DNA of 32,896 bases from an uncultured Merdimonas sp. Lineage in GTDB: Bacteria; Bacillota; Clostridia; Lachnospirales; Lachnospiraceae. Location: contig CALWAZ010000021.1 in assembly GCA_944375725.1 (NCBI GenBank), positions 1 to 32,896 of the forward strand. The letters run 5' to 3'. A program made the translations under genes and the position numbers. The notes under the pieces are model-generated. The model searched no databases. It worked only from the letters and a program-made list of their open reading frames with translations, and was not told where the DNA came from. Below are positions 1 through 32,896 of the stretch, in pieces. Numbering within the stretch: the first letter of the stretch is position 1; every line of letters starts with the position of its first letter.

Positions 1-52
1 TGATATACTACTAGCGACAATACCATAATTCGGCATGGTGTATGAACGAAAC

Positions 53-58
53 AGGAGG
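53..58 (+). promoter_or_regulatory. Shine-Dalgarno site that fixes the rfbB start
   Basis: A perfect AGGAGG ends 10 bases before the ATG at 69. The upstream in-frame ATG at 42 has no comparable site and would add nine residues in front of the Rossmann motif, so 69 is the better start. I see no convincing promoter in bases 1-52. Confidence 0.8.
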
Positions 59-68
59 AAATTTTCGG

Positions 69-1151
69 ATGAGAACGTATCTCGTTACCGGCGGAGCCGG
101 ATTTATCGGTTCCAATTACATTCATTATATGTTCCGCAAATACGGAGATGAAATCCGTATTATTAATGTGGACGCGCTGACCTACGCGGGAAATCTGGAG
201 AATCTGAAGGATGTGGAAAATCGGGAAAACTACACCTTTATCAAGGCAGATATCCGCGACAGAGAGGCGATTGAAAAGATTTTTGAGGAAAATGACATCG
301 ACCGGGTGGTGCATTTCGCGGCGGAGAGCCATGTGGACCGCAGCATCCGCAACCCGGAGATTTTTGTGGAGACGAACGTGCTGGGCACCCTTGTGATGCT
401 GAACGCGGCAAAGAAAGCCTGGGAGCTGCCGGACGGAAGCTTTAAGCCGGACAAGAAGTTCCTTCATGTGTCCACGGACGAGGTATACGGATCACTGGAA
501 GAGGGAGATACTTATTTTTATGAGACGACTCCTATCGATCCCCACAGCCCCTATTCTGCCAGCAAGGCCTCCTCGGACATGCTGGTAAAGGCATACTGGG
601 ATACCTACCGTTTCCCCATGAATATCACAAACTGCAGCAATAACTACGGCCCCTATCAGTTCCCGGAGAAGCTGATTCCGCTGATTATCAACAACGCTCT
701 CCAGGGCAAGAAGCTGCCGGTATACGGAGATGGCAGGAACGTCCGTGACTGGCTCTATGTGGACGATCACGCCAAGGCCATCGACATGGTTCAGGAAAAG
801 GGACGCCTGGGCGAGCGCTACAATATCGGCGGCCACAATGAGAAGCAGAATATTGAGATTATCAATATCATTCTGGAGACTCTTCAGGAGATGCTGCCGG
901 ATGATGACCCGAGAAAGAAACTGGTAAGCAAGGATCTGATCACCTATGTGACAGACCGCAAGGGCCATGACCGCCGGTATGCCATCGCGCCGGACAAGAT
1001 CAAGAAAGAGATCGGCTGGTATCCGGAGACCATGTTCAAGGATGGAATCCGTCTGACTATCCAGTGGTATTTTGAGCATGAGGACTGGATGAAGAATGTG
1101 ACCAGCGGTGATTATCAGAAATATTATCAGGAAATGTATCAGGATAAATAA
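69..1151 (+). CDS. rfbB: dTDP-glucose 4,6-dehydratase
   Basis: This cytoplasmic short-chain dehydrogenase/reductase converts dTDP-glucose to dTDP-4-keto-6-deoxyglucose using bound NAD. It is the branch-point step for dTDP-L-rhamnose and for dTDP-4-amino-4,6-dideoxyhexoses. The N-terminus MRTYLVTGGAGFIGS carries the glycine-rich NAD motif at about residues 8-14. The catalytic TDE triplet is near 136-138 (VSTDEVYG) and the YxxxK pair is Tyr162/Lys166 (YSASK). At 360 residues the length is normal for RfbB/RmlB. The start at 69 is chosen for the AGGAGG site; an in-frame ATG at 42 is possible but lacks one. It heads the rfbB-rfbA-rfbC group here. Its product can feed both RfbC and the WecE-type aminotransferase at 15263, which ties the two halves of the locus together. 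Identification is firm. Confidence 0.97.
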   Translation: MRTYLVTGGAGFIGSNYIHYMFRKYGDEIRIINVDALTYAGNLENLKDVENRENYTFIKADIRDREAIEKIFEENDIDRVVHFAAESHVDRSIRNPEIFVETNVLGTLVMLNAAKKAWELPDGSFKPDKKFLHVSTDEVYGSLEEGDTYFYETTPIDPHSPYSASKASSDMLVKAYWDTYRFPMNITNCSNNYGPYQFPEKLIPLIINNALQGKKLPVYGDGRNVRDWLYVDDHAKAIDMVQEKGRLGERYNIGGHNEKQNIEIINIILETLQEMLPDDDPRKKLVSKDLITYVTDRKGHDRRYAIAPDKIKKEIGWYPETMFKDGIRLTIQWYFEHEDWMKNVTSGDYQKYYQEMYQDK

Positions 1152-1184
1152 AACAGGACAGGTTCCTGGACGGAGGTTGTATCA

Positions 1185-2054
1185 ATGAAAGGAATTATTC
1201 TGGCCGGAGGCGCCGGAACCAGACTTTACCCGCTGACAAAGGCGATTTCCAAGCAGATCATGCCGGTCTATGACAAGCCCATGATTTATTACCCGCTGTC
1301 CACGCTGATGCTGGCCGGCATCCGTGAGGTGCTGATTATCTCCACACCCCGGGATCTTCCGGTATTCAAGGAGCTGTTTGGAGACGGCTCCCAGATTGGC
1401 ATGGATATCAGCTATGCGGTGCAGGAGTATCCGAGAGGACTGGCTGATGCCTTCCTGATCGGAGAATCCTTTATCGGAACAGACCGGGTGGCCCTGGTTC
1501 TGGGAGACAATATCTTCTACGGACAGAGCTTCTCCAAAGTGTTGAAGCGTGCCGCGGAGCGGGACCATGGAGCCACGATTTTCGGCTATTATGTAAAGGA
1601 TCCCCGGGAGTACGGCGTGGTGGAGTTTGATGAGAACGGAAAGGCTCTTTCGATTGAAGAGAAGCCGGAGCATCCCAAGTCAAACTACGCGGTTCCCGGC
1701 CTGTATTTTTATGATAATGATGTGATCGAAATCGCCAAGGGCGTGAAGCCTTCTGCCAGAGGTGAGATTGAGATCACAAGCATCAACAATGAATATCTCC
1801 GCAGGGGAACGCTTCAGGTGGAGACCCTGGGCCGCGGCTTTGCCTGGCTGGATACCGGAAACCATGACGCGCTTCTTGACGCGGCTGACTTTGTGGCAGC
1901 CTTCCAGAAGCGCCAGGGCATGTATATTTCCTGTATCGAGGAGATTGCCTACCGGCGGGGCTTTATTGACAGAGAACAGCTTCTGGAGCTGGCAAAGCCC
2001 CTTTTGAAGACGGCCTACGGCCAGTATCTGGTGGATGTGGCAAACGGCCTGTAA
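1185..2054 (+). CDS. rfbA: Glucose-1-phosphate thymidylyltransferase
   Basis: The enzyme joins glucose-1-phosphate and dTTP to give dTDP-glucose, the first committed step of dTDP-sugar synthesis, in the cytoplasm. The N-terminal nucleotide-binding signature [11 protein letters not shown] lies at residues 8-18, followed by [16 protein letters not shown], both hallmarks of RfbA/RmlA. The metal-binding LGDNIFYG segment is near residue 110 and the [20 protein letters not shown] segment follows. At 289 residues the length is typical. A GGAGG site stands a few bases before the ATG. It lies 33 bases after rfbB and 26 before rfbC, as in a normal rfb operon. The short gap contains a small hairpin without a T-run, so read-through is expected. 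Confidence 0.97.
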
Positions 2055-2080
2055 TTTCTGCAAAGGGAGAAAGACGTAAA

Positions 2081-2632
2081 ATGGGAAAGATTACAGTAGA
2101 GACCTGTCCCATAGAGGGACTGAAAGTGATTACGCCCGCGGTTTTCGGAGATGAGCGCGGCTATTTCATGGAGACGTACAATTACAATGATTTTAAGGAG
2201 GCAGGCATCGATCTGACTTTTGTGCAGGACAATCAGTCTTCCTCCAAGAAAGGCGTGCTGCGGGGACTGCATTTCCAGATCAATCATCCCCAGGACAAGA
2301 TTGTCCGGGTGGTCAGCGGAGAAGTCTTTGATGTGGCAGTAGATCTCAGGGAAGGATCCCCGACCTACGGACAGTGGTACGGCGTGCACCTTTCCGCGGA
2401 AAATAAAAAGCAGTTTTTTATTCCGAAAAATTTCGCCCATGGATTTCTTGTGCTTTCCGATCACGCGGAGTTTGCGTACAAATGCACGGATTTCTACCAT
2501 CCGAATGACGAAGGCGGTATCATATGGAATGATCCGGATATCGGAGTGGAATGGCCGATCCCGGAAGGAATGGAGCTGACCATTTCCGAGAAAGACCAGA
2601 AATGGGGCGGAATCAAGGAGTTGAGAAAATAG
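2081..2632 (+). CDS. rfbC: dTDP-4-dehydrorhamnose 3,5-epimerase
   Basis: This small cupin-fold enzyme epimerises C3 and C5 of dTDP-4-keto-6-deoxyglucose to give dTDP-4-keto-L-rhamnose. The family core is clear: LRGLHFQ with catalytic His64, QDKIVRVVSGEVFDVAVDLR after it, and FAYKCTDFY with the catalytic-type Tyr133. At 183 residues it is normal size. A GGGAG-type ribosome site precedes the ATG. The presence of RfbC argues that L-rhamnose (or another L-sugar) is made. The usual next enzyme, RfbD reductase, is not encoded in this window, so it must lie upstream or elsewhere. The next ORF starts two bases after the stop codon. Confidence 0.97.
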   Translation: MGKITVETCPIEGLKVITPAVFGDERGYFMETYNYNDFKEAGIDLTFVQDNQSSSKKGVLRGLHFQINHPQDKIVRVVSGEVFDVAVDLREGSPTYGQWYGVHLSAENKKQFFIPKNFAHGFLVLSDHAEFAYKCTDFYHPNDEGGIIWNDPDIGVEWPIPEGMELTISEKDQKWGGIKELRK

Positions 2633-2633
2633 C

Positions 2634-3455
2634 ATGGGAGAGAAGAGACAGCTGACCGCGGAGGTCTTTATCGATACGGGAAAGGATTTCCGTCCGGAGG
2701 ACTCTCTGACGGTTCCCTATACCTGCGTCCTGGGCGAGACCGTGGCGCTGGAGTTTGACTTAAGCGGCTTTGAGCATACCTGCGGCTTCCGGTTTGACCC
2801 GCTGCTGGAGGACAGCAGCATGGTCCGGCTGCAGGAGATCTCTCTGACCTATGAGGATGGGGAGACGAAAGAAATTGATTTTTCCAAGATCAAGACCAAC
2901 AGTGATGTGGATTTTGAGCCGGTTTTCGTGTATCTTCATAAAGACCCTAAGTTTTTTGTGGAGGAGGCTCTCTGCCTGAAGCTGACAGGGGCAAAGGTGC
3001 GCTTTCAGGTGCTGGAGCTGGGCCTGGCGGAAAAAGAATACTGGCAGGATATCAAGAAGCACAGTGTGTCCGAGAAGGAAAAGGAACAGCTGCTTGGCAA
3101 GCTGGACGCCGCCATGAAGGAGAACCACGCTCTGGAAAAGGAAAACCGCAGGCTGAAGATCGAAGAGGCAGACATCTACTCTTCCGGAATCTGGAAGCTG
3201 CAGCATGACGCCAGAGGCCCCTGGAAGGTTATTTTCGGAAAAGGCAATATCCTGACATTCCTGGCGTCTGTCTATATCGCGCTCTGCACAGAGCTTTTTA
3301 TTTTCAACGATGCCTATTACTCCACGCCCCGGCCCAATGATCAGGTGCTGACATTCAGCTTTCTTCGTTTCGGCCTGGTATGGCTTGGAGCTTTTGTGCT
3401 GATCGCCGTGATAAACAGTCTGATTCAGAAAGGATACCGCCGTGAGCTTGCTTAG
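2634..3455 (+). CDS. Unknown coiled-coil membrane protein before the polysaccharide exporter
   Basis: I do not recognise a named family. Residues 1-135 look beta-rich and soluble, with a pattern (DLSGFEHTCGFRFDPL, then VRLQEISLTY) like the sandwich domains sometimes found on polysaccharide-locus transferases. Residues about 140-180 are charged and heptad-like, so probably a coiled coil. An SSGIWKL motif follows, and then two membrane segments at about 203-222 and 245-265, with a short basic tail. The N-terminal domain has no signal sequence and should be cytoplasmic. The gene starts two bases after rfbC and overlaps the exporter permease by 14 bases, so translation is probably coupled. I infer an accessory of the exporter or a scaffold for the transferases, since a similar coiled coil plus WKL motif opens the GT2 protein at 5030. 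Function is unproven. Confidence 0.8.
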   Translation: MGEKRQLTAEVFIDTGKDFRPEDSLTVPYTCVLGETVALEFDLSGFEHTCGFRFDPLLEDSSMVRLQEISLTYEDGETKEIDFSKIKTNSDVDFEPVFVYLHKDPKFFVEEALCLKLTGAKVRFQVLELGLAEKEYWQDIKKHSVSEKEKEQLLGKLDAAMKENHALEKENRRLKIEEADIYSSGIWKLQHDARGPWKVIFGKGNILTFLASVYIALCTELFIFNDAYYSTPRPNDQVLTFSFLRFGLVWLGAFVLIAVINSLIQKGYRRELA

Positions 3456-4230
3456 CGTTTTTGTCAAATACAGAGATCTCATCAATCAGCTTGTGATGAG
3501 AGATATCAAAACAAAATACAGACGGTCCATTCTGGGACTTCTCTGGACGGTGCTGAATCCTCTTCTGATGATGACAGTGCTGTCTATTGTCTTTTCATAC
3601 TTCTTTCAGCGGTATGGAGATGTGGACAATTTCCCGGTATATCTGCTCTGCGGCCAGGTGATTTTCAACTTTTTCAATGAATCAACCAGCATAGCCATGG
3701 GCTCTATTGTTCACAGCGGCGAGCTGATCAAGAAGGTGTATGTGCCGAAATATCTGTTTCCCATCACGAAGGTCATGTCCAGCGGCGTCAATCTGCTGGC
3801 TTCCATGATCGCGCTGGTGATTGTGATGGTGGTGACCCGGTCAAGGGTGACGCCTACGGTCCTTCTGGCGGTGCTGCCCCTTTTGTATGTGCTTTTGTTT
3901 TCCACAGGCGTGAGCCTGTTTTTGTCGGCGGTGGCGGTGAGCTTCCGGGATTTGATGCATCTGTACAGCGTTCTGACCACGGCCTGGATGTATCTGACGC
4001 CGGTGATCTATCCCATGTCGATCCTGGAAGAGGCTCCGCGCTGGGTGGTATTTATCATCAATGCCAATCCGCTGACGGCTTTTATCAAGGTATTCCGCGC
4101 CGTGGTGCTGGACGGAGTGACGCCGCCGGCAATTCTGCATGTGCAGAGCCTTGTCTGGTGCGCCATCGCGCTGATTGTGGGATCTCTGGTATTTAAGAAA
4201 TCCCAGGACAGCTTCATTTTGAAGATATAG
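3442..4230 (+). CDS. ABC-2 type polysaccharide export permease (Wzm/TagG type)
   Basis: This is the membrane half of an ABC exporter that moves a polyprenyl-linked polysaccharide out of the cytoplasm. The N-terminus YRDLINQLVMRDIKTKYRRS followed by ILGLLWTVLNPLLMM is the family signature of ABC-2 permeases for O-antigen, teichoic acid and rhamnan chains. About six membrane segments are visible, and the segment with LTPVIYPMS near residue 190 is also typical. At 262 residues the length is right. Translation starts at a GTG, 14 bases inside the previous gene, with AAAGGA eight bases upstream. Its ATPase partner follows nine bases after the stop. With rhamnose genes and an LCP ligase nearby, a rhamnose-rich wall polysaccharide is the likely cargo, but the cargo is inferred. 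Confidence 0.94.
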   Translation: MSLLSVFVKYRDLINQLVMRDIKTKYRRSILGLLWTVLNPLLMMTVLSIVFSYFFQRYGDVDNFPVYLLCGQVIFNFFNESTSIAMGSIVHSGELIKKVYVPKYLFPITKVMSSGVNLLASMIALVIVMVVTRSRVTPTVLLAVLPLLYVLLFSTGVSLFLSAVAVSFRDLMHLYSVLTTAWMYLTPVIYPMSILEEAPRWVVFIINANPLTAFIKVFRAVVLDGVTPPAILHVQSLVWCAIALIVGSLVFKKSQDSFILKI

Positions 4231-4239
4231 GAGAGAGTC

Positions 4240-4989
4240 ATGAAGATAGAGAATGCGATAGAAGTAAATAACGTGTCCATGTGCTTCAACCTCTCCAGAC
4301 AAAAGGTGGACAATATCAAGGAATATGTAATCAAGGCTCTGAAGCGCCAGCTCTTTTATGAGGAATTCTGGGCGCTGCAGGATGTGAGTTTTGAGGTCCG
4401 GAAAGGGGATTCCGTGGGCCTGGTGGGTATGAACGGCTCCGGAAAGAGCACCATGCTGAAGATTATCGCGGGAGTGCTGAAGCCCACAAAGGGAAGCGTG
4501 GAGACTACCGGGACCATCGCGCCCATGATCGAGCTGGGCGCGGGCTTCGACCATGATCTGACGGCCCGGGAAAACATTTTTCTGAACGGTGCGCTGATCG
4601 GCTACCCCAAAGAAATGCTGGAGGAGCGCTTTGACGAGATCATTTCCTTCGCGGGGCTGGAGCGGTTTGTGGATGTGCCTATCAAGAACTTTTCTTCCGG
4701 TATGCTGGCCAGGCTTGGCTTCTCCATCGCGACGATTGTGGATGCGGATATTTTGATCATCGATGAGATTCTGTCGGTGGGAGACTATCAGTTCCAGAAT
4801 AAATGTAAAAAACGTATCCGGGAGATGATGGACCGGAATACTACGGTGCTGTTTGTGTCCCACAGCATCGAGCAGGTGAAGGAAATCTGCAACCGGGCAA
4901 TCTGGATTGACAAGGGACATATCCGGATGATGGGCGAGGCGGAAGAGGTCTGCGATGCCTATGAGGATCCGAATGAAAAACTGATGTAG
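4240..4989 (+). CDS. ABC transporter ATP-binding protein for polysaccharide export (Wzt/TagH type)
   Basis: This is the ATPase partner of the permease just upstream. Walker A is GMNGSGKS at residues 63-70, the signature is FSSGM at 151-155, Walker B is ILIIDE at 171-176 and the switch histidine is His208 (VSHS). The segment APMIELGAGFDHDLTARENI is diagnostic for the polysaccharide and teichoic acid export subgroup. At 249 residues it ends soon after the nucleotide-binding domain. It therefore lacks the C-terminal carbohydrate-binding domain found in some Wzt proteins that read a chain-end cap. Export should then not depend on a Wzt-read terminal modification, unless another protein, perhaps the one at 2634, does the reading. 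Confidence 0.94.
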   Translation: MKIENAIEVNNVSMCFNLSRQKVDNIKEYVIKALKRQLFYEEFWALQDVSFEVRKGDSVGLVGMNGSGKSTMLKIIAGVLKPTKGSVETTGTIAPMIELGAGFDHDLTARENIFLNGALIGYPKEMLEERFDEIISFAGLERFVDVPIKNFSSGMLARLGFSIATIVDADILIIDEILSVGDYQFQNKCKKRIREMMDRNTTVLFVSHSIEQVKEICNRAIWIDKGHIRMMGEAEEVCDAYEDPNEKLM

Positions 4990-5029
4990 GAACATCCGGC
5001 AGCAGACGGGCCGGCTGATGAGGGAGAAG

Positions 5030-6991
5030 ATGGACAATCAGGAATTACAGAACGATTATAAGAAGCTTTACGAGGCGGAGCGGGAAAAATCCGAGGTTCT
5101 TGTGAGCAAGATTGAGGAATGCGAAAAGGAGATCGAGGAACTGAACTTTAAGCTGAACCGAATCAAGGGCAGCTTTGCCTGGAAGCTTGCGACTCCTCTC
5201 CGTAAGGGTCTTCATTTCTATGAAAAGACCAGGGACAGGCTGACCCGCTACGGTTCCATTCCGGGACTGATGCGGAAGGTCAGGAGCAAGATGCAGGAGC
5301 GTAAGAATATGAAGCGCCACGGTACGGCAAGCTTTCCGTCTCCGGAAGAGGCAAAGCGCCAGAGAGAGGCGGTTTTCCCCAACATGGTGAAATTCAGCAT
5401 TCTGACGCCCCTTTATAATACGCCCGAGAAATTCTTAAGGGAGCTTCTGGACTGTGTACAGGCGCAGACTTACCAGAACTGGGAGCTGTGTCTGGCGGAC
5501 GGAAGCGATCACGACCACGCCTATGTGGGAGAGATCTGCCGGGAGTATGCCCAAAAGGATCCCAGGATCATTTATCATGTGCTGGATCACAATGAGGGAA
5601 TCTCAGGCAATACCAATGAGTGCCTGAAGCTTGCCACAGGCGATTATATCGCTCTTCTTGACCACGATGACATTCTGCATCCCGCTGTGCTTTACGAGTA
5701 TGTAAAGGCAATCAATGAGACGGGAGCCGACTATATTTACTGTGATGAAATCACCTTTGAGGGTGACAGCATCGATCATATGATCGTACTGCATTTTAAG
5801 CCGGATTTTGCCATTGACAATCTGCGGGGCAATAACTACATCTGCCATTTTTCCGCTTTTTCCAGACATCTGCTGGATGAGACAGGCGTATTCCGAAGCG
5901 AATATGACGGCAGCCAGGATCATGATATGATTCTGCGGCTGACCACAAAGGCCAAAAAGGTGTACCATGTGCCAAAGGCCCTTTATTACTGGAGATCTCA
6001 TAAGGCCTCTGTGGCCCAGGATATCAACGCCAAGACTTATGCGGTGGACGCGGCCAAGAGGGCGGTTCACGATCATATTATGGACGTATACGGAATGGAC
6101 GCAAAGGTGGAAAGCACAAGGGCTTTCCCGACCATTTTCCGGATCCGTTATCCGCTGCTGGAGCGGCCGCTGATTTCCATTGTGATTCCCAATAAGGATC
6201 ATATGGAGGATCTGTCCCGCTGCGTAGAATCCATCGTGAATAAATCCACCTATGAGAATTACGAGATTGTCATTGTGGAAAATAACAGTGAGACTAAGGA
6301 AATCTTTGATTACTATAAGGCGCTGGAGCACAACCCGAAGATTCGGATTGTGAAGTATGAGGGAGACTTCAATTATTCCCGCATCAATAATTTCGGCGTG
6401 ACCTTTACAAAGGGAAAATATGTGCTGCTGCTGAATAATGACATCAAGGTCATTACCCGGGAGTGGATGGAAGAAATGCTGATGTATGCCCAGCGCCCGG
6501 ATGTGGCCGCTGTAGGCGCTAAGCTTTACTACGCGGACAATACCATTCAGCACGCAGGCATTGTCATAGGTCTGGGTGCCCACCGGGCAGCCGGCCATAC
6601 CCATTACAAGGATGACAAGATGCATCTGGGCTACATGGGACGTCTCTGCTACGCCCAGGATGTGACGGCGGTGACAGGAGCCTGCCTTCTGGTAAGCCGT
6701 GCCCAGTATGATGAGGTGGGAGGCCTGGACGAGGCCTTCAGCGTGGCCTTCAATGACGTGGATTTCTGTCTGAAGCTGCGCCATGCGGGCTATCTGAATG
6801 TGTTCACGCCTTTTGCGGAATTATATCATTATGAATCCAAGACGAGAGGCATGGAAGAGGGAGAAAAGATGAAGCGCTTCCAGCATGAGGTAGATCTGTT
6901 CCGGACAAAGTGGAAGGCAGATCTGGATGCGGGAGATCCCTATTTCAACCCCAACTTTTCACTGGATTATTCTGACTATACGATTAAATAG
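5030..6991 (+). CDS. Two-domain family 2 glycosyltransferase with N-terminal coiled coil
   Basis: This large cytoplasmic transferase of 653 residues has two complete GT2 domains. Residues 1-45 form a charged coiled coil, followed by SFAWKLATPLR, a motif common in front of such enzymes. The first GT2 domain begins near residue 121 (KFSILTPLYN) with the metal site LDHDD at about 210-214. The second begins near 380 (LISIVIPNKD) with LLNNDIKV at about 467-474 and a C-terminal VTGACLLVSRAQYDEVGGLDE acceptor region. Two active domains suggest that it adds two residues or polymerises a repeat; rhamnose from the rfb pathway is a plausible donor. The start at 5030 has AGGGAG three bases upstream, while the in-frame ATG at 5018 has no site. 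A paralogue with a decayed second domain lies at 27668. Confidence 0.92.
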   Translation: MDNQELQNDYKKLYEAEREKSEVLVSKIEECEKEIEELNFKLNRIKGSFAWKLATPLRKGLHFYEKTRDRLTRYGSIPGLMRKVRSKMQERKNMKRHGTASFPSPEEAKRQREAVFPNMVKFSILTPLYNTPEKFLRELLDCVQAQTYQNWELCLADGSDHDHAYVGEICREYAQKDPRIIYHVLDHNEGISGNTNECLKLATGDYIALLDHDDILHPAVLYEYVKAINETGADYIYCDEITFEGDSIDHMIVLHFKPDFAIDNLRGNNYICHFSAFSRHLLDETGVFRSEYDGSQDHDMILRLTTKAKKVYHVPKALYYWRSHKASVAQDINAKTYAVDAAKRAVHDHIMDVYGMDAKVESTRAFPTIFRIRYPLLERPLISIVIPNKDHMEDLSRCVESIVNKSTYENYEIVIVENNSETKEIFDYYKALEHNPKIRIVKYEGDFNYSRINNFGVTFTKGKYVLLLNNDIKVITREWMEEMLMYAQRPDVAAVGAKLYYADNTIQHAGIVIGLGAHRAAGHTHYKDDKMHLGYMGRLCYAQDVTAVTGACLLVSRAQYDEVGGLDEAFSVAFNDVDFCLKLRHAGYLNVFTPFAELYHYESKTRGMEEGEKMKRFQHEVDLFRTKWKADLDAGDPYFNPNFSLDYSDYTIK

Positions 6992-6999
6992 GAGAGATC

Positions 7000-8919
7000 A
7001 TGGCAAAAAAGAGTTTCCGGGCCGGCAACTGCATAGCGGTTCTGGCAGCCTTCCTGGCTGTCCTGGGCTTCAGCCAGCTCTATCAGATCCGTTCGGAGGA
7101 CACCCTGTTTTCTGGCAGCCTGTTCTGCATGGCGGTTTTCGGAGCTTTTCTTTGTCTGGCTCTCCGGTTCTTCGCGGGGAAGGTGACCGGAAGACTGGCT
7201 GCGTTTTCTCTGGCCGGGGGATTTTTGTTCGCGGCCATGACAAGCTTCGGTTTTTCTCTGGACGAGACAGACACGATCTGGCATGGCAGTGTCTTTCTGG
7301 CATTGCTGTGCCTGACTCCGTTTCTGGGGATCTGTACCGGCCTGGGACTCCGTACTCTGGAGGAAGGAAAGGGGCCGGCGGAAGAGAAGAAAAAGGAATT
7401 GACGGATGCAGAGAAGCAGGAAATGGAACGGACGGAAAACTCTGGGAAAAGACGATTCCGGAAAGCCGGCCGGTGGTTTTCAAAGCTTTCTGACCGGCGG
7501 TTTTATTTTCTGTGCGCGGCAGTTCTGTTTCTGTCCTGGATTCCGGTGCTTCTGGCTTCCTGGCCCGGCATCTTCTCCTACGACAGCGGCTGGCAGCTGG
7601 CAGCTTTTGTGGATGGAACTGTGACAGGCCATCACCCGATTCTCCACACGGCTCTTCTGGGTGTGACACGAATGATCGGCCACGCGCTGTCCGGTTCCGG
7701 ACAGGCGGGAAACCAGACAGGAGCGCTTCTCTATTCTCTGATTCAGATGGCGGCGATGGCAGCTCTTTACGGACAGCTGTGTCTGTATCTGCGGCAGCGC
7801 CGGGCGCCGGGATGGCTGCAGCTCGTTTCCCTTCTCTTTCTGGGCTTCCATCCTGTCAATGGCCTGATGGCGCTGTGCGCCACCAAGGATTCGCTGTTTA
7901 CGGCAGTATTTACTGTTTTTATCATACAGCTGCTGCGCATGACGGAAGACAGGGAAGGGTTCTTCTCTTCCGGAAAAAGGCAGATTTTATTCTGTGTCAC
8001 GGTATGTTTCCTGTTTGCCCTGCGCAACAACGGATTTCATATGTTTTTGGTCTGCATCCCGTTTCTGTTTTTTGTATTCCGCAGGTTTTGGAAAAGAATG
8101 CTGGTGCTGATTCTGGTCTGCCTGGCCTTTTACGGCGTTTATAACGGCCCTGTCTACAGCGCCCTTGGAATCGAGCACAGTGATCCCAGAGAGATGTGCA
8201 GCGTGCTGATGCAGTCCGCGGCCAGGGTCTATAACCTGGATAACCAGGGCCTGACGGAGGAGGAAAAGGAAGCCTTCCTGTCCATTATTTCAGAGGAAGG
8301 CATGAATTCCTATCTGTCCCGGTTTGCGGACCCTGTGAAGGCTTATTTCAATGGGAAAAAATTCGCGGAGAATCCCTGGCCTTTCCTGAGGGCCTGGTTT
8401 TCCGCGGGTATGAGGCATAAAAAGATGTATCTGGATTCCTTCCTGGTAAATACGTTCGGCTACTGGTATCCCGGAGATTCCCTGGAGGATACGGAGCATG
8501 GGAGGAAATATTTTGAATATGGCTGCGCGGATTTCCGGGATGACGTGAATGTGGAGATGGAATCAAAGCTTCCGGCTCTTTCAGAATTTTACAGCCGGCT
8601 GGGGAATGAGGCTTCCTTCCGGAAAGTTCCGGTAGCGGCGGCCACCTTCAATCTGGGAGCCTATACCTGGCTGTGGATTTTTGCCTGCCTTCTGGTCCTT
8701 TACGGACGGAGGTGGAAAAGAGCGCTGATACTGGTTCCTTTTGGCGGATATTTTCTGACAAATCTTCTGGGTCCGGTGGTATCCCTGCGTTACCACTACC
8801 CATTTATAGCCTGCGCGCCGCTTCTGGTATATCTGATCTGGACAGTATGGGCGGAAGCGCGCCGGGAAGCACCTGTTCAGAGATGGGAAAAGAAAAAAGC
8901 AATCCCCGGAAAACAGTGA
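7000..8919 (+). CDS. DUF6020-type multispanning membrane protein, GT-C-like
   Basis: This integral membrane protein of 639 residues has about a dozen hydrophobic segments. A cytoplasmic, highly charged linker sits at about residues 120-165, after four N-terminal segments. The next part has the motif WPGIFSYDSGWQL at 188-200 and GHHPILHTALLG at 210-221, which I recognise from DUF6020 proteins of Gram-positive polysaccharide loci. The acidic Asp in the first loop of this second block fits the GT-C idea, in which an outward-facing acidic residue acts in sugar transfer from a polyprenyl carrier. The reaction is not established. It starts eight bases after the previous gene behind AGGAGAG and precedes the polyprenyl-phosphate GT2 at 8962, a likely donor-making partner. 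Confidence 0.8.
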   Translation: MAKKSFRAGNCIAVLAAFLAVLGFSQLYQIRSEDTLFSGSLFCMAVFGAFLCLALRFFAGKVTGRLAAFSLAGGFLFAAMTSFGFSLDETDTIWHGSVFLALLCLTPFLGICTGLGLRTLEEGKGPAEEKKKELTDAEKQEMERTENSGKRRFRKAGRWFSKLSDRRFYFLCAAVLFLSWIPVLLASWPGIFSYDSGWQLAAFVDGTVTGHHPILHTALLGVTRMIGHALSGSGQAGNQTGALLYSLIQMAAMAALYGQLCLYLRQRRAPGWLQLVSLLFLGFHPVNGLMALCATKDSLFTAVFTVFIIQLLRMTEDREGFFSSGKRQILFCVTVCFLFALRNNGFHMFLVCIPFLFFVFRRFWKRMLVLILVCLAFYGVYNGPVYSALGIEHSDPREMCSVLMQSAARVYNLDNQGLTEEEKEAFLSIISEEGMNSYLSRFADPVKAYFNGKKFAENPWPFLRAWFSAGMRHKKMYLDSFLVNTFGYWYPGDSLEDTEHGRKYFEYGCADFRDDVNVEMESKLPALSEFYSRLGNEASFRKVPVAAATFNLGAYTWLWIFACLLVLYGRRWKRALILVPFGGYFLTNLLGPVVSLRYHYPFIACAPLLVYLIWTVWAEARREAPVQRWEKKKAIPGKQ

Positions 8920-8950
8920 CAGAGGATTCCGGAAATGGGATATGACAGAT

Positions 8951-8955
8951 GGAGG
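8951..8955 (+). promoter_or_regulatory. Shine-Dalgarno site for the GT2 gene at 8962
   Basis: GGAGG lies six bases before the ATG at 8962 and nine before a second ATG at 8965. An in-frame ATG at 8935 has no such site, so the true N-terminus is one of the pair, giving MMDKIAVLVPCYNE. Confidence 0.7.
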
Positions 8956-8961
8956 ACAGAT

Positions 8962-9924
8962 ATGATGGATAAGATAGCGGTGCTTGTCCCCTGCTATAAT
9001 GAGAGCAAAACGGTAAAAAAAGTAGTGGAGGATTTCAGACGGGTTCTGCCGGAAGCGGTAGTCTATGTCTATGACAACAATTCCACAGATGGAACGGCCG
9101 ATCTGGCAAGAGAAGCCGGCGCTGTGGTGCGCCATGAGTACCAGCAGGGAAAGGGAAATGTTATCCGCAGGATGTTCCGGGAGATCGAGGCGGAGGTCTA
9201 TATAATAGTGGACGGCGATGACACTTATCCGGCGGAAGCTGCTCCCGAGATGGTCCGCAAGGTTGTGGAAGAGCAGGCGGATATGGTCGTGGGAGACCGG
9301 CTTTCTTCTACTTATTACACGGAAAACAAGCGTCCTTTCCATAATTTTGGAAATTCCTTTGTAAAGAACTGCATCAACCGGTTTTTTGACACCAATATCC
9401 AGGATATTATGACAGGCTACCGGGCCTTCAGCTATCAGTTTGTGAAGACCTTCCCGGTGCTCTCCAGAGGCTTTGAGATTGAGACAGAGATGAGCATCCA
9501 CGCGGCGGACAAGCATATGCAGGTGGACCATGTGGTGATTGATTACCGCGACCGGCCTGAGGGCAGCGTCTCCAAGCTGAATACCTTTTCAGACGGCCTG
9601 AAGGTGCTGAGCCGTATCCTGAGCCTGTATAAAAATTACAAGCCCCTGGCTTTCTTTTCTCTGCTTTCAGGGATTCTGGCCGTGCTGGCGGTGGTATTTC
9701 TGATTCCGATTCTGGTGGAGTACTGGCAGACCGGGCTGGTGCCCCGCTTCCCGACCCTGATTGTGTGCGGCTTTGTACTGATTGCCGCCCTGCAGTCTCT
9801 GTTTGCCGGGCTGGTGCTTCAGAGCATGGAGCAGAAGAACAAGCAGGATTTTGAAATGCGCCTGATCCAGGCAAAGGAAGCCTGCGAGCGGATGAGGGCG
9901 GAAAACAGGGAGAAAAATCAATGA
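8962..9924 (+). CDS. Membrane-anchored GT2, polyprenyl-phosphate sugar synthase type (DPM1/GtrB-like)
   Basis: This enzyme of about 320 residues begins directly with the GT2 fold (IAVLVPCYNES). It has DNNSTDGT near residue 40 and the metal motif DGDDTYP at about 84-90. It continues with MTGYRAFSYQFVKTFPVLSRGFEIETEM, a pattern typical of dolichyl or undecaprenyl phosphate sugar synthases. Two C-terminal membrane segments at about 230-285 anchor it. The known role of such enzymes is to place a sugar from a nucleotide donor on polyprenyl phosphate, to be flipped and used outside by GT-C transferases. That fits its place between the DUF6020 protein and three GT-C-like genes; its stop overlaps the next start by four bases (ATGA). 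The sugar cannot be read from the sequence. Confidence 0.9.
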   Translation: MMDKIAVLVPCYNESKTVKKVVEDFRRVLPEAVVYVYDNNSTDGTADLAREAGAVVRHEYQQGKGNVIRRMFREIEAEVYIIVDGDDTYPAEAAPEMVRKVVEEQADMVVGDRLSSTYYTENKRPFHNFGNSFVKNCINRFFDTNIQDIMTGYRAFSYQFVKTFPVLSRGFEIETEMSIHAADKHMQVDHVVIDYRDRPEGSVSKLNTFSDGLKVLSRILSLYKNYKPLAFFSLLSGILAVLAVVFLIPILVEYWQTGLVPRFPTLIVCGFVLIAALQSLFAGLVLQSMEQKNKQDFEMRLIQAKEACERMRAENREKNQ

Positions 9925-11660
9925 GGAAACAGAGAGAAAATACAGGCGCGGCTCTGGCGGCGTCTGTTTTTCTTGCCCTTTTATTCGGGATAGCGGTATA
10001 CAAAACTATGGGATTTGTATATGCCATAGCCGATGATATTATTATGCGGGATATTGCCTCCGGAGCCTTTACCGGAACGCCGGACGGCCATTTGATTTTT
10101 GTGCGGTATGTACTGGGATTTCTGCTCAGCTGCTGCTACCGTCTGGTCCAGACTGTGGACTGGTATGGCTTTCTGATGGCAGGAGTCGTTTTTATGGCGC
10201 TGGCAGCAGTTCTGTACCGGGGCTTTTCGGAAGATCGGAGCCTCCGCTGGAAAGCGGTATATGCCGGAACTGCCATGGGAGTATTTGGCTGTGCCATGAT
10301 ATTTCACGCGGCGCAGTTTGAGTGGACGGTAAGCGCGGCTGCGGCCGGAGCTTCTGCCCTGTATCTTTATGCCACAGCGCGGGAGGAAAGCAGAGGAAAA
10401 CAGACTGCGGAAGGAATTTTCATCTGGCTGCTCCTGTTTTTGACTTACTGCATCCGTGAAAATGTGTTTATGATGGTTCTTCCCGGATTTGGAATAACGT
10501 TTCTGTGGAAGTTCGTACATAGAAAAGAAAAAAGCTTCTGTTTTGACTTCAAAAAGCTGATTCTTCCAGCAGCCGTCTTTGGCTCACTGGCCCTGGCTGC
10601 GGTGGCAGAGCATCAGGCTTATCAGGGAGAAGGCTGGAGGGAATTTCAGGCCTTTCAGTCGGCCCGGGCAGATGTCTATGACTATTATGGAGTCCCGTCC
10701 TATGAAGCCGCCCCGGAAACCTTTGACGCGATGGGGGTGGATGCGCTTGACATGCGCTGTCTCCGCCATTATGCGCTGTATCTGGTGGACGGCATGGACG
10801 CGGAGCTTATGGAGAAGATAGACGCGGAAAGCCAGAGACAGAGCGGCCGGCAGGCAGGCCTGAAAACAAGAATCAAAAACGGCATTCTGCTGGCGGCGGA
10901 ACAGGCATCTGATTCGGAATATTTCACAGCCAGTATTCCCATGCTTGTATTCCTGGCGGGAGCACTGTTTTTAAGTATCCGGCGGCAGAAAAAAGCCCTC
11001 CTTCCACTGCTTTTGTTCCTGGCAGAGGAAGGAGCTCTATGGCTGTATCTTGGCTTTGGCGGCAGACTCCCGGAGCGGGTGGCTTTTTCCATGCACCTGA
11101 TCACGCTGGCCGGTACGGCGGCGTCCTTCTACCGGCTCTGGCTGCAGGAGGAAAAGGAAAAAGAACCGGGAACCGGAAGGAATGCGGTGGTTCTGGCCCT
11201 TCTGGTCTGCTTCCTGGCAGCGGCAGCTTTTCAGTGGCAGAGCTCTGCGGCTTCCAATCAGGAAAAGCTGGCGGCGGATGAGAGCTATCAGCTGTTTAAG
11301 CAGAAATGCAGAGAGAATCCGGAAAATCTTTATTTTATAGAAACCTTTACAGCGGAACCTGTGGGCGGAGCCCGGGTGAGTACTTACAGCCCGCCGGGAA
11401 TCAACAACTGTCTGACATTGGGCGACTGGTACAGTACCTCGCCTCTGGATGAGGAAAGATTTGAGGCACTGGGCATAAAAAATGTGGAACAGACGATTTT
11501 GGAAAATCCAAACGCTTATCTGGTGGTAAAAGACGCGGAGGATCCGGGATTTCTGGCGGACTATTTTGAGACACGGTATTCCGGCTGCACGCTGGTGAGC
11601 GCCGGCGTGGAAGCTGTGGGAGGAAGAAATTATTTCCTTTATCAGATAAGCCGGAATTGA
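9921..11660 (+). CDS. GT-C-like membrane protein, tandem family copy 1
   Basis: I do not recognise a named family, but this 579-residue protein and the next two genes are clear paralogues. After a first membrane segment at about 11-33 comes the conserved loop ADDIIMRDIASGA with Asp38-Asp39, then TGTPDGHLI. Further shared landmarks are FEWTVSAAAAG, IRENVFMMVLP, DYYGVPSYE and LWLYLGFGGRLPERV. After the last membrane segment near residue 420 there is a tail of about 150 residues, probably outside the cell, with ENLYF and LGDWYSTSPL. Paired acidic residues in the first external loop are typical of GT-C sugar transferases, so I infer transfer of a polyprenyl-linked sugar to the exported polymer. 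It starts inside the stop of the GT2 gene, which suggests coupled expression. Confidence 0.8.
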   Translation: MRKQRENTGAALAASVFLALLFGIAVYKTMGFVYAIADDIIMRDIASGAFTGTPDGHLIFVRYVLGFLLSCCYRLVQTVDWYGFLMAGVVFMALAAVLYRGFSEDRSLRWKAVYAGTAMGVFGCAMIFHAAQFEWTVSAAAAGASALYLYATAREESRGKQTAEGIFIWLLLFLTYCIRENVFMMVLPGFGITFLWKFVHRKEKSFCFDFKKLILPAAVFGSLALAAVAEHQAYQGEGWREFQAFQSARADVYDYYGVPSYEAAPETFDAMGVDALDMRCLRHYALYLVDGMDAELMEKIDAESQRQSGRQAGLKTRIKNGILLAAEQASDSEYFTASIPMLVFLAGALFLSIRRQKKALLPLLLFLAEEGALWLYLGFGGRLPERVAFSMHLITLAGTAASFYRLWLQEEKEKEPGTGRNAVVLALLVCFLAAAAFQWQSSAASNQEKLAADESYQLFKQKCRENPENLYFIETFTAEPVGGARVSTYSPPGINNCLTLGDWYSTSPLDEERFEALGIKNVEQTILENPNAYLVVKDAEDPGFLADYFETRYSGCTLVSAGVEAVGGRNYFLYQISRN

Positions 11661-11699
11661 GAAATTGACACGGACAGGAAAAGGAAAGGGTGAAGAAAC

Positions 11700-13544
11700 A
11701 TGAAACGGGCCGGGACGAAAAGCCGGGTATTGATATCGCTTTTTCTGGCATTTGCGGTCATGGGCGCATATTTTATTCTGGTATATCAGAGAATTCCGTT
11801 TATCTATGAGATCAATGATGACGTGGCCATGCGGAATGTGGCGGCAGGGGCGATTACAGGAGAGCCGGATGCCCATCTGATTCATATGAAATACATCCTG
11901 GGGCTTTTTATCAGCGGCCTTTACAGGGCCTTTCCCGGAACGGACTGGTATGGACTGACTCTGATTGGCGTAATGCTTGTGTCCTTCGCGGTGGTGCTTT
12001 ACCGGGGCTTTGTATCAGAGCGCAGCCTGCTCTGGAAGGGAGGTTATACGCTGGTATCTCTGCTTCTGGTGACCTGTCTGGGGCTGCAGCACATCACTGA
12101 TTTTCAGTGGACTGTGACGGCCGCGGCCGCGGGCTCAGCGGGCATTTATCTGTTCTATACCTCTGAGGCTTCGGAACGTTTTCAGATCATTGTGGAAGAA
12201 GGACTGTCTGTCCTGCTGATTCTGGTATCCCTGCTGATCCGGGATGATGTGTTCCTCATGATACTGCCTGTAGCCGGGCTCTGTTACTGCTGGAAATATC
12301 TGAAATGGTCAAAGAAAGGGAAAATACCCTTTACGCTCCGGCATGTCGGCGTGCCGGCCGGCCTTTTATGCGGCGTTCTGCTGATTCTGGGCACGGAGGC
12401 TTTCGCGTACCGGTCACCGGAATGGAGAGAATTTCTTTCCTATAATAAAGACCGGGAAGCGATTATGGATTATTACGGAATCGCCAATTATGAGGACGAT
12501 TCGGAATTCTATGATTCTCTGGGACTGACGCCGGAGGAAGTGGAGAATATGCAGCGTTATTCTCTGTACCTGGTAGATGATTTGTACAGTGAAAAGATGG
12601 CTGCCATCGCAAAACGCTCCAGAGAACTTTATGTGCAGCAGCATTCTGTAAAGGACAGGCTTGTGGACGCTGCGGAGACAATCTATGAGCACTGGGGAAA
12701 AGATACCTACCGTTCGGCGAATCTGATCTGCCTTGCAGCTGCTGCGGTGGCTCTTGGTTATTGTTACGGGAAAGACAAAAAACAATTCTGGCTTGCGGGC
12801 TTTATTCTGGCTGGTACGATGCTGTACTGGCTGTATCTGGGTTACCGCCACAGAATTCTGGAGCGGGTGGGCTTTGCCTTGTATTTCCTTGTCATCTTTT
12901 CCATGTCTGCCATCTGGTACCGGAGCGCGTTTCTGGAAAAGGAGAGTCAGAAGGCGCAGACAGTTGATCCGGCAGAAGGATCCGGGCAGGCAGGAAAGAA
13001 CAGGCAGACAGAAGAATCCGGCCAGCGCTGGTTTCTGAAGGAAAAGGCCGCGGGCGTGATGGCATGGGCAGCCTCCTGCGCGGTACTGACCCTCCTGGCA
13101 TTCAATATCTGGAATGGGGTCAAAGACAATAATACCTGGCGGACTGCCTATAATGATGAATTTCTGGATGTGAACAGCTATATGGCTGAGCATATGGAAA
13201 ACGTCTATTTTATGACCACCTTCACGATTGAGACCTACACAGATAATTTCAGGATCCATCGAGATTTCCCGTTTACCAATCTGTTGTCTGTGGGCGGCTG
13301 GCATACCTTTTCCCCGCTGGAAAATGAAAAGGACAGAGAGCTTGGCATTACAGATCCGAAAACGGATATTGTGAAAAAAGACAATGTGTATGTCATTTCC
13401 ATAGAGTATATTAATCTGCGCTATATGGACCGTTATTATACCAGTGTATATGGAGATGATTATCTGGGAAGAGAACTTGTGGATACTCTGGATTATGGGG
13501 AAAGAGTATTTGAAATCTATGATTTTTCAGTGAAGGAACATTAG
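11700..13544 (+). CDS. GT-C-like membrane protein, tandem family copy 2
   Basis: This is the second of three tandem paralogues, at 614 residues the longest. It shows INDDVAMRNVAAGAITG at residues 38-54, with Asp40-Asp41 as the likely catalytic-type pair. Later come FQWTVTAAAAG, IRDDVFLMILP, DYYGIANYEDD, LYWLYLGYRHRILERV, and in the tail ENVYFMTTFT and VGGWHTFSPL. The extra length is mainly a charged insert at about 410-440, between the last two membrane segments, which copies 1 and 3 lack or have shorter. AAAGGG lies nine bases before the ATG. The gene is 39 bases after copy 1, and the TTGACA in that gap has no fitting -10 box. The assigned GT-C-like role is inference from the acidic loop and the topology. 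Confidence 0.8.
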   Translation: MKRAGTKSRVLISLFLAFAVMGAYFILVYQRIPFIYEINDDVAMRNVAAGAITGEPDAHLIHMKYILGLFISGLYRAFPGTDWYGLTLIGVMLVSFAVVLYRGFVSERSLLWKGGYTLVSLLLVTCLGLQHITDFQWTVTAAAAGSAGIYLFYTSEASERFQIIVEEGLSVLLILVSLLIRDDVFLMILPVAGLCYCWKYLKWSKKGKIPFTLRHVGVPAGLLCGVLLILGTEAFAYRSPEWREFLSYNKDREAIMDYYGIANYEDDSEFYDSLGLTPEEVENMQRYSLYLVDDLYSEKMAAIAKRSRELYVQQHSVKDRLVDAAETIYEHWGKDTYRSANLICLAAAAVALGYCYGKDKKQFWLAGFILAGTMLYWLYLGYRHRILERVGFALYFLVIFSMSAIWYRSAFLEKESQKAQTVDPAEGSGQAGKNRQTEESGQRWFLKEKAAGVMAWAASCAVLTLLAFNIWNGVKDNNTWRTAYNDEFLDVNSYMAEHMENVYFMTTFTIETYTDNFRIHRDFPFTNLLSVGGWHTFSPLENEKDRELGITDPKTDIVKKDNVYVISIEYINLRYMDRYYTSVYGDDYLGRELVDTLDYGERVFEIYDFSVKEH

Positions 13545-13545
13545 G

Positions 13546-15276
13546 ATGGGAAAAGTACAAAAGAACAGCACGGGACTTCTTTGTGCCGCGGCTGCCGCGT
13601 TATATTTTCTTCTGATTTTCATTCTGATTCCGTTTACTTACGGAATCAACGATGATATGACGTTGCGGGACATTGCCTCCGGGGCGGTGTCGGGCACGCC
13701 GGACGGCCATCTGATCTATGTGCAGTATGTATTGGGAAAGCTTATAAGTCTTCTTTATATGGCAGTGCAGGGGATAGACTGGTACGCGCTCGTCTGGCTG
13801 GGACTTATGCTGTTTTGTTTTGGCCTGCTCCTGTACCGGACAGCTGCGCTTTGCCGGTGTATAAAGAGAAGCCTGCTGGCAGGGCTGTTTGGAGCTCTTG
13901 TGCTGTTTACTCTTGTTTATCTGGACTATTTCGTAAATTTTCAGTACACGATCGTGGCTTCTATCACAGGCGGAACAGCAGTCTTTTTCTATTTTACCAT
14001 GGATCCGGAAAAACCGCTGTATGTGCGTCTTCGGGAATACGCTGTGATAGCTCTGCTGGCCTGGATTACATACTGTATCCGTTCTCAGGTATTTATGCTG
14101 GCAGTGCCCTTCGGCGCGGTTTTGTTTTTGGGCAAAAAGAAAATCCGGATAGCTGAAAAAGCAATGTTTCTGGCAGCAGTTCTGGCAGGAATTTTTGTTG
14201 TTTTCATTATAGAGCGGGGAGCGTACTCCAGCCAGGAATGGAAAGATTTCCGAAATTTTAACCAGGCGAGAACGGAGATCTATGATTATTATGGTGTTCC
14301 GCCCTATTCGGAAAATGAAGCTTTTTATGAATCCATAGGAATGGAAGAGTGTGATGTGGTAAATCTGGAACGGTACCGTCTCTATTTTACAGACGGGCTG
14401 GAGACAGGAAAGCTGGAAGAGACTGCGGAATACGCTGAAAAACTGTGGAAAGAGACACAGACGCCGATACAAAGGGTAAAAAACGGAATCAAGCTTGCAG
14501 CAAAAGGATTTGGGGCAGAAAGCAATCTTCTGGTAAATATTGCGGCAAAACTGTTTCTTGCTGCTGTACTAATTCGGGGCTGGAAGAGGAGACGGAAAGA
14601 TTTTTGGATGGGCGGCAGTCTGCTGCTGATAGAGGGCGCATTATGGCTGTATCTGGGCTGTGAAGGAAGACTGCCTGACAGAGTGGGCGCGGCTCTTCTG
14701 ATTACGGAATTTTCCTGCGCGCTGGCTCTTTTGTTTCATGGCTGCATGGATGAGGGAAAAGAAGTTTCCCTGGTAAAAAGCAGAGTTTTGGCTGCCGGAT
14801 TTTTTGTTCTGGCTGCGGCTGTGTGCGGACTGCATATCGCATCTGTAAGGGAGGAAAGGATGTCAGCTGCCCGGAGAAATGAAGAATTTGAGCGTTTCAA
14901 TGCCTATTTTGCGGAGCACAGCGAAAATGTCTATTTTTATCCGGTGGATTTTTCCGGAGATTATACGGAAAACCTGAGAATTTTCAGAAGCTTTGAGGTT
15001 TCAAACGGGTTTCCTCTGGGAGGCTGGCTCACATTTTCTCCCTTAAGAGAGGCAGGGCTTGGAAAATATGGCATTCAGGAGGTTGACAAAGCCCTGATTG
15101 AAAAGGATAATATATATTTGGTTATGACCAGCGCGTCAAGCAGGATCGATGAGCATTATCTTCAGAAAGACATAGAGATAAAGTGGGAACAGACAGATCA
15201 GGCTCCTGTATTTCAGACAGAGGTGCCGGTCTGGAAGCTCTCTGCCGAGGGGGAAACAAATGATGATATATTTTAA
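13546..15276 (+). CDS. GT-C-like membrane protein, tandem family copy 3
   Basis: This is the third tandem paralogue, 576 residues, starting one base after copy 2 ends. It carries INDDMTLRDIASGAVSG at residues 34-50 with Asp36-Asp37, then TPDGHLIYVQYVLG. Further on are FQYTIVASITGG, IRSQVFMLAVP, DYYGVPPYSENE, LWLYLGCEGRLPDRV, and in the external tail ENVYFYPVDF and LGGWLTFSPL. By eye the DNA is AT-richer than copies 1 and 2, and it abuts the AT-rich amino-sugar cassette, so it may have travelled with that cassette. Its last 17 bases overlap the aminotransferase start. As the copy nearest the amino-sugar genes it is my best candidate for the transferase that uses their lipid-linked product, but this rests on position only. 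Confidence 0.8.
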   Translation: MGKVQKNSTGLLCAAAAALYFLLIFILIPFTYGINDDMTLRDIASGAVSGTPDGHLIYVQYVLGKLISLLYMAVQGIDWYALVWLGLMLFCFGLLLYRTAALCRCIKRSLLAGLFGALVLFTLVYLDYFVNFQYTIVASITGGTAVFFYFTMDPEKPLYVRLREYAVIALLAWITYCIRSQVFMLAVPFGAVLFLGKKKIRIAEKAMFLAAVLAGIFVVFIIERGAYSSQEWKDFRNFNQARTEIYDYYGVPPYSENEAFYESIGMEECDVVNLERYRLYFTDGLETGKLEETAEYAEKLWKETQTPIQRVKNGIKLAAKGFGAESNLLVNIAAKLFLAAVLIRGWKRRRKDFWMGGSLLLIEGALWLYLGCEGRLPDRVGAALLITEFSCALALLFHGCMDEGKEVSLVKSRVLAAGFFVLAAAVCGLHIASVREERMSAARRNEEFERFNAYFAEHSENVYFYPVDFSGDYTENLRIFRSFEVSNGFPLGGWLTFSPLREAGLGKYGIQEVDKALIEKDNIYLVMTSASSRIDEHYLQKDIEIKWEQTDQAPVFQTEVPVWKLSAEGETNDDIF

Positions 15277-16393
15277 TAATCCGCCTTTTGTGGGAACAGA
15301 ACTGGAGTATATCAGGCAAGCTGTGGAAAATCAAAAAATCTGCGGCGATGGGCCGTTTACAAAAAAGTGCAGTCAGTGGCTGGAAGAAACTGCTGGCACA
15401 GCGAAAGCGCTTCTGACGACTTCCTGCACTCATGCAACGGAAATGGCGGCTCTTCTGCTGAATATTCAGCCGGGAGACGAAGTGATTATGCCGGCTTATA
15501 CGTTTGTCTCCACTGCGGACGCCTTTGTACTGCGGGGAGCGAAAGTGATTTTTGTAGATATTCGTCCAGATACCATGAATATAGATGAAACGCAGATAGA
15601 AGACGCAGTCACAGAACGGACAAAGGCGGTTGTTCCTGTGCACTATGCAGGCGTTTCCTGTGAAATGGATAAAATCATGGAAATAGCGGAAAAGCATCAT
15701 TTGAAAGTGGTGGAGGACGCAGCTCAGGGGATACTGAGTACATATAAAGGGAAAATGCTGGGAACTATAGGAGATTTTGGCTGTTACAGTTTCCATGAAA
15801 CGAAAAATTTCAGTATGGGAGAAGGCGGAGCTCTCCTGATTAAGGATGGACGATATATTGAACAGGCGGAAATTATTCGGGAAAAAGGAACGAACCGCTC
15901 CAAGTTCTTCAGGGGACAGATTGATAAATATACCTGGGTAGACGCAGGAAGTTCCTATCTGCCCAGCGATTTGAACGCAGCTTATCTGTGGGCCCAGCTG
16001 GAGCAGGCAGACCGGATTTTTAAAGATCGGATGAAATCGTGGGGGCTTTATTATGAACTGCTGTCGGAACTGGAAAAGGAGGGAATTCTTTCTCTTCCGG
16101 TTGTCCCGGAACATTGTACTCACAATGCCCATATGTTCTATGTGAAGGCAAAGAGTTTGGAAGAAAGGACCCGGCTGATAGAGTACCTGAAGCAAAAAGG
16201 GATACTGGCGGTCTTTCACTATATTCCGCTTCATACAGCGCCGGCGGGCAGAAAATTCGGGGCATTCCATGGAGAAGATATTTATACGACCAGAGAAAGT
16301 GAGCGCCTGCTCCGCCTGCCTATGTATTATGGCCTGGAGGAGGAAAAGATCGTATATATCACAGAGAAAATAAAAGAGTTTTATGGAATATAA
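15263..16393 (+). CDS. wecE: dTDP-4-amino-4,6-dideoxygalactose transaminase (WecE/RffA)
   Basis: This is a PLP enzyme of the DegT/DnrJ/EryC1 fold that aminates dTDP-4-keto-6-deoxyglucose, with glutamate as donor in the known family, to dTDP-4-amino-4,6-dideoxy-D-galactose (Fuc4N). It matches enterobacterial WecE closely along its length: the VGTELEYI start, CGDGPFTKKC, IQPGDEVIMPAYTFVSTADA, VPVHYAGVSCEMD, and IREKGTNRSKFFRGQIDKYTW. The PLP lysine is Lys181 in FHETKN and the pyridine-contacting Asp152 is in VEDAAQ. At 376 residues it is standard size. GAGGGGG precedes two adjacent ATGs at 15260 and 15263; WecE homologues start like the second. The substrate would come from the RfbB at 69. No WecD-type N-acetyltransferase is visible here, while an ATP-grasp ligase lies two genes on. 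Confidence 0.92.
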   Translation: MIYFNNPPFVGTELEYIRQAVENQKICGDGPFTKKCSQWLEETAGTAKALLTTSCTHATEMAALLLNIQPGDEVIMPAYTFVSTADAFVLRGAKVIFVDIRPDTMNIDETQIEDAVTERTKAVVPVHYAGVSCEMDKIMEIAEKHHLKVVEDAAQGILSTYKGKMLGTIGDFGCYSFHETKNFSMGEGGALLIKDGRYIEQAEIIREKGTNRSKFFRGQIDKYTWVDAGSSYLPSDLNAAYLWAQLEQADRIFKDRMKSWGLYYELLSELEKEGILSLPVVPEHCTHNAHMFYVKAKSLEERTRLIEYLKQKGILAVFHYIPLHTAPAGRKFGAFHGEDIYTTRESERLLRLPMYYGLEEEKIVYITEKIKEFYGI

Positions 16394-16401
16394 AGATTTC
16401 C

Positions 16402-16407
16402 GGGAGG
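16402..16407 (+). promoter_or_regulatory. Shine-Dalgarno site pointing to a TTG start
   Basis: GGGAGG stands eight bases before the TTG at 16416. The in-frame ATG at 16383, inside the aminotransferase gene, has only AT-rich sequence before it. The site favours TTG and gives an N-terminus MISVIVPCYN, as expected for ArnC/GtrB proteins. Confidence 0.6.
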
Positions 16408-16415
16408 TTGGAAGA

Positions 16416-17357
16416 TTGATTTCAGTCATAGTGCCGTGTTATAATTCAACACAAATGCTGAACCGGCTGGTAGATGAGACAAGGAAGATATTTCGCAGGC
16501 TTCAGATCTCAGATTATGAATTTGTGCTTGTGAATGACTGCTCTCCGAATCTGGAAAGCTGTGAGCGTATTCTGAAACTGGGAAGAGAAAATCCCGATAT
16601 TAAAGTCATAGACTTGGCGAAAAATACAGGACAGGCAAATGCGCAGCTGACAGCGCTTAATTATGCGGAAGGTGACATCATCATTAATATGGATGATGAT
16701 ATGCAGACGCATCCGGCCAATATTCCAGTTCTTTTGGAGAAACTGGAAGAAGGTTATGATCTTGTCCTTGGGAAATATAAGAAGAAGCGTCATTCGGCAT
16801 TCCGCAATCTTCTGACAAAGATGGACAATGTGTTTGAGCATATTGTTATGGGAAAACCCAGAGGACTGGATTTCACCAGTTTCTGGGTCACCAGAAAATA
16901 TATACGGGACGAGCTGATTCATTATACACATCCCTACGCTTTTATGGAAGGACTGTTTTTAAGAACAGCCGGAAAAATTGCAAATGTGGAGATTGAGCAT
17001 TTTGACAGAACAGAGGGAAAGTCAGGATATAATCTGAAAAAGCTGGTCAAGCTGTGGTCAAATTTTACAAACTTTACAGTTTTTCCTTTGCGTATCGCTG
17101 GAGTTTTAGGGATTACTTTTTCACTGATTGGTTTTGTAGCAGCTCTTGTAGTCGGGATCAGAAAGATATTAGATCCTTCCATGGTGGCAGGGTATGCTTC
17201 TATTATCTGCTTTATGATGATCTTTTTTGGTGTAGTTCTCCTGTTTATGGGTGTTATAGGAGAATATGTGGGAAGAATTTTCATGTGTATTAACAGTGCG
17301 CCGCAGTTTGTGGTGAAACAGACGATTAATGTGAAACAGACGGAGGAGAACTCCTGA
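16416..17357 (+). CDS. ArnC/GtrB-like undecaprenyl-phosphate glycosyltransferase
   Basis: This enzyme of about 313 residues has a GT2 domain from its first residue (ISVIVPCYNS). The metal motif MDDDMQTHP lies at about 92-100, in the same place and context as the DADLQ motif of ArnC. Two C-terminal membrane segments end with FMGVIGEYVGRIF, an ending typical of ArnC and GtrB. Known relatives load a sugar or 4-amino sugar from a nucleotide carrier onto undecaprenyl phosphate on the inner face of the membrane. Next to WecE, the likely donor is dTDP-Fuc4N, free or modified by the next gene's product. An ATG at 16383 would overlap the aminotransferase by 11 bases, but the GGGAGG before TTG 16416 argues for the shorter form. 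The family is clear, the sugar inferred. Confidence 0.88.
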   Translation: MISVIVPCYNSTQMLNRLVDETRKIFRRLQISDYEFVLVNDCSPNLESCERILKLGRENPDIKVIDLAKNTGQANAQLTALNYAEGDIIINMDDDMQTHPANIPVLLEKLEEGYDLVLGKYKKKRHSAFRNLLTKMDNVFEHIVMGKPRGLDFTSFWVTRKYIRDELIHYTHPYAFMEGLFLRTAGKIANVEIEHFDRTEGKSGYNLKKLVKLWSNFTNFTVFPLRIAGVLGITFSLIGFVAALVVGIRKILDPSMVAGYASIICFMMIFFGVVLLFMGVIGEYVGRIFMCINSAPQFVVKQTINVKQTEENS

Positions 17358-18623
17358 ATGGAACAGAGACTTATGATTTTGGGTTCAATGGATGAGTTTG
17401 TTGAGCTGGTAAAAAAGGCTAAGAACAGAGGCATTTATACGGTGGTTTGTGACGGCTATCCAGATGGACCGGCAAAGCAATATGCGGATAAGGCTTATAA
17501 TATTGACATCCGAAAGATAGAAGAGGTGGCGGATGTCTGCAAAAAGGAGAAGCTGAATGGCATCATAGCTTCCTTTTCGGATATTCTGTTTGAGTATCTG
17601 GTGAAAATAGCACATCGGGCAGGATTGAAAACGTATTGCACTCCGGAAAAAGCGGCTTTTCTCCGGGAAAAATCCAAAATGAAAAAAATGTTTGATGAAT
17701 TGGATATTCCTACACCGAAATCCCAAAAAATTCATTTTGATTTTCAGGATCAGGAATTGAAAGAGTTTACTTTTCCTGTGGTAATGAAGCCGGTGAATGG
17801 ATATGGATCACGGGGAATCTATATTGTAGATAGTATCGGAGAGATACGGCAGAAATTTCGCCAGACCTCCGGGTACTCTACATATCCGGATGATATTCTG
17901 GTAGAAAGCTATAATGACGGATATGAATTTAATATGATGAACTGGATGGCAGACGGGGAAGTGTATACACTTGGTCTCGCAGACCGGGAAAAATCTGTGG
18001 AAGTAAAAGGGGATATTCCGCATGTAAGCCGTGTCTGTTATCCGTCCTGCATTATTGATTCAGTTTATGAAGAGGCCAGAGCTGTTGTCAAAAAGGTGGC
18101 TGACTATACAGGAATACGAACCGGTCCGCTGTCTATGCAGTTCTTTTACCGGCCTGGACAGGGAATTGAGGTTTGTGAGTGTGCCGGAAGGCTTTTTGGA
18201 TATGAGCATGAGCTGGTGACCTACGGAAGCGGATTTGATATTGAAGAGATGCTGCTGGATTATGTTTATGATGAAGAACAGATGAAAACTCTTCTGAAAA
18301 GACATGACGCTCATTTCCCAAGGCAGGCAGCAGGATTGTATTTTCATGGGTATGAAGGAAAAATCTGTGATATGTCCGGAGTAAGAAAGCTGGTGGAAGA
18401 GCTTCATCCGGTTCAGAGCATGCTGTACTACCAGGAGGGGGATAGGATTAGCCATGGAGTTGGCGCAAAACCCTATCTTGTCAGATTATATCTGGAGTCA
18501 GATACCCGTCAGGAGCTTGACAGGCTTTCGCAAAAAGCTTTTCAGGAAATGAGGGTGACAGGAGAAAGCGGGCAGAATCTGGTGTACCATAATCAGCTTC
18601 CTGATTATAGTCTGGCCAGATAA
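17358..18623 (+). CDS. ATP-grasp ligase, possible amino-sugar modifying enzyme
   Basis: This 421-residue protein has the PurK/PurT/carbamoyl-phosphate-synthase-like ATP-grasp layout. An N-terminal domain covers about residues 1-100, followed by a lid and ATP domain with VVMKPVNGYGSRGIY near 138-152 (phosphate-binding Lys and Gly-rich loop) and ILVESYNDGYEFNMM near 175. The metal-site strand EVCECAGR is at 271-278. In most relatives that strand reads E-x-N-x-R; here Glu274 and Arg278 are kept but Ala276 stands where Asn is usual. ATP-grasp enzymes join a carboxylate to an amine or thiol through an acyl phosphate. Between an amino-sugar GT2 and a glutamate-type transporter, attachment of an amino acid to the sugar 4-amino group is an attractive inference, not a demonstrated role. 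GGAGGAG precedes the ATG, which follows the previous stop directly. Confidence 0.85.
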   Translation: MEQRLMILGSMDEFVELVKKAKNRGIYTVVCDGYPDGPAKQYADKAYNIDIRKIEEVADVCKKEKLNGIIASFSDILFEYLVKIAHRAGLKTYCTPEKAAFLREKSKMKKMFDELDIPTPKSQKIHFDFQDQELKEFTFPVVMKPVNGYGSRGIYIVDSIGEIRQKFRQTSGYSTYPDDILVESYNDGYEFNMMNWMADGEVYTLGLADREKSVEVKGDIPHVSRVCYPSCIIDSVYEEARAVVKKVADYTGIRTGPLSMQFFYRPGQGIEVCECAGRLFGYEHELVTYGSGFDIEEMLLDYVYDEEQMKTLLKRHDAHFPRQAAGLYFHGYEGKICDMSGVRKLVEELHPVQSMLYYQEGDRISHGVGAKPYLVRLYLESDTRQELDRLSQKAFQEMRVTGESGQNLVYHNQLPDYSLAR

Positions 18624-18639
18624 GTGAAGGAGGGCTTTT

Positions 18640-20022
18640 ATGGAATTTTCTCCTCTATCGTTACTGTATGACATTTGTCTAATGTCTCTTTTGATTTTTA
18701 TAGCTAAAATTATCCGTACAAAGGTGAAGCTGTTTCAGAATTTTTATATCCCTACAGCCCTAATTGCAGGTTTTCTGGGAGTAATTGGAGGCCCATATGG
18801 ATTGGATATTCTGCCCTTCAGTGCTCAGGCTTCTTCCTATGCGGGAATATTGATCGCTGTATTGTTTGCCACAATGTACCTTGGAAGAAAGGAAAAGGCA
18901 AGCTTTAAGCAGATGCTGGACAGAGTAGGAGATACATTTCTGTTGAATACGGCTGCTGAAGTGGGGCAGTTTGGCATTGCGATTCTTTTTGGAATTTTTG
19001 TGCTGGGTGTCTTGTTCCCAGGGATCAATTCCTGTTTTGCGCTTATGATGCCGGCAGGCTTCGCAGGAGGACATGGAACGGCAGCGGCCATAGGCAGTGT
19101 CCTGGAAAATGCAGGATGGGCAGACGCTGTCACAATTGGTCAGACATTTGCAACTTTTGGACAGCTCCTGGGGGTTTTCGGAGGAGTAGTCATTATCAAT
19201 TACTGCACCCGGCATGGGTATACGCGTATTATAAAAAAAGTAAATGAAATGCCGGAAGACATGAGAACAGGTCTGATTCAGAAAGAAAACCGCACTTCTA
19301 TGGGGGAAAATACAGTCAGTCCCCTATCGCTGGATCCTCTGACCTGGCATTTATGTCTGGTAATGGTCTCAGCGGGTGCTGCCTATCTGATCAATTCTTT
19401 TCTTGTAAAATGGTTTCCGAATGTCTCCATTCCCATTTATGGACTGGCTCTGATATGTGGAATTGGAGTTCAGAAGATTCTGAAGGTATGCAGGCTTGAT
19501 GATTATGTGGATCACAAAGTGATTTCCAGAATCGGAAGCAGTGTGGCAGATTATCTGGTAGGATTTGGGGTAGCTACCATTAATATCAGTGTGGTAATTC
19601 AGTATTGGGAGCCCATGCTTCTGATGTGCCTGCTTGGAGCGGTTTATGTCATTCTGTACTTCTTTGTGATTTCCCGTATCTTTTTCCGAAATTTCTGGGT
19701 GGAACGGGGAATTTATATTTATGGATGGGCCACAGGTGTTATGAGTATTGCCGTATTGCTTTTGAGAATTGTGGATCCGGAATTCAAGAGTGGTGTTCTC
19801 GAAGACTCCGGTTTCGCATGGATCTTTGTCTCTTTTGTAGATATTGCGTGTGTGACCTTTATTCCCCTGCTTCTGCTTCAGAATTTGGGGCTTGTCACCG
19901 GAATTGTTCTTGTGGCAGCTGCGGCATTCTGTCTTCTGATTTCAAAGCTGCGTTATGGGACGGCAAAAGTAAAAGCAGATGAACTGCATCCTGGCGAAAA
20001 AGAGGTTTTAGATACATTGTAA
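18640..20022 (+). CDS. gltS: Sodium/glutamate symporter family protein (GltS type)
   Basis: This integral membrane protein of 460 residues has about ten or more hydrophobic segments. The motif AGFAGGHGTAAAIG, with GGHGTAAA at residues 143-150, is the hallmark of the GltS family, which takes up glutamate with sodium ions. Homology seems to run the full length; enterobacterial GltS is about 400 residues, so this one is somewhat long, with a charged loop at about 205-230 and a polar C-terminal tail. AGGAGGG lies just before the ATG. A GltS homologue is unusual inside a polysaccharide locus. Directly after an ATP-grasp ligase, it may supply the amino acid that is joined to the amino sugar, or it may have a new substrate. 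The family is clear and the role here is inferred. Confidence 0.9.
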   Translation: MEFSPLSLLYDICLMSLLIFIAKIIRTKVKLFQNFYIPTALIAGFLGVIGGPYGLDILPFSAQASSYAGILIAVLFATMYLGRKEKASFKQMLDRVGDTFLLNTAAEVGQFGIAILFGIFVLGVLFPGINSCFALMMPAGFAGGHGTAAAIGSVLENAGWADAVTIGQTFATFGQLLGVFGGVVIINYCTRHGYTRIIKKVNEMPEDMRTGLIQKENRTSMGENTVSPLSLDPLTWHLCLVMVSAGAAYLINSFLVKWFPNVSIPIYGLALICGIGVQKILKVCRLDDYVDHKVISRIGSSVADYLVGFGVATINISVVIQYWEPMLLMCLLGAVYVILYFFVISRIFFRNFWVERGIYIYGWATGVMSIAVLLLRIVDPEFKSGVLEDSGFAWIFVSFVDIACVTFIPLLLLQNLGLVTGIVLVAAAAFCLLISKLRYGTAKVKADELHPGEKEVLDTL

Positions 20023-20036
20023 AGCAGAGGAGAAAA

Positions 20037-20390
20037 ATGAAAAAAAAGCATATCAGTTTAAAAAGTATTTTGATTTTACAGCTGGTGATTGTGATTTATA
20101 CTCTGTCTGGTGTGGCGGCTAAGGGAGCGGCCGGATACGAGGTGCTGTCATGGCAGTTTATTTTATTCTATGGTCTGGAAATTGCCATTCTTGGAATTTA
20201 TGCTATCTTGTGGCAGCAGATTATTAAAAGATTCGATCTTTCAGTAGCGTATGCCAATCGTTCTATGGCGGTTTTGTGGTCGCTGGTCTGGGCGGTGATT
20301 TTCTTTCATGAAAAGGTTACAGTAACTAATGTGCTGGGCGTGTTGATTGTCCTGGCAGGTACAATGTTGGTGAATACAGATGATGAATAA
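20037..20390 (+). CDS. Small four-span EamA/SMR-like protein, possible ArnE/ArnF-type flippase subunit 1
   Basis: This 117-residue protein has four membrane segments and is the size of half an EamA transporter. The YANRSMAVLWSLVWAVIFFHEKV segment followed by LGVLIVLAGTMLV is the standard EamA/SMR end. The first membrane helix has no glutamate, the residue multidrug SMR pumps need, so drug export is unlikely. The next gene encodes a second protein of the same type and overlaps this one by 11 bases. Such pairs, as in ArnE-ArnF, form heterodimers that flip undecaprenyl-phosphate amino sugars. Here they would move the product of the ArnC-like enzyme at 16416. The fold is clear, the lipid substrate inferred. 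Confidence 0.82.
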   Translation: MKKKHISLKSILILQLVIVIYTLSGVAAKGAAGYEVLSWQFILFYGLEIAILGIYAILWQQIIKRFDLSVAYANRSMAVLWSLVWAVIFFHEKVTVTNVLGVLIVLAGTMLVNTDDE

Positions 20391-20718
20391 GTATATGTTA
20401 TTGCTGCTTGCCTCTGTAATAGTAGCGTCATTTTCGCAGATTCTTTTGAAAAAGAGCGCGCTGAAGACCTATCCGTCCATCTGGCGCGAATATGTAAATC
20501 CCTGGGTGATTATTGGCTATGGGATGATGGTTCTTTCCACTTTGCTTACGGTTTTTGCTTACAGAGAAGTGGATTACAAAAATGGCCCAGTAATAGATTC
20601 CGTGGGATTTTTACTGGTTATGCTTTGGAGCAGGATCTTTTTCGGGGAGAAAATTACAAAGAGAAAAGTAATAGGAAATCTCCTGATTCTGGCAGGCATC
20701 TTTGTGTTTTACAGCTGA
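20380..20718 (+). CDS. Small four-span EamA-like protein, possible ArnE/ArnF-type flippase subunit 2
   Basis: This 112-residue partner of the previous gene also has four membrane segments. Its start, LLASVIVASFSQILLKKSAL, closely follows the ArnE/ArnF pattern (small residues, then Q, then basic residues after the first helix). It ends with FFGEKITKRKVIGNLLILAG, the usual EamA end. It starts at ATG 20380 or the adjacent ATG 20383, inside the previous gene and without a strong ribosome site, so translation is probably coupled and the two proteins made in equal amounts. I infer a heterodimeric flippase for a lipid-linked amino sugar. A generic metabolite transporter is the main alternative. Confidence 0.82.
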   Translation: MMNKYMLLLLASVIVASFSQILLKKSALKTYPSIWREYVNPWVIIGYGMMVLSTLLTVFAYREVDYKNGPVIDSVGFLLVMLWSRIFFGEKITKRKVIGNLLILAGIFVFYS

Positions 20719-20749
20719 TACATCAGGAAACAGCGAATGAATATATGAT

Positions 20750-21151
20750 ATGGAAGAAGAAAAATTTGTGAAAAAAATTTTCAGATTTACAATTCCTCAT
20801 GGCTGGATTCTGGCCTGTCTGATGCCGGTCCTGGGCTATGTGATGTTTGAGACGACTACTGGAAACCTGATGTCCATACGCTTTGACAGAGCACTATTGA
20901 ACCTGGTGTTTTATTATCTGATTTACACATTTGTGTTTCTTGTGATCAACAGATACCGGGCGGCGGTAATTGGCACGACGGCTGTGCTTTATCTGATTGC
21001 TGCTGTGGACTATTATGTGGTGCAGTTCAAGGGAAGTCCTCTTTTGCTTCCCCAGGATCTGACAGCATGGAAAACGGCTGCGGCTGTGCTTTCCGGCTAT
21101 CAGATTACTCCCTCCCGCAGTGTTGTACTGGGAGCTGTCATGATGGTCTGA
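20750..21151 (+). CDS. N-terminal membrane fragment of interrupted phosphoglycerol transferase
   Basis: This 133-residue fragment holds three complete membrane segments and the first half of a fourth, then stops at TGA 21149-21151. The ATG at 20750 has no good ribosome site; a GTG at 20768 is an alternative start. It cannot be active by itself, because the catalytic domain is encoded beyond the stop. Confidence 0.6.
   Translation: MEEEKFVKKIFRFTIPHGWILACLMPVLGYVMFETTTGNLMSIRFDRALLNLVFYYLIYTFVFLVINRYRAAVIGTTAVLYLIAAVDYYVVQFKGSPLLLPQDLTAWKTAAAVLSGYQITPSRSVVLGAVMMV
21149..21151 (+). other. In-frame TGA that interrupts the phosphoglycerol transferase
   Basis: The triplet lies in frame between GTC and ATC, and the frame stays open and homologous on both sides. 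TGG would encode Trp, which fits the hydrophobic helix. I see no hairpin of the kind needed for selenocysteine insertion directly after it. Confidence 0.8.
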
Positions 21152-21163
21152 ATCATTTTTCTT

Positions 21164-22450
21164 GTGTGTCATATGAAAGTGGAAAAACTGAGGCTGAAAA
21201 TCAGGGGAATTTTCGCTGGTGTGTACGTTCTGTTCTGCGGCTTTTGGATGACTGCTTTCTATAAATATGATATTAAAGAGCCGCTTGCGGATATTGAGGA
21301 TGATATTTTCTGGTGGAGCCTGGAAGGCAGTTATCAGGATTTCGGCTATGCCACATCGACGGCTATTCAGGTGTCTTCCATGTTCTTTGAGAAGCCGGAG
21401 GATTATTCTGCTGCTGAGGTGGAGAAAATTGAAGAGACGATAGATTACATACCTCAGCCGGTCTCGGATACAGTCCCGGAAAACCTGATCGTAATTATGA
21501 ATGAAAGCCTTTCGGATATGCGTGTGATCGGTGATTTCCAGACTAACGAGGAGTTTTTCCCGTTCCTTACCAGCCTGGAAGAAAACACCGTAAAAGGAAA
21601 CCTGTATGTGCAGGTGTTTGGAGGGGGTACCAGCAATACGGAGTATGAGGTGCTCACCGGAAACAGCATGGCTTTTCTTCCCTATGTAATCAGTGCGTTC
21701 CAGGCGTATTGTGAACCGGAAGAGTATGGTCTTGCCGCCACTCTGAAGGATCAGGGCTATACGGCAGTGGCCATGCATCCCAATCTGTCAGGAAACTGGA
21801 ACCGGAAAACGGTCTATCAGTATATGGGATTTGATGAATTTATCTCCAGCGGAGGATTCCTGGACGCAGAGCATATGAGAAATTATGTGACGGATATGGG
21901 AGATTACCAGAAGCTGATTGAGCGTTACGAAGAAAAGGAAGAAGGAGAAAAGCTTTTTATTTTCAATGTAACCATGCAGAACCACGGGGGCTACGAATAT
22001 GCCGCTGACGACTTTCAGGAAGAGATCTGGGTGACGGATGATCTGGCGGGGTACGAGCAGGCAGACCGTTATCTGTCCCTGATGAAAAAATCGGATGAAG
22101 CCTTTGAATATCTGGTCAGCTATTTTGAGGCGGTGGAAGAGCCCACCATGATTGTGATGTTCGGAGATCACCAGGGGGCTGTGGAGACGGAATTTTACGA
22201 GGGGCTTTATGGAAAACCGATGAATGAGCTGTCTGCTGAGGAGGCGGATCTGCAGTATGTTACGCCGCTTGTTATCTGGACAAACTATGAGATGGAAAGC
22301 GGCCGGATTGAACAGATCAGCGCCAACTATCTGGGAAGCCTGATTCTTGAAATGGCAAACCTGGAGCTGACGCCTTACAACAGGCTGCTGCTGGAGACCC
22401 GGCAGGAGATTCCGGCCTTTGGCAAGAATGGTTATTACCTGGCGGATTGA
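21164..22450 (+). CDS. C-terminal fragment with the sulfatase-fold catalytic domain
   Basis: This open part of the split gene covers one membrane segment and the whole LtaS/GacH-type catalytic domain, 428 residues from GTG 21164 or 425 from ATG 21173. It has no Shine-Dalgarno sequence. If translated through re-initiation it would be a single-span enzyme. Some activity is conceivable, because the catalytic residues are all present. Confidence 0.65.
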   Translation: MCHMKVEKLRLKIRGIFAGVYVLFCGFWMTAFYKYDIKEPLADIEDDIFWWSLEGSYQDFGYATSTAIQVSSMFFEKPEDYSAAEVEKIEETIDYIPQPVSDTVPENLIVIMNESLSDMRVIGDFQTNEEFFPFLTSLEENTVKGNLYVQVFGGGTSNTEYEVLTGNSMAFLPYVISAFQAYCEPEEYGLAATLKDQGYTAVAMHPNLSGNWNRKTVYQYMGFDEFISSGGFLDAEHMRNYVTDMGDYQKLIERYEEKEEGEKLFIFNVTMQNHGGYEYAADDFQEEIWVTDDLAGYEQADRYLSLMKKSDEAFEYLVSYFEAVEEPTMIVMFGDHQGAVETEFYEGLYGKPMNELSAEEADLQYVTPLVIWTNYEMESGRIEQISANYLGSLILEMANLELTPYNRLLLETRQEIPAFGKNGYYLAD

Positions 22451-22472
22451 AGCATATGGAGGAATGTAAGAG

Positions 22473-22901
22473 ATGAAGAAACTGTTTGCGCAAATTATAA
22501 AATTCGGAGCTGTGGGCTTTCTGTGCTTTTTTATTGACTATTTCATTATGATAGGCCTGACGGAGCTTGTGGGTATCCCGTCGCTGATTTCCAGCGGCTG
22601 TTCCTACACGGTTTCCACGATTGTAAACTACATTTTAAGCGTTACCGTGGTTTTTGACGCGGATAAGGAAGCCAATAAGATTGTGCAGTTTATCGTGTTT
22701 GTGGTCCTGAGCCTGATAGGCCTGGGCATCAATCAGCTGTGTATGTGGGGCGGAACCTCCTGGCTGGAAAGCCTGATGGAGCAGAGTCAGGCACTGGCGG
22801 CCTACTCACGCTATGCTTATATGGTTGTAAAAATCTTTGCGACTGCTGTGGTTATGGTATATAATTTCATTACCAGAAAGATTTTTATCGAGAAACACTG
22901 A
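22473..22901 (+). CDS. GtrA family membrane protein, possible lipid-linked sugar flippase
   Basis: This 142-residue protein has four membrane segments and the GtrA opening IIKFGAVGFLCFFIDYFIMIGL, then SSGCSYTVSTIVNYILSVTVVF and the closing YNFITRKIFIEKH. GtrA-type proteins accompany GtrB-type enzymes and are thought to flip undecaprenyl-phosphate sugars for use by external GT-C transferases, for example in O-antigen and teichoic acid glycosylation. Here it may serve the GT2 at 8962, since the ArnC-like GT2 at 16416 has its own EamA-like pair nearby. A ribosome site (GGAGGAA) precedes the ATG. The first CotH-like gene follows at once. Confidence 0.9.
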   Translation: MKKLFAQIIKFGAVGFLCFFIDYFIMIGLTELVGIPSLISSGCSYTVSTIVNYILSVTVVFDADKEANKIVQFIVFVVLSLIGLGINQLCMWGGTSWLESLMEQSQALAAYSRYAYMVVKIFATAVVMVYNFITRKIFIEKH

Positions 22902-22916
22902 ATGCAGTGCAGAAAG

Positions 22917-22923
22917 AAAGGAG
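22917..22923 (+). promoter_or_regulatory. Shine-Dalgarno site fixing the first CotH-like start
   Basis: AAAGGAG stands five bases before the ATG at 22929. The earlier in-frame ATG at 22902, directly after the gtrA stop, has no site, so 22929 is preferred and places a membrane anchor right at the N-terminus. Confidence 0.65.
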
Positions 22924-22928
22924 CGGAT

Positions 22929-24521
22929 ATGCGGAATAGAAGGACAGCGCTTGGAATCGGACTGTTTCTGCTTATCTGCGGGCTTCTGCGGTTTGTATGC
23001 TTCCCGCTGGAAAAACCGGATATGGGAACGCAGGCGCTTTCGGAGACGGAGGCGGAGGCGCTTAAGGAAAACAGAACAGAGACAGAAGAGGAGCTCCTGA
23101 CAGGCCTGCTGTTTTCCGGAGAGGAACTTCCCTGTGACAGGGCTTCCGGTACCTTTTACCTTCCGCTGGATATGGAAGAGGAGGACTGGGAGGACGGGAC
23201 GTTTGCCGCGGCTGACGCCGGCGTGGACGTGTATCTTCTGGATAATCCTCTGGGGGATGACAAACGGGAAGCCATACGGGCAGGAAGAAGCTACCGGCTG
23301 GTGGCAGCGGCGGATGACGTCTTCCGGGAATACGCGGTAGTCTTTACGGGGCTTCCGGTGATGGAGCTTAAGACAGACACGGGTGAGGAGATCCGGTATG
23401 ATGAGATCTTCGGCACCCTGCGTTTTTATGAAGCGGATACAAAGACAGACTGGGTAACCGAGAGTGTGATGAGCGGCCATATCCGGGGCGGAAGCAGCCG
23501 CCTGAATCCGAAAAAATCCTTTAAGATTACGCTGTATAAAAAGAACCAGACAGGGAGCGGTTCCCTGCGGGATAACCAGGTTTCTTTTCTGGGAATGCGC
23601 AAGGATGATGAGTGGCTTCTTTACGCCATGTACAGTGAGGACACCAAGGTCCGGGATAAGCTGTCCCTGGATATCTGGAATGAGTCCGGCGCTCTGGAAA
23701 TCGACTCAAACGGCTTTTACGGGTATCATATGGAATATATCGAGGTTTTCTTAAATGGAGAATACCGCGGAATCTACGGCCTGATGGAACCGGTGGATTA
23801 CAAGCAGCTGGATCTCACCAAGGAACATGAGGCTCAGCCGGTGGAGTACCTGTATAAACAGAAAGATCCGGGTGTGTTTGAGCTGAAGGGAAGCTGGACA
23901 GCCCAGACAGAGGAGGATTTTGAGCTTCTGAATACCTATCTGGCCTGTCTGGAGGGAGACGACTCAGTTTTTATCGAAGAGATTGGAAATCTGATTGACA
24001 TAGACAACGCGCTGGATGTGTGGCTGTATCTGCAGGCCGTGCTTGGCATGGATAACATAGAAAGAAATATCTTCTATCCGGCGGTCTGGGAAGGGGATCA
24101 GTACCGGATCCGCTTCCTGCCCTGGGACATGGATTATACCTGGGGAAATGTGCATGATTTTGACGCGGGAAACCGGACCCGTTTTTCGGAAGAAATTCTG
24201 ACCATGCGGATTGCCTGGAAGCTGGGCGACCGGCTGATACAGCTTAATGTGGACGGAGCCCGGGAAAAAGTGAAGGACAGGTGGAAAGAGCTCCGGCAGA
24301 CGGTTTATTCGGATGAATGGCTTACGGAGCATATTGATTCCTATGCTCACCAGGTGGTGGATTCCGGGGCCTTTGAGCGGGATGAAGCTCTGTGGGTGAA
24401 TGGCGGACACAATGATGACTATGAGAGTCTGAAGAAGCTGGCCTGCGGGCGGATGAGTTTTTTGGATGAACAGCTTGCGGATCCGCTGGCTTATCTGGAT
24501 TTGGAGGGATATGTGGAGTGA
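22929..24521 (+). CDS. CotH kinase family protein, copy 1
   Basis: This 530-residue protein has an N-terminal membrane anchor (about residues 7-25), so the rest should lie outside the membrane. CotH motifs are all present: HIRGGSSR at about 184-191 with Lys196, YIEVFLNGEYRGIYGLMEPVD at about 270-290, MDNIERNIF at about 374-382 and LPWDMDYTWG at about 397-406, with metal-binding-type aspartates 400 and 402. CotH of Bacillus phosphorylates spore-coat proteins; many homologues are not sporulation proteins. Here it belongs to a CotH-CotH-VTC-DUF4956 set, a combination seen in many bacteria whose substrate is unclear. It shares its architecture with the next gene, which overlaps it by four bases (GTGA). 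Confidence 0.9.
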   Translation: MRNRRTALGIGLFLLICGLLRFVCFPLEKPDMGTQALSETEAEALKENRTETEEELLTGLLFSGEELPCDRASGTFYLPLDMEEEDWEDGTFAAADAGVDVYLLDNPLGDDKREAIRAGRSYRLVAAADDVFREYAVVFTGLPVMELKTDTGEEIRYDEIFGTLRFYEADTKTDWVTESVMSGHIRGGSSRLNPKKSFKITLYKKNQTGSGSLRDNQVSFLGMRKDDEWLLYAMYSEDTKVRDKLSLDIWNESGALEIDSNGFYGYHMEYIEVFLNGEYRGIYGLMEPVDYKQLDLTKEHEAQPVEYLYKQKDPGVFELKGSWTAQTEEDFELLNTYLACLEGDDSVFIEEIGNLIDIDNALDVWLYLQAVLGMDNIERNIFYPAVWEGDQYRIRFLPWDMDYTWGNVHDFDAGNRTRFSEEILTMRIAWKLGDRLIQLNVDGAREKVKDRWKELRQTVYSDEWLTEHIDSYAHQVVDSGAFERDEALWVNGGHNDDYESLKKLACGRMSFLDEQLADPLAYLDLEGYVE

Positions 24522-26161
24522 GGAGACAGAGAGCGCTTTGGCTGAACTTCATACTGCTTGCATGCTGTCTGGCTTTTTTGTTTCTCTGGCCGCTGGTGAA
24601 GGGAGCGGTCGCGTTCCGGCAGGGCTCTGAGGAGGAAATTTCCGAGCTTCTGGCGACTCACACAAAAGCAGAAACTCCCTTTTTTACGGAGCTGGCATTT
24701 TCCGGTGAGGTGCTTCCTTATGAAAAGGATACGTCCACCTTTTATCTGCCGCTGAACATGGAGACGGCGGACTGGGAGCGGGGAGAGCTGGCAAGCGCCG
24801 CGCCGGATGTGACCCTTCTGTTTGAGGAGGATGTGACGGCTTCTGACAAACAGCAGGCGATCCGCGAGGGAACAAAATTCCGGTTTTACGCGGTCCGCGG
24901 CGGGGAATATCAGGAGTGCTGGCTGACTGTGACCGGCCTTCCGGTGATTTCCATTGAGACAGAGGCCTCCGCTGATATGGAGGTATTTGGAGGAAGCATC
25001 CGGTTCTGGGACAGCGGCACCAAGGCGGGCTGGACTTCTTCCAGTATTCTGGAAGCGCATATCCGCGGCAATACCAGCCGTACCTATGAAAAGAAAGGCT
25101 ATAAGCTGAGCCTGAAGAAACAGAACAAGGACGGAGAAATTGTGGAGGACAAAAAATCTCTGTTCGGCCTCCGAAAGGATGATGAATGGCTTCTGAATGC
25201 CATGTACAGTGATTCCTCCAAAATCAGGGATAAACTGTGCGCCGATGTGTGGCAGCAGATGGGGGCTTCCCAGTCAGAGTTCCCGGAGGCGTATTTCGGC
25301 ACGCGGATGACCTATGTGGAGGTGCTTTTCAATCACGAGTACTGGGGCCTGTATCTTCTGATGGAGCCGGTGGATTCCAAGCAGCTGGATTTGACGAAGG
25401 AAGGGCAGGGCGGACAGGAGGAATATTCCTACAAATCTGTGACGCCCCAGGATCAGCCCACGGAGGATCTTCTGAATCAGGAAGCTTATGGGGAGACATT
25501 GTCAGGCTATGAGCTGAAGGGCAGCCATACAGTCATCGACCGGACAGACTGGGAGCCTCTGCTTTCCTATCTGGAGCTTCGGGATCTGGCCAGCGATGAA
25601 ACCTTCGCCGCGGAAGCCTCTGAGCTTACAGACCGGGAAGGAGCGCTGGATATCTGGATCTACCTTCAGACGGTGCTGGGAATTGACAATCGTGGGAAAA
25701 ACATGTATTATGTGACAAAAAACAGAGGAAATTCCCGGAAAATATATTTTGCGCCCTGGGATATGGACATTACCTGGGGAGATGCCCTCCAGGAGGGCAG
25801 GGACGGAAATATCTGGAGCATTGGACTGAACACGGCTCTGTATTCAGAGCGGATCAACTGGAGCTTCGGGGACAGGCTGCTGGAACTGGATGTGGATGAC
25901 TCCCGCGCTTATGTGAATGACAGGTGGACAGAACTGCGCCAGGGCGTGCTTTCAGATGAAAGTCTGACGGAGGCGGTGGACGGACTGGTTCATCAGGTTC
26001 AGGATTCGGGAGCGGCGTCCCGGGACGCGTCCCGGTGGCCTGACAGCAGTTCCGGACAGGATTATGAACTGTTCAAGCGGATGGCTCTGTACCGGATGGG
26101 AATCCTGGATTACTATTTCGCCGGGCGTCTGGAGGAGTATCTGGGCCTCGGTTACGAATAA
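24518..26161 (+). CDS. CotH kinase family protein, copy 2
   Basis: This is a 547-residue paralogue of the preceding protein, with the same plan: a membrane anchor at about residues 8-30, then an N-terminal domain beginning LAFSGEVLPYEKDTSTFYLP, very like copy 1. The kinase part has HIRGNTSR, KDDEWLLNAMYSD, LLMEPVDSKQLDL, IDNRGKNMYYV and FAPWDMDITWG. The motif residues that matter in the family (Arg, Lys, Asn and the DxD pair) are kept, so both copies look active. An insert at about 300-325 (VTPQDQPTEDLLNQE) is missing from copy 1. The gene starts with GTG overlapping the previous stop, with GGAGGG ten bases upstream, so the two are co-translated. A role in modifying surface material is inferred. 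Confidence 0.9.
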   Translation: MRRQRALWLNFILLACCLAFLFLWPLVKGAVAFRQGSEEEISELLATHTKAETPFFTELAFSGEVLPYEKDTSTFYLPLNMETADWERGELASAAPDVTLLFEEDVTASDKQQAIREGTKFRFYAVRGGEYQECWLTVTGLPVISIETEASADMEVFGGSIRFWDSGTKAGWTSSSILEAHIRGNTSRTYEKKGYKLSLKKQNKDGEIVEDKKSLFGLRKDDEWLLNAMYSDSSKIRDKLCADVWQQMGASQSEFPEAYFGTRMTYVEVLFNHEYWGLYLLMEPVDSKQLDLTKEGQGGQEEYSYKSVTPQDQPTEDLLNQEAYGETLSGYELKGSHTVIDRTDWEPLLSYLELRDLASDETFAAEASELTDREGALDIWIYLQTVLGIDNRGKNMYYVTKNRGNSRKIYFAPWDMDITWGDALQEGRDGNIWSIGLNTALYSERINWSFGDRLLELDVDDSRAYVNDRWTELRQGVLSDESLTEAVDGLVHQVQDSGAASRDASRWPDSSSGQDYELFKRMALYRMGILDYYFAGRLEEYLGLGYE

Positions 26162-26216
26162 GGCGGGAAAAGCCGGCAGGCTTTCAGAAGTCTGCTGGTT
26201 GAAAAGGAGAAAGACC

Positions 26217-26918
26217 ATGGATTACCGGAACGAAATCAAGTATATTGTGGCGGAGACACAGCTGGTGCTTCTGAAAAACCGGATAGGGCATCTGATTGAG
26301 CCGGATAGGCATGCCGGGCCGGACGGACAGTACCGGATCCGCAGTCTGTATTTTGACGATTACTATGACAGCTGTTATACAGAAAATGAGATAGGCACGG
26401 ATCCCAGGGAGAAATTCCGTATCCGGATCTACAATGCGGACCCGGGGCGCATCAGTCTGGAGCTGAAGAGAAAACAGCATGGAATGACCCAGAAGCTTTC
26501 CTGCCGCCTGACGGAGGAACAGTGCCGGACACTGATGGCGGGCAGGCCTCTCAGGCCGGATTCCTCTTATTCGGCTGTGCTTCAGAAGCTGAATCTTCTG
26601 ATGAATACCCGGCTGCTTCGGCCAAGGGTCATTGTGGAGTATGACAGAGAGCCCTATGTGGAACCCCTGGGAAATACGAGAATAACCTTTGACCGGAATA
26701 TCCGCTCTTCGGACGCGGTGGGGCTGTTCCTGGAGAAAAGCGTACCGGCCAGGCCTATTATGCCGGCGGGAAAACACATCCTGGAAGTCAAGTACGATGA
26801 GTTTCTTCCGGATTACCTGTACCGGAATCTGCAGCTTTCGAATCTGCGGCAGACGGCTTTTTCAAAATATTATCTCTGCAGACGGTATTCCCTTTCGGGA
26901 ATCCGGAGCGCAGAATAA
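26217..26918 (+). CDS. VTC-domain (polyphosphate polymerase-type) protein
   Basis: This 233-residue soluble protein has the tunnel-fold pattern of the VTC domain, which in yeast Vtc4 makes polyphosphate from ATP. Alternating strands carry the expected basic and acidic residues: YRNEIKYIV at the start, YRIRSLYFDD, KFRIRIYN, ISLELKRK, RVIVEYDREPY, FDRNIRS, ILEVKYDEFLPDYL and KYYLCRRY near the end. The ATG at 26217 follows AAAGGAG; the frame is open further upstream, but that part overlaps the CotH gene and lacks the motif. Bacterial VTC proteins commonly sit beside CotH and DUF4956 genes. Whether this one makes polyphosphate, or a nucleotide or phosphate donor for CotH, is not known. Confidence 0.9.
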   Translation: MDYRNEIKYIVAETQLVLLKNRIGHLIEPDRHAGPDGQYRIRSLYFDDYYDSCYTENEIGTDPREKFRIRIYNADPGRISLELKRKQHGMTQKLSCRLTEEQCRTLMAGRPLRPDSSYSAVLQKLNLLMNTRLLRPRVIVEYDREPYVEPLGNTRITFDRNIRSSDAVGLFLEKSVPARPIMPAGKHILEVKYDEFLPDYLYRNLQLSNLRQTAFSKYYLCRRYSLSGIRSAE

Positions 26919-26983
26919 AACACAGGGAATAATGGCTGCGGACAAAGGCAGCGTATTCACATATAAAAATGGAGGATAAATGA

Positions 26984-27658
26984 ATGGGATTTCAAGATGT
27001 TTTTAAAAGCTCATTTCTCGAGGGGTTTACAAGTATGGATATTTCGGCCGGCCGGATTATGGCGACCTTTACGGTGACCTGTATTCTGGCCTGCTATATC
27101 TTCCTGATTTACCGGCTGATGACCCGGAAAGCCTTCTATTCTAAGGGATTCAACGTGTCTCTGGCAGCGATGTCCGTGATTACGGCAGCGATTATTCTGG
27201 CTATGCAGTCCAACCTGGTGATTTCCCTCGGTATGGTCGGCGCTCTGTCCATTGTCCGTTTCCGTACAGCCATTAAGGATCCGATGGATCTGGTATTCCT
27301 TTTCTGGTCTATCAGCGTCGGTATTATCTGCGGCGCGGGTCTTTATGAAGTGGCCCTTCTGACCTGTCTTGTGGTGACAGTGCTGGTACTGGTGCTGGAG
27401 AATATTCCGGCCTCCAGAGCGCCCATGATGCTGGTGGTGAATCTTTCCGACGCGGACAGCGAGTCCCGGGTCCTGGAAATTGTGAAAAAATACAGCCGTT
27501 ATTACAAGGTCAGATCCCGCAATGTATCCGGCGGAAGTATGGATATGATCGTGGAAGTGCGCGTAAAGGAAGAAAGCGCTTTTGTAAAGGAGATCTGCAG
27601 TCTGGACACGGTACAGTCCGCGTCTCTCATCGCCCATGACGGCGAAGTGACCTTTTAG
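26984..27658 (+). CDS. DUF4956 membrane protein
   Basis: This 224-residue protein has membrane segments at about 25-45, 55-75 and 95-135, and a cytoplasmic C-terminal domain of about 90 residues with alternating strands and helices. The core LGMVGALSIVRFRTAIKDPMD followed by LVFLFWSISVGIICGAG is the DUF4956 signature. It is preceded by GGAGG, with a gap of 65 bases after the VTC gene in which I see no terminator. It completes the common CotH-VTC-DUF4956 group. Its function is unknown. One idea is that it carries phosphate, polyphosphate or another VTC product across the membrane to the outward-facing CotH proteins. Confidence 0.9.
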   Translation: MGFQDVFKSSFLEGFTSMDISAGRIMATFTVTCILACYIFLIYRLMTRKAFYSKGFNVSLAAMSVITAAIILAMQSNLVISLGMVGALSIVRFRTAIKDPMDLVFLFWSISVGIICGAGLYEVALLTCLVVTVLVLVLENIPASRAPMMLVVNLSDADSESRVLEIVKKYSRYYKVRSRNVSGGSMDMIVEVRVKEESAFVKEICSLDTVQSASLIAHDGEVTF

Positions 27659-27667
27659 GAGCGTCCC

Positions 27668-29122
27668 ATGGGGAAACTGACAGGATTATGCGGACGGGGC
27701 TGGCGCTTTATGCGGCAGTACGGAGCGGTCCGTTTATGGCGCAAGGTGAAAGAGCGGAGGGACAGAAACCGGGCAGAACAGAATTACGAAAGCTGGCTTC
27801 AGGACTGCCTTCCGGATGAGGCGGAGACCCGGAGACAGAGGGCGGTGGTGTTCCCCTTCGCCCCTCTTATCAGTATTCTGGTGCCTGCCTATGAGACGCC
27901 GGAGCCCTTTCTGCGGCAGATGATGGATTCGGTGCTGGCCCAGAGCTATGGAAAGCTTGAACTGTGTATCGCCGACGGGAGCTCCTCGGAAAAGGTCCGG
28001 CGCGTGGCAGAGGAGTATGCCTGCCGGGATTCCCGGGTGCGTTATCAGAAGCTGGAGCAGAATCTGGGCATTTCAGGAAACACGAATGCGGCCCTTGCCA
28101 TGGCCCGGGGAGAATACACAGGGCTTCTGGATCACGATGATCTGCTGCTTCCCGGGGCTTTGTATGAGATTGTACGGGCCCTGAATGACGGGGAACCGGC
28201 GGACGCGGTCTATACGGATGAGGATAAGCTGGATTCAGAGCGGAATGTCCACTTTCAGCCGCATTTCAAGCCGGATTTTAATCCGGAATATTTGAGAAGC
28301 AATAATTATATCTGCCATTTCTTTTTGGTAAAACGGGAGACTGCCCTGGAGACAGGAGGCTTCCGGCAGGAATTTGACGGAGCCCAGGATCACGATTTCA
28401 TTTTACGGTGCACGGAAAAGGCCCGGAAGGTGGTCCATGTTCCCAGGGTTCTGTACTCCTGGCGCTGCCATGCGGCCTCTACGGCAGACAATCCTGAAAG
28501 CAAGCTTTATGCCTACGAGGCAGGAAAGAGGGCTGTCGCGGCTCATCTGGAGCGCTGCGGAACCCCAGGGAACGTCCGGAATACGGAAAATTATGGGTTT
28601 TTCAGGGTGCAGTATCCGGGATCTTCAGAATTCTTCATAAAATCTTTTGAAAAATTTGATGGACAAACGGGTATAAACGTTGTATATTATGATAAGGCAT
28701 GTAATAATTCTGTAACAATTTTTGGGAAGGAAGATTATGTGCTTTTTACCTGTGTCCGCAGAGGGAAAATCAATCAGGGCTTCTACCGGGAGCTCCTTTC
28801 CTGCTGTCAGAGAAGGGACGCGGGCATGGCCTGTGCCAGAGTCTACGGAAAGGACAGAAGGCTGCGCTGTGATGTCTCCATGGAAGGGGTGCGAGATCCC
28901 TTTTCTCATGGAATGAAAGGATTGAAGGCCGGATACACCGGTTACTTCCACAGAGCGCTTCTGCAGCAGGAGCTTGCAGCCCCCACAGACTGTTTCCTGA
29001 TTCGAAGGGAGCTGCTGGGGGACAGCCGGACGGTGTCTGTCCCGGAGCTGTGCGCACAGCTGAAAGAAAAAGGGTATCATATCTACTATGAGCCGTGGGC
29101 GGTGATGTATGAAAGCAGGTGA
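27668..29122 (+). CDS. GT2 glycosyltransferase with a degenerate second domain
   Basis: This 484-residue protein is a paralogue of the two-domain enzyme at 5030. The first GT2 domain is complete: LISILVPAYETPEPFL near 67, CIADGSSSEKV near 100, and the metal site LDHDD at 154-158, then HFKPDFNPEYLRSNNYICHF and AQDHDFILR. The second domain is reduced. The VIPN opening is gone, the LLNND site is replaced by LFTCVRR, and only the acceptor-side part up to FLIRRELLG remains. The junction at about 28630-28735 is strikingly AT-rich (16 of 60 bases are G or C at 28681-28740). The protein probably adds one sugar where its paralogue can add two. AGGAG precedes the ATG, and the gene overlaps the next by 14 bases. 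Confidence 0.88.
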   Translation: MGKLTGLCGRGWRFMRQYGAVRLWRKVKERRDRNRAEQNYESWLQDCLPDEAETRRQRAVVFPFAPLISILVPAYETPEPFLRQMMDSVLAQSYGKLELCIADGSSSEKVRRVAEEYACRDSRVRYQKLEQNLGISGNTNAALAMARGEYTGLLDHDDLLLPGALYEIVRALNDGEPADAVYTDEDKLDSERNVHFQPHFKPDFNPEYLRSNNYICHFFLVKRETALETGGFRQEFDGAQDHDFILRCTEKARKVVHVPRVLYSWRCHAASTADNPESKLYAYEAGKRAVAAHLERCGTPGNVRNTENYGFFRVQYPGSSEFFIKSFEKFDGQTGINVVYYDKACNNSVTIFGKEDYVLFTCVRRGKINQGFYRELLSCCQRRDAGMACARVYGKDRRLRCDVSMEGVRDPFSHGMKGLKAGYTGYFHRALLQQELAAPTDCFLIRRELLGDSRTVSVPELCAQLKEKGYHIYYEPWAVMYESR

Positions 29123-30068
29123 ACAGGTATCCGTTGTGATACCGAACTACAATGGAATGGCTTTTATCGAGGACTGCCTGAGGGCTCTTGCCGCGGACGC
29201 TCCCGAAGCAGAGATTCTGGTGGTGGACAATGGGTCCTCTGACGGAAGCAGAGAGCTGGTGGAGAAGCAGTTTCCGGAGGTCCGGCTGATCGCGCTGGAC
29301 CAGAATTACGGCTTTCCCAGAGCAGTCAATGAAGGAATCCGGGCGTCCTCGCGTCCGTATGTAATTCTGCTGAATAATGATACAGAGGTGCTTCCGGGAT
29401 TTACGGAAGCGCTGGAAAAGGCGCTTGCGGCAGACAGCCGCGCGTTTTCCGCTCAGGCGAAGCTGATTTCCCAGCGTGATCCGGGAAAAATTGACGACGC
29501 AGGCAATTTTTACTGCGCCCTCGGCTGGGCATTCGCGAGAGGAAAGGACCGGCCGGTGGAATACTATGAAAAGCCGGGGAAAATTTTCGCGGCCTGCGCG
29601 GGAGCGGCCATTTACCGGAAATCCGTGTTTGAACAGATTGGATATTTCGATGAAGCGCATTTCGCCTATCTGGAGGATATTGACGTGGGCTTCCGCGCCC
29701 GGATTGCCGGTTTTCGGAATCTGTATGTGCCGTCGGCGAAGGTCCTTCATGCGGGGAGCGGTACCAGCGGTTCCCGGTACAATGAATTCAAGGTGACCTT
29801 AAGCTCCCGGAACAGCGTATGGCTGATTCGGAAGAATCTTCCTCTTCTTCAGATAGTTTTGAATCTGCCTTTTCTTCTGGCGGGCTTCGGGGTAAAATAC
29901 CTGTTTTTCCTGAAGAAAGGGTTCGGAAGAACCTATGCGGAGGGACTGCTTGAGGGGCTCCGGACACAGGGAGAAAGCGGCAGGGTAAAGTTTTATTGGA
30001 AAAACCTTCCCTCCTATGTTAAAATTCAGATAGAATTGTGGATAAATATCGCAAGAAGATTTGGGTGA
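29109..30068 (+). CDS. GT2 glycosyltransferase, rhamnosyltransferase-like (WbbL type)
   Basis: This 319-residue enzyme has the layout of WbbL/RfbN rhamnosyltransferases. VSVVIPNYNG opens the fold, VVDNGSSDGS is near 38-47, LDQNYGFPRAVNEG near 63-76, the metal site LLNNDTEV at about 87-94 and AYLEDIDVGFRARI near 197. Hydrophobic residues at about 247-270 may hold it to the membrane. With the rfb genes present, dTDP-L-rhamnose is the most likely donor, and such enzymes often add one of the first sugars to the lipid carrier. It directly precedes the initiating transferase at 30075, which fits an early step. The gene starts within the end of the previous one, suggesting coupling. Confidence 0.9.
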   Translation: MKAGEQVSVVIPNYNGMAFIEDCLRALAADAPEAEILVVDNGSSDGSRELVEKQFPEVRLIALDQNYGFPRAVNEGIRASSRPYVILLNNDTEVLPGFTEALEKALAADSRAFSAQAKLISQRDPGKIDDAGNFYCALGWAFARGKDRPVEYYEKPGKIFAACAGAAIYRKSVFEQIGYFDEAHFAYLEDIDVGFRARIAGFRNLYVPSAKVLHAGSGTSGSRYNEFKVTLSSRNSVWLIRKNLPLLQIVLNLPFLLAGFGVKYLFFLKKGFGRTYAEGLLEGLRTQGESGRVKFYWKNLPSYVKIQIELWINIARRFG

Positions 30069-30074
30069 GAGAGA

Positions 30075-31484
30075 TTGATTAAGGACAACCAGCGCTATTT
30101 TAACCGGCTGCATGTGCTGATAGACGCCTGCATTATCGCGGTGTCCTATATGCTGGCCTGGGCAGTGCAGTTCCAGCTGCTGAACAATATATCAGGTTAT
30201 GTATTCCGGCATTACATGAGCGTGCTCATTTACCTGGTGCCTGGTTATCTGATCCTGTATGCCGCCTTTGGACTGTATACGACCAGAAGCGTGCGCAGAA
30301 AGCGGGTAGAAGCCGAAAAAGTCATTCAGGCCAATGTGGTGGGCATTGTGCTGTTTATGACAGCCATGTTCTTCTTCCGGCAGGACGTGAACTTTACGAA
30401 CAACTTCTCACGTCTGATGCTGGCCTGGTTTTTCCTGATTAATGTTACACTGGAATGCCTGTTCCGCTTTTTTATCCGTGTCGCTCTTCAGCATATCCGC
30501 CAGAAGGGCTTCAACCAGAAACATATGATACTCGTGGGCTACAGCCGCGCGGCAGAAGAGTATATTGACCGTATCAAGGCAAACCCCGAATGGGGCTATG
30601 ACATCATGGGCATTCTGGACGATAATGTCCAGTGCGGCATGAAATACAGAGGTGTGGAGGTTTTCGGCCGCACCGAAGAGATTGCTGAGGTGCTGGAGCG
30701 CGCGAAGCCGGACGAGATAGCCATTACGCTGGGCTTAAGTGAGTATTCGAAGCTGGAGCATATCGTGGCGGTCTGCGAAAAGTCCGGTGTGCATACGAAG
30801 TTTATTCCGGATTACAATAACATTATTCCCACGCGGCCCTATACGGAGGATTTGATGGGTCTTCCGGTCATCAATATCCGTCATGTGCCTCTGACAAATA
30901 CCTTCAACGCGTTTGTCAAGAGAACCATGGATCTGGTGGGAGCGGTCTGCGCGATTATCATTTTTTCCCCGGTGATGCTGGTGACAGCCATTGCCATCAA
31001 GCTGACTTCCCCGGGTCCGCTCATTTACACCCAGGAAAGGGTCGGGCTTCACAATAAGACCTTCAGGATGTACAAGTTCCGCTCCATGGACGTGCAGTCG
31101 CCCAAAAAAGAACGGGGCGCCTGGACAGTGCCGGATGACCCGAGAGTTACAAAGGTGGGGAAAATTATCCGGAAGACCAGCATTGATGAGCTTCCGCAGC
31201 TTTTTAATATCTTAAAAGGGGATATGAGTCTGGTAGGACCGCGTCCGGAGCGTCCGTTTTTTGTGGAAAAGTTCCGGGAAGAAATCCCGCGCTATATGAT
31301 TAAACACCAGGTGCGTCCGGGTATGACCGGCTGGGCACAGATCAACGGCTACAGAGGAAATACTTCCATCCGCAAGAGGATAGAATACGATCTTTATTAC
31401 ATCGAGAACTGGACGCTGGGGTTTGATATAAAAATCTTATTTCTGACAATTTTCAAAGGCTTTATCAACAAGAATGCCTATTAA
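30075..31484 (+). CDS. Polyprenyl glycosylphosphotransferase, initiating enzyme (WbaP/CpsE type)
   Basis: This 469-residue membrane enzyme starts polysaccharide assembly by moving a sugar-1-phosphate from a nucleotide sugar to undecaprenyl phosphate. It has about four N-terminal membrane segments, a CoA-binding-like middle domain (HMILVGYSRAAEEYI near 152) and the catalytic bacterial sugar transferase domain from about 275. That domain contains VKRTMDLVGAVCAIIIFSPV, GPLIYTQERVG, YKFRSMD, TSIDELPQLFNILKGDMSLV, GPRPE and VRPGMTGWAQINGYRG. Hexose-1-phosphate, often glucose or galactose, is typical for the family. The start codon is TTG at 30075 with a weak GGTGAG site; no better in-frame start precedes the first membrane helix. 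The LCP gene follows immediately. Confidence 0.95.
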   Translation: MIKDNQRYFNRLHVLIDACIIAVSYMLAWAVQFQLLNNISGYVFRHYMSVLIYLVPGYLILYAAFGLYTTRSVRRKRVEAEKVIQANVVGIVLFMTAMFFFRQDVNFTNNFSRLMLAWFFLINVTLECLFRFFIRVALQHIRQKGFNQKHMILVGYSRAAEEYIDRIKANPEWGYDIMGILDDNVQCGMKYRGVEVFGRTEEIAEVLERAKPDEIAITLGLSEYSKLEHIVAVCEKSGVHTKFIPDYNNIIPTRPYTEDLMGLPVINIRHVPLTNTFNAFVKRTMDLVGAVCAIIIFSPVMLVTAIAIKLTSPGPLIYTQERVGLHNKTFRMYKFRSMDVQSPKKERGAWTVPDDPRVTKVGKIIRKTSIDELPQLFNILKGDMSLVGPRPERPFFVEKFREEIPRYMIKHQVRPGMTGWAQINGYRGNTSIRKRIEYDLYYIENWTLGFDIKILFLTIFKGFINKNAY

Positions 31485-31497
31485 ATGTTGGGAAACA

Positions 31498-31504
31498 GAA
31501 AGGG
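31498..31504 (+). promoter_or_regulatory. Shine-Dalgarno site fixing the LCP start
   Basis: GAAAGGG is seven bases before the ATG at 31512. The earlier in-frame ATG at 31485, directly after the previous stop, has no site. Confidence 0.6.
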
Positions 31505-31511
31505 TTATGTT

Positions 31512-32720
31512 ATGGCAACCAATACGAAAGGCAGAAATGCGAAAAAGAGAAAAGAAAGCTATCAGGAACACGGATCACGCAGGGAGCGGGATGAATACGG
31601 CGAGTATAAACTAAGCCGCAAAGACCGGAAAAGGCTGAAAAAGGCAAAGCGCAGGAAAAAGCTGATTGCTGTTTTGGCCGTGGAGTTTGTTCTGCTGCTG
31701 GTTTTAGTCGGCTGCATGTTTGTAGTGGGCAAGCTGGGAAAACTGCAGAATCTGGGAGTAGATCCGGATGATGTAGGCGTGAATGAGGATATTGACGCGA
31801 ATACGGCAGAGCTGCTGAAGGGTTATACAAACATTGCGCTTTTTGGCCTGGGCTCCAGAACTCCGGGAAGCCTCGGAGCAGGAGAACTGAGCGATACCAT
31901 TATCATCGCAAGTATCAACAATGAGACCAAAGAAGTGCGGCTGATGTCCATTTACAGAGATACTTATCTGAACCGGGCGGATGACACATACGGAAAATGC
32001 AATGCGGCATACTCCAAGGGAGGCCCCAAGCAGGCCATGGAGATGCTGAATACAAATCTGGATTTGAATATTAAATATTATGTAAGTATTGATTTTACCG
32101 CGCTGATTAAGACGGTAGACCTGCTTGGCGGCGTGGAGATTGATGTGAAGCCGGAAGAGGTAGACGCAATCAACGGCTATATGTACGAGACCACAGAGAT
32201 TGCGGAAAAGGCCGAGGATGATTCCATCAATCCATATAACAGTCTGATTGAGGAACCGGGACTTCAGACACTGCACGGCGTGCAGGCCACCGCTTACTGC
32301 CGTATCCGTAAGGTCGGAAACAATGACTTTGAGAGAACAGAGCGGCAGCGCCGGGTGATTGAGCAGATTGTAGATAAGGCAAAGACGGCCGGGCTGGGAA
32401 CCATTAATTCCATGATTGATGAGGTATTCCCCCTGATCGCCACCAATATCCCGAAGACGACACTGATCGGCATGGCAGCCAGCATGATGTCCTATGAGCT
32501 GGGCGAAAGCAGCGGCTTCCCAAGTGTCCGGGCAGACGCGAGAATGGATGGACAGCAGGTGGTAGTTCCGGCTGATCTGGTGACAAATGTGTCAGAGCTG
32601 CATCAGTTCCTGTTTGATGAGGATGATTACTATCCGTCACCGACTGTACTGAGCATCAATGAGAAAATTATATCTGATACAGGAATTACAGCGAAGGAGA
32701 CCGGCAGCGCCAGTGAATAG
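31512..32720 (+). CDS. LytR-CpsA-Psr (LCP) family polymer-peptidoglycan ligase
   Basis: LCP proteins transfer polymers from undecaprenyl pyrophosphate to peptidoglycan outside the membrane. This 402-residue protein has a very basic cytoplasmic N-terminus, one membrane segment at about 50-72 and an external LCP domain. The domain shows IALFGLGSR, LSDTIIIASI with the metal-binding Asp, MSIYRDTYL with the key Arg, YYVSIDFTALIKTVDLLGGVEIDV, and YCRIRKVGNNDFERTERQRRVI, the arginine-rich pyrophosphate site. All catalytic arginines are present. It is the last gene before a terminator, which suits a role in the final attachment step of the polysaccharide built by this locus. Transfer to protein is a less likely alternative. 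Confidence 0.95.
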   Translation: MATNTKGRNAKKRKESYQEHGSRRERDEYGEYKLSRKDRKRLKKAKRRKKLIAVLAVEFVLLLVLVGCMFVVGKLGKLQNLGVDPDDVGVNEDIDANTAELLKGYTNIALFGLGSRTPGSLGAGELSDTIIIASINNETKEVRLMSIYRDTYLNRADDTYGKCNAAYSKGGPKQAMEMLNTNLDLNIKYYVSIDFTALIKTVDLLGGVEIDVKPEEVDAINGYMYETTEIAEKAEDDSINPYNSLIEEPGLQTLHGVQATAYCRIRKVGNNDFERTERQRRVIEQIVDKAKTAGLGTINSMIDEVFPLIATNIPKTTLIGMAASMMSYELGESSGFPSVRADARMDGQQVVVPADLVTNVSELHQFLFDEDDYYPSPTVLSINEKIISDTGITAKETGSASE

Positions 32721-32773
32721 AGCCGGACAGGGGCCCAGTGGGGGCCGGCCGGCAGCAGAAACGTAAGACGAAG

Positions 32774-32809
32774 AAATGGACGGGGAATATGTATGCCTCG
32801 TCCATTTTT
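32774..32809 (+). terminator. Rho-independent terminator after the LCP gene
   Basis: A 12-base-pair stem (32774-32785 with 32796-32807, one G-U pair) encloses a 10-base loop and ends in a run of T. It lies 54 bases after the LCP stop and is the only strong intrinsic terminator I found in the window. Confidence 0.85.
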
Positions 32810-32827
32810 CAGGATTGGAGAAGAAAG

Positions 32828-32896
32828 ATGAAAATCGATGTGATTATCCCTGTACACAGGCCAGGCCCGGAATTTGCAGAGCTTTTGAGACGGCTT
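32828..32896 (+). CDS. GT2 glycosyltransferase, start only, cut by the window end
   Basis: Only 23 residues are visible. The sequence MKIDVIIPVHRPGPEFAELL is the normal opening strand and first loop of a GT2 enzyme. A GGAG site lies about ten bases upstream. It comes after the terminator, so it may begin a new transcript, though I see no clear promoter in the short gap. Confidence 0.7.
   Translation, partial: MKIDVIIPVHRPGPEFAELLRRL

Follow-up and report, generated by a model that had tools for sequence, protein, structure and literature searches.

Genes of the cluster

The window analysed here is a stretch of 32,896 nucleotides from an uncultured Merdimonas sp. (contig CALWAZ010000021.1). 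The following features, all on the plus strand, are relevant for the interpretation.

42..1151, +, RmlB-like dTDP-glucose 4,6-dehydratase, labelled RmlB by resemblance (PF16363, 315 bits)
1185..2054, +, RmlA-like glucose-1-phosphate thymidylyltransferase, labelled RmlA by resemblance (PF00483, 257 bits)
2081..2632, +, RmlC-like 3,5-epimerase of the rhamnose branch (PF00908, 251 bits)
3442..4989, +, ABC-2 exporter pair (permease 3442-4230, ATPase 4240-4989; PF01061, PF00005), predicted polymer export
13546..15276, +, multi-pass membrane protein with approximately 10 hydrophobic stretches, candidate GT-C transferase for a lipid-linked amino sugar
15260..16393, +, wecE, first gene of a six-gene run
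16383..17357, +, ArnC/GtrB-like GT2 with C-terminal membrane segments (PF00535), predicted sugar transfer to undecaprenyl phosphate
17358..18623, +, ATP-grasp ligase (PF13535 and PF02786 over cut-off), predicted to join an amino-acid carboxylate to the 4-amino group
18640..20022, +, GltS-family carrier (PF03616, Glt_symporter, 55.1 bits, cut-off 26), predicted to take up the acyl donor or a precursor of it
20037..20390, +, EamA half-transporter 1, ArnE-like (PF00892, 28.7 bits, cut-off 28.2)
20380..20718, +, EamA half-transporter 2, ArnF-like (PF00892, 37.4 bits, cut-off 28.2), which would form a flippase together with 20037..20390
31485..32720, +, LytR-CpsA-Psr (LCP) protein (PF03816, 119 bits), predicted polymer attachment to peptidoglycan

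A sequence-only reading of this DNA had described six consecutive genes at 15260..20718, which was confirmed: all six open reading frames are present on the plus strand and their families were matched by Pfam or NCBIfam. The gaps between them are, in order, -11, 0, 16, 14 and -11 bases. The gene at 13546-15276 overlaps wecE on its upstream side by 17 bases.

Family assignments of the encoded proteins

The WecE protein scores above the cut-offs of TIGR02379 (645.5 bits, cut-off 434.85) and of the equivalog model NF008687 (643.2 bits, cut-off 375), and it is 67% identical to E. coli WecE over 360 residues. In the PDB it matches 4piw (563 bits). The ArnB equivalog NF008658 gives 187.8 bits, which is under its cut-off of 631. 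We strongly infer that 15260..16393 encodes a dTDP-4-keto-6-deoxyglucose 4-aminotransferase with dTDP-Fuc4N as the predicted product; the axial 4-amine (Fuc4N, not Qui4N) is deduced from the family. The substrate would be supplied by the RmlB-like protein (42..1151). An RmlD-family gene is located elsewhere in the genome (G000:C40; PF04321, 297 bits).

For the GT2 the best NCBIfam model is the ArnC equivalog NF007986 (157.4 bits, under the cut-off of 529), and the best solved relatives are ArnC (9hwj, 139 bits) and sll0501 (109 bits), which we take to be GtrB-type. The two EamA proteins had been called ArnE/F-sized; the size holds, but the scores are far under the cut-offs of the ArnE model (33 bits for 20037..20390, cut-off 92) and the ArnF model (23.9 bits, and 19.7 bits for 20380..20718; cut-off 99). 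Judged by sequence, the GT2 and the EamA pair are distantly related to the lipid-carrier proteins of the Arn pathway. Membership in the plain Arn pathway was rejected, since ArnB, ArnC and ArnE/F all score below the curated cut-offs.

ArnT had been named as the GT-C enzyme of the Arn pathway; none was identified. The GT-C candidates at 9921-15276 are multi-pass proteins that match no family; wider Pfam thresholds returned noise alone, for 13546..15276 at E values up to 1. Relatives of 13546..15276 or its two paralogues are found in 13 of 40 WecE loci. A predicted polyprenyl-phosphate GT2, the EamA pair and GtrA are all encoded in the cluster. In lipid-linked side-chain decoration of the GtrABC/GacIJKL type, a polyprenyl-phosphate GT2 and a small flippase share a cluster with a GT-C enzyme, a part that one of the candidates would play here. 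The general family scan of 29 window ORFs gave no Pfam match to a repeat-unit flippase or polymerase family.

The predicted ATP-grasp fold covers the whole chain of 17358..18623, with an L-amino-acid ligase (LAL) as the best match. The LAL C-terminal domain PF18603 was not matched in this protein and is listed for 14 of 120 homologues. Among the 25 of its 26 NCBIfam matches that were listed, no model is over its cut-off. Identity to the L-amino-acid ligases BL00235, BacD/YwfE and RizA is 16-19%, and in contrast to these enzymes the neighbouring genes suggest a sugar amine instead of an amino acid as acceptor. Sequence profile searches favour 4dim (106 bits) over 3vot (63 bits). The fold also occurs in 4dim, which is labelled as a phosphoribosylglycinamide synthetase, and in enzymes of the PurK/PurT type, so that fold and family do not determine the substrate.

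The GltS-family carrier has no match in NCBIfam, which presumably includes a curated glutamate-transporter model, at an E value of 1e-3, neither for the window copy nor for that of locus L017. Its GGHGT loop is invariant in eight aligned copies, and no solved relative was found by sequence. GltS relatives outside such loci adjoin 2-hydroxyacid and alanine dehydrogenases; thus glutamate, the substrate assumed when the gene was read as a glutamate symporter, is unproven and was dropped as the established substrate.

Recurrence of the module and its accessory genes

L017, L020 and L021 have the gene order WecE, GT2, ATP-grasp, GltS, EamA, EamA on a single strand. This order test ignores intervening genes, which are present between wecE and the GT2 gene in L020 and L021, two nearly identical Gemmiger loci. 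In 53 of 69 loci the GT2 gene is co-oriented with the ATP-grasp gene at a distance of no more than 1.5 kb. The association therefore exceeds chance, and the possibility that these genes do not occur together elsewhere does not hold. WecE is present in 65 of the 67 genomes examined; two of 22 genomes contained no WecE, with L070 and L081 outside the search for distant WecE. The EamA pair is statistically linked to the ATP-grasp gene across divergent ATP-grasps. Neither EamA pair nor ATP-grasp was found in 24 of the 40 WecE loci, five contain an ATP-grasp but no EamA pair, and two of 11 EamA-bearing WecE loci are without ATP-grasp. In the order to which the window belongs, WecE reaches an E value of 1e-100 in 85 of 392 genomes (79 at an identity of at least 60%, the own genome included), whereas only eight have the ATP-grasp at 1e-40, six of which also pass for WecE; WecE thus often occurs there in the absence of this ATP-grasp. 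The set recurs in other Firmicutes and in Coriobacteria.

The genes beside the ATP-grasp gene vary between loci, and most of the recognisable ones encode amino-acid enzymes or carriers. The neighbours include the GltS-like carrier, a decarboxylase of the alanine-racemase fold, an opine dehydrogenase and a DegT-fold protein (c6); in one related locus, a PLP enzyme of amino-acid metabolism is fused to a ligase. The gltS gene is optional (9 of 69 ATP-grasp loci); the decarboxylase accompanies the ligase in 14 of the 69 loci and is absent from the window. Neither of the two was found in 48 loci, and 18 showed no accessory gene, with contigs ending early in some of these and full length in others. 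A strict mutual exclusion of gltS and decarboxylase is broken by L029 and L038, where the two genes adjoin. These counts were obtained with tblastn; a tally based on ORF calling had missed genes in eight loci.

The commonest accessory is c6. Its DegT fold is seen by structure only (TM approximately 0.6, rmsd 6.6-11), so the likeness is at the level of the fold; a close relationship to WecE was rejected (hhalign probability 4%). In 33 of 36 cases the accessory gene is closer to the ATP-grasp gene than wecE is to it or lies on that side, gltS in all of its eight cases; the decarboxylase in L066 and L067 and the opine dehydrogenase in L061 are nearer to wecE. On the ATP-grasp tree, which carries the labels of the ORF-calling tally and leaves out the distant L013-L016, the accessory labels cluster: 25 changes are required, compared to a mean of 40.6 after shuffling, and none of 200 shuffles was as low.

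Proposed pathway and alternative explanations

We consider it probable that the six genes are a recurring module for aminoacylated Fuc4N that is carried on undecaprenyl phosphate to a wall polymer. RmlA/RmlB-type enzymes of the cluster, as assigned by family, would make dTDP-4-keto-6-deoxyglucose, which WecE would aminate to dTDP-Fuc4N (4-amino-4,6-dideoxygalactose). The ATP-grasp enzyme could then convert an amino acid to its acyl phosphate and couple it to the 4-amino group as an amide, at the step of E. coli WecD or, in the Arn pathway, of the ArnA formyltransferase. In this window the GltS-like carrier probably takes up the acyl donor, for which glutamate is one candidate. The ArnC-like GT2 would move the modified sugar to undecaprenyl phosphate, the EamA pair would flip it, and a GT-C-like protein, most likely 13546-15276, would transfer it to a rhamnose-type polymer that may leave the cell through the ABC transporter and be anchored by the LCP protein. 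The sequence-only reading is supported in part: its Arn-like logic centred on WecE, the ATP-grasp protein as likely N-acylating enzyme and the recurrence in other genomes are supported, glutamate as substrate is not. Several observations count against the pathway: the frequency of WecE without this ATP-grasp in the order, the 24 WecE loci with neither EamA pair nor ATP-grasp, the 18 ATP-grasp loci with no accessory gene, the accessory genes nearer to wecE in L061, L066 and L067, and the sharing of the ATP-grasp fold with purine enzymes.

Similarities to the Arn pathway for Ara4N on lipid A are the DegT-fold 4-aminotransferase, the ArnC-like GT2, the two small EamA proteins and presumably the blocking of the amino sugar nitrogen before lipid transfer. 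Here, however, a dTDP-hexose replaces the UDP-pentose, WecE replaces ArnB and an ATP-grasp enzyme is present, whereas the 29 plus-strand window ORFs include neither a formyltransferase (PF00551, ArnA) nor an ArnD-type deacetylase family; the acceptor would be a Gram-positive wall polymer. The Fuc4NAc branch of ECA (RffG, RffH, WecE, RffC/WecD) shares the dTDP-glucose route to dTDP-Fuc4N. It differs in its WecD and in the carrier, which here would be undecaprenyl phosphate and not the pyrophosphate. WecD (TIGR02382) was found neither in the own genome, with E. coli detected among the controls, nor by tblastn at an E value of 1 in the window and 109 loci, with the E. coli control found. Ordinary N-acetylation by WecD was therefore set aside, although the genome is 85% complete and the absence is thus not proof.

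That Fuc4N goes over free (cationic) or N-acetylated, in a plain Arn- or ECA-like way, with the ATP-grasp acting on another substituent and gltS feeding glutamate to WecE, seems unlikely to us. For a free amino sugar, the WecE, GT2 and EamA genes on their own would be enough, two of the 11 EamA-bearing loci are without ATP-grasp, and glutamate is the amino donor of WecE. On the other hand, WecD was not found, a formyltransferase in locus L126 suggests that N-blocking is usual, and the accessory genes, gltS included, keep closer to the ATP-grasp gene than to wecE. We regard it as equally improbable that the ATP-grasp gene only neighbours the Fuc4N genes and that its enzyme yields a free small molecule (dipeptide or opine amide) or alters another wall part. 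The occurrence of its fold in purine and carboxylase enzymes and the five WecE loci with ATP-grasp but no EamA pair would fit this, but the GT2 nearby in 53 of 69 loci, WecE in 65 of 67 genomes and the link of the EamA pair to divergent ATP-grasps argue against it.

A narrower form of the aminoacyl-Fuc4N pathway, somewhat less improbable than these two and still doubtful, is that glutamate is attached via its gamma carboxyl and, in the kin that bear the decarboxylase, decarboxylated to a 4-aminobutyryl group. In butirosin synthesis BtrJ and BtrK conjugate glutamate and then decarboxylate it on a carrier protein. Such a ligase with an alanine-racemase-fold decarboxylase, as in BtrJ/BtrK and FslA/FslC, is matched by the 14 kin loci; the window differs in missing the decarboxylase, and no carrier protein was noticed. 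The ATP-grasps of L018 and L023 branch as sisters of those of the window and L017, and in both loci the decarboxylase takes the gltS position. The two genes adjoin in L029 and L038, and the decarboxylase has matches to FslC and BtrK, whose clade contains, according to PMC7857480, enzymes with conjugated amino acids as substrates. Its best NCBIfam model, however, is DAP decarboxylase (147 bits, below the cut-off of 298), and the dehydrogenase neighbours of GltS relatives and the 48 loci with neither gene also speak against this form.

Related ATP-grasp enzymes have been reported. In the accessible parts of the sources, the TupA-like Cj1438 of Campylobacter jejuni forms an amide bond on a capsule sugar (PMC11800379), where the sugar gives the carboxylate (GlcA) and not, as would be the case here, the amine; CA_C2189 of Clostridium acetobutylicum, an "ATP-grasp amino acyl ligase", lies beside sugar genes in a cluster setting for which amino-sugar acylation was proposed for DUF4910 (PMC4000134). 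The WecE-ArnC-EamA set is not described in that part, and DUF4910 is not among the scanned window ORFs. Gram-negative polysaccharides with aminoacylated amino sugars have been described (PMC3210612); thus, novelty would be confined to the lipid-carrier route in Gram-positive bacteria. No open-access publication combining Fuc4N with an ATP-grasp was found, and among the papers listed none names the gene set in its title or the beginning of its abstract. Fuc4NAc is reported solely from Gammaproteobacteria in a sugar-pathway survey of 12,939 genomes (PMC7725333), yet 79 of the 392 genomes of the window's order have a WecE of at least 60% identity. If the WecE products of the bacteria described here are aminoacylated instead of acetylated, a class of wall sugars in gut-common anaerobes has been missed.

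As a broader and more tentative reading, which we rate at slightly under even chances, these loci might give Firmicutes and Coriobacteria a modular system for charging the wall, a sugar-borne counterpart to teichoic-acid D-alanylation and to Ara4N on lipid A. A fixed platform (WecE, ArnC-like GT2, EamA pair) would carry Fuc4N on undecaprenyl phosphate, and exchangeable cassettes, comprising the ATP-grasp with carrier, decarboxylase, DegT-fold protein, opine dehydrogenase or fused PLP enzyme, would load different amino acids on its nitrogen. If the acyl group retains a free amino group, the wall would gain positive or zwitterionic charge. A charged, amino-acid-bearing wall would bear on cationic-peptide resistance, phage adsorption and immune sensing. 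Since the neighbours are exchangeable, the link between ligase and acyl group is directly testable.

The six-gene run

The sequence-only reading had noted six consecutive genes, and an ORF check in the window bore out their coordinates and placed them on one strand:
15260-16393, + strand, WecE-type aminotransferase
16383-17357, + strand, GT2 glycosyltransferase
17358-18623, + strand, ATP-grasp protein
18640-20022, + strand, GltS-family protein
20037-20390, + strand, EamA protein
20380-20718, + strand, EamA protein

Gaps within the run are -11, 0, 16, 14 and -11 bases and the preceding gene overlaps wecE by 17 bases, a spacing as in an operon. The WecE protein scores above cut-off for both curated models and shares 67% identity with its E. 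coli counterpart across 360 residues. Pfam family matches were obtained for the GT2, the EamA pair and the GltS-family protein; none of these passed the Arn equivalog cut-offs, and the GltS-family carrier had no NCBIfam match. The latter had been called a glutamate symporter: the family assignment holds, glutamate as substrate is a guess, and the family suggests a carboxylate or amino-acid carrier. GltS relatives occur in 12 of 391 other genomes of the order (E 1e-30; at most 48% identical). Six stretches around them, from four of the 12 genomes, contained neither WecE nor ATP-grasp by tblastn; neighbours include genes for 2-hydroxyacid dehydrogenase, alanine dehydrogenase and TIM-barrel proteins.

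The same cluster contains RmlB-, RmlA- and RmlC-family genes, an ABC-2 exporter and an LCP protein, while an RmlD-family gene lies outside the window, elsewhere in the genome.

Recurrence of the gene set

One scan returned 69 ATP-grasp loci. With flanks of up to 10 kb on each side, tblastn found GT2 in 56, WecE in 45, the EamA proteins in 52 and 51, and all four partners in 37, so that the gene set read from the window does co-occur in other genomes. The 35 full-length ATP-grasp loci gave 31, 29, 29 and 29, and 24. A same-strand GT2 lies within 1.5 kb of the ATP-grasp gene in 53/69 loci. WecE was found elsewhere in 20 of the 22 genomes lacking a local copy at the first tally, and is carried by 65/67 genomes examined, a count that leaves out L070 and L081 (local WecE lost at a stricter tblastn threshold). 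Among 392 genomes of the order, 85 have WecE (E 1e-100) and eight the ATP-grasp (E 1e-40), six of the latter with WecE (Fisher p 0.0017). Disregarding intervening genes, the six-gene order is kept in L017 (uncultured Merdimonas, the closest kin locus, 76% identity), L020 and L021, and five genes without gltS keep their order in six further loci. The kinship with the Merdimonas locus points to a window of Lachnospiraceae type.

From 86 WecE places, 40 were fetched, hand-picked to spread over genera and including L152, whose ATP-grasp was known beforehand. They contain GT2 in 29 cases, the EamA pair in 11 and an ATP-grasp in 14. EamA pair and ATP-grasp are associated (both in 9, EamA only in 2, ATP-grasp only in 5, neither in 24; Fisher p 0.0003, and 0.0001 without L152). 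Apart from that of L152, these ATP-grasps are 22-28% identical, the weakest match being L145 (48 bits).

Varying enzymes and accessory genes

Several WecE loci carry further enzyme genes:
L138:5138-7306, PALP-family PLP enzyme domain in fusion with a LAL-type ATP-grasp
L151:5109-6056 and L154 near 5029-5976, PALP stretch, itself 51-52% identical, between two LAL-type ATP-grasps
L126:5910-6788, formyltransferase in a WecE-GT2-EamA locus, one of the two with EamA only

The best models for the L138 PALP domain are D-cysteate and D-cysteine lyases, both below cut-off. The closest solved relative of the formyltransferase is ArnA; ArnA and methionyl-tRNA formyltransferase models tie, both below cut-off. 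L126 might represent this WecE-GT2-EamA platform in a plain formyl form. Two ORFs scanned in L124, the other EamA-only locus, contained no N-acylating enzyme. In our reading of the WecE loci, the 4-amino group is a slot served by varying N-acylating enzymes.

Among the 69 ATP-grasp loci, gltS is found in 9, a decarboxylase in 14, the small protein c6 in 25, an opine dehydrogenase in 4, a methyltransferase in 2 and none of these in 18. The only pairs are gltS with decarboxylase (L029 and L038, adjacent in both) and opine dehydrogenase with methyltransferase (L076). With WecE in the same stretch, the accessory gene is closer to the ATP-grasp than to WecE in 33/36 cases. The other three are the L066 and L067 decarboxylases and the L061 opine dehydrogenase. 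In L018 and L023, whose ATP-grasps are sister to those of the window and L017, the decarboxylase takes the position of gltS. The decarboxylase scores 104 bits to N-citrylornithine decarboxylase, 101 bits and lower to DAP decarboxylases and 88 bits to BtrK; one source groups DAP decarboxylases with FslC/FigC, SbnH, AcsE, MccE and BtrK as a single clade (PMC7857480). The c6 gene (for example L047:9027-10001) lies less than 200 bases before the ATP-grasp on the same strand in 25/25 loci, among L035-L085. Searches of Pfam and NCBIfam gave no family match for c6; Lys and Asp are invariant in 20 aligned rows, and a structural model predicts a DegT fold (pLDDT 87).

Proposed pathway and further genes

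Genes, order, families, recurrence and statistical links are observed; in the chemistry that we propose for them, the ATP-grasp enzyme would form an amide on dTDP-Fuc4N. The modified amino sugar would then be moved onto undecaprenyl phosphate, and the lipid-linked form would be flipped and transferred to a polymer. Published work describes Gram-negative polysaccharides whose Qui4N or Qui3N bears N-acetylalanyl, N-acetylglycyl or similar groups (PMC3210612), and amidation of Campylobacter capsular glucuronate by an ATP-grasp domain (PMC11800379). The literature searched gave no Gram-positive example of an ATP-grasp ligase combined with WecE, an ArnC-like GT2 and an EamA pair.

At 20750-22450 the window has an LTA-synthase-like (sulfatase-fold) gene, two same-frame ORFs parted by one stop codon. 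L017, though otherwise similar, has no match to it, and there gtrA comes after the EamA pair. In the same cluster, genes at 22473-22901 and 7000-9924 encode GtrA, a DUF6020 membrane protein and more GT2s, which hints at a second lipid-linked sugar decoration. At 22902-27658 the polysaccharide cluster also contains two CotH kinases, a VTC-domain protein and DUF4956, and L017 has these as well. At another place the window's genome encodes a second DegT aminotransferase (L001, G000:C132:2863-3894; 34% to WecE), and a GT2 stretch lies nearby. Five loci from Coriobacteria (L027, L028, L036, L041 and L054) have an additional RmlB-like SDR of about 350 aa near the ATP-grasp module, 21-25% identical to the RmlB of the window.
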